Shown here: positions 1-64,000 of the stretch, piece by piece | How positions within the stretch are numbered: the first letter of the stretch is position 1 | Layout: every line of letters starts with the position of its first letter | Assembly: GCF_000801335.2 (NCBI RefSeq) | Contig: NZ_JSEH01000022.1 | Location: 1-64,000, forward strand | Length of the DNA stretch: 64,000 nt | Reading direction: 5' to 3' | From: Desulfovibrio sp. TomC | GTDB lineage: Bacteria > Desulfobacterota > Desulfovibrionia > Desulfovibrionales > Desulfovibrionaceae | The notes under the pieces: generated by a model | What the model was told of the DNA's origin: nothing | The model's input: the letters and a program-made list of their open reading frames with translations, nothing else | Database searches by the model: none | Translations under genes and position numbers: made by a program

Positions 1-874
1 GGGCCAGGGCTTGGTCCCGCCGGGCCGTGCGGGCGAGGCTTTGGGCCAGCGCGGCCTGCCGGGCGGTCAAGGCCGCCAGTTCGGCGGTCGGGGCCAGGGC
101 CGGCGGCGGGGTGAGCCGGTCAAGCGTTTGCCCGGTGCGCGCCAGAGCGGCAAGGCGCCCGGCCACCTGCCCGCGCCGGGCCAGAAGCCGCTCCAGGGCG
201 GCAGCGTCGGCCTCCCGGCCGGCCACGGCCGCTTCCAGCCCGGCCGCCGCGTCCAGACGCAGCTCCAGTTCCGGCAGGGAGCCAAGCTTGTCCAGACTGG
301 CCGCCGTGGCTGCCAATCCCTTCTCCAGACGCTTTTTTTCCGTCTTGGTCTTGCGGCTGCGCTCGGTCAGCCGGGCCTGCATGGCGATCAAATGGGCCGC
401 TTCGGTGGAAGCGGCGAAAAAGCCGGCCACCACGGTGCCGGGTTCGTTTAAGAGAAACACCGGTTCGCGCTGGTTGCCAATATGGACGTCCACGGCCACC
501 TCGCCGTCGCCGCCAAGGAGCACCGGTCCCAGCCGCAAGAGCCGGCGCACCTCCTCAGGCACGGCCCGGCCGAATTTGGCAAACACTTCCGGCTCGTCCA
601 CACCGGGCCGGCGCACCTCGTAGAGGGCGTATTTCGGCCGGCGCACCCAGGCGACCGTCACCCCGTCCTCAAGTTCGGCCTCCACCCGGGCCTCGGCCGC
701 GCCGTGGCGGATGACGTGGCGGGGCACGGGATTTTCCGACAGGCAGCGCAAGGCCTCGACCACGGCGGACTTGCCGGTGTTGTTGGGGCCGGTCAGCACG
801 TTGAGGCCCGGCGCCAAGGCAAACTCGGTGCGGCCGTGGGCCATGAAATCCGTCAGAATGAGCCGGGTGATCAT
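1..874 (-). CDS. SMC/RecF-like AAA ATPase, N-terminal part (cut by window edge)
   Basis: The frame is open from the ATG at 874 to the left edge, giving 291 codons with no stop. The N-terminus begins MITRLILTDFMAHGRT and carries a Walker A motif GPNNTGKS near residue 30, the layout of RecF, RecN, SbcC and SMC ATPases. From about residue 160 the sequence becomes rich in Ala, Leu, Arg and Glu, as expected for entry into a coiled coil. Such proteins act on DNA ends or in DNA repair, but the class cannot be fixed without the missing C-terminal half (signature and Walker B motifs). The start lies only 9 nt after the rel stop codon, so the two are probably co-transcribed, rel first. The shine-dalgarno is weak, in keeping with translational coupling. 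Confidence 0.75.
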   Translation of the reverse strand, partial: MITRLILTDFMAHGRTEFALAPGLNVLTGPNNTGKSAVVEALRCLSENPVPRHVIRHGAAEARVEAELEDGVTVAWVRRPKYALYEVRRPGVDEPEVFAKFGRAVPEEVRRLLRLGPVLLGGDGEVAVDVHIGNQREPVFLLNEPGTVVAGFFAASTEAAHLIAMQARLTERSRKTKTEKKRLEKGLAATAASLDKLGSLPELELRLDAAAGLEAAVAGREADAAALERLLARRGQVAGRLAALARTGQTLDRLTPPPALAPTAELAALTARQAALAQSLARTARRDQALA

Positions 875-883
875 GGGGCCAAC

Positions 884-3103
884 TCAGTCCATGTTGCCGG
901 GTTCGCTGGTGTTGGTCCCAAGCTCGTCGGAAACGGCGTGGCGCTTGACGTCAATGACGGCGTCCAGACGGCGCAAGCGTTCAATGGTGCGGTAGAGATG
1001 GCCGGCGTCGCGGACCTCGATGCGAAAGGTCAGCTGGGTGGTGCCGTCCACATTGGAATGAATGGCCCCGGAGTCGATATTGACGCCTTCCTCGGCCAGC
1101 TGGTTGGAAATCTTGCTGAGCACGCCCTTCTCGTTCTTGGCCAGGATCGACAGACCGGCCGGATAGGGCTGTTCCTTCTCGCCCTCCCAGCTGACCTGGA
1201 TGAGCCGCTCGGATTCCAGGTTGCGCACATTGGGGCAGTCGTGGGTGTGGACCACCATGCCGCGTCCCCGGGAAATGTAGCCGACAATGGCGTCGCCGGG
1301 CACCGGGTTGCAGCACTGGGCCAGCCGCACCAGCACGTTGTCCACGCCCTGGATGCGCACCCCCTCCCCGGGCTTGCCCTTGGGCACATGCCCGGACTCC
1401 GGGGTCACGGGATGCTGCTCGGCCACCCTGGCGGCGGCGGCTTCGGCGTCCTCGCCCTCGCGCTTGGGCATGAGCCGGACCGTGATCTTTTTGGGCGTGA
1501 TGCGCGAATAGCCAACGGCCGAGAGCACGTCCTCGACGCTGCCCATGGACAGGTCCCGGGCCACGGCCAGCATGGAGCCGTCCTTGATGGCCTTTAAGAC
1601 GTTGACCCCGTCTTTCCTGCCCTGCTTTTCCAGCATCTCGCGGCCCAGGGCAATGGAGTGGACCCGTTCCTCGGTGCGGATGAAATGTTTGACGCGCATC
1701 CGCGCCTTGGCCGTCTTGACGAATTTGAGCCAGTCGCGGTTGGGCCGGCGGTTCTTGTCGGTGATAATCTCGACGGTGTCGCCGTTTTTCAGCGGCGTAT
1801 CGAGCGGCACCAGCTTGCCGTTGACCTTGGCTCCGGCGCAGTGCTCGCCGATGGCCGTGTGGATGAGAAAGGCCAGATCCACGGCAGTGGCCCCTTCCGG
1901 CAGCTCCTTGACGTCGCCCTTGGGGGTGAAGACGTAGACCTCGTCCTGGAAGAGGTCGAAGCGCAGGTTGGTGACGAACTCGCGCGAGTCGGTCAGCTCG
2001 CGCTGCCAGTCCATGATCTGGCGCAGCCACTGGAAGCGCTCCACGTCCCGGGGGTTGAACTTGCCCTTCTCGCGTTCCTTGTATTTCCAGTGGGCGGCCA
2101 CGCCTTCTTCGGCCAGACGATGCATCTCCTCGGTGCGGATCTGGATTTCGATGCGCTCGCCGCCAGGGCCAACCACCGTGGTGTGCAGGCTCTGGTACAT
2201 GTTGGCCTTGGGCATGGAGATGTAGTCTTTAAACCGCCCCGGCACCGGCTTCCACAGGGAGTGGACCAGCCCCAGCACGTGGTAGCATTCGCGAATCGTC
2301 TCCACCACCACCCGGAAGGCCACCAGATCGTGGACCTGATCGATGGTCAGCTCCTGGACGCGCATCTTGTTGTAGACGCTCCAGAGATGCTTTCTGCGGC
2401 CAAAGACCCGGGCCTTGATGTTGTTGGGTTCGAGCAGGCCGTTGATGTAGGCGATGACCCGGTCGATATAGGTTTCGTCCAGGGTGTGGTGGGTGTCGAC
2501 CCCTTCCACCAACTGGTTGTAGATGTCGGGCTTTAAGTAGCGAAAGCTCCAGTCCTCAAGCTCGGTCTTGATGCGATGCAGCCCCAGCCGGTTGGCCAGC
2601 GGGGCGTAGATGTCCATGGTTTCCTGGGCAATGATCGAGCGCTTGTGGGGCTTTTGGAACTCCAGGGTGCGCATGTTGTGCAGCCGGTCGGCCAGCTTGA
2701 CCAGCACCACCCGGATGTCCTCGGCCATGGCCAGGATCATCTTGCGGATGTTTTCGGCTTGCGCCTCTTCCTTGGTCTCAAAGGGGATGAGGCTGATCTT
2801 GGTCACGCCGTCGACGATGTCGGCCACTTCCTCGCCGAAAAGCTCCTCGATCTCGTCCACCGTGGCCTTGGTGTCCTCGACGGTGTCGTGGAGCAGGCCC
2901 GAGGCGATGGAAGCGGCGTCAAGGCGCATGTCGGCCAGGATGCCGGCGGCTTCCAGGGGGTGGGACAGGTAGGGTTCGCCGGAAAGACGCACCTGTCCGG
3001 CATGGGCGGCGGCGGAAAACACGTAGGCCTTGGTAATAAGGGCCTGATCCTGTTCATTTAAGTACAGGGCCGTTTTATCCAAAATTTCATTGATGCGAAT
3101 CAT
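884..3103 (-). CDS. relA: bifunctional (p)ppGpp synthetase/hydrolase Rel (RelA/SpoT family)
   Basis: The 739-residue protein has the full long-RSH layout. The HD hydrolase domain occupies roughly residues 20-170, with the metal-binding HDTVEDT motif at 72-78. The synthetase domain follows (about 230-350) with GRRKHLWSVYNKM and the RFKD loop. RFKD (RxKD) is the form found in bifunctional enzymes, unlike the ExDD of monofunctional RelA. A TGS domain (FTPKGDVKELPEGATAVD) lies near 390-455, and a conserved zinc-finger-like region with QCCNPVPGD and a C-terminal ACT domain close the protein. It makes and degrades the stringent alarmone. It is the only RSH protein in the window and probably the sole long one in the genome (inference). 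It is followed at 9 nt by the ATPase gene. Confidence 0.97.
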   Translation of the reverse strand: MIRINEILDKTALYLNEQDQALITKAYVFSAAAHAGQVRLSGEPYLSHPLEAAGILADMRLDAASIASGLLHDTVEDTKATVDEIEELFGEEVADIVDGVTKISLIPFETKEEAQAENIRKMILAMAEDIRVVLVKLADRLHNMRTLEFQKPHKRSIIAQETMDIYAPLANRLGLHRIKTELEDWSFRYLKPDIYNQLVEGVDTHHTLDETYIDRVIAYINGLLEPNNIKARVFGRRKHLWSVYNKMRVQELTIDQVHDLVAFRVVVETIRECYHVLGLVHSLWKPVPGRFKDYISMPKANMYQSLHTTVVGPGGERIEIQIRTEEMHRLAEEGVAAHWKYKEREKGKFNPRDVERFQWLRQIMDWQRELTDSREFVTNLRFDLFQDEVYVFTPKGDVKELPEGATAVDLAFLIHTAIGEHCAGAKVNGKLVPLDTPLKNGDTVEIITDKNRRPNRDWLKFVKTAKARMRVKHFIRTEERVHSIALGREMLEKQGRKDGVNVLKAIKDGSMLAVARDLSMGSVEDVLSAVGYSRITPKKITVRLMPKREGEDAEAAAARVAEQHPVTPESGHVPKGKPGEGVRIQGVDNVLVRLAQCCNPVPGDAIVGYISRGRGMVVHTHDCPNVRNLESERLIQVSWEGEKEQPYPAGLSILAKNEKGVLSKISNQLAEEGVNIDSGAIHSNVDGTTQLTFRIEVRDAGHLYRTIERLRRLDAVIDVKRHAVSDELGTNTSEPGNMD

Positions 3104-3178
3104 GATTGTCCCGGCCTCGTGCCCGGGCGGCGGCCGTGGCTGGCGGGCGCGCCTTGGGGAAGGACGCGCCCGTGCGGG

Positions 3179-4861
3179 TTACTGTTCCAGACGAAACGTC
3201 TGCTTGTCGCGGGGAATCCACCATTTGGTGAAGTTGTAGCTGATGCCGGCCGGGGCCACGGCCACACCCTGGATGCGCGCTGTCAGGATGGGCAGGCTGT
3301 AGGGGGCAAAGAGGAAAAGATAGGGCTGGTCCTGGTGCAGGATCTGCTGAAAGGCGTCGTAGATTTTTTTGCGCTCGGCCTGATCCACGGTGCGCCGGCC
3401 GCGCTCCAGCAAGGCGTCGACTTCGGGATTTTTATACCCCACGAAATTAAGCCCCCCGGGCACGGCCCGGCTCGAGTGCCAGACGTCGTAGTTGTCCGGG
3501 TCCTGGGCGATGGTCCAGGCCAGGATGATGGCGTCGAAGTTGCCCTTGTCCACAAATTCCTTGAGAAACGAGGCCCATTCCACTGTGCGGATCTCGACCT
3601 TGATGCCAATGGCGGCCAGCTCGCTCTGAATGATGGTGGCGGTCTTGATCCGTGCCTCGTTGCCCTGGTTGGTTAAAAGCGTGAAGGAAAAGGGCCGGCC
3701 GGAGGCGTCCTCGATGACGCCGTCGCCGTTTCTGTCCTGCCAGCCGGCTTCGGCCAGCATGGCCTTGGCCTGGGCCGGATCATAGGGGTAGTCGGCAATG
3801 GCGGTGTCGTAGACCCAGGTGCCGGGTTTGTAAGGGCCAATGGTGGGCATGCCCAGGCCCAGGAGCGCGCCCTTGATGATGCTTTCCTTGTTGACGGCAT
3901 GGGCCAAGGCCCGGCGCACCCGGACATCGGCGAAAAACGGGCTTTTGAGGTTATACCCCATGTAAGTATAGCCAAACGACAGGTACTTGAACTTCTGCCA
4001 GTCGGCTTCCCAGGTCGGGCCGGTGGTCTGGTAGAGGTACTGCTGCGGGGTGAGTCCCATCATGTCCAGGTTGCCGGCTTTGAGTTCCAGAAACATGGTC
4101 GAGGTGTCCGGGATGATGCGGTAGACGACCTGATCAATGGAGGCCCGGCCCTCGAAATAGTCGGGGTTGACATTGAGCGTCAGGCTGCGGCCGGATTCCC
4201 AGGCGGCCAGGACATAGGGTCCGGCCCCAATGGGCTCCCGGGCGTACTTGGTGGTCATCAGGTCCTGCCCGGCCAGCACGTGCTTGGGCAGGATGGCCCC
4301 GGCCCAGGTGACCAGCGCCCGGGCAAAGGGCTCATTGTAGCGCACCTCGAAGGAATATTTGCCGGTCACGGCGAAGCTGGCGACCGCCTTGTAGTCCTCG
4401 GCATAGGCCGTGGGCGTTTTCGGGTCGATCATGAGCTGGTAGGTGAATTCCACGTCCTCGGCCGTGAGCTCCACGCCGTCGGTCCAACGAATGTTCGGAC
4501 GCAGCCAGAACTTGAGCAGCTTGCCGTCTTCCAGCACTTCATAGCGCTCGGCCGCAAAACACTCGAGTTTGATGTCCTTGTCGTAGCGAAGCGGCGAGAC
4601 ATAGAGCAGATCAGCCACCTCATGGGAGGCGGAATCCGAGGCCAGGGGCGGGATCAGGTTGGAGGGCTCGCCAATGGTGGCCATGACGATGCGTCCGCCG
4701 GTCACGGGTTCGCCCGGGGTCTTCGCCGGAGTCTGGGCCGGGGTCGCCGTCGGGGCCGGGGCGTGTTGGCTCTTCTGCTCGCCCGAGGGGGACCGGTCGC
4801 AACCGCCAAGCAGCAGCAGACTGGAAAACAGGACGAAAAATACCGCATGCGCCAGACGCAT
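3179..4861 (-). CDS. peptide/dipeptide-type ABC transporter solute-binding lipoprotein
   Basis: The product is 560 residues of the SBP_bac_5 (OppA/DppA) family. I place the start at the ATG at 4861 rather than further upstream because AAGGAGAACT stands directly before it and the protein then opens with a lipoprotein signal: MRLAHAVFFVLFSSLLLLGGC, with lipobox LGGC. A Pro/Ala/Thr-rich linker follows, then the family core (GGRIVMATIGEPSNLIPPL; IRWTDGVELTAEDVEFT; RRALAHAVNKESIIKGALLG). It would bind peptides or similar substrates at the outer face of the inner membrane. No permease or ATPase genes lie next to it, so its partners are elsewhere or it acts as an orphan binding protein. A short GC-rich hairpin near 3147-3175 separates it from rel. 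Confidence 0.93.
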   Translation of the reverse strand: MRLAHAVFFVLFSSLLLLGGCDRSPSGEQKSQHAPAPTATPAQTPAKTPGEPVTGGRIVMATIGEPSNLIPPLASDSASHEVADLLYVSPLRYDKDIKLECFAAERYEVLEDGKLLKFWLRPNIRWTDGVELTAEDVEFTYQLMIDPKTPTAYAEDYKAVASFAVTGKYSFEVRYNEPFARALVTWAGAILPKHVLAGQDLMTTKYAREPIGAGPYVLAAWESGRSLTLNVNPDYFEGRASIDQVVYRIIPDTSTMFLELKAGNLDMMGLTPQQYLYQTTGPTWEADWQKFKYLSFGYTYMGYNLKSPFFADVRVRRALAHAVNKESIIKGALLGLGMPTIGPYKPGTWVYDTAIADYPYDPAQAKAMLAEAGWQDRNGDGVIEDASGRPFSFTLLTNQGNEARIKTATIIQSELAAIGIKVEIRTVEWASFLKEFVDKGNFDAIILAWTIAQDPDNYDVWHSSRAVPGGLNFVGYKNPEVDALLERGRRTVDQAERKKIYDAFQQILHQDQPYLFLFAPYSLPILTARIQGVAVAPAGISYNFTKWWIPRDKQTFRLEQ

Positions 4862-5145
4862 AGTTCTCCTTTTCGCTTGCAACGCCCGCCCAAAACAACG
4901 TATTGATACGGATGCGCAAGGCCCTTGGCAGCTAAAATATATACGGGGCCAGCCAAAAATAAAAGCGCTTTTTCCCCAGGCCCGGCTTCGCCGACGGCAG
5001 CACACCGCCCCGGCAATATTTCCGTTCCAAATTGGTCTGAAATCGGGTAATCGGCCCGGACTTGTCTGTCTCTCCTGCCGGCCGCCTGCCGGCACGGCCG
5101 GAGGGAACCGGACGCAGATATGTCGCACCAAGGAGTCCAAGGCCC

Positions 5146-8100
5146 ATGGTCATGGGAAACGACGAAACCAAAATCAAAGCATTGCTTGGAGATTTCGTTC
5201 GCGAGACGATTCCTGAATACATCCTGGACGGGTCCCACGCCATTGTGGCCGGGGGCGGCATCCAGAAGCTGGCCGTCAACAAACACGACCACTTCTGGGA
5301 TGTGGAAGGCCAGGTTCAGGGCGATGATTTTCAGGTTTATGCTTCGGAACTGTCTGTCAACCTTCGGGACGGCAGCATCAATTTCTTTTGCAACTGCCCG
5401 GATTCTTTTTCCGGCGTCTGCCGCCATGTCGGGGCCACGGCGCTCAAGTGCATCCGCACCCTGGACGAGGAAGCCGGCGACGGCAGCGAGGAAAGCGACC
5501 GCGCCGCCCAGGCCGCGCGCGGGGAATGGCGACAGACCTTTCGCACCTATTTTTCCACCGAACCCGAGCCGGAACCCGGCCGCCACTACCTGATCTTTCG
5601 CTTCCACCCCGAACCGGGGCGGTTGCAAGTGGCCTTTTTCCGGGCCAGGCAAAACAAGTCCGGCATCTCCCAGGTCCACTCCGAGATCACCCTGGAGCAG
5701 ATCATCAAGAACCCGGACTGGTCGGAGCTGTCCCCCACCCTGCCGGTGGTGGCCGAGATGCTTGAGCATCACCTGGACTACGCCGGACACCGGGTGGAAT
5801 TGCCGCCCGGCCTTCTGGCCTGGTTTTTCTGGGCCATCGGCAAGGAATACTACCTCTACTGGCGCGACACCGAACAGCCGGTGCGCATCGAGTCCAAGAC
5901 CATGCGCCTGCAGCTGGCCCCCAAGCTGTCCGAAGAGGGCCTGTCCTTTGACACGCTCCTGGGCAGCCCCGGCAAGGCCCCCTTCTCCATCCTCGGCCAG
6001 GAAGTCTATTTCTACGGCCAGATGCCCATCTGGGTCTGCTGGAAAAACGCCTTTTATCCGGTCCAGACCGGTCTGCCGCCCCAGCTCGTGTCGGATATGG
6101 CGCAAAATCCGCCGGCCATTCCCACTTCCGACGTGTCCGAATTTCTCGACCGGGTCTGGACCCACCTGCCCATGGCCGACCTCTACGGCCAGGAGGAATT
6201 CCTGGTCAAAATGCAGCCGTTCTTCGTGGCCGCCAACTACGATCCCAAAATCTTCCTGGACGAGGAAGGCAGCCTGCTCACCCTGCAGATCCAAAACATC
6301 TACCAGACCGAACACGGCGAGATCACGGTCCCCGGGCCCAACCCGGACCTCATGACCGCCTCGTATCTGCACAACGGCAAGTCCTATCTGATCGCCCGGG
6401 ACTGCGACCATGAGCAGGCGCTTTTGACCATGCTCACCGACATGCATTTCCAGGCCAGAAACAATGCCAACTGGTTCCTGGAGACCGAAGAGGCCATTGT
6501 CTTTCTGCTCGACGCCTATCCCAAGCTGGTGGAAAAATACCGGGTCTTTGGCGAGAAGAACCTGACCCGCTACAAGGTGCGCCTGACCACGCCGATCATT
6601 GTGGCCGAGGTGGAGTCCAAGGAAGAAGAGAAGTGGTTCAACCTGGATCTCCAGGTGCAGTACGACGACCAGCGGGTGCCCATCGAAAAGATCTGGCGGG
6701 CCTGGACCCAGGGCAAACGCTACGTGCAGCTCAAAGACGGCTCGTACACGAGCCTGCCCGAGGCCTGGCTGGAAAAGCTGGCCCACAAGCTGCGGGCCCT
6801 TGGCTACGATACGGACAAGCCGCCCCAGACGAAATTCAAGCAGTTCGAGGCCCCGGTCCTCGACAAGCTCCTTGAGGACATGCCCGAGGCGCGCACGGAC
6901 TCGTTCTGGAACAGCCTGCGCGAAAAGATCCACAGCTTCCGGGAAATCATGCCGGTGCGCGTGCCCAAGGGCCTGCACGCCGATCTTCGCCCCTATCAGG
7001 TCGAGGGCCTGTCCTATCTCAATTTCCTGCGCGAATACGGTTTCGGCGGCATCCTGGCCGACGAGATGGGCCTGGGCAAGACCGTCCAGACCTTGTCCTT
7101 TATCCAGCACAATGTGGAACGCGGGGCGCGCGGTCCCAACCTCATCGTGGTCCCCACCTCGGTGCTGCCCAACTGGGAGCGTGAGGCCCAGAAGTTCGTG
7201 CCCGACCTCAAGCAGCTCATCATCTACGGGGCGCGGCGCGAAAACATGTTTAAAAAGATCGCCGAAGCCGATCTGGTCATCACCACCTACGCCCTGCTTC
7301 GCCGCGATCTCGACGAACTGCTCAAATACGAATTCGCCTCCATCATTTTGGACGAAGCCCAGAACATCAAAAACCCCAATACCATCACCGCCCGCTCGGT
7401 GCGCCGGCTGACCGGCAAGACCCGGCTTTGCCTGTCGGGCACGCCCATCGAAAACAACCTCTTCGAGCTGTGGTCGCTCTTCGAGTTCCTGATGCCGGGC
7501 TTCCTCGGCGGCCAGAACGCCTTCCAGCGCGGCATCGTCAAGCCGATCAAGGACGGCGACGTGGAGACGCTTGACTACCTGCGCGGCCGGGTGAAGCCGT
7601 TTATTTTGCGGCGCACCAAGTCCGAGGTGGCCAAAGACCTGCCGCCCAAGGTGGAAAACACCTACTACTGCAATCTCCTCGACGAGCAGCTGGAACTCTA
7701 CGCCGCCCTGGCCAAAAAGCTCAAAGAGCAGGTGCTGGCCACGGTGGACGAAAAGGGCCTGGCCAAGTCGCAGATGTCGATCCTCGACGCGTTGCTGAAG
7801 CTGCGGCAGATATGTTGCCACCCGCGCCTGCTCAAGCTCGACCTGCCCGGCGTCAACACCAACCTGCCCTCAGGCAAGTTCGACGCCTTCAAGGACCTCA
7901 TCACCGACTGCATCGAGGAAGGCCACAAGGTGCTGGTCTTCTCGCAGTTCGTGCAAATGCTCCATATCATCCGCTCCTGGATGACCATCAGCCAGATGCC
8001 GTTCTGCTATCTTGACGGTTCGAGCAAGGACCGTTTCGACCAGGTGGACAAGTTCAACGGGGACGAGAACATCAAGGTGTTCCTCATCTCGCTCAAGGCC

Positions 8101-8376
8101 GGCGGCACGGGGCTTAACCTCACCAGCGCCGACTACGTCATCCACTACGACCCCTGGTGGAACCCGGCGGTGGAAAACCAGGCCACCGACCGCACCCACC
8201 GCATCGGCCAGCTGCGCCAGGTGTTCTCCTACAAGCTCATCTGCCAGAACACGGTGGAGGAAAAAATCCTGCGCCTGCAGGAGCAGAAACGCGACGTGGC
8301 CGAGGCCGTCATTCCCGGCCAGGACGCCTTCAAGTCGCTCACCCGAAACGATCTGGAATCGCTGTTCGACATCTAA
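5146..8376 (+). CDS. SWIM zinc-finger SNF2-family helicase
   Basis: The 1076-residue protein starts at the ATG at 5146, 10 nt after AGGAG; the longer open frame upstream lacks a ribosome site. An N-terminal SWIM zinc finger is visible (C82, C84, C92, H94: FFCNCPDSFSGVCRHVG). The C-terminal half is a Swi2/Snf2 ATPase: Walker A DEMGLGKT near residue 640, DEAQ box near 735, SGTPIENN near 770, then the helicase C lobe with GGTGLNLTSADYVIHYDPWW and THRIGQ near 1016. These proteins translocate on double-stranded DNA and remodel protein-DNA complexes such as RNA polymerase; the cellular role of the SWIM-SNF2 class is poorly known. It is monocistronic and ends in a strong terminator. Confidence 0.95.
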   Translation: MVMGNDETKIKALLGDFVRETIPEYILDGSHAIVAGGGIQKLAVNKHDHFWDVEGQVQGDDFQVYASELSVNLRDGSINFFCNCPDSFSGVCRHVGATALKCIRTLDEEAGDGSEESDRAAQAARGEWRQTFRTYFSTEPEPEPGRHYLIFRFHPEPGRLQVAFFRARQNKSGISQVHSEITLEQIIKNPDWSELSPTLPVVAEMLEHHLDYAGHRVELPPGLLAWFFWAIGKEYYLYWRDTEQPVRIESKTMRLQLAPKLSEEGLSFDTLLGSPGKAPFSILGQEVYFYGQMPIWVCWKNAFYPVQTGLPPQLVSDMAQNPPAIPTSDVSEFLDRVWTHLPMADLYGQEEFLVKMQPFFVAANYDPKIFLDEEGSLLTLQIQNIYQTEHGEITVPGPNPDLMTASYLHNGKSYLIARDCDHEQALLTMLTDMHFQARNNANWFLETEEAIVFLLDAYPKLVEKYRVFGEKNLTRYKVRLTTPIIVAEVESKEEEKWFNLDLQVQYDDQRVPIEKIWRAWTQGKRYVQLKDGSYTSLPEAWLEKLAHKLRALGYDTDKPPQTKFKQFEAPVLDKLLEDMPEARTDSFWNSLREKIHSFREIMPVRVPKGLHADLRPYQVEGLSYLNFLREYGFGGILADEMGLGKTVQTLSFIQHNVERGARGPNLIVVPTSVLPNWEREAQKFVPDLKQLIIYGARRENMFKKIAEADLVITTYALLRRDLDELLKYEFASIILDEAQNIKNPNTITARSVRRLTGKTRLCLSGTPIENNLFELWSLFEFLMPGFLGGQNAFQRGIVKPIKDGDVETLDYLRGRVKPFILRRTKSEVAKDLPPKVENTYYCNLLDEQLELYAALAKKLKEQVLATVDEKGLAKSQMSILDALLKLRQICCHPRLLKLDLPGVNTNLPSGKFDAFKDLITDCIEEGHKVLVFSQFVQMLHIIRSWMTISQMPFCYLDGSSKDRFDQVDKFNGDENIKVFLISLKAGGTGLNLTSADYVIHYDPWWNPAVENQATDRTHRIGQLRQVFSYKLICQNTVEEKILRLQEQKRDVAEAVIPGQDAFKSLTRNDLESLFDI

Positions 8377-8417
8377 ACGCGCCAACGCCTGGCGGCGCGC
8401 CGAAGCTTACAATGATG

Positions 8418-8446
8418 CGGGGGGCCGATTGGCCCCCCGTTTTTTT
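8418..8446 (+). terminator. rho-independent terminator of the SNF2 gene
   Basis: A G/C-only stem of nine pairs (8418-8426 with 8431-8439), loop GATT, is followed by a run of seven T. It lies 41 nt after the helicase stop codon. Confidence 0.9.
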
Positions 8447-8611
8447 GTGCCCCCGGCCTGACCGTTGCCCCCGCCCCTTCCGTCACAACGGGGACAGGCT
8501 GTCCCAGCCCGCACCCGGCCGCACCTTCGGCCCGCTCAGGCGAGGCGACAGATCCTTCCGGGCGCGCGCCCTGGGCGGCGGCCCCCTGGCGGCAGTCCTT
8601 CCGGGCTGTTG

Positions 8612-11170
8612 TCAGGGGCGCCTGCCGGTCCCGGCCATCACCCCGTCAATCGCGTCTTGGAGCTCGACGACAGACACGGGTTTGGAGACATGGCCGTTCA
8701 TCCCGGCGGCCAGAAACCGTTCCCTGTCCCCGGCCATGGCGTAGGCGGTCAGGGCAATAACCGGAATCGTGGCCGAGGCATGGCCGGCCTCGCCGTTGCG
8801 GATACGCCTGACGGCCTCCACGCCGTCCATGACCGGCATCTGGATGTCCATACAGACCAGATCGAACGGGGCCCGGGCCAGGTGGTCGAGCGCCTCCTGT
8901 CCGTTTTGGACCGTGGTCACGGCGTAGCCGCATTTCTCAAGCATCCGCCGGCCGGCCATCAGACTGACCGCGTCGTCCTCGGCAAAAAGGATGCGAAGCC
9001 CCCGGCCGCTGCCGGGGCCGGACGGCAGCGCCGGCGATGGCCCCCCCTCTTTGGGCCGGGCGGCGGGAAGCCGGAACGGCAGCGAGAGGAAAAACGTCGT
9101 TCCGACCCCTTCCCGGCTGTCGAAAGACAACCCGCCGCCCATGAGGGCCAGCAGCTTTCGGACAATGGAAAGCCCCAGGCCGGCCCCCTGAAAACGGCGC
9201 GAGTAAGAGGCGTCCGCCTGGGTGAACGGCTCGAAGATGGTCGCCAGCTGTGCATCCGGAATGCCAATGCCGGTGTCGGTGATGCAAAAAAGCAGGTGGA
9301 CGCTGCCGCTTGCGCGCTGGGGCAACATGGACACTTCGACAGTGACTGAACCGCGCTCCGTAAACTTGATGGCGTTGCCGACCAGATTGAAAAGAATCTG
9401 GCGCAGCCGGGCGCCATCCCCCACAAGCTGCGGCGGCGTCTGCTCGTCGATCACAAAGTCCAAGACCAGGCCTTTTCCCCTGGCAACCAGGCCAAACACG
9501 TCCAGCACCGATTCCTTCTGGTCGATCAGGGCAAATTCCGCGTCCTCAATCGCCAGTTTGTCCGCCTCGATCCGCGAAATATCCAGGATATCGGAGAGGA
9601 GCACGGACAAACGCTTCGAGGAGAGCAGGGCGGAGCGGAGATAGCCCCGTTGTTCGGCGGTCAGGTCGGTTGTCTCCAGAAGTTCAAGCATCCCGAACAT
9701 GCCGTTGAGGGGCGTGCGGATCTCATGGCTCATATTGGCCAGAAAAGTCGATTTCGCCTTGTTCGACGCATCGGAAGCCTCTTTGGCCTTGACCAGGCTC
9801 TCCTCAAGCTGCTTGCGCTTGGTTATATCCTGGGCAATGCTGCCGATACTGACAAGTTTCCCCTGAGAATCATAGTGCATGTCCACAGTCCAGGACATCT
9901 GCCGCACATCTCCGGTGACGGAAACCTGCCGGTTTTCAAAGGTCGCATGGGACAATCTCTCCCCAATCCAGCTCTGAAGCGCCTTCATGCTTGGCTCACG
10001 GTCCGCGGGATGTATGAAATCCGTGATCATTTTCCCGACGCACTGTTCCGGAGCCAGACCAAAAACCACCCGGGCCACAGGATTGGCGTAGAGGATGCGC
10101 CCGTTGACATCTAATTTGACAATGAGATTGTCGGTCCCTTCCACGACCTCCCGGAATCTGGCCTCCTGCTCTGCCAGACGAACGGCCGAACCGATTTGAC
10201 GCTTCCAGTACAAGGAAAAAAGCACACCGAATACACCGGTGCAGAGGGTAAATATGGCGACCAGGAAAACAGTTCTGGTGAATTCTTTCCACCAGGGGGC
10301 AAGCGACTCCTCGCCGGCTATCCCAACGACAACATACCAGGGGCAACCAGGCACTTTCACATAGGAATACGTTCGACCGATCTTATCATTATTATTTTCT
10401 GTAAAATAGGTGCCAGAGGTTGCCCCTGACCGGAATAACTGGACAAATTCCGACGAGACGGTCTTACTCCCGACATCGACGCCAAGTGGCTTCAAATCCG
10501 GAAAGCGGACAAGCAACCCCATATCCTGGTCGCGCACGGCCAGGACGCCATCCTTGCCGACATCAAACGACGCCAGGAACCGACTGTAGTGACGCAGGCG
10601 AAGCGGCGCATACGCCACCCCGGCAAAAGACCCGTCGGGCTTGCTGATGCGCAGGGCGATAACGACCACCCACTCTTTGGCGACCCGTCCCAGGAGCGGC
10701 TGGGAAATAATCAGTGTTTGTTTCGGATTGTCTCGCGCTTCGTGGAAGTACGCACGGTCAGCCACGTTGATCTGCCTGCGGCCGTCCTCCCCGGCCCCAT
10801 GCGTGACCGTGCCCTGGGCGTCGGCAATCTGTATGCCGCCAAGGAAGGAAAAATAACCATATAATTTGGCAAGGTAGGCTTCCAAAGCCTGATCATCGAC
10901 GAGCCCTGTCGTTTGCTGCCATTGGTACTCTTCCGCAGCCGCAACCAGGGCGACCTCCACCTTGGAGATCAGGTCGCCGGTAAACTCCGCCACGGCCTGG
11001 GCCATATTGCGGGTCGTGACCTCGGTTCGCTCCTGGAAGTGGCCCCGGCTGCTCAGCAGCGACAGGCCGGCCATGGCAAAGACCAGCAGGTTGACCACCA
11101 AAACGCCGGTGACAACCCACCAGGGCAAGGCCGGGGAAAGCGGACTGGACACCTGGTTTCTTTGGGTCAT
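8612..11170 (-). CDS. membrane-bound hybrid histidine kinase with receiver domain
   Basis: The start is placed at the ATG at 11170 (GGGAGGGGG upstream), giving 852 residues; the frame is open further upstream but that part is composition-driven and unlike any domain. TM1 lies near residues 13-35, followed by a periplasmic dCache-like sensor of about 250 residues, then TM2 near 295-320. A PAS domain (about 335-450) leads into the HisKA dimerisation helix with [15 protein letters not shown] (His near 480), an HATPase domain (DTGIGIPDAQL, GAGLGLSIV), and a C-terminal receiver (ILFAEDDAVS, CMDIQMPVMDG, Asp near 774). There is no HPt domain, so output would need a separate phosphotransferase and regulator. 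The ligand is unknown. Its kinase and receiver modules closely resemble those of the soluble hybrid kinase at 46.5 kb. Confidence 0.93.
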   Translation of the reverse strand: MTQRNQVSSPLSPALPWWVVTGVLVVNLLVFAMAGLSLLSSRGHFQERTEVTTRNMAQAVAEFTGDLISKVEVALVAAAEEYQWQQTTGLVDDQALEAYLAKLYGYFSFLGGIQIADAQGTVTHGAGEDGRRQINVADRAYFHEARDNPKQTLIISQPLLGRVAKEWVVVIALRISKPDGSFAGVAYAPLRLRHYSRFLASFDVGKDGVLAVRDQDMGLLVRFPDLKPLGVDVGSKTVSSEFVQLFRSGATSGTYFTENNNDKIGRTYSYVKVPGCPWYVVVGIAGEESLAPWWKEFTRTVFLVAIFTLCTGVFGVLFSLYWKRQIGSAVRLAEQEARFREVVEGTDNLIVKLDVNGRILYANPVARVVFGLAPEQCVGKMITDFIHPADREPSMKALQSWIGERLSHATFENRQVSVTGDVRQMSWTVDMHYDSQGKLVSIGSIAQDITKRKQLEESLVKAKEASDASNKAKSTFLANMSHEIRTPLNGMFGMLELLETTDLTAEQRGYLRSALLSSKRLSVLLSDILDISRIEADKLAIEDAEFALIDQKESVLDVFGLVARGKGLVLDFVIDEQTPPQLVGDGARLRQILFNLVGNAIKFTERGSVTVEVSMLPQRASGSVHLLFCITDTGIGIPDAQLATIFEPFTQADASYSRRFQGAGLGLSIVRKLLALMGGGLSFDSREGVGTTFFLSLPFRLPAARPKEGGPSPALPSGPGSGRGLRILFAEDDAVSLMAGRRMLEKCGYAVTTVQNGQEALDHLARAPFDLVCMDIQMPVMDGVEAVRRIRNGEAGHASATIPVIALTAYAMAGDRERFLAAGMNGHVSKPVSVVELQDAIDGVMAGTGRRP

Positions 11171-11717
11171 CACCCCCTCCCAAGGCCTGGACGTTTTACC
11201 GCAGGCCTTCCTCTTACGTCTCCAAGCCAGCCGCAAGTTCGGACGCAGCCACCGCGAAGGGCGTCGCGCCGGGGACGCCCCCGAAGGCAAAGGCCGCCAG
11301 GAAAGACCTCGCCAAAACCAGGCCGACCAGGAGACCAGGCGGTGTCGTCTGACCAGCGCTCCCGGCGAAGGACAGACCGAAGGGGGAGATGCATGCGCGT
11401 GGGCTGGACTGCAGAAGCCAAGGGCCAAAGACTGCAGGCAGACCAAGGTGGGACGCAACGGCAGACAGCACTCCCGGGAGGACAGGCCTGGGAGGCGCAG
11501 TCGTAACACACAAATAACGACGGGGTGGAGGGGCCACGAGGAGAAACCATCGTGTCGGCCATAGCAGCCTCGAACCGCTTACAAGACTCGCAAAAATCCA
11601 GCCTATAAGCAATGAACGAGAGCGGCTAGCCTGTCAATACGCAAGCCCGGACAACGACGGGACTCTTCGAGGCTGGTGCGGGCCGCCTGCCGGGCAGCAG
11701 GCGACTGCCAAAAGGCC
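11171..11717. other. intergenic, no gene seen
   Basis: About 550 nt between the hybrid kinase start and the end of the trehalose block. Frames crossing it are GC-driven. A small hairpin (GCCTGC/GCAGGC, 11685-11702) lies just after the 11718 stop on the minus strand but has no T-run. Confidence 0.6.
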
Positions 11718-12716
11718 TTAGGCTTGTGGCTCTATATCCCAGGGCGGTCCCTGGTTTTGCTCCAGATCGGCCCAATAAGCCGCCTCGTTTTGGGGAAACG
11801 CCTCCAGATGCGTGGAAAAGGCCGCTTCCAGAAAGGCGTCCACCCACCAAAAAATGTCGTAGCGGCGCACAATGGCCCGGATGGACCGCATCCGACGGCG
11901 GCGCAGGCCGATGTCCATGAACGCCCCGTCGCGGATGGCTGCGGCCACGCCGTCCACATCGAACGGATTGACCATGGTGGCATGGCGGTGCAGTTCCATG
12001 GCGGCGCCGGCAAATTCGGAGAGACACAGGATGCCCGTTTCCCGAATATTGCAGGCGGCGTATTCCTTGGCCACCAGATTCATGCCGTCTCGAAGCGGCG
12101 TGACCAGCGCCATGTCGCTGGCCATATAGTAGGCGATGAGCTCCTCGGGCGGAAGATTGCGATAGGTGAAATGCACAGGAGCCCAACCCGGCATGGAATA
12201 GCGGCCGTTGATCTCGCCCACCATGCGCTCGATTTCCTCTTTCATGGCCCGGTACTTCCGTTTCGCCTCGTCCAGCCCACGCCAGTGCAGGGCCAGGCTG
12301 ACCGGTTTTTGTTCCAGGGCGTCGGGCGGGGCCATCCTCTGGGCCAATTCCAAGGCCCGGGCCAGCACCTGGGCCTCCGCCGGCGGCACGTCCAGCCTCC
12401 CGGCCGCACGATCGGCCGGCAGCCGCTCGGCTCCATGGCAACCCCAGATCTCCATGGGCTTGGCCGGCATCAAAAACGGGATAAGTTCCGTAGCCCTGCG
12501 GCCGGTCACAACGACAAAGCGGCCCGGGCCCCGGACTGGCAGCCGGGCCAGGATATCCACCACGCCGGCATAGGGCCGGGCTTCATCGCGCTTTTGCACA
12601 AACGGAGCCAGGGTGCCGTCGTAGTCCAGGAGCAGCATCCCGTCGCGGCGGCCGGCCAGGATATCGGACACAAACGGATCGGCCAAAAGCGCCGCTATTC
12701 CCGCACGCGCCTTCAT
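11718..12716 (-). CDS. chimera: OtsB-like phosphatase N-part fused to OtsA-like synthase C-part
   Basis: Residues 1 to about 145 look like the start of a trehalose-6-phosphatase (HAD fold): motif [13 protein letters not shown] near 28-39, VVVTGR of motif II near 68, then GCHGAE and SLALHWRGL. At about residue 150 the sequence switches to the C-terminal third of GT20 trehalose-6-phosphate synthase: [34 protein letters not shown], and the donor-binding loop [17 protein letters not shown]. The phosphatase C-terminus with the GDDxTDE motif and the synthase N-terminus with the acceptor site and catalytic Arg/Lys are absent. Family sizes are about 250 and 470 residues, so neither enzyme is complete in these 332 residues. 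It starts inside the TreS stop (ATGA overlap), so it is translated with TreS. It may be a deletion relic or a regulatory protein. Confidence 0.8.
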
Positions 12717-15700
12717 GGGAGCAGCCCTTTGAGGCTGCCGAGCGCAGCCAGGACCAAGGGCACGTCGGCCAGCCGATGTTCGTCGCTGCCCCGCAGAATG
12801 GTCCGAAGCCCCTGTTCGATCACAAAGATCTCAAGCAGGGTCTGGCGGGTGACCGGATCGGCCGGGAGAAAGGCGGCCTCCCGGGTCGTTTCCAGATAGG
12901 CGGAGAGGAAACTGTCGCAGGCCGCGGCAATCCAGCCCTCCAGCCACCCGGCCAAAAGCGGCCCATCGCTTGGCGTCTGTTCGATATGGCGGGCATAGCC
13001 CCGTCTGGCCACCATGGCGACCGAAAGCAGCAGGCTGGCCACGTCGCGCAGGGGCGAGCGTTTGATGCGGCGTTCGCCAAGCGGCAGCCGGACGTCGCCG
13101 TCAAAGTCGGTCACCACCAGCTCCTGCCCCACCCGCAGGATGTTCTCCAACTGGAAGTCGCCGTGGATGCGCAGCCTAGCCCCGACCGGGGTCAGGGTCA
13201 AAAGCGGCGACAGCTTCTCAAGCAACGTGCGCTTGGGCAGCGGTTTGAGATGTTTGGCGTCCCGCCGGGCCGCGTCCACGGCCAGGGAGGCCCGGTGGAG
13301 CTGGTTGCGCATGGATTGGTAGATGGAGCGCAGGTACAGTTTCGTCACCGGCTCCGGGGTGAAATCCGGATCGGGCACAGCAGCCAGGGCCAGATGCAGC
13401 CGGGCGGTCTGCTCGCCCAGGCTTCGGAAGAATTCGAGCAGTGAACCTTCGACGGCCTCGGCTTCGTGCTTGTCCGACGGCAGCTGTCCCAGGGCCAGAA
13501 TTTCCCCGAAAAACCGTTCCAGGGACTCCAGGGCAAAACTGTCTCCGGCGACGGCCCCGGAAACGTAGGAGGAGGCCACGGCCAGAACCATGTCCTGACC
13601 GTGGGGCCGACGGTAGGCCAGGGAGCCAAGCACCCGGGGGATGCCGGCGACGCCCTGCCGGGCCAGATGCAGGGGCAACTCCAGTTCCGGGTTGACGCCT
13701 TCTTCGGGGCGTAAAAACACCTTGAGAAAGACCGTATTGTCCAGGGAAAAGGTCATGGACTGGTGTTTCCGGGTGAGCAGGCGGACGGTTGGCGCCTGCT
13801 CCGGGGCCGCCGGGTCGATCTTGTGGCTGTAGTTGTCGCACAAAAATACCCCGGACGCCCCCCGTCGGCGCTTGCCGGCGGCGATAAGCCCGGCCAGGGC
13901 CGCCACCGAGGCCGGATCGAGCAGGCCGCGCAGCACCGTGGTCACCCCTTGCGGGCACTCAAGCTCAGCCAGGATCGCTTCATCGGCCAGTTCGCCCACG
14001 CCCTGGTCCCCGGCCCGGGTCCGGGACGCGAGCAGGAACAGGGTGGTCAGATCACCCTGCTGTTGCTGGCTTTCGGCCAGAAGCAGGCTCGTGGTCCGGT
14101 TGGGCGTGTGCAGCACCAGTTCGTCGAGCTGGCGGATCTCATCGACCTCGCCGCCGATCAGGCGCGACAGGCTGTGGGTCAACTGCGGCGGCAGGATGTC
14201 GCCGCCGGGCAGGGACAGGCCCTCCTGGGCGCAGATGGTCTGGGCCACCCGGCCCGTCAGGCGCAACGGCCCGGACGGCGCGTCTTCCTTGGCGCTATAG
14301 CCGTTTTCCAGACGGAACCAGAAATAGTCGTAGCCGCCCAGGGTCAGGACATAGGGGGTGCGGCCGATGGTCGGGAAACGGGCCTGACCAAAGACATCCA
14401 CCGGCGTGTACCCGGCCAGATCGGCCAGATCGAGTTCGGTGGCCTGGGCATGGCGGGACAGGTTGATCACGGCCAAAAGCCGGTGCCCGCCATCGGTGCG
14501 CAGCAAGGCCAGCACCTTGGTGTTCTCCCCGCCCACAAAGCGCAGATCGCCCCGGCCCAGGGCCGGTTCGCTCTTGTAGGCCGCCAGCAACCGGCGGGTC
14601 CACCACAGAAACGACGAGGGGTTGCGCTCCAGGGTTTCGACGTTGACCAGCTCGTAATGGTATTCCGGGTCGATAATCAGCGGCAGGAACAGGGATTGGG
14701 GGTTGGCCTTGGAAAAACCGGCGTTGCGGTCCGGGGTCCACTGCATGGGGGTGCGCACGCCGTTACGGTCGCCCAGGTGGTAGTTGTCGCCCATGCCCAG
14801 CTCGTCGCCGTAATAGAGGATGGGCGTACCGGGAAAAGACAGGAGCAGGATGTTTATGAGCTCCATCTTGCGCCGGTTGTTTTGCATAAGCGGGGCCAGC
14901 CGGCGGCGGATGCCCAGATTGATGCGGGCCCGGGTGTCCCGGGCATAGGCCCGGTACATGGAGTCGCGCTCCTCGTCGCTGACCATTTCCAGGGTCAGTT
15001 CGTCGTGGTTGCGCAAAAAAAGCGCCCACTGGCAGCTTTCCGGGATGGCCGGGGTCTGCTTCAGGATGTCAATGACCGGGTAGCGGTCCTCGGCCCACAG
15101 GGCCATGAAGATGCGCGGCATGATGGGGAAGTGGAAGGCCATGTGGCATTCATCGCCCGCCCCGAAATAGGCCACCGCGTCCTCGGGCCACTGGTTGGCC
15201 TCGGCCAGGAGCATCCGGTCCGGGTAGGAGGCATCGACATGGGCGCGCAATTCTTTGAGAAACCCATGCGTCTCGGGCAGATTCTCGCAGTTGGTTCCCT
15301 GGCGCTCGAACAGGTAGGGCACGGCGTCCAGGCGCAGGCCGTCCACGCCCATGCCGAGCCAGAAATCCACCACCTTGAGCATGGCCTGGCGCACGGCCGG
15401 ATTGTCGAAATTGAGATCCGGCTGGTTGGCGTAGAAGCGGTGCCAGTAATAGGCCTTGGCCACCGGGTCCCAGGCCCAGTTGGAATTCTCGAAATCCTTG
15501 AAAATAATGCGCGTTTGGCGGTATTTGTCCGGGGTATCGTTCCAGACGTAGAAATCCCGGGCCGGCGAACCGGGCTTGGCCCGCCTGGCCCGCTGGAACC
15601 AGGGATGCTGATCCGAGGTGTGGTTGAGCACCAGCTCGGTGATGACCCGAAGGCCACGTTTGTGGGCCTCGCGCAAAAAGCGTTTGAAATCCGGCAAGGT

Positions 15701-15919
15701 GCCATAGGCCGGATGAATATTGCAATAATCGGCGATGTCATAGCCGTCGTCGCGTAGGGGCGAGGGGTAAAACGGCTGGAGCCACAAGGCCCCGACCCCG
15801 AGGCGCTCCAGATAGTCGAGCTTGTCGATAAGCCCCTTGAAATCCCCCACCCCGTCGCCGTCGCCGTCGGCAAAGGAGCGGACATGCAATTCGTATACGA
15901 TCGTCTCTTTATACCACAT
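12713..15919 (-). CDS. treS: trehalose synthase/maltokinase fusion (TreS-Mak)
   Basis: The start ATG at 15919 gives [16 protein letters not shown], the usual TreS N-terminus; 1068 residues in all. Residues 1 to about 545 are a GH13 trehalose synthase that interconverts maltose and trehalose. The catalytic triad is present: nucleophile in [11 protein letters not shown] (near 196), acid/base Glu in LLAEANQW (near 238), and stabiliser Asp in LRNHDE (near 305). The C-terminal half is a maltokinase: [12 protein letters not shown] near 918 and VVTDFDGD near 936 form the kinase catalytic loop. Together they turn trehalose into maltose-1-phosphate, normally the substrate of GlgE for alpha-glucan synthesis. 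No glgE lies in this window. The stop codon overlaps the start of the OtsB/OtsA chimera by 4 nt. Confidence 0.95.
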
Positions 15920-16488
15920 AGGAAACCTTGGGAGCCGGCACGACAGCCTGTCGCCTGTCCGGCCTTGCCTGCCCCTGGGGGCAGCGCTGTGCGTTTGTGA
16001 GAACTGTTCGTTTTCCAGTTCATTATGATTTGTCGGGCGCGCCGCCAACGACCGTCGCCACCCTGGCGGACTGGGCAGGCATGGGGCTGCACGGGGCTGG
16101 CGTTGTCGCCCGGGCCGCCGTGACGGCGGCAGTAACTGCCGCCGTGGTTGTCCCAAACCGAGAAAAGGACAATACAGGACCTTCGGGACAAGCACGGTGC
16201 TCGGCGCCCGACAGTACACCGGGTCTGCCATTTTTCTTCTTACGCGATGTCCTGAGCAAAGGCCATGCTATTTGGAAGATATTATTCTCATGTCAAGCAG
16301 CATCACGGAGATCATCCAGAAGATCCTGCGCGATGTGGGCAAACCGGCCAAGGCCCTGGCCGGGGAACGGGACAAGCCCTCCGTCGCCAGGGGACAAATC
16401 TTCACAGGATCGTTACCTTCGGGTGTCATGATCCTCCCCGTCACGACCGCCCGGAATCATTAACGCCAAGAGTGGAACCCCCTACGAC
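15920..16488. promoter_or_regulatory. divergent treS/corA intergenic region with a near-perfect palindrome
   Basis: About 570 nt between two divergently transcribed genes must contain both promoters. At 16124-16144 there is a 10-bp perfect inverted repeat with a one-base centre (CGGCGGCAGT-A-ACTGCCGCCG), too tight for a normal terminator and more like a protein-binding site. No clear -35/-10 pair could be assigned. Confidence 0.45.
16290..16463 (+). CDS. possible small protein upstream of corA
   Basis: A 57-codon frame opens with MSSSITEIIQKILRDVGKPA, which reads like a helical N-terminus, and ends 25 nt before corA. A weak GGAAG lies 11 nt upstream of the ATG. It could be a small regulatory or leader protein for corA, or chance; I recognise no family. 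Confidence 0.3.
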   Translation: MSSSITEIIQKILRDVGKPAKALAGERDKPSVARGQIFTGSLPSGVMILPVTTARNH

Positions 16489-17442
16489 ATGATTACCATC
16501 CACAAAAACGAAAACACCGCGGCAAACGGCCCAGAAACTCCCAGCCGCTACACCTGGATCAATCTGGTCGATCCCCGGCCCGAGGAAATCGAGCGGGCCT
16601 TGGCCCTTGGCTTCCTGGGCGGGGAATTTATCGAACACGCCCTGGATCAGCACGAATGCCCCCGCATTGAATTTGACGACGAGTGCACCATCGTGGTCAT
16701 CCGCGCCCCCTACATCGAAACGCGCCAGGGCGAGGAGCGACGCTCCACCGTGCCCATCGGCATCATCCTGGCCCGGTCGGTCGTCACCACCATCTGCCGG
16801 GTCAACGACGCCGCCATCCAAAGCCGGCTGCACACCTGCGTCCAGCCCGCCTGCCTGTTCCGGATCGAGCAGCAACTCTGCCAGATATTCAAGGAAATTT
16901 CCTTGCTGTTCATGCGCTATCTCAAGGAGATTTCCGCCGAAATCCAGGAACTGGAGCACGATCTGGCCGATACCCGGTCCAACGAAGACCTGAAGCTGCT
17001 GCTCAACCTGCAAAAAACCGTCACCTATTTCCACTCGGCCCTTAAAACCAATGACTTCATTATCGACCGGATCATGCGCAAGGGCCTGAGCCTTGGCACG
17101 GGGACCAAACTGTCTTTTACCGAAGACGAAATCGACGGCCTGGACTACGCCCTGACGGAAACGCGCCAGGGCATCTACATGTCCAAGATTTTTACGGAAG
17201 TCCTGACCTCCATCGCCAATGTCTACTCCTCCATCATCTCCAACAGCGTCAACCAGATCATGAAGGTCCTGACCTCGCTCACCGTCATCATCATGATCCC
17301 CACCTTCATCACCAGTTTCTACGGCATGAACATCGAACTACCCTTCCAGCACGACGCCACCGCCATCTCCATCGTCTCCGGCATCGGCGTCATCACCACA
17401 GCCGGCATCATCCTCATCATGAAGCTGCGAAAAATTCTCTAA
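16489..17442 (+). CDS. corA: CorA-family magnesium/cobalt channel
   Basis: The 317-residue protein has the CorA layout: a cytoplasmic alpha/beta domain and long stalk helices (about 1-250) followed by two C-terminal membrane segments (near 255-278 and 290-312). The signature YGMN, which lines the pore entrance, lies near residue 279 between them (SFYGMNIELPF). It would mediate Mg2+ uptake, possibly also Co2+ or Ni2+, as a homopentamer. It is transcribed divergently from treS and is followed by a GC-rich repeat. The ribosome site is poor. Confidence 0.93.
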   Translation: MITIHKNENTAANGPETPSRYTWINLVDPRPEEIERALALGFLGGEFIEHALDQHECPRIEFDDECTIVVIRAPYIETRQGEERRSTVPIGIILARSVVTTICRVNDAAIQSRLHTCVQPACLFRIEQQLCQIFKEISLLFMRYLKEISAEIQELEHDLADTRSNEDLKLLLNLQKTVTYFHSALKTNDFIIDRIMRKGLSLGTGTKLSFTEDEIDGLDYALTETRQGIYMSKIFTEVLTSIANVYSSIISNSVNQIMKVLTSLTVIIMIPTFITSFYGMNIELPFQHDATAISIVSGIGVITTAGIILIMKLRKIL

Positions 17443-17454
17443 GGAGAGAGGGAG

Positions 17455-17540
17455 AGAAGAGGCCTCCGGCGGCCGAGGGGGATAATCCCCCCCGGACCCC
17501 CTTGATGGGAGGAGTTGTTTAAGGGATTTGGGGGGGGTGG
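17455..17540 (+). repeat. GC-rich intergenic palindromic repeat, copy 1
   Basis: The core reads GGCCTCCGGCGGCCG then a G-run, an AT-rich centre and a C-run ending CCGGACCCCC. It recurs at 19.77, 19.97 (inverted) and 31.95 kb, each time between genes, and probably works as a 3' mRNA-end or terminator-like element. Confidence 0.8.
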
Positions 17541-17722
17541 CCGGCAATCCGGCGGGCTGTGGACCGGGACGACTGCAGCAGGCCCCGGACAGGAACCACC
17601 GGTGCTCCGGCGGCCAAAGGCGGCGTACTTTGGAAAGCCGCCTGTTTTGGAGGCCCCTTGGTGTCGACGAGGGCATTCGTCTGGGATAGTCTGCGTCCTG
17701 AACGAACCTTGAGGGAATGCCC

Positions 17723-17821
17723 ATGAAGCGATTGAGCGGCGTCATCTGCGGCCCCCGCCGGCTTGAAGTCCTGCGGGAGATCCCGGAGGCGGAAACCCAG
17801 CTGGTTGGCCATGGAGCCTGA
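17723..17821 (+). CDS. possible 32-residue leader peptide
   Basis: An ATG at 17723 stands 7 nt after GAGGG, and the frame MKRLSGVICGPRRLEVLREI... runs 32 residues to a TGA at 17819-17821. It overlaps the likely start of the next gene (ATG 17811) by 11 nt. The layout suggests translational coupling: the downstream gene has no good ribosome site of its own. No homolog is recognised. Confidence 0.35.
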   Translation: MKRLSGVICGPRRLEVLREIPEAETQLVGHGA

Positions 17822-18320
17822 GGCCGTCGAAGCGGCCGTGCGTCGGCTGTTGGCCGAGGTGACGACCATGACCCTGGCCACCGTGCAGGCCGGCGTCCCC
17901 TGGGCCACCACGGTCTATTTCGCCCCGGACGGCTTCAATCTGGTCTTTCTGTCGTCGCCGGGTTCCAGACATTGCCGCAATCTCGCCGCCAATGCGGCCT
18001 GCGCTGCGGCGCTCTCGCCCGAAGTCTCCTCCTGGCGCGACATCCTGGGCCTGCAAATGGAAGGCCGGGCCGAACTGGTTGCCGGTCTGGCGGCCAAGGC
18101 CCGGGCCATGGCCGCCTATTTCGCCAAGTTCCCCTTTGTCAAAGACCTGCTGACGGCCCCGGGCGAGACGGCGTCGCGCATGGGCCGGGTCTCGGCCCAT
18201 GTGTTTCGCCCGACGACCATTCGCTACATCGACAACGGACCGGGATTCGGCACACACTTTATCCTTCGCCTGGATGCGGGCCGGTTGATCGGACTGCCGC
18301 AGCGGGAAGACGGAGACTGA
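17811..18320 (+). CDS. pyridoxamine 5'-phosphate oxidase-fold flavoprotein
   Basis: The start at 17811 gives 169 residues; an upstream TTG in frame (17763) is possible. The sequence TTMTLATVQAGVPWATTVYFAPDGFNLVFLSSPGSRHCRNL is the N-terminal split-barrel signature of the PNPOx-like family (FMN, F420 or heme binders). The conserved HCRNLAANAACAAAL helix follows, then a C-terminal part ending RFIIRYIDNGPGFGTHF-like. These proteins are typically dimers that bind flavin; the substrate cannot be told. It sits 45 nt upstream of sdaA on the same strand, so the two are probably one operon. Confidence 0.82.
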   Translation: MEPEAVEAAVRRLLAEVTTMTLATVQAGVPWATTVYFAPDGFNLVFLSSPGSRHCRNLAANAACAAALSPEVSSWRDILGLQMEGRAELVAGLAAKARAMAAYFAKFPFVKDLLTAPGETASRMGRVSAHVFRPTTIRYIDNGPGFGTHFILRLDAGRLIGLPQREDGD

Positions 18321-18365
18321 GGCAGACCGCGTATCGGACGCAGCCAACAGCCCCAAGGAGTCTTC

Positions 18366-19739
<1,374 letters not shown>

Positions 19740-19767
19740 CGCCGCCAGTGCGGAGAGGGAGGGGAAA

Positions 19768-19830
19768 AGAATGCCTCCGGCGGCCGGGAGGGGGTAACCC
19801 CCTCCCGGACCCACCTTATCGCTTTCCCCC
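19768..19830 (+). repeat. GC-rich intergenic palindromic repeat, copy 2
   Basis: ATGCCTCCGGCGGCCGGGAG then GGGGTAACCCCCTCCCGGACC, the same layout as copy 1. It lies 30 nt after the sdaA stop. Confidence 0.8.
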
Positions 19831-19939
19831 TAGCGAGGGTCCTGGGACTACTCTCCGACGGAACACCGGTGGTTCCCGTCAAAGGCAAGCCCCAGCTGTC
19901 ACGGTCCGCAGCCGACCGGCTTGCCAATCAGTCCCAAGA

Positions 19940-20020
19940 ACCCCTTGAAAAACTTCTCCAAGTGCAGGGGTCCGGGGGGATCATCCCCCCGCCGCCGGAG
20001 GCCTCTTCATCCTTCCCCCC
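19940..20020 (-). repeat. GC-rich intergenic palindromic repeat, copy 3 (inverted)
   Basis: Read on the minus strand it gives GGCCTCCGGCGGCGGGGGG, the AT centre and CCCCCCGGACCCCTGC, facing copy 2. It lies just after the stop of the DUF945 gene, so copies 2 and 3 each close one of two convergent genes. Confidence 0.8.
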
Positions 20021-20037
20021 TGCACACTGCCAGCCGA

Positions 20038-21411
20038 TCAGGGCATGGCGGGATTGAGCGGTTTGCCGTTGACGGTCAGCGTCTTGCCGTCCCAGGCCAC
20101 TGCCGCGCTTAAGCCATCCTTGTCGCGTACGACATAGCCCTGGGCCGCCAGTCCGGCCACGGCCGCTTCGACCATCGGCTGGGCAGAAGCGCCGGCCAGG
20201 GCGGGATTGCTTTTCCCGGCTGCGGCCGCCAGATCCATAATCGCCGCCAGGGACGTCTTGAGGCTGGCCACAGCCGTCAACCGGGCCAGGGCGGCCGGCA
20301 CCGTTTCGGGCAGAGCACCGGAGCCGGCAGCGGTCACCGAGGCCGTGGCCTCGACCGGACCCGAAGGCAGGCCCAGCAGGAAACGGTCAAGGGCCAGACG
20401 CGGCCCCCTGGAGGCTATGGCCGCACCATGACGGCGCAGCAGGTCTCCGTAGGCCTGTACCATCTCCTGCGGCGACATCTTTTGCAGATTGAGGCGGCGA
20501 AATTCGCTGGCAGCGGTATCCAGGGCGGCGGCATCGAGATTTTTCAGAGAAACCGCCATATCCAGCGAGACCTTGGCCAACCCGGGCAGCATCAAAGATT
20601 GGCACTGTGTGGTCATCGCACTGTCCAGCGCCCCATTCTGCACATCGGTTTGGGCCGTTATGGCCAGCTGGTTCAGGGCGAAGGAGTTCTCCGCCGCAAC
20701 GCTGTTGGTCAGCTTGAGGCCGGCCAGGGACAGCCGGCTCGTCCCGACATAGAGATTCAGGCCGACCCGTTTGGCGTTGCTGGTCAGGGAAAATCCTTGC
20801 AGGGACAGGACCATGGTTTTGTCGCTCAGACCGGCATCGGGGGCGTCCAGAGCCATGTCTATGACGCCCAGATCAGCCGTCATGTCCAGGCGGCCGGTGA
20901 CGGCCTTCCAGTGTACGTCCAGGGCAGTGCCGTCTTTCTGGGTAATGGCGCGGGTGACCGGCGGGACGGCAAAACGGGTGTTGCTGTCGCCGGAAAAGGC
21001 AAACACCGTGCGCAGACTGGTCTGTTGCAGTTCGGGAATGGCCTTTTGGATGTTCCCCCAGGTGGTTTGCGCCTCCGCAGGCAGGGCCAGGCGCAGGTCC
21101 ATGACGGCCAGGGCCGGGCGCAGGCTGCCGGCCGCAAAGGGAATGGGACCATGGGCCACCACGCCCACGACCTCAAAGGGCGGCAAGGCCGAACCGGGGT
21201 CGAGACCGGGGGCGAGCCGCACCTCGTAGCGATAGGTGGAGGAAAACACGCCCTGCTTTTTCTCCAGCAGGGTGATCGGTATGCCGTACTGGGCCTCGAG
21301 CAGACTGCGCTGGGCTTCCAGAACGCCGTCGAGACGCGTGCCCAGCCAATACGAAGAGGCCGGGATGCCCAGAGCGAGGATGAGCAACAGACCCAACACA
21401 ATTTTTTTCAC
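20038..21411 (-). CDS. DUF945 (YdgA-like) envelope protein
   Basis: The start is a GTG at 21411, 7 nt after AAGGAG, giving 457 residues; the frame is open upstream without a ribosome site. The N-terminus VKKIVLGLLLILALGIPASSYW is a signal or anchor segment. The region YWLGTRLDGVLEAQRSLLEAQ matches the start of the DUF945/YdgA family, large beta-rich proteins of the periplasm or inner-membrane face. Function is unknown; in Enterobacteria the family has loose links to motility and to envelope integrity. It is a lone gene, with its own 5' region and a repeat at its 3' end. Confidence 0.8.
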   Translation of the reverse strand: MKKIVLGLLLILALGIPASSYWLGTRLDGVLEAQRSLLEAQYGIPITLLEKKQGVFSSTYRYEVRLAPGLDPGSALPPFEVVGVVAHGPIPFAAGSLRPALAVMDLRLALPAEAQTTWGNIQKAIPELQQTSLRTVFAFSGDSNTRFAVPPVTRAITQKDGTALDVHWKAVTGRLDMTADLGVIDMALDAPDAGLSDKTMVLSLQGFSLTSNAKRVGLNLYVGTSRLSLAGLKLTNSVAAENSFALNQLAITAQTDVQNGALDSAMTTQCQSLMLPGLAKVSLDMAVSLKNLDAAALDTAASEFRRLNLQKMSPQEMVQAYGDLLRRHGAAIASRGPRLALDRFLLGLPSGPVEATASVTAAGSGALPETVPAALARLTAVASLKTSLAAIMDLAAAAGKSNPALAGASAQPMVEAAVAGLAAQGYVVRDKDGLSAAVAWDGKTLTVNGKPLNPAMP

Positions 21412-21828
21412 GGCTTTCTCCTTGGTCCGTCGACGCCGGCTGCATGTTTTGGCCGACCACGACGCGGGGTTTGCAATTTCCCCGCTTTTACATGTCTCCC
21501 GGGCATCGGGCAATCCCGGGGAGGACTGCTTCCCGGCCGGTCCCGGCGGGATACTGGCGGGCCTGGAAATCGCAACGGCCCGCCGATAATTTTTTTAAAA
21601 ACGCACGGTTTTTTGCAACGATCTAACAACATACTGTTTTAATTTAATAATTTATTTCATACCACCTGCTGGACCTGGAATAATAAGTGTTGCATATTTT
21701 TTCCATCACGGTAATGTGCCTCATTCCTAACAACGTGCATGATGACCTTCGCCCATTGGACATTAAGCGAAAGTTCAATCCCAACGACGAAATCAGCCCA
21801 TGCCAAATACCGGAGCCATAGCTTAGCC
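21412..21828. promoter_or_regulatory. divergent intergenic region upstream of the RRM gene
   Basis: About 415 nt, turning AT-rich at 21,590-21,670 (many T and A runs) ahead of the RRM gene. This is where its promoter must be. A long 5' leader of over 100 nt is implied, as in cold-shock-type RNA-binding genes, but I see no defined element. Confidence 0.4.
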
Positions 21829-22128
21829 ATGTCGAAGAAACTGTACGTCGGCAACCTGTCCTTCTCTTCCACCGAAAACGACATCCGTGACCATTTTTCC
21901 GCCTACGGCGAAGTGTTGAGCGTCAATCTCATCACCGACCGTGAAACCGGGCGCCTGCGCGGGTTCGGTTTCGTCGAAATGGACGACGCTGGCGCTGCCG
22001 CTGCCATCCAGAACCTGGACGGCAAAGAGCTCGGCGGCCGCAGCCTGAAGGTCAACGAAGCCCAGGACAAGCCCCGCTCCGGTGGCGGCGGCGGCGGCAA
22101 GGGCGGCTACGGCGGCGGTCGCTGGTAG
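21829..22128 (+). CDS. RRM-type glycine-rich RNA-binding protein
   Basis: The 99-residue protein is a single RNA recognition motif with a Gly-rich tail. RNP2 (KLYVGNLSF, residues 4-12) and RNP1 (RGFGFVEM, near 44-51) are both intact, with the aromatic residues that stack on RNA bases. The tail is RSGGGGGGKGGYGGGRW. I choose the ATG at 21829 because the domain begins right after it. Such small proteins in Cyanobacteria and Deltaproteobacteria are RNA chaperones, often cold-induced. The gene is monocistronic with two hairpins downstream. Confidence 0.95.
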   Translation: MSKKLYVGNLSFSSTENDIRDHFSAYGEVLSVNLITDRETGRLRGFGFVEMDDAGAAAAIQNLDGKELGGRSLKVNEAQDKPRSGGGGGGKGGYGGGRW

Positions 22129-22136
22129 TCTGCACA

Positions 22137-22158
22137 GTCCGGCGTTTTTTTGCCGGAC
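22137..22158 (+). terminator. hairpin with T-rich loop after the RRM gene
   Basis: GTCCGGC (22137-22143) pairs with GCCGGAC (22152-22158); the eight-base loop is nearly all T. It may act as a first pause or RNA-stability element before the stronger terminator 50 nt on. Confidence 0.5.
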
Positions 22159-22204
22159 ATGATGTCTTGGGAATGTCCTTCCCGACGGCATCGACATTCG
22201 CCTG

Positions 22205-22236
22205 AAAGGGCCGGAACGAAAGTTCCGGCCCTTTTA
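22205..22236 (+). terminator. rho-independent terminator of the RRM gene
   Basis: AAAGGGCCGGAAC pairs with GTTCCGGCCCTTTT across a GAAA tetraloop, 77 nt after the RRM stop codon. Confidence 0.85.
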
Positions 22237-22365
22237 CATTTCCGGACAGGCCAGCCACTCGCCGCCCGTGTCCAGGCGGCTCAACCGACCGTCAGGATGC
22301 CGTTGCCGAGCGCTCCAAACGGCCCTCTGCCCCCACCCTCTTCGCGCCCGACAACCGCCTGGACG

Positions 22366-22400
22366 CAAAAAAAGGGCCGCCCCAAACGGAGCGGCCCTTG
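22366..22400 (-). terminator. rho-independent terminator of the glutamine synthetase gene
   Basis: On the minus strand AAGGGCCGC and GCGGCCCTT form the stem, followed by a run of seven T. It lies just after the stop codon at 22422. Confidence 0.88.
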
Positions 22401-22421
22401 TCCAATCCCGGGATCGGAGAC

Positions 22422-24602
22422 TTAGCGGATAAACAGCATTTCCTGGTAGCTCGGCAGCGACCACAGGTCGTCGGCCACCACGGCTTCCAGGGCGTCGGCA
22501 ACGGCACGGATCTCGTTCATGGCCGGCAGGATGGTGCAGCACATGTGCTTGGCTTCGGCCAGGGTGCCGTCAGCGCTGTGCTCCATGAGCTTTTCCAACT
22601 CGGCGGTCTTGGCCTGGATGTCGCGCAGCTTGGTCGTCACGCACTCCAGGGTGTCCATCTTGTAGTCATGGCCGATGGCCTTGAGGTTGGCGCAGGTGGC
22701 GGCCAGCTCGCCCTGGTAGCGCTCGGCGGCCGGGAAGATGATGGTCTTGGCCATGCGCACAACCAGATTGGCTTCGGTCTGAATGGTCTTGACGTACTGT
22801 TCGAGGTAGATTTCCTCGCGGGACTTGAGCTCGGCTTCGCTGAAGACGCCGTAGGTGGTAAACAGCTTGACGACCTCGGGGCTGGAGAGCACCGGCAGGG
22901 CGTCAGGCGTGGTCTTGAGGTTGGGCAGGCCGCGCTTGGCCGCCTCGGCATGCCATTCCTCGGAGTAGCCGTCGCCGTTAAAGACAACTGCGCCGTGCTC
23001 CTTGATGATCTCCTGGATGACGGACTGGACAGCGGCGTTGAGTTTGGCCGGGTCGCCGGCGGTAGCGGCTTCGAGCTTGGTGGCAATGTAGTCCAGGGAT
23101 TCGGCCATCATGGCGTTCAAGGCCACCTGGGAGCCGGCGATGGACTGGCTGGAGCCGACGGCGCGGAACTCGAAGCGGTTGCCGGTGAAGGCAAAGGGGC
23201 TGGTGCGGTTGCGGTCGCCCGGATCCATGGGCAGCGGCGGCAGGGTGTCGACGCCGATGCTCATGATGCCTTTCTGCTTGGAGCCTTCGACCTTGCCCTT
23301 CTTGATCTGCTCGAAGACATCGGTGAGCTGCTCGCCGAGGTAGATGGACATGATGGCCGGCGGGGCCTCGTTGGCGCCCAGGCGATGGTCGTTGGACGGC
23401 GTGGCCACCGTGGCGCGCAACAGCGGGCCGAACTTATGCACGGCGCGGATGGCGGCGGCGCAGAACACCAGGAACTGGGCGTTGTCGTGCGGGGTTTCGC
23501 CCGGATCGTAGAGGCTGCCCAGTTCGGCGTTGCCGATGGAGTAGTTGAGGTGCTTGCCCGAGCCATTGATGCCGGCGAAGGGCTTTTCGTGCAGCAGGCA
23601 GATCATGCCATAGCGTTTGGCCACGGTGCGAAGCACGGTCATGACCATCTGGTTGTGGTCGGTGGCCAGGTTGCCGGTCTCGAAGATCGGGGCGATTTCG
23701 AACTGGCTGGGGGCCACTTCGTTGTGGCGGGTCTTGACCGGCACGCCGAGCTTGTACAGTTCGCGCTCGACTTCCATCATGAAGGACAGGACGCGGCGGG
23801 GAATGACGCCGAAGTACTGGTCTTCAAATTCCTGGCCCTTGGCCGACTTGGCCCCAAACAAGGTGCGTCCGGCAATGAGCAGGTCCGGGCGGGCAAAGAC
23901 AAAATTGCGGTCGATCAGGAAGTACTCCTGCTCGGGACCGGCAAAGGAGCCGACCGGCAGCTTGGTCTCGACGCCAAAAAGGCTCAGCACCCGTTTGGCC
24001 TGCTTGTTGAGCGCCTGGGTGGAACGCAGAAGCGGGGTTTTTTTGTCCAGGGCCTCGCCGGTCCAGGACACGAAGGCCGTCGGGATGCACAGGAAAATGC
24101 CGTTGGGATTTTCCAGGATATAGGCCGGGCTGGTCACGTCCCAGGCGGTGTAGCCGCGGGCTTCGAAGGTGGAACGCAGGCCGCCGGACGGGAAGCTCGA
24201 GGCATCGGGTTCGCCCTGGATGAGCATCTTGCCCGAGAACTCGGCCACAGCGCCGCCCTTGCCGTCGGGAACCAGGAAGGAGTCGTGCTTCTCGGCAGTC
24301 ATGCCGGTGAGCGGGTAGAACACGTGGGTGAAGTGGGTGGCCCCACGTTCGATGGCCCAATCCTTCATGGTGTTGGCCACGGTGTCGGCAATGGAGGCAT
24401 CAAGCTTTTCGCCAAGCTCGATGGTCTTTTTAAGCGACTTGTAAACATGCTTGGGCAACCGCTCGCGCATGACCTTGTCGTTGAAGACATTGCAGCCAAA
24501 CATTTCGGTCGGCTTGGTCTCGCTGAAATTCAGGGGGGCATGAGCCGGCTTGTAATTGATGATCGCCGAGATCGCGTCCAAACGAGCCTTGATTCCGCTC
24601 AT
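22422..24602 (-). CDS. glnN: glutamine synthetase type III
   Basis: The ATG at 24602, preceded by AAGAGGACCCT, gives 726 residues, the usual length for GSIII (about 700-730) and far above GSI or GSII (about 350-470). GSIII marks include the N-terminal block [17 protein letters not shown] and [19 protein letters not shown]. Glutamine synthetase signatures follow: [29 protein letters not shown] and [11 protein letters not shown]. It forms glutamine from glutamate, ammonia and ATP in the cytoplasm and is the main ammonia-assimilation step. It stands alone, with no glnB or glnD homolog nearby. Confidence 0.96.
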
Positions 24603-24841
24603 AGGGTCCTCTTGCATTTGTGTTGAACAGGTTACACGCCAAGGCCCCGCGCCAGGCTTGCCCGCCCGTGGCCGCGCCCATTTTCCGGCGCGCCCGGGGT
24701 CGAATACGGCATTGTTGCGTCGCGGCGACCCGTTGCCGACCGGGACGATTCCCTCGTCCTTCGCCCTGGCCGGCCTTGAAAAATTCCGCCTCTCGCCACG
24801 CGCCCGGTTTCTCTCCACCCGTGCGCGCGCGAACTAGCAAT

Positions 24842-24872
24842 AATGTAAAACTACCCCCCCGTCCAGAGTCAA
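24842..24872 (-). promoter_or_regulatory. possible sigma70-type promoter of glnN
   Basis: On the minus strand TTGACT (24872-24867) is followed, after a G-rich spacer of 17-19 nt, by TTTACATTA. This is the only AT-rich patch in the 380-nt upstream region. It implies a leader of about 230 nt. Spacing is at the edge of normal. Confidence 0.3.
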
Positions 24873-24980
24873 TACGGCCCCGGGACAGGCTTCCAGGCCG
24901 CCCGGCCAGGGGCGCAGCCGCCGAACCGGACCGGAACACTGGCAAAATGCCAAACGACTTTTTTGTCGAAGCAGCGCCGC

Positions 24981-25280
24981 CTAGACGTCGAGCATGCGAC
25001 GGATCGCCGTCAGTTCCTCGTAAACCTGCCGCAAGACTCCGGCGTCGCGTCCAGAGTCGGCCAGCCGCCGCCGCGCCCCGTCGATGGTCAGCTTTTCCTC
25101 ATAGAGGAGCGTCTTTATGGTGTTGACCAGGGCGAGGTGCTCTTTCGTGTAGGCTCGCTGGCCTTTTTGGGTGCGCACCGGGACCAGTTGGGGGAATTCG
25201 GTTTCCCAATAGCGCAGCACAAAGGGTTTGAGTCCCGTCAGACTGGCGATCTCGCCGATCTTATAGGTCTTTTGCAGCAT
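24981..25280 (-). CDS. MerR-family transcriptional regulator
   Basis: The ATG at 25280 is preceded by AAAGGGTGGAT and gives 99 residues (an upstream GTG would add two). The N-terminal winged helix-turn-helix is clear: [20 protein letters not shown] then [12 protein letters not shown] and [14 protein letters not shown] short C-terminal helix follows ([19 protein letters not shown]) with no effector domain and no cysteine cluster for metal sensing. In Desulfovibrio relatives a small MerR protein is often found next to pheT or ihfA; here it is a single gene about 4 kb away. Target unknown. Confidence 0.88.
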
Positions 25281-25508
25281 ATCCACCCTTTTTGCGCCAA
25301 GCCGGACGCCGGGTCAAGTGCCGTCCGGGAGAGAAATCTTCCAAGATTCTCTTCCCGTCGTAACCAGGAACGCCTATCTTCTGGACGGTCGGGCCTCGTT
25401 CCCGGCCCCGGCCCGCCCGGACAGGACCTACACGCCGGGTGGTCTGATCCACCCAAACGCCGGTCGATCCCGCAAGGGACCAGCCACAAACCTCAAGGAG
25501 ATGCGACC

Positions 25509-26330
25509 ATGGCGACCATTACCACCAAAGACGGTTCGACCTTATACTATAATGACTGGGGCTCCGGCCAACCCGTGGTTTTCAGCCATGGCTGGCCGCT
25601 TTGCGCCGATGCCTTCGAGGACCAGATGTTCTTCCTGGCCTCCCACGGCTTCCGGGTCATCGCCCACGACCGCCGGGGGCATGGCCGGTCCAGCCAGCCT
25701 TGGCAGGGCAACGATCTTGACGCCTATGCCGACGATCTGGCCGAACTGACCACGGCCCTTGAGCTCAAAGACGCCGTGCACGTCGGCCATTCCACCGGCG
25801 GCGGCGAAGTGGTGCGCTACATCGGCCGCCACGGCACAGGCCGGGTGGCCAAGGTCGTGCTCATCGGCGCGATCCCGCCGCTGATGCTCAAGACCCCGGC
25901 CAATCCGGGCGGCCTGCCCATCGAGGTTTTCGACGGCATCCGGGCCGGGGTGCAAAAGGACCGCTCCCAGTTCTTCAAGGATCTGACCCTGCCCTTTTAC
26001 GGCTACAACCGCCCCGGAGCCGCGATATCCGAGGGGGTGCGCCAGGCCTTCTGGCGGCAGGGCATGATGGCCGGGTTCCCGGCCGCCTACTTCTGCATCA
26101 AGGCCTTTTCGGAAACCGACCTGACCGAGGACTTAAAGAAGATTGACGTGCCCACCCTCTTCCTGCACGGCGACGACGACCAGATTGTGCCCATCGACGC
26201 CTCGGCCCGGGCGGCCGTGAAGCTGGTCAAAAACGCGACCCTCAAGGAATACCCGGGCGGCGCGCACGGCATCTGCACCACCCAAAAGGATATGGTCAAC
26301 GCCGATCTCCTGGCCTTTTTACAGGCATAA
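25509..26330 (+). CDS. alpha/beta hydrolase, chloroperoxidase/arylesterase type
   Basis: The ATG at 25509 stands 8 nt after AAGGAG and gives 273 residues. The family features are all present: HGWPL of the oxyanion region near 27, the nucleophile elbow GHSTGG (Ser near 95), the acid in [10 protein letters not shown] (near 222) and the catalytic His in GGAHGI (near 252). The [18 protein letters not shown] start is characteristic of the cofactor-free haloperoxidase/esterase group. It is cytoplasmic, with no signal peptide. The natural substrate cannot be inferred. It is a single gene with its own terminator. Confidence 0.93.
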
Positions 26331-26349
26331 GCCCACCCCGCAGCCCCCA

Positions 26350-26384
26350 AAAAAAGCCCCGGCGCACAGGCGTCGGGGCTTTGG
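26350..26384. terminator. bidirectional terminator between hydrolase and Spy-like gene
   Basis: AAGCCCCGGCGC pairs with GCGTCGGGGCTT (one G-T pair) across ACAG. The minus strand has a seven-T tail, the plus strand three T. It serves the two convergent genes. Confidence 0.85.
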
Positions 26385-26443
26385 CGGTTTCCTGGGACGG
26401 CTTCGCGCACAGGAGCATCGGCCGGCTCAACCATGCCCGCCCG

Positions 26444-26935
26444 TTACGACAGATTCCCCACAATCCAGGCATCGAGTTGCTCTTGGCGCTCCAGCCGCCG
26501 GGCCTCAATCTTCTCCCGCAGCGCCTCGCGCAGGGTGTCGCGCTTGGCCCGCTGCTCCGGGGTCAGCACAGCGTCAACGGCCGCCTTGACCCGCCCGCGC
26601 ATCACGGCCAGCTCGATAGCCGCCTCCGCAACCGTCCTGGCCCCGGCCCGGACCGCCGCCTCGTCGCCAGGGGTCTTGGCCATGGTCGCGCCCAGGGCCT
26701 GCGCGGCCGCTTTGACGGTTCCCCGCAAGGCCCGCATGGCTTCCCGGTTGGCCTTGAGGATGCCCGCCACGTCCCGCTTCTGGGCGGGGCTGAGGTTGAG
26801 CGCGTCAAGCATTCGCACCAGGCCCGGCCCCTCTTCGGCCGGGGCGCCGCCGCCCGTGGCGCCGGACCAGGCCGTCCCGCCCAAGAGCAGCAGCCCGCAC
26901 AGGGCCGCCGCCAGAATCAGTTGTCGCCGCATCAT
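26444..26935 (-). CDS. Spy/CpxP-like periplasmic protein
   Basis: The 163-residue protein starts at 26935 after GTGAGGAACC. The N-terminal 25 residues (MMRRQLILAAALCGLLLLGG...) form a signal peptide. The mature part is wholly helical, with two LTxxQ-like repeats: LNLSPAQKRDVAGIL and VLTPEQRAKRD, the mark of the Spy/CpxP/CnrX-related periplasmic family. Such proteins are chaperones or metal and stress sensors. It is divergent from the Cys-rich protein and the ECF sigma group that follow, which suggests a common stress theme (inference). Confidence 0.8.
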   Translation of the reverse strand: MMRRQLILAAALCGLLLLGGTAWSGATGGGAPAEEGPGLVRMLDALNLSPAQKRDVAGILKANREAMRALRGTVKAAAQALGATMAKTPGDEAAVRAGARTVAEAAIELAVMRGRVKAAVDAVLTPEQRAKRDTLREALREKIEARRLERQEQLDAWIVGNLS

Positions 26936-27304
26936 GGTTCCTCACTTGCTTGTTGGGGTTGTCGCGCCCCGGCCGGACAGCAGTCCGCCCTAGGCGCGCC
27001 GGACGGTCGGCAAGCCGTGACCGTCCCTTTGGCCATGATACGGGGCCAAGCGCGTTTCCCCCCGGTCAGGGATCCCTCCGGGCCGTCTTCCCGGTGCGGG
27101 CAACAGCCTCTCCCCGCGTCAGCAAAGCGGCATCCCTGCCGCCAAGCCGCGTCCTGCGCCAACCGGCAACCAGCCGCCCCATCCGGCTGTCATTTCCAGA
27201 CCACAGCAATAAAAAAAGCGGGGGGTTGGCCGCTCCCGCCCGTATCATCAGGCAAACGCCGCCCACAAGCGGCCAACGACAACACCCCAAGCGAGGACCC
27301 GACC
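26936..27304. promoter_or_regulatory. divergent intergenic region of the envelope-stress group
   Basis: About 370 nt between the Spy-like gene and the Cys-rich repeat gene. It must hold promoters for both directions. I could not assign a -35/-10 pair, and no small gene is visible. Confidence 0.35.
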
Positions 27305-27610
27305 ATGCCGTTCGTTTTCACCCCCTTGGCCCTGCCGCGCCTGTCCAAACCCCTGGCCGTCGCCCTGGCTGCCGTCTGCCTGTTGGCCGTTGCCGTCCCG
27401 GCCCCGGCCCAGCAGCCGGCCGGGGCGTCCGGCCAGTCCCTCAAAGAGGCCTGCAAGGGCGATTACAAGACGTTTTGCTCTGGCGTGCAGCCCGGCGGCG
27501 GCCGCATCGTCGCCTGCCTCAAACAGAACGCCGACAAGGTCTCGGCCGGTTGCAAGCAGGCCTTGACGGCAGCCCGGTCGGCGAAGCAGGCTCAGGGAGC
27601 CGGTCAGTAG
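27305..27610 (+). CDS. secreted cysteine-rich repeat protein
   Basis: The 101-residue protein starts at 27305 behind GAGGAC. It has a signal peptide (hydrophobic VALAAVCLLAVAVPAPAQ, cleavage near residue 36). One Cys-rich repeat follows: CKGDYKTFCSGVQPGGGRI then ACLKQN and AGCKQAL, four cysteines with the spacing of the GLG1/Cys-rich repeat family. These would form two disulfides in the periplasm. Bacterial members are small secreted proteins of unknown role. It lies 113 nt upstream of the ECF sigma gene on the same strand and may be in its regulon. Confidence 0.82.
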   Translation: MPFVFTPLALPRLSKPLAVALAAVCLLAVAVPAPAQQPAGASGQSLKEACKGDYKTFCSGVQPGGGRIVACLKQNADKVSAGCKQALTAARSAKQAQGAGQ

Positions 27611-27723
27611 GACAACGCCTAACCGCGCCGGCTGCCTGCACGGCGCGGCGCGACACGACCGGAAAGGGGCCACGCCGGCACGTCCCGGCCTGCCCCGCAA
27701 CCGTGACCCACCGGACGGAAACC

Positions 27724-28371
27724 GTGGAGAAATGCTGGCCCTTTGGCGGATGGCTGCCGCTTCCCCGTCGCCTGACCGGGCGCAGCTCCGACGCCGCGCC
27801 GCCAGCCCGGGACTACGCCGCAGCCGGCGACGACCTCCTGGCGGCCTGGTCCGGAGCCGGCGACCGCCAGGCCTTTGACGCCATTGTCCTGCGACATGGA
27901 GCCTTTGCCCTGCGGGTGGCGGCGCGCCTGACCCGCGATCCGGCAACCGCCGAGGACGTGGCCCAGGAGGCTTTCCTGCGCGCCTGGGGGGCCATTGGCC
28001 GCTTTGACCCGCAGCGTGCCCGGCTGACCACCTGGCTTTACCGCATCGTGGCCAACTTAAGCCGCGACACTGTGCGCCGCGCCCGGCCCGAGCCCCTGCC
28101 CGAAGGCTTTGATCCGGTCGATCCGGCCGCTGGCGCGGAAGAGCGCATCGCCGCCGGCCAGCAGGCCCGGGCCATGGCCGCCGCCCTGACCGAACTGCCG
28201 GACAGGCAGCGGGCGGCCTTGGCCCTGGTCTACGAAGAAGGCCTGTCCGGGGCCGAAGCAGCCAAGGCCCTCGGGGTTACGGCCAAGGCCGTGGAACGGC
28301 TGCTCGCCCGGGGCCGCGAATTTTTGCGCAAACGGCTGGTCGATCCGGCCGCCAAAGGAGGCCCGCCATGA
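27724..28371 (+). CDS. ECF-type RNA polymerase sigma factor
   Basis: Region 2 is clear (AFDAIVLRHGAFALRVAARL, AEDVAQEAFLRAW, TWLYRIVANLSRDTVRR) and region 4 follows (LPDRQRAALALVYEEGLSG, AKALGVTAKAVERLLARGR). The start is uncertain: I take the GTG at 27724 behind GGACGGAA (215 residues); a GTG at 27703 is also possible. It overlaps the next gene by 4 nt (ATGA). Together with that gene and the one after, it makes a sigma/anti-sigma/periplasmic sensor set similar in layout to CnrH-CnrY-CnrX of metal resistance. Confidence 0.9.
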   Translation: MEKCWPFGGWLPLPRRLTGRSSDAAPPARDYAAAGDDLLAAWSGAGDRQAFDAIVLRHGAFALRVAARLTRDPATAEDVAQEAFLRAWGAIGRFDPQRARLTTWLYRIVANLSRDTVRRARPEPLPEGFDPVDPAAGAEERIAAGQQARAMAAALTELPDRQRAALALVYEEGLSGAEAAKALGVTAKAVERLLARGREFLRKRLVDPAAKGGPP

Positions 28372-28829
28372 TGTCCTTGTCGCGCTTTGCCGCCCTGGCC
28401 GCCAGCTACGGCGGCGATATCGGCCGCTGGCCCGAAGCATTCCGGGACGACGGGCGCAGGCTCGCCGCCGCCTCGCCCGAGGCAGGCAGGCTGCTCGACC
28501 AGGCCGCCCGGCTCGATGCGGTCCTGCTTGACGCCGGCCGGCGCGAGGCTGAAACGCTGTTGTCTGCCGGGGCTGCAGACGCGGCCCTGGCGCGGCTGCG
28601 GCGAAACATCGCCGCCCACATTGCTGCAACCCAACCGAAACGGCTGAGGCGGCCGGCCCGGCTGACCGACTGGCTTCCTGTTCCGCCGCGCTTGGCAGGG
28701 CTGGCCACGGTCGGAAGCGTTGCCGTCATGGCCGGGCTCCTCGTTGGCGCGCTGACCGTGTCCCAACCCGACGGCGATGCCCTGCTCGCCCTCATGCAGC
28801 CCGTGCCTCTTGCCCTCTTCACCGAATAG
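28368..28829 (+). CDS. single-pass membrane anti-sigma factor (predicted)
   Basis: The 153-residue protein overlaps the sigma gene by ATGA. The cytoplasmic N-terminal half holds SLSRFAALAASYGGDIGRWP and AGRLLDQAARLDAVL, a pattern common in small alphaproteobacterial proteins that sit beside ECF sigma genes. One membrane segment lies near residues 117-138 (AGLATVGSVAVMAGLLVGAL). Only about 15 residues would reach the periplasm. Function as an anti-sigma is inferred from position, topology and resemblance. No zinc-binding HxxxCxxC motif is present. Confidence 0.7.
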   Translation: MMSLSRFAALAASYGGDIGRWPEAFRDDGRRLAAASPEAGRLLDQAARLDAVLLDAGRREAETLLSAGAADAALARLRRNIAAHIAATQPKRLRRPARLTDWLPVPPRLAGLATVGSVAVMAGLLVGALTVSQPDGDALLALMQPVPLALFTE

Positions 28830-28838
28830 CGAGGCCGT

Positions 28839-29312
28839 ATGGATGCCACAGCCAACCCCAAACGCGACTGGCGGCGCATTGTCCTGCCCTGCTCGCTGCT
28901 CCTGAACCTGTTCCTGGTTGCGGTCATCGGCGGCCGGCTGCTCTACGGCCGGGCCGAACGCCTGGATGGGACCGGCATGCTCTCACGCCTTCAGGCCCGG
29001 GCCGAGGCCGTGCTGCCGTCGGCAGAGGCCCAGGCCTTCAAGGCGGTCATCACCCGCGATTTGCCTCGCTTTTCCCCAACCTGGCAACAGGTTGGCGCGA
29101 CCAGAGCCGAACTCGCGCGCCAGGTGGCGGCCGACCCCTACGACAAAATCGCTACCGGCCGGGCGCTTGGGGCCTGGATAACCGCCTGGGACGGCTTTGC
29201 CGCCGAGTTCGGCAATACCCTGGTCGACGCCCTGGCCCAGGTTTCCCCCGAAGGCCGCCGCAAACTCATCGCCGGGCGATTGGGCAAACTGCCCAAGGAG
29301 CAGGAACAGTAA
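28839..29312 (+). CDS. periplasmic heavy-metal-sensor-type protein (CnrX/metal-resist family)
   Basis: The 157-residue protein starts at 28839 after GAGG. An N-terminal membrane anchor (IVLPCSLLLNLFLVAVIGGRLLY, near 14-36) is followed by a helical hairpin domain with VLPSAEAQAFKAVI, PTWQQVGATRAELARQVAADP and a final QVSPEGRRKLIAGRL. This matches the metal-resistance/CnrX-like helical hairpin family that senses metal or stress and signals to the anti-sigma. It is 10 nt behind the anti-sigma gene, so all three are one operon. I see no obvious His/Met metal site, so the signal may not be a metal. Confidence 0.72.
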   Translation: MDATANPKRDWRRIVLPCSLLLNLFLVAVIGGRLLYGRAERLDGTGMLSRLQARAEAVLPSAEAQAFKAVITRDLPRFSPTWQQVGATRAELARQVAADPYDKIATGRALGAWITAWDGFAAEFGNTLVDALAQVSPEGRRKLIAGRLGKLPKEQEQ

Positions 29313-29464
29313 GAAATACGGGACAAGAGTGGGTAGAAAAAGATGAGCGCTCCGACGGCCAAAGGCTCCGCCCCTCAAAAAAGTTCAGGGGACGGCGTTG
29401 CGGCGACGATAAGCGGGAAGAAGAAATTCCACCGGTCAGGCAAAGGCCGCCCGGAGGAAGCTTG

Positions 29465-29512
29465 ACGGCCAGCCGCCTGCCCCGCTTCGAAGCGGGGCAG
29501 GCGGCTGGCCGT
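29465..29512. terminator. 48-bp perfect palindrome, probable bidirectional terminator
   Basis: ACGGCCAGCCGCCTGCCCCG... through a TTCGAA centre to its exact complement, 24 bp per arm. It sits between the convergent sensor gene (plus) and pheT (minus). T-runs are short on both sides. The 150 nt to its left hold a worn copy of a GC-rich spacer sequence and no gene. Confidence 0.75.
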
Positions 29513-29534
29513 TTAAAAGGACGCAGGCCAGGGG

Positions 29535-31940
29535 CTACGGCCGGGTCACCGGCAACGCGGCCAGCACAGCGGCCACCAGCCCCTCATGGACCTTGTCCAC
29601 TTCCTTGTCCTTGAGGGTTTTTTCACCGTGCCGGTAGGTCAGGCGGAAAGTCAGCCGCTGCCCGTCCTCTCCTTCCGGCTTGTAGGCGTCAAGAAGCAGG
29701 ACATCCTCGAAAATGGGCGTTTTGGCCGCCGCCACCGCGTCCAAAATGGCCCCGACCGTCACGCCGGCCGGCACGGCCAGGGTGACGTCGCGGCGCACCG
29801 GCGGGAACCCGGGCAGGGTCGTAAAGCCCCGGGCCACGCCTCCGGCCAGAACGCGCAGCAAATCGAGGTCAAGCTCGGCCAGCCACAGCGGATGGCGGGC
29901 ATGATAAGCGTCGGCCACTTCCGGCGTCACCTGGCCAATGAGGCCAAGCGGCTTGCCGGCAACCGTCACCGTCACCTGCGGGGCCAGCCAGGGCAGGGCG
30001 TCGTCGCGGCTAAACACCGCCGCCGGCAATTTGAAGTGGGCGAGAAGCGCTTCGACCATCCCCTTGATGTCGGCATACCCGGCCGTCTCGTCCTTGGGCC
30101 AGGGCCAGCCTTCGGGGTGGCGCAGGCCGTGAAGGACAAGGCCCAGGCGTCCGGCCTCCCGGGCCGTGGATTCGGCCTCGGGGTCGGCGGTAAAGATGCG
30201 GGCCACCTCAAACAGACGCAGGTTGGCGTTGCCCTGGGCCAGATTGTGGCGCACCGTGCCCAGAAGGCCCGGGGCCAGCATGGGCCGCATGACGTTCTGG
30301 TCTTCGGACAGCGGGTTGGCCACCGACACCCGGCAGGCGGCGTCCAGGCACAGGATGTCCAGATCGCTGTGGCCGACAAAGCTGTAGTTGACGGCTTCGC
30401 GCAGGCCCAAACCCACGGCAAAGGCCCGCACCCTGGCCCAGAAGCCGAATTCCGACTCGGCCGGCACGTCGTCCAGGGCCTTGGCCACCCGAGGCAGGCG
30501 CGGGGCAATGCGGTCAAGTCCGTAGACCCGCCCCACTTCTTCGATCAGATCGGCCTCGCGTTCGAGATCGAGACGATAGGACGGCGGGGTCACGGCCATG
30601 GCCCCGGAAGGATCGGTGTCGGTCAGGACGCAGCCCAGGCCGGTCAGGGTCTTGCGGCAAAAGTCCTCGGACATGGACTCGCCAAGAAGCATCGTGGCCC
30701 GGGCCGGGCGAAACCCGATGCCGCGGGGCGTATAGGGATGGGGTTCGGCCGCCGCCACGCCGGGCAGGACCGTGCCGCCGGCGGTTTCGAGCATGAGCGC
30801 CACGGCCCGGTTCATGGCATAGACCGAACCGACCTGATCCACGCCGCGCTCGAAGCGGTACGAGGCTTCGCTTGGCAGGGCCAGACGGCGGGCGGTCTTG
30901 CGGATGGCGCCGGGCCGGAACACGGCGCACTCCAGCAGCACCTCGGTGCTGCCGGCCTCCATCTCGCTGTTGGCCCCGCCCATGACGCCGGCCAGGGCCA
31001 CCGGCTTTTCGGCGTCGCAAATGAGCAGGTCGCGGTTGGTCAGCAGGCGCTCCTGGCCGTCGAGGGTGACGATCTTCTCGCCGTCCTTGGCCAGACGCAC
31101 CCCGACCACATTGCCGGCCAGCTTTTGCCGGTCAAAGGCGTGCAGGGGCTGGCCCAGTTCAAAAAGCACGTAGTTGGTGGCGTCGACGATATTGGAAATG
31201 GGGCGTTGGCCGATGGCCAAAAGCCGCCAGCGGATGCGGTCCGGCGAAGGGCCGACCGTCACGCCGGTTAAGAGCTTGGCCCGGTAAACCGGACACTGGT
31301 CCGGGTCCTCGATGGCAATGGCCATCTTCCCGCCGGCGTCGTCCCCGGCTTCGGGATAGGCCACCGCCGGCAGGGTGAGCGGCAGGTCAAAAGCCATGGC
31401 CGTTTCCCGGGCAATGCCCAAGACGGACAGGCAATCGGCCCGGTTGGGCGTAATGGAGACGTCGAGCACGCAGGTGTCCAGGGAAAGGGCTTCAGGCAGG
31501 GGCGTTCCAACCATGCAGGACTCGGGCAGGACCATGATGCCCGGGCTTTTCTCCTCGGCCAGTTCCAATTCGGACTCGGAACAGATCATGCCCTGGGATT
31601 CCTGGCCGCGAATCTTGCTTTTTTTGATGGTGAGTCCGCCAGGAAGGGTGACGCCGACCGTGGCCACGGGCACGAGCTGCCCGGCCGCGACGTTGGCCGC
31701 GCCGCAGACGATGGGCAGCGGCTCCGGGCCGCCGACATCGACGGTGCAGCACGACAAATGGTCGGAATCGGGATGGGCCTCGCGGGTGAGCACGCGACCA
31801 ACCACCACGCCCATGATGGCCTCGAAGGGATTTTTGATCTCTTCGATTTCAAGGCCGAGCATGGTCAGGCGATCGGCCAATTCCTGGGCCGTGCCTTGGT
31901 AAGGAGTCAATTCGCGAAGCCAGGACAGACTGAGCAGCAT
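29535..31940 (-). CDS. pheT: phenylalanine-tRNA ligase beta subunit
   Basis: The 801-residue protein has the full set of PheT domains: an N-terminal tRNA-binding OB fold (about 40-150), the B3/B4 editing region near 210-380, the B5 domain near 400-475 and the C-terminal FDX-ACB anticodon-binding domain (FPPVRRDVTLAVPAG... LTFRLTYRHGEKTLKDKEV). It forms the alpha2-beta2 enzyme with PheS. Its ribosome site GGAGG lies 9 nt upstream of the ATG and is part of the GC-rich palindromic repeat that separates it from pheS. It is the last gene of the operon. Confidence 0.97.
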   Translation of the reverse strand: MLLSLSWLRELTPYQGTAQELADRLTMLGLEIEEIKNPFEAIMGVVVGRVLTREAHPDSDHLSCCTVDVGGPEPLPIVCGAANVAAGQLVPVATVGVTLPGGLTIKKSKIRGQESQGMICSESELELAEEKSPGIMVLPESCMVGTPLPEALSLDTCVLDVSITPNRADCLSVLGIARETAMAFDLPLTLPAVAYPEAGDDAGGKMAIAIEDPDQCPVYRAKLLTGVTVGPSPDRIRWRLLAIGQRPISNIVDATNYVLFELGQPLHAFDRQKLAGNVVGVRLAKDGEKIVTLDGQERLLTNRDLLICDAEKPVALAGVMGGANSEMEAGSTEVLLECAVFRPGAIRKTARRLALPSEASYRFERGVDQVGSVYAMNRAVALMLETAGGTVLPGVAAAEPHPYTPRGIGFRPARATMLLGESMSEDFCRKTLTGLGCVLTDTDPSGAMAVTPPSYRLDLEREADLIEEVGRVYGLDRIAPRLPRVAKALDDVPAESEFGFWARVRAFAVGLGLREAVNYSFVGHSDLDILCLDAACRVSVANPLSEDQNVMRPMLAPGLLGTVRHNLAQGNANLRLFEVARIFTADPEAESTAREAGRLGLVLHGLRHPEGWPWPKDETAGYADIKGMVEALLAHFKLPAAVFSRDDALPWLAPQVTVTVAGKPLGLIGQVTPEVADAYHARHPLWLAELDLDLLRVLAGGVARGFTTLPGFPPVRRDVTLAVPAGVTVGAILDAVAAAKTPIFEDVLLLDAYKPEGEDGQRLTFRLTYRHGEKTLKDKEVDKVHEGLVAAVLAALPVTRP

Positions 31941-31947
31941 GATGATA

Positions 31948-32030
31948 TGCCTCCGGCGGCCGGGGAGGGAACCCCTTTTTGCAAAAAGGGGTTCCCTCCC
32001 CGGACCCTGCCTTCCCCAAAACCTTTTGCG
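31948..32030 (+). repeat. GC-rich intergenic palindromic repeat, copy 4, between pheS and pheT
   Basis: The family core GCCTCCGGCGGCCGGGGAGG is followed by a perfect 44-bp inverted repeat (31960-32003; 21 bp arms, GC centre) and GGACCCTGCCTTCCCC. It is the only copy inside an operon. On the transcribed (minus) strand the stem could cause partial termination; the repeat also supplies the pheT ribosome site. Confidence 0.85.
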
Positions 32031-32095
32031 GCATAGCGTGGAGACAGGCGAAGGCGGAACCGGAGGAACCCCGACGTATCAGGGACAAACCCCGA

Positions 32096-33139
32096 TTAAA
32101 ATTGACTCAGAAACCGGACGTCGTTTTCAAAAAACATCCGCAAATCGCCGATGCCGTACTTGAGCATGGCGACGCGCTCGACGCCCATGCCAAAGGCAAA
32201 GCCGGTGTAGCGCTCGGTGTCGTAGCCCACGGCGTCGAAGACATTGGGGTCCACCATGCCGCAGCCCAGGATCTCGACAAAGCCCGTGCCCTTGCACACC
32301 CGGCACGGTCCGGCCGCAGTCGAGCCCTTGCCGCCGCACATGACGCAGGAGATATCGACTTCGGCGCTCGGCTCAGTGAACGGGAAAAAGCTCGGCCGAA
32401 AGCGCACGTTGGTGGAGGGTCCGAAGATGCGGCGCACGAAGGCGGTCAGCGTGCCGCGCAGATCGGCCATGGACACGCCTTCATCCACGAGCAACCCCTC
32501 GATCTGGTGGAACATCGGGGTGTGGGTGATGTCGGAGTCGCGGCGATAGACCTTGCCCGGAGCGATGACCGCAACCGGCGGCTTCTGGGCCAGCATGGTG
32601 CGGATCTGCAGCGGCGAGGTATGGGTGCGAAGGACCACCGAATCGGAAATATAGAGCGTATCCTGCATGTCCCGGGCCGGATGCTCCGGGGGCATGTTGA
32701 GCGCTTCGAAGTTGTAGTAGTCGGTTTCGATCTCAGGCCCGGTCACGATGGTAAAGCCGAGCTCTTCAAGGGCTTTGCAGATTTCGGCCGTGACCAGGGT
32801 GACCGGATGGAGGCTCCCGGCAAAGGGGGCCAGTCCGGGCACGGTGGGGTCGAAATCAGCCAGAGCCGCGTCCATGGCGGCCCGGTTGAGCGACGCCAGA
32901 CGGCCGTCGTAGAGGGCGGTCAGGCGCTCCTTGACGGTATTGGCGGCTTTGCCGGCCTCGCGCCGGGCATCGGGTTCAAGCGACGGCAGCCGGGCCATGA
33001 TGGCGGCCAGCTGGCCCTTGCGGCCGAGATACTCGACCCGGGCGGCCTCAAGCTCTTCAAGAGCCAAGGCCCGGTCGAGCCGTGCAGCGCACGACTCGAC
33101 CAGGCCTTCGAGCTCGGCAACGAGCGAAAGTCCGGACAC
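32096..33139 (-). CDS. pheS: phenylalanine-tRNA ligase alpha subunit
   Basis: The 347-residue protein starts at a GTG at 33139 directly after the rplT TAA with no spacer; AAGGTGA lies at the end of rplT. The N-terminal coiled-coil arm (1-100) is followed by the class II catalytic core: [28 protein letters not shown] (motif 2 region: [10 protein letters not shown]), [13 protein letters not shown] and the C-terminal [15 protein letters not shown] motif 3. Four cysteines ([14 protein letters not shown]) form a zinc-binding-like knuckle seen in some bacterial PheS. It makes Phe-tRNA with PheT. Confidence 0.97.
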
Positions 33140-33493
33140 TTAGTTCACCTTGGATTTAACCAGCTCCGCCAGCTTAACGAAGCTGTCCTTTTCACGAACT
33201 GCCATATCGGCCAGGACCTTGCGGTCGAGTTCGATGCCGGCCAGGGTCAGGCCGTGCATGAACACGCTGTAGGACATGCCGTTTTCGCGGGCGGCGGCGT
33301 TGATGCGCAGAATCCAGAGCTTGCGCATCTGGCGCTTGCGCTGCTTGCGGTCGCGGTAGGCATAGACCAACGAACGTTCGGCAACCTCGCGGGCGGTTTC
33401 GTACAGCTTGCTGCGAGCCCCGACGTAACCTTTGGCCATTTTAAGAAATTTCTTGTGCCGTTTATGGGCGGCTTGTCCCCTTTTCACGCGCAT
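33140..33493 (-). CDS. rplT: ribosomal protein bL20
   Basis: The 117-residue protein has the usual length and the sequence [20 protein letters not shown] with [20 protein letters not shown], the RNA-binding N-terminal arm and core of bL20. It assembles early in the 50S subunit. A strong AAGGAG stands before the ATG. It belongs to the thrS-infC-rpmI-rplT-pheS-pheT operon. Confidence 0.98.
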
Positions 33494-33533
33494 GTATCTG
33501 CTCCTTCAAGCATGAATGCCTGACCCTTGCGGG

Positions 33534-33731
33534 CTAGGCGTAAGGCAAAAGGCGGCTGACGGCCTTGACGTTGGCGGAATCGACCAGAGCGCCCTGCCCC
33601 AGACGGCGGCTGCGCTTGGCGTTTTTCTTGGTCAGGATATGGCGCAGGTTCTGGCGACGCCGGGTGAACTTGCCGGAACCTGTTTTGCCGAAGCGTTTGG
33701 CAGCGCTGCGGTTGGTCTTCATCTTGGGCAT
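33534..33731 (-). CDS. rpmI: ribosomal protein bL35
   Basis: The 65-residue protein starts MPKMKTNRSAAKRFGKTGSG and contains RRQNLRHILTKKNAKRSRRL, the standard bL35 sequence. AAGGAG precedes the ATG. It lies between infC and rplT, as in most bacteria. Confidence 0.98.
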   Translation of the reverse strand: MPKMKTNRSAAKRFGKTGSGKFTRRRQNLRHILTKKNAKRSRRLGQGALVDSANVKAVSRLLPYA

Positions 33732-33759
33732 GACGGACTCCTTCAGTGACGCGCAAGCC

Positions 33760-34302
33760 TTAAGCAGGCGCGATGGGTTTCTTGACTTGGGGGGCCAGCA
33801 GCATGGTCATCATGCGCCCTTCAGTACGGGGCTCCTGCTCCACCTTGGCCAGCTCGCCAAGATCGACCACCACCCGGGCCAGGATGACCTGTCCCCGGTC
33901 CTTATGCACGATTTCGCGTCCACGAAAAAACACCGTGACCTTGCAGCGGTCCCCGTCCTCAAGAAAACGACGGATATGCTTGAGCTTGGTCTGGTAATCG
34001 TGCTCGTCGGTTTTGGGCCGAACCTTAATTTCCTTCAGCTGAACCGTGGTTGCTTTCTTTCGGGCTTCCTGCACCTTTTTTTGCTGCTGGTACTTGAAGC
34101 GGCCGAAATCCATGATCCGGCAGACAGGCGGCTCGGCATTGGGCGCGACCTCTACGAGGTCCAGGCCCTTTTCCTGGGCCATGCGCAACGCCTCACTGGT
34201 AAGGATAATCCCTACCTGCGAGCCGTCGTCGGCAATTACCCGCACCTCGCGGGCGCGGATCCGGTGATTACACCGAGGATCACTACTGGGAGCAGAAGTT
34301 AT
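33760..34302 (-). CDS. infC: translation initiation factor IF-3, with probable AUA start codon
   Basis: The protein has the IF-3 N-domain ([31 protein letters not shown]) and C-domain ([35 protein letters not shown]). There is no ATG, GTG or TTG at a normal distance from a ribosome site. GGAGG at 34314-34310 is followed 7-8 nt later by ATA at 34302, giving 180 residues beginning (M)[15 protein letters not shown]. The GTG at 34317 is an alternative (185 residues) but sits upstream of that ribosome site. Rare AUU, AUC or AUA starts are the known device by which IF-3 represses its own mRNA. The start lies inside the end of thrS (20 nt overlap). Confidence 0.95.
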
Positions 34303-36226
34303 AGCGCATTCCTCCACGCTTGAAGGGTTCTTGGCAATCGGCCGTGATCAGCAGCACTACTTCGTCCAGGGTCTTGACGCCAAGATTTTCCCCGGAACGC
34401 AGCCGCACGTTCAGGCCGCCGAGTTCCTTTTCCTTGTCCCCTGCCACGAGCATGTAGGGGATCTTCTCGACCTGGGCCTCGCGAACCTTGAAGCCCAGTT
34501 TCTCGTTACGATCATCAAGTTCTGCCCGGATGCCGGCATCCTTGAGCCTGGCCAACGCCTGCTCGGCAAATTCTTTCTGGGCATCCGTCACGATCAGGAT
34601 GCGGGCCTGCACCGGGGCAAGCCAGGTGGGCAAGGCCCCGGCCGTGTGCTCAATGAGCACGCCGAGGAAACGCTCCACTGCGCCCAAGATGACCCGATGC
34701 AACATGACCGGCCGTTTTCGCTCCCCATCAGCATCCGTATACACAAGGTCGAAGCGTTCCGGCAAGGTGAAGTCGCACTGGATGGTGGCGCACTGCCACC
34801 GGCGATCTAAAGCATCCTTGAGCTTTATGTCAATCTTTGGTCCGTAAAAGGCTCCGTCGCCCTCGTTGACTTCATAGGGCAGGCCGATGGACTCCATGGC
34901 GTCGACCAGGGCCTTGGTGGCGCGTTCCCAGTCCGCGTCAGCGCCGATGGACTTTTCCGGACGGGTGGACAGCTCAGCCTCAAAGTCGAAGCCGAACAGG
35001 CCGACGACATCCTGGACAAAACGCACCACGCCGGTGATCTCCTCCTGGAGTTGATCCGGGCGGCACAGGATATGGGCGTCGTCTTGGGTAAACTGGCGCA
35101 CGCGCAGAAGTCCGTGGAGCACGCCGGATTTCTCATGGCGGTGCACCACGCCCAGCTCGAAATACCGCTGGGGCAGATCGCGGTAGCTGCGGATGCGCGA
35201 CTTGTAAATGAGCATATGCGCCAAGCAGTTCATGGGCTTGATGCCGTAGGACTGCTCGTCGATCTCGGTGAAATACATGTTCTCGCGGTAATTGTCGTAG
35301 TGCCCCGAGCGTTCCCAGAGTTCGCGACGCAAAATCAGCGGCCCGCGCACCAGATCATAACCCCGGCGCAAGTGTTCGCGGCGTTCGAAATCTTCAAGGA
35401 TCGTGCGCACCAGCTCGCCCTTGGGATGCCAGATGCACATGCCCGCGCCCACTTCCTCGGAAAAGCTGAACATGTCGAGCTGGGCGCCGAGCTTTCTGTG
35501 GTCGCGCTTCTTGGCTTCTTCCAGGTGGCGCAGGTAGGTCTTGAGGTCGGCTTCGGAGGCAAAGGCCGTGCCGTAAATACGCTGGAGCATGGGACGCTTT
35601 TCGTCGCCGCGCCAGTAGGCTCCGGCCACCGACAACAGCTTGACGGCCCGCACCATGCCGGTGGCCGGCACGTGTGGGCCGCGGCACAGGTCGGTAAACG
35701 CGCCGTGGCGATAGAGCGACACGATGTCCCCGACGATGTTCTCGTCCATGATCTCGAGCTTATAGCTCTCGCCCTGGGAGGCGAAAAGCGCCTTGGCGTC
35801 GGCCTTGGGCACATAGGTGCAGGCAAACTGGTGGTTGGCGGCAATGCTTTTGTGCATCTCCGCCTCAATGGCTTCGAGATCTTCGGGGGTAAACGGACGC
35901 TCGTACGCGAAATCGTAGTAGAAGCCGTTTTCAATCGACGGTCCGATCGTGACCTGGACCGAAGGAAAGAGCTTCTTGACCGCCTCGGCCATGATGTGGG
36001 CAGCCGAGTGGCGGATAACAGACAGGCCTTGGGGGGTATCGGCGGCAATGGCCGCGATTTCGTGGGCATCGTCCGGCAGGGGCGAAGCGAGATCGCGCGG
36101 CTGGCCATCTACAAGACAAGCCACCGTATTTTTCAGGCGTTTACCGGAAAGGACCCGGGCAAGAACCTGGCCGCAGGCTTCGCCAGCCGCCGCCTCCAGG
36201 GATTGATCCTCGATTGTGACCTGCAC
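34283..36226 (-). CDS. thrS: threonine-tRNA ligase
   Basis: The 647-residue protein starts at a GTG at 36226 after GGAGAAGG. Its domains in order are TGS (1-62), the editing/SAD domain with [11 protein letters not shown] (near 75-85) and the metal-binding [10 protein letters not shown], the class II core ([70 protein letters not shown]) and the C-terminal anticodon-binding domain. It charges tRNA-Thr. It is first in the translation operon and overlaps infC, as in E. coli where thrS-infC lie adjacent. Confidence 0.98.
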
Positions 36227-36260
36227 GTCGCCTTCTCCGGGGGCAGCCCCCCACGCATCT

Positions 36261-36288
36261 AAAAAAAGGGAGGCCGAAGCCTCCCTGT
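36261..36288 (-). terminator. rho-independent terminator of tRNA-Val
   Basis: On the minus strand AGGGAGGC, a TTCG tetraloop and GCCTCCCT are followed by eight T. It lies 8 nt after the tRNA CCA end and 35 nt before thrS. Confidence 0.92.
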
Positions 36289-36295
36289 AGGTTCA

Positions 36296-36370
36296 TGGTA
36301 GGAACGGGGAGATTTGAACTCCCGACCCCTTGCGTGTCAAGCAAGTGCTCTCCCCCTGAGCTACGCTCCT
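36296..36370 (-). tRNA. tRNA-Val (anticodon GAC), CCA encoded
   Basis: The 75-nt cloverleaf on the minus strand begins AGGAGCGTAGCTCAGGGGGA and ends CCCCGTTCCTACCA. The acceptor stem AGGAGCG pairs with CGTTCCT (one G-T). The anticodon stem CTTGC/GCAAG closes the loop TTGACAC, so the anticodon is GAC. The T arm is GGGAG TTCAAAT CTCCC. Its 5' end marks the exact edge of the GC-rich chromosome part. Confidence 0.96.
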
Positions 36371-36814
36371 AAATTCAAATCAGGGAAGGGGATATCTATT
36401 CCAAACTCTTCCCGAAGTCAACCCTAAATTTTCCATTCCCCAGAAATTTTCGGGTACCAACCCGTTGGCGCTTGTTGGCTCGTCGTTGGTCGGAGGGGAC
36501 TACACTCCCACGGGCTGGGAGGTCAAGAAATTTTTCGCGGGGAGATGGAGAAAATGTCATTGGGGAGAGACGTTGAATGTGAATAGTTAATTATTACAGT
36601 ATGTTAAGCAATACCGTGCGCCTTCCAAGATAGCAGAAGCATGTTATTGGTGAATTCTAGCATATTGACTTTTTTGCTCAACAATATGTAGTATCAACGT
36701 AAGGAATTATTTTTATTTCTAACAAAAAGTGTGCTAAGCCCTTGAAGTTGAACCCCATTGATTTGGTCGTTTTGCTCCGACTTGTTATTTTCAAAACTGA
36801 AGAGGAAGGGCTCA
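36371..36814. other. intergenic boundary zone, GC-rich to AT-rich
   Basis: About 440 nt with no gene. Composition changes within the first 200 nt; from about 36,550 it is AT-rich. The promoters of tRNA-Val (leftward) and of the diguanylate cyclase (rightward) must be here. Confidence 0.5.
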
Positions 36815-38392
36815 ATGCTTTCTACAATTCGCAGTAAATTCTATTGTTTTTATGCGCTAATTGCACTATTCTTAGTTTGCATCATGACTATCGTGCTTCA
36901 ATCAAATCTAAAAACCATCTCCACGAATGAAATTCTACTTGAGGAATTTCGCTACATACGAAACTATTCAAGGCTAATTCATTTACTACAAAAAGAACGG
37001 GGACTCACAGCAAATTATTTCTCCAACAGAACGGCAGAGAATAAAGTCAACCTAGAAAATGCCCGTTCGAATACAGACGAGCAACTGGGAATATTTGCAA
37101 ACACGCTTGATGCATCGGGCACTACATCTCGAATTACTCAGATTAGAAATCAAGCGGACCAGGGAAAGTCGGTGCCATCATCAACCACCAAAGAATATTC
37201 GCTGATTATTTATCGTTTGATACGCGCGCTCAGCTCAAACTCATTTATTGAAAACTTTCATCACACACCACAATATCTAATCGTAGAGAACTTAATTTCT
37301 ACCAGGGAACACCTCGGAAAACTACGGGCATATATAACCACATTACTAAACAACAAAAGCGCTTCCGAACAAGACAGCCCTTACATCGACAGCGAAAACT
37401 CTTACTACTTAGCCGCCAAAGAAAACTTATTAAGCATTTTGAACCAAGAATACCCCGAAATTACTCAAGACATTACTCGATCAAACCATATAAAAAGTGC
37501 CGAAAACTTTATACAAATATACAGCGAGATAAAGGTGATAAATCTAAGCCCGAACGAATGGTTTAGACTTTCGACACAAGCCATGGACTACTACCTCTCC
37601 ATCCAGAACAAGCTAAACTCATTAATTGAAGAAAAACTAACCCAGAATATTAAATCTTCGAAAACAACTGCGCTGGCAGCATCAACAACAACAATCTTAG
37701 CCATCACTCTTTCTTTCATATTCTTTGTCAAGTATTTGAATTTATTTTCATCTCGAATTTCAACGTTAAACATAAAAATGAAATCAATATTATCAACAAA
37801 TAACTACCGAATCGAAATATACGACAAAAACGATGACGAAATTTCAGAAATTTCAAACTCACTGAACACCCTGCTAAAGTTTACAAACTCACTAATTGAA
37901 GAAAAAGATCGATTAGCCTCCAGGGACAAGCTTACAAACTTATACAACCGCCACAAATTCTCGGAATTGTTCGCCCTAGAACTTGAGCGATACAAGCGTC
38001 ACGGCACCATTTTTTCTCTTTGTATTTTTGACATTGATTTTTTCAAAAAAATAAACGATATCTACGGCCATATGATAGGCGACGAAGTTCTTGTTAAATT
38101 GAGTTCAGAAATTTCCAAAAACATTAGAACCAACGACGTTTTTGCTCGATGGGGAGGCGAAGAATTTGTTTTACTGCTGCCCTCAACTACCATTCAATCG
38201 GCACTTATATTTGCTGAAAAAATACGAGAGATTGTAGAGAAAATTAGTTTCACAAGAAATTTCAATATCACTATAAGCATTGGCGCAACAGAAGTAACCC
38301 AAGCAGACACTCAGGATTCATTAATAATCCGGTCAGATGAAGCTCTGTATGAATCAAAAAAAACAGGCAGGAACAAAGTTACTTCAAAGTGA
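36815..38392 (+). CDS. membrane diguanylate cyclase with NIT-type sensor domain
   Basis: The ATG at 36815 follows AGAGGAAGGG and gives 525 residues. TM1 is at 8-30 and TM2 near 285-310. Between them an all-helical domain of about 240 residues includes IHLLQKERGLTANYF, the helix signature of the nitrate/nitrite-sensing NIT domain. The C-terminal GGDEF domain is complete: DKLTNLYNRHKF, FDIDFFKKINDIYGH and the active-site loop GGEEF near 447. An RxxD inhibitory site (RTND) lies five residues upstream of it, so the enzyme should be feedback-inhibited by cyclic di-GMP. It makes c-di-GMP, likely steering motility. The chemoreceptor that follows has the same type of sensor. Confidence 0.92.
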   Translation: MLSTIRSKFYCFYALIALFLVCIMTIVLQSNLKTISTNEILLEEFRYIRNYSRLIHLLQKERGLTANYFSNRTAENKVNLENARSNTDEQLGIFANTLDASGTTSRITQIRNQADQGKSVPSSTTKEYSLIIYRLIRALSSNSFIENFHHTPQYLIVENLISTREHLGKLRAYITTLLNNKSASEQDSPYIDSENSYYLAAKENLLSILNQEYPEITQDITRSNHIKSAENFIQIYSEIKVINLSPNEWFRLSTQAMDYYLSIQNKLNSLIEEKLTQNIKSSKTTALAASTTTILAITLSFIFFVKYLNLFSSRISTLNIKMKSILSTNNYRIEIYDKNDDEISEISNSLNTLLKFTNSLIEEKDRLASRDKLTNLYNRHKFSELFALELERYKRHGTIFSLCIFDIDFFKKINDIYGHMIGDEVLVKLSSEISKNIRTNDVFARWGGEEFVLLLPSTTIQSALIFAEKIREIVEKISFTRNFNITISIGATEVTQADTQDSLIIRSDEALYESKKTGRNKVTSK

Positions 38393-38396
38393 TCAA

Positions 38397-38448
38397 TGAA
38401 ATTCACGCCCCAAATATTTGGACTACGTGGGCTTTCACTTTCCTTTAC
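38397..38448 (+). repeat. degenerate second copy of the 49.4-kb terminator module
   Basis: The stretch ACGCCCCAA...TTGGAC-ACGTGGGCTTTCACTTT matches the terminator at 49,424-49,470 except in its 5' arm, where pairing is lost. It begins 5 nt after the diguanylate cyclase stop. Confidence 0.65.
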
Positions 38449-38560
38449 CAAGACTCTGGATCGAGGCAGACCTATAGTAGCCGCCGCTTAGATTGCCTGG
38501 ACACTTTTATTCATCAAACCGGACATTTTCAGGGGCGATGGGTGACGGCATTACAAACTA

Positions 38561-38800
38561 AACAATCGCAGGATCCTGCCATCCGCCACCCTCGTTTCTG
38601 GTCCGCACTCATTGCGTGGCTTAAGAACTCCGTATTCTACCCATCAACAAAAAATTAATAGTTCCAGTAAACTGGATTTTTTAACAACCTACATTTTCGT
38701 AGCTTTTGTCTCAGCAATCAGCTGTCTGTCTATGGAAATCTGAGAACTGGTGGGTTCCTCCTCGGGCGCTCGTACTATCCAGGTGGGACTAAGGTATGCC
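38561..38800 (+). repeat. dispersed structured island repeat, copy I
   Basis: Palindrome P1 (GCAGGATCCTGC, 38568-38579), then GTTTCTGGTCCG, the hairpin P2 (TCCAGT-AA-ACTGGA, 38663-38676, with a T-run) and a GC-richer block. The whole 38,393-38,951 gap has no gene; 38,800-38,951 leads into the chemoreceptor. Confidence 0.65.
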
Positions 38801-38951
38801 AAACTCAACCTGTGTCAAATTAGACCTATAATTTCGAATTATTCAAAGCACTACCCTACTTGCCCTTGGACTAAGAAAGGTGTTAACGTCTTCCCAGACT
38901 AAGAGTATCTCGCTTAGCCAAAACATCACCGATTTAGAAGGATATAGTACC

Positions 38952-41090
38952 ATGAAAATCTCCAGCAAACTAATCCTGCTGACGACGATTCCACTTATCG
39001 CATTTCTGGCGATCAGCATTCTTTACACCAAAATCAGCATCGACGAATCTAATATAGTAGACAAAATGTCAAAGAATACGCAACTATTTATTGCAACATC
39101 TGATTTAGTTCACGAACTACAGAAAGAACGTGGTCGAACCTCCATATATCTCTCCGGCGGTTCTCAAGACGATATGAATTCACAGAGGAAATTATCCGAC
39201 AATCAAATCAAACCCGTAATTGATGCGCTTAAAACGGAAAACCTTACCCCACAAGTCAAAGAAGCCATTTCTCAAGCAGTCTCAAACATTGAAAAAGTAC
39301 GAACTCAGGCGAATCAAAATTCACCAGCGAGAGAAGTTGTCGATGCATATGGGAAAATCATTGCAGATTTGATGACCAGCGAAACAGCTATCGCTAACTC
39401 CAAAACAACCCGAGGATTCGGAAAATCTTTGACGACCATCATCATACTAGAGACTGCAAAAGAGAATGCAGGAAAACTCCGTGCTACTGTTTCTGGTATC
39501 CTAACAGCTGACAAGCCTATCAACGAAGAGATGTTTACTCGTCTCATTACATTCAAATCCAACATCGATGCAAACCTTGAATCAAAAGCTCTTGTACTTG
39601 GAGCCCAAGCACACTCCCTTCTGGATGAAACCAGAAAATCGCAAGCGTGGCTGGACACAAACAAAGGATTCAACACAGTACTTGTAAAATCAAAAGAAGG
39701 GAATTTTGGGATAAACGGTAAAGATTTTTTCTCTACGATTACTCAAGTCATCGACTCCCTGAACTCTGTCCGTACAAAAGAAATGGCAACTATAGCGAAA
39801 AACCTCTCGACAATTCAAACCGAGATATCTTCATCACTCACAAAAGTTTATGTCGTCATCGGAACCACACTTATTTTATCACTTTTAATTGCATTTTTTG
39901 TAGCAAGATCGATCACAACACCGATCAACCATCTTATTCAGTATGCACAAAAAGTTTCCGGGGGAAATTTAGAAGCTGAAATCAACGAAAAGTTCACGCA
40001 CGAACTTGGGAGCTTGAAATCTTCATTAAGCACCATGATTTCAAATTTAAAAACTAAAATTTCCGAGGCAGAAACAAACAGTAGAAAAGCTGAAGAAGAA
40101 TCTTTACACGCGAAAATCGCCACGAAAGAAGCTGAAGAAGCAAAAGCACTTGCTGAACATGCAAAAGCTGAAGGCATGACTGCAGCGGCTAGTTCTATTG
40201 AAAGTGTCGTAGAAATTGTTAGCTCTGCATCAGAAGAGTTATCGGCACAGATAGAACAATCGACTCAAGGGGCTGAAATTCAGTCACAACGAGTAGCAGA
40301 AACTGCGACTGCCATGGAACAAATGAACGCTACGGTTATGGAAGTAGCGAAGAATGCTTCTCAGGCGGCAGAAACCGCAGACCAAGCTAAACATCAAGCA
40401 CAAGATGGATCTACTGTGGTGACTGAAGTTGTCACAGGTATTGCTGAAGTAGAATCTACAGCTCTTGAATTGAAAAACGATATGACTTTACTTGGAAAAC
40501 GAGCTCTAGAAATTGGGCAAGTTCTTAATGTTATTTCAGATATTGCTGACCAGACAAACCTTCTTGCCCTCAATGCAGCGATTGAAGCTGCTCGGGCAGG
40601 TGATGCAGGACGAGGATTTGCCGTAGTAGCTGATGAAGTTCGGAAATTGGCAGAGAAGACCATGACCGCGACGAAGGAAGTAGGCGATGCGATCAGGGGC
40701 ATCCAGAACGAAGCCAATAAAAACATTGGAAACGTTGATTTAGCAGTAAAAAGGATCAGTTCGGTTACGATTCTAGCGACAAAAGCAGGTGATTCTCTCA
40801 ATGAAATTGTCACGCTTGTTGATTTAACTACGGATCAAGTGCGGGCTATCGCAACAGCTTCCGAACAACAATCCGCAACTAGCGAAGAGATCAACCGAAG
40901 CATTGAAGACGTCAACAGGGTTTCCATGGAAACCTCCGATGGAATGAGACAATCGGCACAGGCAGTCGGTGAATTGGCCACTCAGGCCCAGGTCCTAAAG
41001 CGACTCATTGACGAGATGAAATCTGAGGGTAGTTCTGGTACTACTGCACTTACTGCTGGAAAGAAACCGTTTGCATTAGGGAGAGGGTAA
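38952..41090 (+). CDS. methyl-accepting chemotaxis protein with NIT-type sensor domain
   Basis: The ATG at 38952 lies 9 nt after AGAAGGA; 712 residues. TM1 is at 7-27, TM2 near 300-320. The periplasmic domain contains [20 protein letters not shown], the NIT signature also found in the diguanylate cyclase just upstream. A HAMP linker (about 321-375) and a coiled coil lead to the signalling tip with [20 protein letters not shown] near 537. There is no C-terminal pentapeptide for CheR binding. It would bind CheW/CheA arrays and report a ligand, perhaps nitrate or nitrite (family knowledge; unproved here). A small protein follows 114 nt on. Confidence 0.95.
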
Positions 41091-41204
41091 TTGAGAATAA
41101 TTTTAACTATATCAGGCTACTGTCTGATCCGTTAGGGCATATCGTCCATAGAAACTTTAACTAAGACCAACTGGGGTGAACTTGCATTTTTCCAAAAGAC
41201 ATGT

Positions 41205-41573
41205 GTGAGTCACCCCACAACCCATACGATTGCTATGCCCTACAAAGACCTTAGAACTATCTCAGAAGGCATCCTAGGCGAATCGTCTTCAACAACCTTC
41301 GAAAAGAAAGTTCTACTCGTCATGTATTATTCCGAGCTATTAGCTCTCAACTTCAAAGAAATTGATGCGATATTCCAAACAAATACTAGGGAACGCTTGT
41401 TCAACATATTCTACTTAGATGCTAGTTTTGTCGAACACGTCTACGTTCTTTTTTTAAATTCTGGAATAAACAACATCATGTCTGAAATTTTTGATAGGCT
41501 CATAAGAATTCAAGAGCTACTCCACCAAAGAAAACTTCTTAAATCTTGTAAAACCACGAAATTTGTCCAATAA
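41205..41573 (+). CDS. small chemoreceptor-linked protein A (unknown family)
   Basis: A 122-residue soluble protein, predicted all-helical, that lies directly after the first chemoreceptor. The start is uncertain: GTG at 41205 or ATG at 41235 (MPYKDLRTISEGILGE), both with weak ribosome sites. I recognise no domain. Its central 80 residues align without gaps to the protein at 45035-45394, which likewise follows a chemoreceptor: shared LGE, T, K, YY/YF, L..L, RE/KE, Y, E.V, F at the same spacing. The two are therefore paralogs tied to chemoreceptor genes. Possible roles are an adaptor, a chemoreceptor modulator or a partner in array assembly (inference). Confidence 0.7.
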   Translation: MSHPTTHTIAMPYKDLRTISEGILGESSSTTFEKKVLLVMYYSELLALNFKEIDAIFQTNTRERLFNIFYLDASFVEHVYVLFLNSGINNIMSEIFDRLIRIQELLHQRKLLKSCKTTKFVQ

Positions 41574-42405
41574 GTGCTTTTCAGTCCAGTCAAAAACGAA
41601 GGAAATTTCGTATTTGGAAAAAGCATTCGATTACAGGTGGTTAACATTACTGAGCCGCCCTACCCCACTCCAGGATCAGGGACAGGGAAGTTTTAATGAC
41701 TGTAGCACCATCACGGGGCTGAAAAATGGCAGAGTCCTGCGATCCGACACCATCGTTTCTGGTCCGAAATGCCCTCTTCCGCCGTTGTCGTCGATCCAAT
41801 TCCAAATATTTAACATTTCTATCCATCAACTGAAAATCAAAAATTCCAGTAAACTGGACTTTTCAAAAGTCGGTAACTTCGTTGTATTTTTCTCAGAAAA
41901 CACCTGCAACCCTCCCTTGGGGAAATCTGGATTCGGGTTTTCCCCTCGGACACCTTGGCCCGTTCCCGATGCTTTCCCAATCGTCACGTTGGTTGGACTT
42001 CCGTTAGACCAAAATCACAGGAAATCGCCAACGTCAATATTCAAAAAACATCTGCTTTAAATAGTAATTTTCTATGCCAGACGAGACATATGTCAGATTA
42101 TAAACGCAACGACATTGCAAATCCCACTTTATGCTTAAAGCCCTGACCGTAAAAAATAACTCACTGAACTCGTTTGCGCAACTACTTTGCTCAAAACATT
42201 TAGCTTGAAAAAATTTTGCACCGGAGGTAAAAAAAATTATATTTCCAGACTCTACCAGTTTTTACGAAGCGATATTTGGGAGCGCATATGAATTGCTTTT
42301 TAAATAACCATCACTCTCACTGCATTGGTACAACGCGGGAGGCTTCATCGAAAGAAATAGCATCGTCACTCACCCTGAAACCCGGAAACCTGACGGGGGA
42401 AATCG
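41574..42405. other. 830-nt gap with repeat copy II and a possible 45-residue leader
   Basis: No convincing long gene. 41,721-42,010 is repeat copy II. After it the sequence is AT-rich, with a consensus GGAGGT at 42,222 that is not followed by a normal start codon. Confidence 0.5.
41721..42010 (+). repeat. dispersed structured island repeat, copy II
   Basis: P1 at 41,728 (GGCAGAGTCCTGC), then TTTCTGGTCCG, P2 at 41,844-41,858 (TCCAGT-AA-ACTGGA, then CTTTT) and the block CCTCCCTTGGGGAAATCTGG with TCGGACACCTTGG. The order and spacing match copies I and III. Confidence 0.7.
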
Positions 42406-42425
42406 ATGAAAGAACCTACAGATAG
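42288..42425 (+). CDS. possible 45-residue leader overlapping cheW
   Basis: An ATG at 42288 stands 5 nt after GGGAG and opens 45 codons (MNCFLNNHHSHCIGTTREAS...), ending 20 nt inside cheW. The sequence has no family resemblance. It may couple translation of cheW or be chance. Confidence 0.25.
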   Translation: MNCFLNNHHSHCIGTTREASSKEIASSLTLKPGNLTGEIDERTYR

Positions 42426-42915
42426 CTGCGATGACCAGTACTTGACTTTTACCCTAGAAAAAGGGTTATACGCCTTAAGTATCAATCATGTAAGAGAAGT
42501 TCTTGAGTATGTGACCATCACCAGAATGCCTAGGACGCCGGACTATATCTGTGGTGTTATCAATTTAAGAGGTCACGCAGTCCCAGTAGTCGACCTCAAA
42601 GTAAAGTTCGGCCTCGGCCAAACCGAAAAAACCATTAATACGTGCATCATAATTACCGAAGTAAATTTTGAAGGTGACCAAACTGTTTTCGGGATTCTTT
42701 CGGATTCTGTCCGAGAAGTCTACGAAATGGATGCAGGACAAATCGAACCACCGCCAAATATGGGCACTGCCATTCGAAAAGATTTCATTGTCGGGATGGG
42801 TCGGTCAGATGAAGTATTTATTATAATTTTAGACATCAATAAAGTGTTCAGCTCACAGGAGTTAGCCAACGTTCTCGATGCTGTGGAGAACGAACAGGCT
42901 GCCATAGCTCTATAA
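42406..42915 (+). CDS. cheW: chemotaxis coupling protein CheW
   Basis: The 169-residue protein, ATG at 42406 after GGGGGA, is a single CheW domain: YLTFTLEKGLYALSINHVRE, PDYICGVINLRGHAVPVVDL and the C-terminal FIVGMGRSDEVFIIILDINK. CheW links chemoreceptor tips to CheA. It lies 67 nt upstream of the second chemoreceptor and is probably co-transcribed with it. No CheA gene is present in the window, so this CheW must work with a kinase encoded elsewhere. Confidence 0.95.
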   Translation: MKEPTDSCDDQYLTFTLEKGLYALSINHVREVLEYVTITRMPRTPDYICGVINLRGHAVPVVDLKVKFGLGQTEKTINTCIIITEVNFEGDQTVFGILSDSVREVYEMDAGQIEPPPNMGTAIRKDFIVGMGRSDEVFIIILDINKVFSSQELANVLDAVENEQAAIAL

Positions 42916-42982
42916 TCATTCTTTTCAAATGGACCGTCGCAACTTCATTTTGAACTGACCAAATACTAATCAGGAGGATAAG

Positions 42983-44992
42983 ATGCGAAATCTTAAACTT
43001 GGAATGAAGATAGGCATTGGCTTTGGCATCCTCATTTTGATAGCATGCTCTCTTGGAGGAATGGCTGTGTTTAACATGACAAACGTTGAACACGATGCAA
43101 AAAAATTGTCAGACGAATACGTACCAGAAGTAGCTATTGCCACCAACGTCGAACGCTCATCATTTTTAACAATGTATGCCTGGCGCGGATACAGTCTTTC
43201 AGAAGAAACCTCTTTTCTCGAAGAAGGTAAAAAGGAACTTAGCCAAGTTCAAAAGCATTTATCTGATGCCAAAACACATGCCGACAAGTACTCTGACTTG
43301 GTCAAGCTGCGGGAAAACGTTGCTCTGGCCCAAAGCAAAGTTAATGAATATTCAAAACTTGCCGATCAAACCGTAGCTCAAATCCAAGCACTAGATAAAG
43401 ACCGAAAACTACTTGACACTGCAGCAACTAGCTACGCAAAAAACACAAGCGATTTCCTTAAAAGTCAAGAAGATGCTCTTGCCAAAGAAATCTCCAATGG
43501 AACATCTGGCGACAAGCTTAAAGAAAGGACCAGCAAAGTTTCAATGATCAACGATGTCATAGACATTGGAAATGAAACACGCATTTTGGTCTGGAAAGCG
43601 CAAGCCCTCAGGGAACCTAAAATTCTTGAAGGAGCAATGAGTAACTTCCCAAAGATTGAAGATTTACTGGCAAAAATAAAAAGCATTACGTTTGCCGAAG
43701 CAAATATTCGGCAGTTAGCAACAACCAGTGAATCAGCACAAGCTTACAAATCTGCGATGACAGGTCTAGTTACAAATTGGAATGAATTACAAAAAATCAA
43801 CGTCAAAAGGACAGAGATCGGCCAAGCAGTTTTAAGTGCTGCGGCTCAGACATCACTTGCAGGTATGGATCAAACAAGTGAGATTTCGAAGGAAGCAGTC
43901 ACCAGTCTTGGGACTGCCTCTACTACCATGGTTGTAGGACTTTCTATCGCCCTTCTCCTAGGTATTATCGTTTCAGTCGTTTTAACAAAAGCAATTACGG
44001 GGCCAGTTCAAAAGGGTGTTCAGTTTGCCGAAGCCATGTCTAACGGAGATTTCACCAAAACCCTTGAAATAGATCAAAAAGACGAAATCGGTATTTTGGC
44101 AGCATCCCTTAATACTATGGTTGTAAAATTGCGTGAGGTTGTGGCTGAAATTCAATCTGCCTCAGAGAATGTTGCTTCTGGTTCAGAAGAATTATCTGCT
44201 TCAGCTCAAAGCATGTCTCAAGGTGCAACAGAACAAGCGGCCAGCGTTGAAGAGATTTCTTCATCCATGGAGCAAATGTCCTCAAACATAAAACAAAATG
44301 CTGAGAATGCCCAGCAAACCCAGTCTATTGCAGTCAAAGCCGCACAAGACGCTCAAGAAGGTGGAAAAGCTGTCATTTCAGCTGTGACCGCCATGAAAAA
44401 TATTGCTGAAAAGATTTCGATTATCGAAGAAATAGCACGTCAGACCAACCTGTTAGCCCTTAACGCAGCTATCGAAGCAGCTAGAGCAGGTGAACACGGT
44501 AAAGGGTTTGCGGTCGTAGCCGCAGAAGTCAGGAAACTGGCTGAACGGAGTGGCAGTGCTGCCTCGGAAATTTCTGATCTTTCGACCTCGAGTGTTCGAA
44601 TTGCTGAGCAAGCTGGGCAAATGTTGACCAAGATGGTCCCAGACATCCAGCGGACGGCAGAACTCGTCCAGGAAATTGCTGCGTCCAGTATGGAACAAAA
44701 CTCTGGAGCAGATCAGATAAATAAAGCCATTACTCAACTTGATCAGGTTGTCCAACAGAACGCATCTGCTTCCGAGGAAATGGCATCGACATCTGAAGAA
44801 CTCTCGAGTCAAGCTGAACAACTTCAAAGCACAATTGAATTTTTCCAAGTTGGCACTACTGCTAATAGACGACGTGCAACACCAAAAGCATTGCCTACTG
44901 GCCGTGCACGGGTTGTTTCCACGTCCAGAAAGCAAACTTCTACCGCAAAAATTGATTTGGATATGGACGATCACGACTTCGAAAAATTTTAG
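42983..44992 (+). CDS. methyl-accepting chemotaxis protein
   Basis: The ATG at 42983 follows AGGAGGATAAG; 669 residues. TM1 is at about 8-30 and TM2 at 316-337. The roughly 280-residue periplasmic part is helical, with the [14 protein letters not shown] helix, and looks like a helical bimodular (HBM)-type sensor. HAMP follows, then the methylation helices and the signalling tip [20 protein letters not shown] near 489. The C-terminal tail (about 45 residues, rich in Arg, Thr and Ser, ending [10 protein letters not shown]) lacks a CheR pentapeptide. A small protein is encoded 42 nt downstream, across a hairpin. Confidence 0.95.
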
Positions 44993-45000
44993 CGGTTTAC

Positions 45001-45033
45001 GCAAGGAGGTGGGGCCTTCCCCCACCTCCTTGC
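45001..45033 (+). promoter_or_regulatory. hairpin containing a perfect Shine-Dalgarno in its 5' arm
   Basis: GCAAGGAGGTGGG pairs with CCCACCTCCTTGC (13 bp, plus one closing pair). There is no T-run, so it is a poor terminator. AAGGAGGT in the 5' arm is a full anti-16S match, buried in the stem. The ATG of the next gene starts 2 nt after the stem and has no other ribosome site. Confidence 0.7.
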
Positions 45034-45034
45034 A

Positions 45035-45394
45035 ATGAGCACACAGATGAATCTTTGCCAAGCCATAGATACGAATAAACAGCTTTCTGAAATGATTCAA
45101 ATGGTTGGGAATAAACTTTTGGGAGAAACCAAAGACAGGACCCAGATCAACAAAAGTTTTTTAGCCATATATTTTATTAACTTAATAGTTCTTGAAGATA
45201 AAAGATTTCTCAAAGCATATAACAATGCGGGCAAAGAAAACATACTTATTTCCCTCTACAATTCGGAAATAATACTCGAAGAGGTAGAGCAAAATTTTCA
45301 CGAAAACGATTTCTGTCAAATCGTACGTCTACTTTCAAATTTTCTTATAAATATGTCGGCCAACACCATGAACTCAAAAGCAAGTCCATCATAG
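45035..45394 (+). CDS. small chemoreceptor-linked protein B (unknown family)
   Basis: A 119-residue soluble, mostly helical protein between the second chemoreceptor and cheV. It is a paralog of the 41205-41573 product: the segment from KLLGETKDRTQINKSFLAIY to the LI pair near residue 107 aligns without gaps to the same stretch there. Identity is low but hydrophobic positions match throughout. Starts at 45035 or 45047 are possible; the hairpin just upstream probably controls translation. Function unknown; position inside a CheW-MCP-CheV set argues for a chemosensory role. Confidence 0.75.
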   Translation: MSTQMNLCQAIDTNKQLSEMIQMVGNKLLGETKDRTQINKSFLAIYFINLIVLEDKRFLKAYNNAGKENILISLYNSEIILEEVEQNFHENDFCQIVRLLSNFLINMSANTMNSKASPS

Positions 45395-45416
45395 CATACG
45401 CTAAAAGAGGAAACCC

Positions 45417-46385
45417 ATGTCACAAGAAATACTACTCGAAACAGGGACTAACGAGTTTGAAATTTTAGAGTTTTTTATTTCGTCACAAAAAGATGAGGAA
45501 TCACCACTTGAAGTTAATTCGTTCGGAATTAACGTTGCCAAAGTCGTGGAAGTAATTGAAAATCCAGGGCTTGAACTTACCTACGACAATGTCAATCCCT
45601 GTTTCATGGGAGTTATTCCTCTACGGGGTGAAATCTTACCTGTGCTCGACCTTTCAAAATGGCTTAAGCTGCCTAAAAAAAAGTTCAGAAATGAAATAAT
45701 AATTGTGACTGAATTCAGTAAGCAAATAGCCGGATTCTTAGTCTCAGGTGTCGTTGAAATTCATCGACTGGATTGGACCCAAGTCGAATCACCAGACAAA
45801 CTAGTAGCATCTTACAAAGAGAACTGCATAGTTGGGATCATTCAAATCGAAGAAAAAATTATTCAACTCCTTGACTTAGAATACATGATCTCTGATATGA
45901 CGGGTGTCACGATTGAAGCGAAAATCGACCGTTTCATTTCAGAGAAGAAATACCGAGCTTTAATAGCTGACGATTCCAAACTAATCCGCGAAATGCTAAG
46001 AATTTCTCTGGGAGAAGCAAACTTTGAAGTACGTGAGTTCACAAATGGCTTCGACTGTTGGAATTATTTAAACCAGCGTGCATCTGATACTTCAGACGAC
46101 TCACTTCCAAAACAACTTGATTTTGACATCGTTATAACAGATATCGAAATGCCTCAAATGGATGGCTTCACTCTCACAAAGAAAATTAAACAAAATTCAC
46201 TTTTAAAAAATCTGCCTGTTTTGCTTTATTCTTCAATCATCACTGAAGAACTATACCACAAGGGCCAATCGGTTGGAGCAGACGAGCAAATGTCAAAACC
46301 CGACCTACACAAGGTTCCGCAGGTTTCTGTAAAATTGATTGAAAAATACCAGTCAAAGCAACATATTGAAAATTTTCCGAGATAA
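45417..46385 (+). CDS. cheV: CheV-type coupling protein (CheW domain plus receiver)
   Basis: The 322-residue protein starts at 45417 after AGAGGAAA. Residues 10 to about 170 are a CheW-like domain (FGINVAKVVEVIENPG, GVIPLRGEILPVLDLSKWL). Residues 180-310 are a receiver: RALIADDSKLIREMLRISLG, phosphorylation site in IVITDIEMPQMDG (near 241) and the switch Lys in MSKPDL. CheV couples receptors to CheA and dampens signalling when phosphorylated (adaptation). It is the fourth chemosensory gene of the block. Confidence 0.95.
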   Translation: MSQEILLETGTNEFEILEFFISSQKDEESPLEVNSFGINVAKVVEVIENPGLELTYDNVNPCFMGVIPLRGEILPVLDLSKWLKLPKKKFRNEIIIVTEFSKQIAGFLVSGVVEIHRLDWTQVESPDKLVASYKENCIVGIIQIEEKIIQLLDLEYMISDMTGVTIEAKIDRFISEKKYRALIADDSKLIREMLRISLGEANFEVREFTNGFDCWNYLNQRASDTSDDSLPKQLDFDIVITDIEMPQMDGFTLTKKIKQNSLLKNLPVLLYSSIITEELYHKGQSVGADEQMSKPDLHKVPQVSVKLIEKYQSKQHIENFPR

Positions 46386-46510
46386 GTTTTTTCTTTTCAG
46401 AAAAAACTCACTCTTTTTAAGATTTAAAACTAAACACTACGTTACACGAAGCCAAGACAACTGCAACTTTATGATGCAAGGTTAACACCTTTAAATACCC
46501 AAGGAACCCG

Positions 46511-49405
46511 ATGTCACACCCTAAAGAATTTAATAGCCAAATATCCAAAGAGATGGAGGCTCTTAGCAAGACAGCTATGTACGACAAAGGATTGTTCAAC
46601 ACTGTCTTAAGTTGTCTTCCAATGCCTTATTTCCTTGTCGACACCTCAGAGCGTATTCTCCAAACGAATCTAGCATGTCTAGAAATGCTCAAAATTATTG
46701 GACCTATTGAAACCACTTACGGAAAAACTTTGGGTGAAGTTTTTTATAATGACCCAACACATATAACTTTTATGAGTCACACCCTTCGTCAGGGAACTGT
46801 TTATCGCGACCTTGAGGTTCCTACCAAGGATCATCTTGAAAATGACCTTCATATCATAGCAAATATTTTTCCACTTTATGACACAAACAATACCTGTATA
46901 GGCGGAATGAGCATTTACGTCAACCATACAGAACGCAAAATGACACAAAAAGCTTTACAGGAAAGTGAAAAGAAAAATTATGACCTCATCCAAAATCTTC
47001 ATGCAGGAGTCGTTGTCCACGCATCGGATTCTAGAATAATTGTCGCTAATGACCAAGCTTCTCAGCTACTTGGGCTTTCCATTTCCCAACTGAAAGGGAA
47101 AAATGCGATAGATCCTGAGTGGTTTTTTATTCATGAAAATGGAACGAAAATGTCCTTCGTAGAATACCCAGTATCTCAGGTGATCGCTACTCGTTCCCCA
47201 GTGAGGAATTTAATTTTAGGGATAAATCGTCCTTTGCACAACGACTTAGTTTGGGTTCTAGTTAATGCTTTTCCTGAGTTTGATCAACAAAATGAACTGC
47301 TCCAAGTTGTTGTAACCTTTGTCGACATAACTGATCGCAAAAAATCTGAAGAACAAATTCTTCGAAACGAAACGAGGTTACTTTCCCTTGTAAATATTCT
47401 CCAACATCCATTCACTTCTGCCCAGGAGTTTTTGGATTTTGCTCTCGATGAAGCTATAAAACTAACTGAGAGTAAAATTGGATATATTTATCACTACGAC
47501 GAGGATAGACGTGTTTTTACTTTAAACACGTGGTCAAATGAAGTTATGCATGAATGTAGCATCACGTCTCCGCAAGCTCGTTATGAACTAGACAAAACTG
47601 GCATCTGGGGAGAAGCGGTCCGCCAACGCAAGCCGATAATTCTAAACAAATTTGAGGAGGAGCACGCATTAAAAAAGGGGTTTCCCACTGGACATGCTCT
47701 TTTGAAATCATTCATGACGATTCCAGTGTTCAAAGAAAACAAGATAATTTTAGTCGTTGGCATGGGGAACAAAGACACTGACTACTCTAGTAGTGACGTC
47801 TACCAGTTAACACTGTTAATGGACTCCGTTTCAAAAATACTTCACCAAAAAAAGGCTGAACGAGCACTCGTAAAAAGCGAAGAGACTCTCCGCTCAATAA
47901 TTCATGAGACGCCCATCGGCATACATATCTATGAACTTGTCGAAAACGCACTCGTATTTAGCGGTGCGAACCCAGCAGCAGACTTAATACTAGGTATAAA
48001 TCACTCTGATTTAATTGGAAAAAATATTGCCGACGCTTTCCCAATGCTTGCAGAAAACGATATATCTGCTCGCTATCTCGAGGCATTGCAAACGGGTAAA
48101 ACATGGCACACTGAGCAACTAGGATATGAGGACGCCAACATATCCGGTATTTATGAAATTCTTTGCTTTCGAATTTTTCTTGACCAGATAGCAGTAATGT
48201 TTCTCGATGTCACAACACGCAAACAACAGGAACTTGAGCTTGAAAAAGCAAAAAAAACTGCTGAAGCTGCGAATAAAGCAAAATCTGAATTTTTAGCCAA
48301 CATGAGCCATGAAATAAGAACGCCATTAAACGGGATCATGGGTATGCTTCAATTACTTGAATCTACGAACCCGGATCATGAGCAAAGCGAGTATATTGAT
48401 ATTGCACTTAGTTCTGGCAGAAATTTAACTCGTTTAATCTCTGACATTTTAGACTTATCTCGAATAGAACAAGGCAGTGTCACCCTAGAAAATCATGGAT
48501 TCAGTATCAACCACCTCATAGAAGACGTTGTCAACACTTTCATAACTGAGTTAACAACGAAACAAATTCAACTTTCTACGCGCATTGACAAATCTATTCC
48601 TGAAATTATTTACGGAGATTCAGGCAGACTCAGGCAAATTATATTTAATATCTTCGGAAATTCAATTAAGTTTACCCCACACGGGCGCGTATATATCTCG
48701 ATTAATTCACTAACAGTAAAGAAAACAATACACATTTTTATAGAAATATCTGACACCGGCATTGGAATCCCAGAAGATAAGCTCGATGAAATTTTTGTCC
48801 CTTTCACCCAAGTTGATGGTTCTTTGACCCGTAAATACGGAGGAGTAGGCCTTGGACTTTCAATTGTAAAAAAATTACTTTTAATCATGGAAGGCAGTAT
48901 TACTGTCGACAACAATGAGGGAGGGGGTACTACAACTTGTATTGCAATTCCTTTTAAGATTACTGAGCCTCCGATCCTAGAGGAGACAGATAAAACTACC
49001 GACATCACTCACGAAAATTTTTCGAATCTAAAAATACTTATCGCTGAAGATGACTACGTTAACCAATTGACAATATCTAGCTTCGTTAAAAGAATTGGTC
49101 ACATTCCATTATGCGCAAAAGACGGAGTTGAAGCTTTAAAGTTGCTAAAATCTGAAAATTACGATTTAATTCTGATGGATATACAAATGCCGAATCTTGA
49201 TGGAGTAGAAACGACTATAGCGATAAGGAATTCAAACAAAAACTTCTCCAAAATACCTATTATAGCTCTGACTGCTCATGCTATGGCTGGAGACCGAGAA
49301 AAATTTTTGGCCCATGGCATGGACGGCTACTTATCAAAGCCAATCATCCTCGAAGACTTAAAGAACGCAATAGATCAAATATTTAGCCCAGACACAAGCG
49401 CTTAA
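46511..49405 (+). CDS. soluble hybrid histidine kinase (PAS-PAS-GAF-PAS-HisKA-HATPase-REC)
   Basis: The 964-residue protein starts at 46511 after AAGGA. There is no membrane segment, so it senses inside the cell. In order: PAS (about 25-145), PAS (150-280), GAF (290-450, with [20 protein letters not shown] and [14 protein letters not shown]), PAS (455-575), HisKA with [15 protein letters not shown] (His near 600), HATPase ([20 protein letters not shown]) and a receiver ([13 protein letters not shown], Asp near 891). The GAF domain is the type often joined to diguanylate cyclases and kinases in Deltaproteobacteria. No HPt or response regulator partner lies nearby. It is the last gene of the signalling block. 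Confidence 0.94.
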
Positions 49406-49423
49406 GCTTTACAAAACGTACAA

Positions 49424-49470
49424 GTGAAAAAGCCCACGCCCCAACTTGGACCACGTGGGCTTTCACTTTT
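49424..49470. terminator. bidirectional terminator
   Basis: GTGAAAAAGCCCACG pairs with CGTGGGCTTTCAC (two bulged A) around CCCCAACTTGGAC, between the convergent hybrid kinase and the AbrB-like gene. A worn copy lies at 38.4 kb. Confidence 0.8.
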
Positions 49471-49485
49471 CGTTACCGGAACAAA

Positions 49486-49806
49486 CTACTTCTGCTCCAG
49501 CACAATCTTCCCTTCTTCCAGGCAGGACACCTTGAATTCGTCGCCCAGGGTGAAACCATAGTTTGACAAAAGGGTCGGGGACAGGCGAAGTCCAGTGGTT
49601 GAGAACTTCACATTTCCAGAAACCGCCCGAGTCTCCATCCCTTCGATCTTATAAAACTTTTCATCCATCTGCATCAATTTCAGGAGATGATTTTTCAAAG
49701 TCACCTTATCAATCCCGAAAGAATCAATGATCTGCTGAGCGGTCTTGTTTCCGATAATCAAAGTGCGAAGTTTCACCGCATCGAATTTCGATTCTTTTCC
49801 AGGCAT
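49486..49806 (-). CDS. small HTH plus SpoVT/AbrB-like DNA-binding protein
   Basis: The ATG at 49806 lies 9 nt after AAGGAG and gives 106 residues. The N-terminal half reads as a helix-turn-helix (KTAQQIIDSFGIDKVTLKNH). The C-terminal half (LRLSPTLLSNYGFTLGDEFK then EEGKIVLEQK) has the swapped-hairpin pattern of AbrB/SpoVT domains. The upstream region holds a run of noncoding DNA and repeats. It is probably a small regulator, perhaps of this region. The exact family is not recognised. Confidence 0.75.
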   Translation of the reverse strand: MPGKESKFDAVKLRTLIIGNKTAQQIIDSFGIDKVTLKNHLLKLMQMDEKFYKIEGMETRAVSGNVKFSTTGLRLSPTLLSNYGFTLGDEFKVSCLEEGKIVLEQK

Positions 49807-50611
49807 GGGTAGCGTCTCCTTAGGATTTAATGTCAATGTTCGAGAGTAAACTGTACTGAAAAAACAAAGGATGTCAATACAATCAATTTCGGAAGAGTGG
49901 CTAGATATGGATAACGGCGAGGTCGAATTTGTCACCTGAATTCAAACTTATGTCGCTCCAAAAACGCGGGCAACCGCGCATTTGAAAAGTTCATTATACC
50001 GGATGATTATATTGGAGACACTCCCCTCCCCCTCCAACTTGACCCTGGACCGCCAGCTTCACGCCCATTTACAAGAAACAGGACCTAAAAATGGCAGATT
50101 CCTGCCATCCGGCACCAACCATTTCCAGCACATTTCACCAAAATCAATTTATTCAACCGAAATTACAGAAGAAAACTTCAAATGACACGACACACTTACT
50201 ACACTCCCAAAAGACCGATTTCCCACTCCATCTGCTGAAAATCGAAAAATGCAGCAACCTGCAAAACATAACTACTTAAAATAGCCATATTTTTTTCGGA
50301 GCAAACAGCTCAAGCACCCCATGGGGGAATTTTGGGGGTTGGACTCCTTCCCCGGACACCCCCTGGATTCGCGCCCTAGGCCCCCTTCCTGGGGTTTTTC
50401 CCTAAAGCTCCCCCCTTTGTCTCACCCTGGTCCCAAATCCCAGGGAAGCCCCGTATACTCTCAATGTCCGTTTCCAGTGCCTGCCGTCCCAACCACTCCA
50501 CCTTCCCCGTGACCTGGCCCCAGCACCGAGGGTATTTTTCCCCTTGAACCTGTAACCGCAGGTTCTTGCGGTACTTGCTCGTCTTCTTAATGAAAAATGG
50601 AGGTAAATCCA
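49807..50611. other. 800-nt gap holding repeat copy III
   Basis: The first 150 nt should hold the promoter of the AbrB-like gene. 50,087-50,470 is repeat copy III. I see no gene until the 51-residue protein at 50,612. Confidence 0.5.
50087..50470 (+). repeat. dispersed structured island repeat, copy III
   Basis: P1 at 50,093-50,106 (GGCAGATTCCTGCC), CATCTGCTGAAAATCGAAAA, P2 at 50,250-50,263 where TGCAG/CTGCA replaces TCCAGT/ACTGGA with both arms changed, then ATAACTACTTAAAATAGCCA and the GC block with GGGGGAATTTTGGGGG and CCCCGGACACCCC. Confidence 0.7.
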
Positions 50612-50767
50612 ATGGTTGAGAATCCCTTTGGCCCCGTCTTTATCCCTGGCGCACCTGACCTCGGTCCTGATCCTGAACGTGAAGAGATGCACGACTCCTT
50701 CGAGCGGATGTCGCCGGCCGACCAGGAACAGTTCGTCCAAGAGATGAACGACGCTTCCGACGAGTAA
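50612..50767 (+). CDS. 51-residue acidic protein
   Basis: An ATG at 50612 stands 7 nt after GGAGGT, a strong ribosome site. The 51 residues begin MVENPFGPVFIPGAPDLG and end QEMNDASDE; about a quarter are Asp or Glu. A rho-independent terminator follows directly, so this is a complete small transcription unit. Codon use is more GC-rich than the flanking DNA. Function unknown; the acidity and location recall small phage or plasmid proteins. Confidence 0.72.
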   Translation: MVENPFGPVFIPGAPDLGPDPEREEMHDSFERMSPADQEQFVQEMNDASDE

Positions 50768-50778
50768 GTTTTATGCCG

Positions 50779-50818
50779 ACTTCGCAGGGTGTTAGCAATA
50801 GCATCCTGCGAAGTTTCT
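50779..50818 (+). terminator. terminator of the 51-residue protein gene
   Basis: ACTTCGCAGG pairs with CCTGCGAAGT (10 bp) around a 16-nt loop and is followed by TTTCTTC, 11 nt after the stop codon. Confidence 0.8.
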
Positions 50819-50897
50819 TCACCTATCACTTCTTCTTGAGCAACTTCTTAAACAGAGAACATTCCTGACAACCTTTATAAAAACAAAGGCCAAAACT

Positions 50898-51125
50898 ATG
50901 GAGAAAAATCATCAAGACCTTCTTGATCTAAAATCGGAGATAATCAATGGATTTCATCCAATTGAACAACTTTTCAAGATCATGAGCAAACAATCTGAAG
51001 GAATCCATGACGATATGACCCGTTCATGTGCAGAGGTAGGTTTAGAACTATGTAAAAGCTTTCGATTCAAACTCGATGCCCTTCTAACCACTCAAGAACA
51101 GGAGCAAGAAGATGACCAGCGATAA
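50898..51125 (+). CDS. 75-residue protein of unknown function
   Basis: ATG at 50898, with AAAGG 9 nt upstream. The product is helical and acidic (MEKNHQDLLDLKSEIINGFH ... TTQEQEQEDDQR) with two cysteines and no membrane segment. It overlaps the DUF6573 gene by 14 nt, so the two are translated together. No family recognised. Confidence 0.65.
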   Translation: MEKNHQDLLDLKSEIINGFHPIEQLFKIMSKQSEGIHDDMTRSCAEVGLELCKSFRFKLDALLTTQEQEQEDDQR

Positions 51126-51501
51126 CGAATGGAATCTGATTTATTCGTATACCAGGGCACAAGCAATCGAGGACGGGGTTCTAATCGATGTCACCGACGC
51201 GGCCAAGGGAGTCGGGTTCAAGGTGCATACTGTCGTAACCGCTACCCTTTACAACGGATACGTCGAACCACCCACCGGGCTGACAGGCGAGGGTCAGTCC
51301 ACAGCTGGCCGCCTCCATGATCTGCTGTTCCTAGTGCTCTGTGCAGCCAGAAAGAATCACGCCGGCGCGGATCGAGCGACAGTCCGGGTCGCATTCCTCA
51401 TGGCCCCTGGGAAAACGGAGACGGTGGACGTCATCGTGCACATTGGTCCTGGTGATCAGGGGGAGCCAGTTCTGACCTTGATGTTGCCCGAGGATGATTG
51501 A
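51112..51501 (+). CDS. DUF6573 family protein
   Basis: The 129-residue protein, with GGAGCAAGAAG before its ATG, matches the DUF6573 pattern: LIYSYTRAQAIEDGVLIDVT at the start, then GFKVHTVVTATLY, a central RLHDLLFLVLCAARK and a beta-rich end (VDVIVHIGPGDQGEPVLTLM). The family is small, cytosolic and common on plasmids, ICEs and phages; no function is known. Its GC content is clearly higher than that of the neighbouring flagellin centre, pointing to separate origin. Confidence 0.8.
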   Translation: MTSDNEWNLIYSYTRAQAIEDGVLIDVTDAAKGVGFKVHTVVTATLYNGYVEPPTGLTGEGQSTAGRLHDLLFLVLCAARKNHAGADRATVRVAFLMAPGKTETVDVIVHIGPGDQGEPVLTLMLPEDD

Positions 51502-51524
51502 ATGTTGACGGGGGCAATCCCCGG

Positions 51525-51851
51525 TCACTTCTGGATCAGTACCCTGGCCATGGTCAGGATCGCTCGCACTTGCTCTTCACTGGCCCCGGCCAGCAACTCC
51601 AGAAGTTCCTTCTGCACCTGTTCCCGCGTCATGCCGACATCCCCGAGGTCAAAGAGGGATGCCAAATCTTCCTCGAGTGCGGCGGATAATCTTTCGATAT
51701 TCACCAAGGTCGGATTCCCCCTACCCCTCTCGATCTCCCCAACGCTTTGGAGGGACAGCCCCGCCCGCTCCGCAAGCTGCTCCTGGGTCATGTCCTTTGC
51801 CCGGCGCAATGCCCGGACACGTTTCCCGAAAACCTTAAGAATCTCGCCCAT
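51525..51851 (-). CDS. XRE-family transcriptional regulator
   Basis: The 108-residue protein, AAGGACGG before the ATG at 51851, has a standard helix-turn-helix: LRRAKDMTQEQLAERAGLSL, SVGEIERGRGNPTLVNIERL, then a C-terminal helical tail. It is divergent from the flagellin gene (about 210 nt between starts) and convergent with the DUF6573 gene. It could control either its own unit or the flagellin; the sequence cannot decide. Similar to phage and plasmid Cro/C1-type repressors without a peptidase domain. Confidence 0.92.
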   Translation of the reverse strand: MGEILKVFGKRVRALRRAKDMTQEQLAERAGLSLQSVGEIERGRGNPTLVNIERLSAALEEDLASLFDLGDVGMTREQVQKELLELLAGASEEQVRAILTMARVLIQK

Positions 51852-51999
51852 GGAACCGTCCTTTTCGGACAGTCTAGGGCTAGCGAGTCGTTCTTATAAG
51901 AAAGTTAGGTATGTAATTTGCTAGATATTAACAAGTAAACTTTATTTTATGCCAATTTTTCCGCCTGAGCCTTGATTTCTGGTGGTTCAGGCCCCGGGC

Positions 52000-52020
52000 C
52001 ACCGGAAAATAATTCCGGTG
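52000..52020 (+). promoter_or_regulatory. stem-loop in the flagellin 5' leader
   Basis: CACCGGAA pairs with TTCCGGTG around AATAA, 45 nt before the flagellin ATG. It may stabilise the mRNA. No sigma28 consensus with correct spacing was found upstream. Confidence 0.45.
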
Positions 52021-52065
52021 ATTTGCCGGGAAATGCCCGCTGAACAAGGAAGGAGATGCCGCCCC

Positions 52066-54162
52066 ATGGCATTGATCATAAACCACAACCTCATGGCGAT
52101 GAACTCCGCCAGAAATCTGTCAGCCCACTATGGGGCGCTGAGTACGTCGACCCAGCGGTTGTCGTCTGGGCTACGGATCAATTCCGCCGCCGATGACGCT
52201 GCCGGACTCGCTGTCCGGGAGTTAATGCGATCTGATGTCAGCACCTTGAACCAAGGAATAAGGAACGCTAACGATGCCATCTCCATGATCCAGACAGCGG
52301 ATGGGGCCTTACAAGTTGTCGATGAAAAGTTGATTCGGATGAAGGAACTGGCAGAACAAGCAGCTACTGGAACTTACACTGACGATCAAAGAGCGATAAT
52401 AAACAGTGAGTTTCAAGCTATGGCACTTGAAATACAGCGTATTTCAAATGCGACTGACTTCAATGGGATACCTCTTCTTAATGGTAATTTGTCTGGAATA
52501 TCCAATACATCAGGCCTAAATTCTTCTGGACCACTTGTTGTCCATTTTGGCACAAGCAATAACTCAGCAGAAGACTACTATTCCATTTCAATCAATGATT
52601 CAAGACTTCCTTCATTATTTAGCAATGCAAACATCGTTGGATCAGTCTTGCCAGACTCGATACCAATGTACGAACCAGACGGGAGTAGCAAACAAGTAAA
52701 CACATTCACAGCCGGCGACCAAGAATACCCTTCTCTAACTTCAATAGAGGGTGGAAATTTCCTATCCGTATGGCAATCGCAAAACCAAGGGGAAACAGGA
52801 TGGTCGATTCATGGCCAAGTTATGGATGCTGTAGGAAATAAAGTTGGATCTGAATTCCAGGTAAATACATACAACTCTAGCGACCAGACACAACCAAAAA
52901 CAACAACACTAGGGAATGGCAACTTACTTGTCACATGGGCGTCCAATGGACAAGATGGATCTGGACTAGGAGTCTATGGACAGGTTCTTCAAAAAGATGG
53001 CTCAAAAATAGGAAGTGAATTTCGGCTAAACAACACGACACCAAACGATCAACAAACATCCATACAATATGTAGGAAATCCTTTGGTTGCCTTGGACGAC
53101 AACCGTTTTGCAGCAGTTTGGTCGTCGGATCAACAAGGAGGCGCAGGGTCGAATACAATATTTAGAATATTCGACAACGAGGGAAATCCTTTAACAAATG
53201 AATCCATTGTCAGCGACCACCCAAACGGATCAAATATAATACCATCAATCACTAAACTTACAAATGGGAATACAATAGTCACATACTCTGGAGGAGGCGG
53301 GGGCGGCCCTGACCCAAGTAGTTATGGGATTTATTCTCAAGAATATGACACAAGTGGGGCAAAAGTTGGGAACAACACATTAGTCAACGATTATACGTCA
53401 AATTCTCAAAACTGGTCATCCGTCCAATCTCTTTCAGACGGAAAATATGTTGTCTCTTGGTCATCATTCGAACAAGACACTCCGACTAGCTGGGGTGTTT
53501 ATGCAAAGATATACAATCAGGACGGCACAGTATACAAACCTGAATTTAAGGTGAACGAAGCAACAACTAACGACCAACACGCGCCCGTTATCGCAGACCT
53601 TAAAAACGGATCATTCATTGTTTCCTATAATTCAGGGGGGTTTGATGGAAAAATTGGATGGGCGACTGGCGCACAAATCTTCGCCTATAACGGATCAAAA
53701 CTTGGGAATGAATTTATGGTTAACAGCGAATCCACAGGGAATCAATCAAATCCAGCGATTACAGCATTAGACGATGGAAGCTACGCGATAGCTTACAACA
53801 ACGATGCGGGAGAAGATCCTTCTGGCGTTGGAATTTCCGTTAGAATTTACCAACCCCTCCTAGACATAAGAACACAAACCCGAGCTCAAGATCATCTGGA
53901 AAAAATATCATCAGCGATGGTAAAAACAAACAACATCAGAGCAAACCTTGGAGCAACACAGAACCGACTCGAAAACACCATCTCAAACATCCAAATCCAA
54001 GCGGAGAATCTCCAAGCCGCTGAATCGCAAATATCTGATACAGACGTTGCCCAAGAAATGACCTCATTTGTGAAAGAACAAATACTAGCTCAAGCAGCAG
54101 TTGCCATGCTATCGCAAGCGAATTCTTTGCCAAAGATGGCATTACAAATCATACAGGGCTAA
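52066..54162 (+). CDS. flagellin with a seven-repeat beta-propeller-like insert
   Basis: The ATG at 52066, 10 nt after AGGAG, gives 698 residues. Residues 1 to about 140 are a normal flagellin D0/D1 N-part (MALIINHNLMAMNSARNLSA, SGLRINSAADDAAGLAVREL) and 598-698 the C-part (LGATQNRLENTISNI, ending LPKMALQIIQG). Instead of a usual variable domain, residues about 210-597 contain seven repeats of some 47-60 residues: QVNT...DQ..P..T.L..GN.L..W.S..QDG.G.GVYGQV...DG.K.GSEF. This repeat type is known from large adhesins and is thought to form propeller blades. The protein should build a filament with propellers on its surface. It is a lone gene, with no other flagellar gene nearby. Confidence 0.9.
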   Translation: MALIINHNLMAMNSARNLSAHYGALSTSTQRLSSGLRINSAADDAAGLAVRELMRSDVSTLNQGIRNANDAISMIQTADGALQVVDEKLIRMKELAEQAATGTYTDDQRAIINSEFQAMALEIQRISNATDFNGIPLLNGNLSGISNTSGLNSSGPLVVHFGTSNNSAEDYYSISINDSRLPSLFSNANIVGSVLPDSIPMYEPDGSSKQVNTFTAGDQEYPSLTSIEGGNFLSVWQSQNQGETGWSIHGQVMDAVGNKVGSEFQVNTYNSSDQTQPKTTTLGNGNLLVTWASNGQDGSGLGVYGQVLQKDGSKIGSEFRLNNTTPNDQQTSIQYVGNPLVALDDNRFAAVWSSDQQGGAGSNTIFRIFDNEGNPLTNESIVSDHPNGSNIIPSITKLTNGNTIVTYSGGGGGGPDPSSYGIYSQEYDTSGAKVGNNTLVNDYTSNSQNWSSVQSLSDGKYVVSWSSFEQDTPTSWGVYAKIYNQDGTVYKPEFKVNEATTNDQHAPVIADLKNGSFIVSYNSGGFDGKIGWATGAQIFAYNGSKLGNEFMVNSESTGNQSNPAITALDDGSYAIAYNNDAGEDPSGVGISVRIYQPLLDIRTQTRAQDHLEKISSAMVKTNNIRANLGATQNRLENTISNIQIQAENLQAAESQISDTDVAQEMTSFVKEQILAQAAVAMLSQANSLPKMALQIIQG

Positions 54163-54201
54163 CTTTGTCGGGTTAAACGTTTTGCCTTGCCCCCTTTCCC
54201 G

Positions 54202-54375
54202 CTACCATTTCGTCTTGTCGAACACTCCTCGTTGGGAGAGTTCTTTCTCTTTGTACTGGTCAAAGCTGAAGAATCCAGGAACAGAGCCTTTCTTCTGACC
54301 TTTCTTCTTGCCAACAGTCAGAGCAAGAACGACGATTATGCCCATGACCAGGGCTGATCCTATGAACCATTCCAT
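54202..54375 (-). CDS. 57-residue single-pass membrane protein
   Basis: ATG at 54375 (an in-frame ATG at 54396 adds seven residues). One N-terminal membrane segment (EWFIGSALVMGIIVVLALTV) is followed by a basic stretch GKKKGQKKG and a soluble tail to KTKW. It lies 9 nt after another tiny membrane-protein gene on the same strand. No family recognised; the topology suits a small membrane regulator or holin-like protein. Confidence 0.6.
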   Translation of the reverse strand: MEWFIGSALVMGIIVVLALTVGKKKGQKKGSVPGFFSFDQYKEKELSQRGVFDKTKW

Positions 54376-54383
54376 GGTTACCA

Positions 54384-54518
54384 CTACTTCTTCCACTTTC
54401 CATCGCGATATCTTTTAAAGATTCTTGGCATCACATACGTAGCTTCTCTATACAACGTCAGAGTAACATAAAAGACCAACCCCAAACAGAGACCAATGGC
54501 AATTGCCTGCAATTCCAT
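54384..54518 (-). CDS. 44-residue single-pass membrane protein
   Basis: ATG at 54518 behind AGGTAGGTAGTT. The product starts MELQAIAIGLCLGLVFYVTL with a membrane segment and ends in a basic tail (RIFKRYRDGKWKK). It precedes the 57-residue membrane protein gene by 8 nt, so the two form a tiny operon convergent with the flagellin gene. Function unknown. Confidence 0.55.
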   Translation of the reverse strand: MELQAIAIGLCLGLVFYVTLTLYREATYVMPRIFKRYRDGKWKK

Positions 54519-54590
54519 AACTACCTACCTGAAATTATTATGGTAATATTTATTAAAACCGAGAAATATCAATCAGTTAGTTGAAACCTG

Positions 54591-54667
54591 TTTTCGGATT
54601 ACACGCACGAATTCCATACGGAAATCCGAGGAAATAGCTGCGTTGCTCTTCGAGCAAAAGTGGTGAA
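54591..54667 (+). repeat. 80-nt duplicated block, copy 1
   Basis: It shares AATTCCATACG, AAATCCGAGG and the unbroken AATAGCTGCGTTGCTCTTCG continuing to GTGG with 57,071-57,150; only a handful of bases differ in about 78. Confidence 0.85.
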
Positions 54668-54854
54668 TCTGCCGCTGCCGTTTTAGCATATGCAAAGCTC
54701 TGACCGAGCGACAATCCGAATTGCTTCCCTTCGCTCTGGGTGACGAAGAAGAACAGGCCATGATGAATATCCTGCCAGAGGACGATGAGTTGACGTGGCA
54801 AAAGGCCAAGCAAAAGTTGATTGTTGCAAGGTCTTCCACCAAAACCTCCCTCTG

Positions 54855-55262
54855 GAAATGGCAGGATCCTGCCGACAGGCATCATCATTATGAATCTATT
54901 CCACAAAAAATTGAGTATTCTACTGACATCATGGTATAAATTTCATACAGCCCCCCTCCGACCACACACAAACACGCCCAACTGTTATTGACGCTAAGCA
55001 GAACTACCTCCTATCCAGGCCCCGGAAAATCCGTAGACACAACCCCTTGCATCTCATAACTAGCTAAAATATCGATATTTAATTTCAATAAGGAGTCTAA
55101 GCTCCCCTTGGGGTAATTTTCGGGTTTGTCACCTTCCCCAACACCTTCCTATTTCGCGACACCCTGCCACCAACTAGTATTTGACCCGGCTCCCCCCTTA
55201 TCCTAGATCTGGGTTTGAACCCCAGATGCCACCCCGGAGACTCCCTACGTCCTTTCCCAGGC
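54855..55262 (+). repeat. dispersed structured island repeat, copy IV
   Basis: P1 is perfect here (GGCAGGATCCTGCC, 54,860-54,873). CATAACTAGCTAAAATATCG matches copy III, then comes the GC block CTCCCCTTGGGGTAATTTTC. P2 is not obvious in this copy. Confidence 0.65.
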
Positions 55263-55692
55263 GAAGCATTCATCACCGCTGAGCAGAAACACAAGATAAA
55301 CATCACTATTTTATTGAAATTTCAAAATGATTGTGAAAATATCTTTCTCCACAGAGTAGCCCCATTTTGAGCTAGTGTATCTCGTGGCACCCCCGATGGA
55401 ATCGCTAGCCGAAGAGAGTCAATGCCACTTTAACAATCTGTTCCGGTTACTATTTGGCACTACTTTTTTGAATATTTACAGCCAGAGAATAGATACAAAA
55501 CAAAAATCTTATGATTTTTAAATACACTACGTTGTCAATTTCGACTCCGAAATTTTGTATCGACAGGCCAAGAGTCACCGGCAGAATTCATGATCTGAAT
55601 GTTAGGAATTTATTGCATATTTAAGAACGTTAACGATTACTGGCGATATCCTCTCCATGTCAAGCATGACACTTCAACAAAAGAGGCATTTT

Positions 55693-56883
55693 ATGTCTAA
55701 AACTATCTACACTGTCACAACTGGTTGGAACAAATTAAAGAACTACAACAAAGCTAATGCCGATGGCCTGCTTGCGAGAATATCCAGAAACAATAAAACC
55801 ATTTATTCTAAATTTTTAAACAAAGAAAATACAATCCTTTTTGAAGGTTCGGACAAAGAACAAGCTCTAAAAATAAAAGCACTGCTGACACGTGTTGGTA
55901 TTTATGCAGTTGTAGATGAAAAGGCACTTGTCGTTAGCAAAAAATCTGCACCAGATAAAAATCCTATCGCAACCGCCCAAAGGACAAACATAACAATTGA
56001 CTTAATTTTACAGAAAATATTCAACTACACAAGGTTGCTTATAATATTTCCGGTTTTGGCATTTTCAAAAATCTGCAAGAGAAAAATTTCCACTAAGCAA
56101 TCCTTCGTGATATTGGCGGTAGTCGCTTTCTTAGGTCTTTACAATGTAGTGTTTGATATAATTTTAAATCCAATCTACGATATCTCATATGAATATTGCA
56201 CCAATTCTTTCGCTACAATAGAAACAATATTCATAATTGCATCCATAGCAAAACACATAACGTCACTGAGCGTAGTTTCATTAACAGGGATTAGTGAATT
56301 TGTCAGTAGGATATCTGGATTCTTAGAGAACGGATTAATAGCCCTAACGGCACAAACAGTGTTGCTAAAAATTATCCAACAAGGATTTCTATTCAAGACA
56401 GGACTAACGTTTGGATTCGGGTTTGGAATATTTGATACTTCGAGAAAATTTGGTGAAAAAATTGTATTTTTTACAGTCTTCCTTTATGCGTTTATGCCAC
56501 TTCTTGTTGTCGCAGAAACATACGTATTCAATCAAGTCACTTCACAACAAATTCAAAACATCAACGATGAATACGGGAGGAACGGCGGCGCAATAGGACT
56601 TTCAAAGAAAGCAGCAGTTGGAGTCACAACGTTTGTACTCGACAAAGCAAAAGAATTCATATCGAACGAAACACCCAATGCCCCAAATAAAGATATCAAA
56701 GGATTAAAAGATTTTTTCGCTACCATTCTAAACGGCATAATATACATACTCGTTTCTGTAATATTATTGAATGTTTTGTCTCCATATATTTTATACAGAC
56801 TATTTAAAACTTTCTTTTTAAGCGCAATAGACAGCGACAAGTTCGTTTCATTGTTCGAACCCAGCAAAATACAAAAGGACTGA
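55693..56883 (+). CDS. multi-pass membrane protein of unknown function
   Basis: The ATG at 55693, 8 nt after AAGAGG, gives 396 residues (two upstream ATGs lack a ribosome site). Residues 1 to about 90 are soluble, with KEQALKIKALLTRVGIYAVV, a beta-alpha unit like that of small signal-transducing DUF2007 proteins. Hydrophobic segments lie near 138-160, 200-220, 265-290 and 355-380 (GIIYILVSVILLNVLSPYIL). A charged stretch of about 60 residues (QIQNINDEYGRNGG ...) sits between the last two. No catalytic motif is seen. It is a single AT-rich gene with no recognised relatives. Confidence 0.75.
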   Translation: MSKTIYTVTTGWNKLKNYNKANADGLLARISRNNKTIYSKFLNKENTILFEGSDKEQALKIKALLTRVGIYAVVDEKALVVSKKSAPDKNPIATAQRTNITIDLILQKIFNYTRLLIIFPVLAFSKICKRKISTKQSFVILAVVAFLGLYNVVFDIILNPIYDISYEYCTNSFATIETIFIIASIAKHITSLSVVSLTGISEFVSRISGFLENGLIALTAQTVLLKIIQQGFLFKTGLTFGFGFGIFDTSRKFGEKIVFFTVFLYAFMPLLVVAETYVFNQVTSQQIQNINDEYGRNGGAIGLSKKAAVGVTTFVLDKAKEFISNETPNAPNKDIKGLKDFFATILNGIIYILVSVILLNVLSPYILYRLFKTFFLSAIDSDKFVSLFEPSKIQKD

Positions 56884-57070
56884 TCTTTATGTTTTCCAAA
56901 AAATTGACTCACCCTACCAATGAGCTGTCAACCGCAGGAATTTGGGCCAAAAAAAATGAAATGAACAGGATATAAATTCAATTCAATAAACCTTGAAAAA
57001 CGCTTCGCCAAGACGGTCACTGGCTGGCATGTCAGAAAAAGCTACGCAAAAACTGGCTGTTAGAGAATCG

Positions 57071-57150
57071 TTCTTCGGTTTGCAACGCACTAATTCCATA
57101 CGAAAATCCGAGGGAATAGCTGCGTTGCTCTTCGAGCAAAAGTGGTTAAT
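57071..57150 (+). repeat. 80-nt duplicated block, copy 2
   Basis: Near-identical to 54,591-54,667. Both copies are followed about 150-200 nt later by a P1 palindrome. Confidence 0.85.
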
Positions 57151-57297
57151 GGAAAGTTATTCTGGTGCAAATTTATCCATCAAGTGGTAAAGCAAAAAGT
57201 CTCACCCCGGATTTTGGAGCACTGGCCGTCCAAAGTGGGGAGTGAAGTGGGAACTCAGCGAAAAAACTGTTTCTCAGACCATGAGGACGGCAACAAT

Positions 57298-57395
57298 GGC
57301 AGGACTCTGCCATTTCGCAGGTGCATTTTCACCAGAAACGTCATCAATCCATCGTCTTACCCACAAAATCGAGTAGCTGCACAGAAAAGGAAGTC
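57298..57395 (+). repeat. dispersed structured island repeat, short copy V
   Basis: P1 (GGCAGGACTCTGCC), then GTGCATTTTCACCAGAAA (compare GCACATTTCACCAAAA in copy III) and ATCCATC. The GC block is missing. One more P1 alone lies at 57,442-57,455. Confidence 0.5.
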
Positions 57396-57557
57396 TTTGG
57401 CTGCTTTCATTAAAATATAAACAAAAACAAGGGATTTAAATGGCAGGACTCTGCCGTTATCACCCTCAAATCCATCTCATAACCCTCGTTCAAAACAAAT
57501 AAAATCAAAAGCCATCACCAGAGCATGCTATGGCTCTATTCTTTTACCTCACCAGAA

Positions 57558-58394
57558 TCAAAGACGAAAAGAAAAAATACTATCAAATCCTTCGCTTTTT
57601 TTGAATTCAAATTTTCCATATATTTTATCATCGCCAGCAACGTTCCGCTGTTCAAGCAACCCAAACCACTGCAAAGGACGAAGAATCCGGGTATAAAAGG
57701 CAAAGCCGGGATAATCTTGAGGGGTATCCCAAAATCTTTTATCAGGGATTGTCGTTTGCTTCATGAGTCCTTCTTCAGGAATCCAATCGTGTTTAATCAT
57801 CTTTAAACAGCAAAGAACAACACCGATCTGAAGACTTGGCCAACCTTGCAATGGGATACGATCAAAATAAGAAATGTCAAGCTGTTCATAAATAGCGGCA
57901 TACAAGCAGCCAAAAAGTGCATTTTTGTTGTCTTTATACAGCTCCTTGCCTTTTTTCGTAGCCACAAGATGACCTTTATATTTCCTGACAAGGCCCGCAG
58001 ATTTCAATACGAGATGATAAAAATGCAACGGCAAAACGTCACTTTCATTGACTACCTTACAGAACTTGAAAAGTTCTTCGCGGGAGTAGATTGGCCAATT
58101 AAGTTCATCAACCATTTTAACCACAAAATTACGATTAAAATTATCTTTTGGTGTCAGTTTTATCCCTGGAGCAGTCTTCGCCTCCGACAGGACAAGACGG
58201 ACGGCTTTCATCCCCAATGAATTGTTAATTTCTGCAAATGATTCATTTTTATTTATGACAATTCTTTCAATAGAAAATGGGAAAGAAACCAATAGGCTGC
58301 GAACATTCTCTTGCCCAAGCGAAAGCCATAGAGGCTCGACATTACCAAGCCACTTCTTGACCTGTTCAGAAGGCGTAAATGAAGTTTCAAACAT
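57558..58394 (-). CDS. plasmid-type protein resembling the C-part of pRiA4b ORF-3-like proteins
   Basis: The 278-residue soluble protein contains IKLTPKDNFNRNFVVKMVDE, DVLPLHFYHLVLKSAGLVRK, HLVATKKGKELY and, at the end, LRPLQWFGLLEQR. This series (a 'treatment as winged-helix then long helical region') recalls the domain found with plasmid pRiA4b ORF-3 family proteins; I am not certain of that link. No catalytic residues stand out. ATG at 58394 with a weak ribosome site. It is the only gene between two repeat-rich gaps and runs opposite to its left neighbour. Confidence 0.65.
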   Translation of the reverse strand: MFETSFTPSEQVKKWLGNVEPLWLSLGQENVRSLLVSFPFSIERIVINKNESFAEINNSLGMKAVRLVLSEAKTAPGIKLTPKDNFNRNFVVKMVDELNWPIYSREELFKFCKVVNESDVLPLHFYHLVLKSAGLVRKYKGHLVATKKGKELYKDNKNALFGCLYAAIYEQLDISYFDRIPLQGWPSLQIGVVLCCLKMIKHDWIPEEGLMKQTTIPDKRFWDTPQDYPGFAFYTRILRPLQWFGLLEQRNVAGDDKIYGKFEFKKSEGFDSIFSFRL

Positions 58395-58894
58395 GATGGT
58401 TCACCAGATTGAATGATACGGACTCAGCTAAATGTTTAGCAAGTTCAACAGGCCAGAGCAATATTAAATACTACTAATCCAGACAACATATCAATAAAAA
58501 TTGATAAATATACCATACTCTTGCCGTTCAACAACTAGTGCTATCATCTTTTTACTTATCATAACATTCAATCATATCAATATATTAAATTTAAATTTTG
58601 TTCAATTCGGTCTAGTGAACTTCTAGTGAACTTCTTGAGCAATAGAGCACATACATCACTTGTGATATCAAAGGGGGGTGCAAAGCCACCCCCTCTTAAT
58701 ATATAGAGCGAATTGTCTTTGTTTTTCAAATAATTTCAACTATTTACCACAGACAAACCCATTTTGTCTTTGACGTTAAAAATTTGCAATATATTATTGA
58801 AATTATTATAAATTTTAAGACTAAATACTTTTTGTCGACAAATGTTTTGCTGTCTCCCACCCAATTTTGGCGATGGAAGTATTCTCAATGAACC
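58395..58894. promoter_or_regulatory. 500-nt AT-rich gap with an 11-bp tandem repeat
   Basis: TCTAGTGAACT occurs twice head to tail (58,611-58,632), a likely operator or iteron remnant. No gene is visible. Confidence 0.4.
58674..58693 (-). terminator. hairpin downstream of the primase-helicase gene
   Basis: GGGGGTG pairs with CACCCCC around a six-base loop. On the minus strand CTTTGAT follows, so termination may be incomplete. It is 200 nt after the stop. Confidence 0.45.
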
Positions 58895-60931
58895 TCAAAA
58901 GGTATAGGCCTTACTTCTGGAGTTAGGCACTGGGGTTTCCTTGATGACTCCCTCTTTCACTGCTTTGTCAATGTATTTTGCAGCAGATCCATGTGCTTTA
59001 ACTCCACCAGGATTCATATTTGCATAAACTGCCATCACTTCCTTTTTCAACTCTTCCTTAGAACTTGCTTTCCCACCAAGATTTTTAAGAGCAGTCACGA
59101 CATAATGGACTTCATCTGCTACTTTTTTGCTTCCTACTGCTCTGAAACGGAGGCTCATTAGCTCCAGCATCAATTCAGTCTGAATCGCAAAATTGCGTGC
59201 CTTGTTATGTTTCAAAACATATTTATCTTCTTTCTTTTTAAAACTTAGCTCCCAAGTATTCGGAGACCAATCACCAATAGCACTGGCTCCTCGTCCGCCA
59301 CCGGCACCACTATCGGTAGAAAACTTCCCATGATGATGAATCAAAAGTGGTGTAACACCAATCTCTTCAGTAAGAAGAGATACCCTGTCAAGAAGCCTCC
59401 GCATCTGATCGTTTGAATTTTCATCCTCACTATGGAAGCTTATCAATGGATCAATAACTAGGATGTCTATTTTGTTTAAGTCAACAGATTCTTTTATGGC
59501 TTTCTGAAAATGAGGGTCTTTTATATCGCCACTCGTCCGAACATCATTGTTGACACCAAGGAAAAACATTCTGTCTTGAAGAAGAGCATCCGGGAATTGG
59601 TAGACATTCCTAACAAAGTCGATCCTTTTCTTCATTCCAATCAAAGAGTTTTCTGACTGGACAAAGAGAACTCTATGCTCTCCTTGGTTCACCTTAAAGA
59701 TATTCAAGAATCCAGTGGGCGGGGGCAAGATAAGGTCCATCGCAATTTGCAAGGTGAGGATCGACTTGCCGGCACCACCGTGTCCGGTGATCAATAATGG
59801 CTCACCTTTTGGCCAAAAGTTATCTATAAGGTACTCAAAATTTACATTTGATTTGACAACATCCAACGCATTGAATGTCTTGTACTGACGCTTTGGAGTT
59901 GAAGGTTCCGATGGAGGTTGAGAAGCAGAAGACACCAGCGCTGGGTCAAAATTTGCTGCAATATGATCTTTTGCCTTCGTTATTTCTCGGTCAAACCATG
60001 CTGCCCCATTTTCTCTCGATTTTTCTCCAATGGGGTAACTCGCAAAGATTTGCCTGACCACCCCTTCAGATAAATGTGAACCAAACAGGGCCACGAGGAC
60101 CTTCATGGACACTTCTGACCGCTGCCCTTTGGGAATCGGGGTGACGATCTGCGTCTTGATGTTTTCGGAAACAGGGAGACCAGCGATGAAGTTGTCAGAA
60201 AGGGGAGTCGTCGGTGTGCTCTGCGCGGTAGTTGTCGTTGGCACCGGCGCGGCCAGAGGAGTATTCGGCGTCATAGGGGAATCCTGGGGATAATCGTGTG
60301 AATCGGGAATGGAAACAGGGGCCAGTGGCTTTATCGTCTTATGAAGGGAATAGTTCCGCAGCCAGTCCGGTGCCGAGGCCAGATTTTCGGGACTTTCGAC
60401 GATGACGTAGGGCTTCCCCGTTTCGGGATGGAGCGATCCAGGGCAAAGGACTTGGCCGCCGATACCACGGATGTCGAAGACTTCTTTGACGGATCGGTTG
60501 GGATATCGCTGGCCGTCGCTCGGATAGAGGAAATAGAAGTGGTACCGTTCACCAGTGCCGCCGGTCTTGACCTTCAAAGTGGCGGGTAGCTCCTCCCCGA
60601 CATTGGCAGTCAGCCAATCCCGGAACTTCCCCATGTCATCGACATCGAGGACCAGAACACCGCTGGCGGGACCGCAGGCGACGCCAGCACGCTCAGGAGA
60701 GAAGTCGGCACGGTTGAACTGGCGCTTCTGTTCGCACCACTGCTGCCAGATGGCCTCCGTTGGGCGCTTGAATTCACGGGAGGACTGCCCAGGAGAAGGG
60801 AAACCACCGACCAACGGGATCAGGGAGAAAGACTCTGCCAGAAATTCGAAGATACCCAGGCGAGCCTCGTCATCAAGCTGGTCCGACATCTCGATCAAGC
60901 GGAAGATTTCACTCTGGCTGTGCGGCATCAT
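58895..60931 (-). CDS. bifunctional primase-polymerase / RepA-like helicase
   Basis: The start is the first of two adjacent ATGs at 60931, 5 nt after GGATGGAG; 678 residues. Residues about 20-215 are an archaeo-eukaryotic-type primase-polymerase: GVLVLDVDDMG (metal-binding DxD near 95), ERYHFYFLYP and FDIRGIGGQVLCPGSLHPET. A Pro/Thr-rich linker and a PriCT-like helical unit (GQRSEVSMKVLVALFGSHLS) follow. The C-terminal third is a RecA-fold helicase: Walker A GHGGAGKS near 380, Walker B ILVIDPLISFH near 490 and IHHHGK. This is the replication protein of many integrated plasmids and satellites. The primase half is GC-rich and the helicase half AT-rich. Confidence 0.9.
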   Translation of the reverse strand: MMPHSQSEIFRLIEMSDQLDDEARLGIFEFLAESFSLIPLVGGFPSPGQSSREFKRPTEAIWQQWCEQKRQFNRADFSPERAGVACGPASGVLVLDVDDMGKFRDWLTANVGEELPATLKVKTGGTGERYHFYFLYPSDGQRYPNRSVKEVFDIRGIGGQVLCPGSLHPETGKPYVIVESPENLASAPDWLRNYSLHKTIKPLAPVSIPDSHDYPQDSPMTPNTPLAAPVPTTTTAQSTPTTPLSDNFIAGLPVSENIKTQIVTPIPKGQRSEVSMKVLVALFGSHLSEGVVRQIFASYPIGEKSRENGAAWFDREITKAKDHIAANFDPALVSSASQPPSEPSTPKRQYKTFNALDVVKSNVNFEYLIDNFWPKGEPLLITGHGGAGKSILTLQIAMDLILPPPTGFLNIFKVNQGEHRVLFVQSENSLIGMKKRIDFVRNVYQFPDALLQDRMFFLGVNNDVRTSGDIKDPHFQKAIKESVDLNKIDILVIDPLISFHSEDENSNDQMRRLLDRVSLLTEEIGVTPLLIHHHGKFSTDSGAGGGRGASAIGDWSPNTWELSFKKKEDKYVLKHNKARNFAIQTELMLELMSLRFRAVGSKKVADEVHYVVTALKNLGGKASSKEELKKEVMAVYANMNPGGVKAHGSAAKYIDKAVKEGVIKETPVPNSRSKAYTF

Positions 60932-61183
60932 GCTACTCCATCCAAGGATTGACCACTTTACGCGTAGCTGGTTCACGAATTAGCGGCATGGTGCCGAGGT
61001 TGGGAAGAAAGTGCCTGTTCACCTGGGGCAAATCAAGTCAAAATCCAGAATCCTCGGTGAGTTACCTGAAGAGAGAACAAATTGCATATGCTCTAGGCAA
61101 GAATGCTCAATGTTTTAAGACAGTTCGATGTCATACTGCCGTGGTGACTTGGCAACGCGTTATCCACTTGCTATGAAATCCTC

Positions 61184-62134
61184 ATGGCAGAAAAATCCGA
61201 CAAAACTCCTGTGGATGATACCGACCGTCTCAAGCGAGTTGCTTTCTGGTACTGGGAGTACATGCGGAGAAACCCGCTATACCGTCGATATTGCGCAGTT
61301 ATTGAACGATACCATGACTATTTTAAGTCCATTGGCGTCTTTGATTATATGGAAACGAGAGAATATCTTGAAGAGATGACCGGATATACAGCAGCCCATG
61401 ACGACGAAGAAGAACTTATCCACAATCCCTTTCGGATGCGACTCGAGAAGGATCACGGGAAAGAAGCTGGGATGAAATATTTCAAATATGGATTCTTGAG
61501 CTATGGGTTTGAAAAGCATTTTGGAAGAATTTACCAACATCATTCCATTGGCATGGACAGTAGCATCATACTGGACAAACTGCTCACTGGCGTAGATATC
61601 GTTTTTTCCGTCAAAGGGCCAGCCGATATATCCGCCCTTACAAAGCTCAATGGGAGCTGGATGATCTCGATTGATGAAATGAGTCCAACTAACTTTCTCT
61701 ACAACCTGGGAAAATCGACAAGTATCAAAGTTGACCCCCAAGCGATACTTAACAACCCTACGAAAGTTGGCTTGGAAATTCATGCTTTAAATCTGATCAA
61801 TAGAGCAGTTGAAAGCCTTTTTGGGAAACAGCATATTGCAGATGAAACGTTCCAATCCGTTTATAAACTAAGTTTGTCTGGAAAACATATCAACAGTTCA
61901 GATGCTATGCGCCTTGCCCTACTCTGGCTCTGGGACAAGGCCCACGAAAAGGAAGGGGATGCCCCCACCCCCTTTGAGGAGGTCTACCCTGCCCTGAAGG
62001 CAAAGATAGAAGCAGCCGGGTTGACAGACGGCACCTGGGAACAAATTGTCACCCGCCGCAAGCGGATCGCCGGATACTATGCGGTGACAGATTTTTGCAT
62101 TAAAAATCACGCCATAACGTCCTTAAATCAATAG
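61184..62134 (+). CDS. DUF6499-like N-terminus, unknown function
   Basis: The 316-residue protein starts MAEKSDKTPVDDTDRLKRVA and soon shows FWYWEYMRRNPLYRRYCAVI, the W-E-x-x-RRNP-x-Y pattern of the DUF6499/transcriptional-regulator-like domain on plasmids. The middle contains LDKLLTGVDIVFSVKGP and the C-terminus WLWDKAHEKEG with a helical tail. No catalytic motif. It is divergent from the primase-helicase gene (252 nt between the starts) and may be the regulator of that replicon (inference from position). Ribosome site weak; start at 61184 uncertain. Confidence 0.65.
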   Translation: MAEKSDKTPVDDTDRLKRVAFWYWEYMRRNPLYRRYCAVIERYHDYFKSIGVFDYMETREYLEEMTGYTAAHDDEEELIHNPFRMRLEKDHGKEAGMKYFKYGFLSYGFEKHFGRIYQHHSIGMDSSIILDKLLTGVDIVFSVKGPADISALTKLNGSWMISIDEMSPTNFLYNLGKSTSIKVDPQAILNNPTKVGLEIHALNLINRAVESLFGKQHIADETFQSVYKLSLSGKHINSSDAMRLALLWLWDKAHEKEGDAPTPFEEVYPALKAKIEAAGLTDGTWEQIVTRRKRIAGYYAVTDFCIKNHAITSLNQ

Positions 62135-62282
62135 CTATCCGTCAAATATCTTCGTCCTGCCAAATTCTTTTTCTAGAAATTGGCGGGTTCCTCGAAGCTC
62201 CTTTTGAGAGTGGTGCTCTCAACGGTCCGGGACAAAGCGACGCACGCTCCCCAAAACATGGACCGACGCAAGGAGTTCCAAA

Positions 62283-63380
62283 ATGGCTAAGCTCGAAGAC
62301 ATCTCCCATTCGAATGAGTCCGCCCCCCAGAACGCCACCGGAGGCACCGGAGGTCCCGGTGGAGTTCCCTCCTCGGGGACCGAAGACGTCTCTTTGCCCA
62401 AACCCGTGCCGACTGTCGGTGCTCCTGGCAACGATGACGATCCAATGCGCCATATGCTGATGCACTTCCAGGGCTCCACGGGAGCCATGGGCGGGAAACC
62501 CGAACCTGATGCCCAGGTCGAGGAAGGAAAGCCCATTCCCCAGGAGATGTTGCAACGCGTTGTGGAGAACACGACGGGGCAGATCGAAAAGCTCACCAAG
62601 GATGAAGCACTACTCCAGTTGAAGTCACAACATGTGGCTGCTGAAGAGATTTATGCCTCGGCTCGCACGAAGATGGTCAATATTGGATACCTCATCGGTT
62701 GTTTGCTCGCGCACCTCAAATCACTGGTCATTGCCGAGGGTGAAAACTGGGGCGATTTCAGTGATCGCGAATTACCCGAAATGTCGCGGCGCACTCGGGA
62801 TAAGTGCATGAACCTCGCCGATACCCCAGGCATCCTGAAGCACGCCTACCTTGGCACCGATGCAGCAGAACAAGTCATCCAAATCATCAAACCAATCAAG
62901 CACATGCTGTCCAAGGAAGACCCTATCAGCGACCTGTTCGAACGCAGCGGCATCAAGCTCAATTACGCAGAGATCGAAAAGAGCGAGTTGAAGCTTCTGG
63001 TTCAAGCGGTCATTACCCGCCAGAAGCTGTTGCCCAAAAAGATCGACATCGAGGTTCAGACCATCATTGACTTCAGCAAGGTGGCCGGCCCGGTGACTGC
63101 CATTGATACCGCCGTAATGCTTGACCGAGTGGCGCATGAACTTTCTCCAGCAGAATACATGGTTGAAGTCATCGCCAAAAATGGACTTCGCCCCAACGAT
63201 GTCAGCGACACCAATTCCCCCAAACATCCGATCAAGTACATCAACGCCGAGACCGTAAAGCTCAAGAATTCCATCGATCGTCTCCTGGAGGAAGAGGTCA
63301 ATCTGAAAAAGCTCGACAAGACACACCTGGAAGCCTTGCGGACTGCTGTCGACAACCTGCTGGGACGCTTCTCGAACTAA
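62283..63380 (+). CDS. DUF3102-like protein with disordered N-terminus
   Basis: AAGGAG lies 8 nt before the ATG at 62283; 365 residues. The first 90 are Gly/Pro/Ser-rich and probably disordered. From about residue 115, AAEEIYASARTKMVNIGYLI then EGENWGDFSDRELPEMSRRT and RDKCMNLADTP recall DUF3102-type proteins of phages and plasmids (a helix, a 'G-x-W' centre, then the 'S-x-R-T-x-x-x-Y/CM' helix). The C-terminal half is helical with a possible coiled coil near the end. Function unknown. Composition is much richer in GC than at 53-59 kb. Confidence 0.65.
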   Translation: MAKLEDISHSNESAPQNATGGTGGPGGVPSSGTEDVSLPKPVPTVGAPGNDDDPMRHMLMHFQGSTGAMGGKPEPDAQVEEGKPIPQEMLQRVVENTTGQIEKLTKDEALLQLKSQHVAAEEIYASARTKMVNIGYLIGCLLAHLKSLVIAEGENWGDFSDRELPEMSRRTRDKCMNLADTPGILKHAYLGTDAAEQVIQIIKPIKHMLSKEDPISDLFERSGIKLNYAEIEKSELKLLVQAVITRQKLLPKKIDIEVQTIIDFSKVAGPVTAIDTAVMLDRVAHELSPAEYMVEVIAKNGLRPNDVSDTNSPKHPIKYINAETVKLKNSIDRLLEEEVNLKKLDKTHLEALRTAVDNLLGRFSN

Positions 63381-63441
63381 TCACTATATTACCGGAGCAC
63401 TCCTTCCTGTGACATGGAGGGAGTGCCCCACGGAGAATGAT

Positions 63442-64000
63442 ATGCGTATCTACCAATCCTCCATGACGATTCGGCACCTACGGGAATTTGCCAAGCGTTA
63501 TCCCAATGTCAAGCCGAACGTGTTGTTATCATATGCTTTGCTGGCAAACGACTTGCCACACTTTACCGGCACAGACCGCGCTTTGTTGCGGAGCCTCATC
63601 CTTGACAGTGGTGTTTTTAGTGTACAAAAGCCCGGAGCCAAACAGACTCCAGACGATTTGTTCCCTAAGTTTAAGACATTTGCCCAGTACAACTCTGCGG
63701 CATGGGATTTAATCTTCAACTTCGACCTGCATTTTGGTCTTGATTCCTACGACAAGAATTTGGAATACCAGATTGACCTGGAGCAGGCAGGTATCCCCGT
63801 GGTTCCCGTTATTCACAACATCTACAACGATGACGCAGATAAAATCCTCGCCAGGGGACTCCCCGTACATAAAACTGTCGCTATCGGTCAATGCGACGGA
63901 CGGACGATTCTGAAGAACGTGGAACCCGTCGTCAAGAAACTGTACGAAGCCGGGGCCAATATCCATTTCTTCGGCAGCAGCGAATACCGACTTATGGCCA
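63442..64000 (+). CDS. TGT/DpdA-like TIM-barrel protein, N-terminal part (cut by window edge)
   Basis: An ATG at 63442, 7 nt after GGAG, opens a frame of 186 codons with no stop before the window ends. The sequence SLILDSGVFSVQKPG near 52-66 matches the DSG-x-F region that carries the catalytic Asp in tRNA-guanine transglycosylases. It is followed by NFDLHFG, AGIPVVPVIHNIYNDDADKI and AIGQCDG, the ordered strands of that barrel in short phage and mobile-element members (DpdA-like). These exchange guanine for a 7-deazaguanine in DNA or RNA. The zinc site and C-terminus lie outside the window, so the assignment is provisional. Confidence 0.6.
   Translation, partial: MRIYQSSMTIRHLREFAKRYPNVKPNVLLSYALLANDLPHFTGTDRALLRSLILDSGVFSVQKPGAKQTPDDLFPKFKTFAQYNSAAWDLIFNFDLHFGLDSYDKNLEYQIDLEQAGIPVVPVIHNIYNDDADKILARGLPVHKTVAIGQCDGRTILKNVEPVVKKLYEAGANIHFFGSSEYRLMA

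Follow-up and report, generated by a model that had tools for sequence, protein, structure and literature searches.

By structure prediction and strong sequence evidence, the gene at 52066..54162 (+) of the window (the whole 64,000-nucleotide stretch of Desulfovibrio sp. TomC DNA analyzed here) encodes a flagellin that carries a beta-propeller between its polymerisation ends, and it appears to be a member of a mobile flagellin family with exchanged outer domains. We propose that it is an accessory flagellin of an element integrated at a tRNA-Val gene, that each subunit would display one predicted propeller on the filament and that the propeller would bind a ligand. Taken as a whole, we would give this statement an even chance of being correct.

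The flagellin and its predicted propeller

The frame is open and intact, with an ATG start, a putative ribosome site (AAGGAAGGAG) 5' of it, 698 residues and a stop. The opposite-strand reading of the same interval was rejected, the reverse strand being full of stops. The protein (74.5 kDa, computed pI 4.5) has no cysteine. Flagellin_N matches residues 5-141 with 127.9 bits (cut-off 26.6) and Flagellin_C matches residues 611-695 with 77.4 bits (cut-off 23), which identifies a flagellin with an N-terminal polymerisation end at residues 1-140 (52066..52485, +) and a C-terminal one at residues 611-698 (53896..54159, +). Both scores are far above the cut-offs, in agreement with the first-pass annotation, which had described the flagellin ends as standard and had placed the domain boundaries correctly to about 15 residues. 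No Pfam family reaches its cut-off in the insert, the nearest being CopC (20.3 bits vs 23.3). Three ordinary flagellins are encoded elsewhere in the source genome.

Seven repeats of about 55 residues, as had been read from the sequence at first sight, occupy residues ~211-597 (52696..53856, +). A profile HMM of the repeat finds all seven copies, a count that is partly circular in this protein because four of the 13 training units were taken from it. In a periodicity analysis that does not depend on the HMM, the best lag (56) scored -0.02, and none of 500 shuffled sequences reached this value (mean of the shuffle maxima -0.45, largest -0.15), which led us to reject chance repeats.

AlphaFold2 was applied to the full flagellin with seven aligned sequences and to the insert alone with ten. 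The full-length model has a mean pLDDT of 71.4; within the insert, 10-residue blocks score between 46 and 94, mostly above 75, and confidence is poor towards the outside of the flagellin ends. Its top Foldseek match is the Geovibrio thiophilus flagellin 9au6, but with an rmsd of 30. Modelled alone, the insert gives a propeller and not an open or unrelated fold (pLDDT 86.2, pTM 0.89), with 26 strands of at least three residues that correspond to about seven four-stranded blades, one for each repeat. A Foldseek search with this model returned 399 chains at E ≤ 0.001; propeller enzymes, sialidases and glycoside hydrolases among them, make up most of the best 50 of the 399. The top match in VIA-align is the solved propeller of CylK (PDB 7roo; Z 41.7, rmsd 2.4 over 363 residues, 16% identity), followed at Z 26-31 by YncE, Photorhabdus lectins, integrin alpha heads and WD40 proteins. 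PDB sequence searches with the insert yielded no convincing relative.

The first-pass annotation had likened the repeats to those of giant adhesins, and the same repeat does recur in giant secreted proteins. Outside the HMM training set, one block of seven repeats was found in each of three alphaproteobacterial proteins. A giant protein of 6264 residues has eight blocks of seven, another of 4372 residues has five blocks of seven and one of six at its N terminus, and a Pantoea protein has two blocks of fourteen; Rhodovulum_H5b, the seventh protein scanned with the repeat HMM, has no repeats. Because the repeat occurs mostly in blocks of exactly seven in unrelated giant proteins, seven copies appear to form a closed unit. 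The insert is thus predicted to close into one seven-bladed beta-propeller of about 42 kDa (computed for residues 206-600), the arrangement that had been suggested from the copy number. One giant protein with the same propeller type adjoins type I secretion genes. The propeller flagellins scored have seven copies each, some of them weak (E 0.04 for the fifth copy of L010), whereas at 29 more distant loci from a draw across the phylum the HMM, there close to its limit, finds between 3 and 8 copies. Seven copies each of the window-type repeat were also seen in three neighbouring Planctomycetota proteins (L037 2496-9520), one of which belongs to the HMM training set; the one that was scanned contains DUF4347.

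The function cannot be read from the fold, whose matches range over enzymes, scaffolds and lectins. A catalytic role of the insert, like that of the flagellinolysin domain, would fit the top structural matches, among which are the propeller half of CylK (an enzyme), sialidases and glycoside hydrolases. However, HExxH and an Asp-box-like pattern are absent from the window protein, and giant proteins use the same propeller repeatedly, which would suit a structural or binding module better. We consider an enzymatic flagellin very unlikely.

The tRNA-Val element and the regulator beside the flagellin

A tRNA-Val gene lies at 36296-36370, and 36332..36370 (-) represents one side of an attachment site, the repeat starting at 36332-36334. 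Copies of this repeat that lack the remainder of the tRNA occur on two further contigs of the source genome, and a third contig has a 40-base fragment of it. Solidesulfovibrio magneticus has it at three more places, spaced 31-49 kb, and other species have it as well; none of the five attachment copies scanned contains a complete tRNA. Such an arrangement is what tandem integration of elements at tRNA-Val would produce. We take G005 as S. magneticus RS-1, since the first 3000 bases of one of its contigs are identical to plasmid NC_012797.1, and we place it in the same genus as the source genome (Solidesulfovibrio, order Desulfovibrionales). Tandem element arrays with a variable cargo slot beside the XRE and DUF6573 genes were observed from 36332 onward in the window, at 1060-1172 kb in G005 and on contig C4 of G011.

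Chemosensory genes fill 36758..49405 (+), with GGDEF/NIT and CheV-type proteins recognized by Pfam and methyl-accepting proteins, CheW and a hybrid kinase read from the frames. They are flanked by the attachment site and the flagellin, no further attachment copy occurs in this interval, and they can therefore be taken as cargo of the same element, which is why they neighbour the flagellin. The first-pass annotation had used c-di-GMP and chemosensory neighbours to propose a link between motility and attachment; these genes do adjoin the flagellin, but a shared element alone shows no functional link. The element backbone includes a DUF6573 protein (51112..51501, +; PF20213, 85.2 bits, cut-off 27), whose gene is a close neighbour of XRE in many elements, a Prim-Pol/AAA replication-type protein (58895..60976, -; Prim-Pol 78 bits, AAA_25 81.9) with relatives in the elements of G005 and G022:C52, and two genes for 316 and 365 aa (61184..63380, +) with relatives in other elements. 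Two further element genes downstream of the flagellin, at 55657-56883 (+) and 57558-58394 (-), encode 408 and 278 aa and have no Pfam match at E 0.01. Phage_integrase genes are found beyond the window at contig positions 66815-67426 and 67556-68680 (94.6 bits for the second). The window contig, which ends at 72785, has no far attachment site, placing the right end of the element beyond the contig. A tyrosine integrase is encoded on the window contig, the attachment repeat at tRNA-Val is found in the source genome and in others, and by these marks the flagellin gene, together with the chemosensory genes, is cargo of a tRNA-Val integrative element. Neither this status nor the family with exchanged outer domains had been recognized in the first-pass annotation.

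A second type of element also carries a propeller flagellin. It is shared by contig C52 of G022 and contig C8 of G001, which belong to two genera, over 29.3 kb at 99.3% identity, and outside this region the stretches compared have no alignment of at least 200 bases except 356 bases at 84%. A tRNA-Glu repeat was seen by eye at the ends of this element, which in G022:C52 (33877-63199, L103-L105) holds an integrase, Prim-Pol, a type III methyltransferase and UvrD-type helicases. Judging by the alignment, this looks like a recent transfer between the two genera, unless the assemblies share contamination (listed at 1% and 2% for the two).

Divergent from the flagellin gene is a gene for an XRE-type regulator of 108 aa (51525..51851, -; HTH_3 54.3 bits, cut-off 23), with 215 nt from start to start. 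In Solidesulfovibrio and its relatives, 18 distinct XRE-flagellin pairs were identified (17 within the family, one in G046 of the same order), with G001:C8 and the near-identical G022:C52 counted as one; the distance between the two starts is 178-279 nt and once 426. Among the best 38 XRE places in the family search, a divergent flagellin is present at 18 and absent from 18, and two are cut by a contig end; all eight places with at least 83% identity have the flagellin. Because other genes occupy the slot at some of the flagellin-less places (two of these in the source genome), the XRE gene seems to be part of the element backbone and not flagellin-specific.

The gap between the two genes contains a sigma-54-like promoter motif, GG-N8-TTGC (aGGTATGTAATTTGCT, 51907..51922, +). 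This motif is present in 16 of the 18 XRE-flagellin gaps, whereas 2000 shuffled sets average 0.93 and never exceed 5. Kinship inflates the count, seven of the gaps being close kin; counted by eye, the motif stands at the aligned place in 15. A scored sigma-54 consensus gives single-gap p values from 0.002 to 0.56. Sigma-28-like sites precede two of the three ordinary flagellins and a sigma-54-like site the other. All seven gaps whose XRE protein is 83-100% identical contain AAGTwAACTT, in the form AAGTAAACTT (51933..51942 in the window) but AAGTTAACTT in one. We guess that this could be the operator of the XRE protein; an operator inverted repeat is not above shuffles in any of the 18 gaps (p 0.08 to 1.0), and AAGTnnACTT is absent within 420 nt upstream of all three ordinary flagellins of the source genome. 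The flagellin would be transcribed from the sigma-54 promoter, probably under the XRE regulator of the element.

Exchanged outer domains and the distribution of the propeller

In G001:C11 and G003:C1, the same XRE gene is accompanied by long flagellins with another insert (type B, the window kind being type A), which consists of seven repeats of about 47 residues. The autocorrelation at lag 47 is 1.75 and 1.89, and an HMM built from G003:C1 finds seven copies in each. The type-A HMM gives type-B inserts E 0.085 at best, so that the two are unrelated by sequence. Flagellins with the ~47-residue repeats beside XRE lie at L041 4896-6746, L042 4977-6827 and L039 7111-8928 (-), and the second flagellin of S. 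magneticus has a diverged type-B form with eight HMM matches, two of them weak. The seven-repeat type-B insert is probably another propeller. The XRE-paired flagellin of G640 has a domain near Laminin_G_3 that stays below threshold (25.9 bits vs 27.6); LamG-like inserts, just under this cut-off or recognized by eye, are those of L127 2001-3312 and L148 12267-12968 (-), respectively, the latter ending after 234 aa. L130 lacks the flagellin C end, and the inserts of other flagellins of this kind have no Pfam match.

The window flagellin is 86-89% identical to type-B flagellins at the N end and 82-85% at the C end, whereas the middle is 27-29% identical; the corresponding values against the flagellin of G022:C7 are 83%, 75% and, for the middle, 76%. 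Ends and inserts have been recombined, because the window ends are nearer to type-B flagellins and the middle is nearer to G022:C7. Against other element flagellins, N-end identity is 86-96% and C-end identity 82-88%. On these identities, the outer domains of the element flagellins are swapped on similar ends.

In a tree of both ends, from which the duplicate L006 was removed and to which the window row was added, 13 element flagellins fall together, apart from the chromosomal ones (94/90, below the starring threshold). An N-end tree also takes in flagellins without a complete C end, and there 20 of 21 element rows group apart from the chromosomal flagellins (93/95, again below the starring threshold), L131 lying outside the group. 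With element and chromosomal labels assigned by us (L014 and L015, of 451 and 453 aa, as chromosomal), this tree has two label changes, against a shuffled mean of 16.6 and with none of 500 shuffles as low. L015 groups with chromosomal flagellins yet lies among attachment copies and element genes. Two rows with end branches above 8 (L061 and L168) are part of the both-ends tree but not of the N-end tree.

Other flagellins with the type-A repeats, which the first-pass annotation had proposed to look for, were found in at least six of 58 relatives (own genome apart) and at no fewer than seven loci: G005, G022 twice, G023, G001, G046 and G013. The family search gave propeller matches in seven of 288 genomes, own included, and in six of the 288 the match lies in a flagellin; G645 has the propeller in frames of 2142 and 2559 residues. 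Matches were found in 43 of 395 genomes in the phylum draw (own included). We inspected one locus from each of 29 other matching genomes, a further 13 standing outside this set, and one of the 29 is a flagellin (L061 in G212). A genome-contig scan returned one locus. The flagellin-like gene of G212, which belongs to a distant genus, has seven type-A repeats (L061; L165 8999-10999, -). Its very long branch outside other flagellins in the both-ends tree, together with the lack of any match to element queries in the 19 kb around it, suggests a separate origin. A phage protein was rejected as the identity of the insert, which has no tblastn match in the phage collection. Two PHROG families are matched by the flagellin, with the best stretch on its N end, and an IMG/VR scan with the whole-flagellin alignment found one flagellin of 270 aa, without the propeller (L168 4971-5816, on viral contig IMGVR_UViG_3300037249_002393).

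Comparison of the window flagellin with one orthologue, that of S. magneticus RS-1 (92% identical), gives a dN/dS of 0.085 for the insert and 0.061 for the N end, whereas the C end is saturated; by this comparison the insert is under purifying selection. This bears on whether the gene is ballast of the element, little or never used while ordinary flagellins make the filament. The first-pass annotation had allowed for a silent gene with normal flagellins elsewhere, and three such flagellins do exist; ballast would also fit the rarity of the propeller in flagellins of the family genomes, the early end of the L148 frame and the missing C end of L130. The purifying selection, the intact frame with its ribosome site and the conserved promoter-like motif argue instead that the gene is used, and we hold ballast to be highly improbable.

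Possible function and comparison with known systems

In the proposed mechanism, the host flagellar export machine would export the flagellin unfolded, and the product would co-polymerise with the chromosomal flagellins or replace them; export and polymerisation are suggested by the identity of its ends to those of the element flagellins. The propeller would fold outside the cell, one per subunit on the filament surface, and such display is likely from what is known of flagellin biology. Since similar ends are combined with other extracellular-type domains in related elements, the element family would alter the flagellum surface. The likeliest use of the propeller would be to bind a ligand (a glycan, a surface or another cell), turning the filament into an adhesive or capturing one. 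Ligand binding or adhesion is plausible from the fold and the kinds of domains used, and it is the weakest step.

Bulk and novelty, with no ligand, might suffice. A bulky, changeable coat could alter filament mechanics and swimming or hide the filament from flagellum-binding phages or predators, and very different outer domains on similar ends fit variation for its own sake. In the part of PMC13418256 available to us, motility rose and the host filament was replaced when a prophage supplied a flagellin with a large outer domain, and nothing pointed to a role in phage resistance. The related tRNA-Glu element, with its type III methyltransferase, places defence cargo beside such flagellins. However, selection on the insert is purifying and not diversifying over its whole length, and several of the inserts resemble binding folds. 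We regard this surface remodelling as possible but on the doubtful side.

Returning to ligand-binding display, the element family of these sulfate reducers as a whole may constitute a mobile flagellar display, built for the most part on a single flagellin lineage with a single promoter arrangement and type of regulator. Interchangeable outer domains would decide what the flagellum binds, and by acquiring or recombining elements, whose cargo also includes chemosensory genes, cells would switch surface specificity. We put this forward tentatively, as somewhat short of an even chance. Predicted binding-type domains exchanged on similar ends by mobile elements form a natural comparison set for the role of flagellin outer domains. 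The filament scaffold appears to tolerate a 42-kDa ring per subunit, an element may change what the surface of the host flagellum can bind, and the findings suggest that attachment specificity could spread by horizontal transfer. The carrier S. magneticus RS-1 is a named strain, which makes the question testable.

In E. coli, flk/fln-type regions carry a flagellin gene on an integrated, excisable region; to our knowledge, they have no propeller and no XRE/Prim-Pol backbone. Flagellinolysins are flagellins whose variable region, between conserved ends, accommodates a metallopeptidase domain (PMC5595980, available part). The window flagellin resembles them in having a whole folded domain inserted between conserved ends, but the insert there is a protease, whereas here it is a predicted propeller encoded on an integrative element; identity with flagellinolysin was rejected, no HExxH being present in the window protein or in six homologues. 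The Flagellin Remodeling prophage (FliCP/TldR) is similar in its element-borne flagellin, different outer domain and neighbouring regulator, and there the flagellin of a prophage is reported to be able to take the filament over and, by way of its outer domain, to change motility (PMC13418256, available part, which describes no propeller). It differs in that the neighbour here is an XRE protein and the element has Prim-Pol, integrases and tandem tRNA sites. Among the matches listed in the open-access literature searched, we found no described propeller flagellin, consistent with the first-pass annotation. The word "propeller" is absent from the available parts of PMC5595980 and PMC7018530, and both of its uses in the available part of PMC8306008 mean the flagellum itself. 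The C-terminal seven-bladed propeller of CylK (7roo) is like the insert in fold, but CylK is a cyanobacterial enzyme and not a flagellin. The giant secreted proteins (of Rhodobacteraceae SC52, Rhodovulum and Pantoea) share the repeat by sequence, in blocks of seven or multiples of seven and one of six; they hold many propellers in a protein of 3700-6300 aa, whereas the window flagellin would present one per filament subunit.
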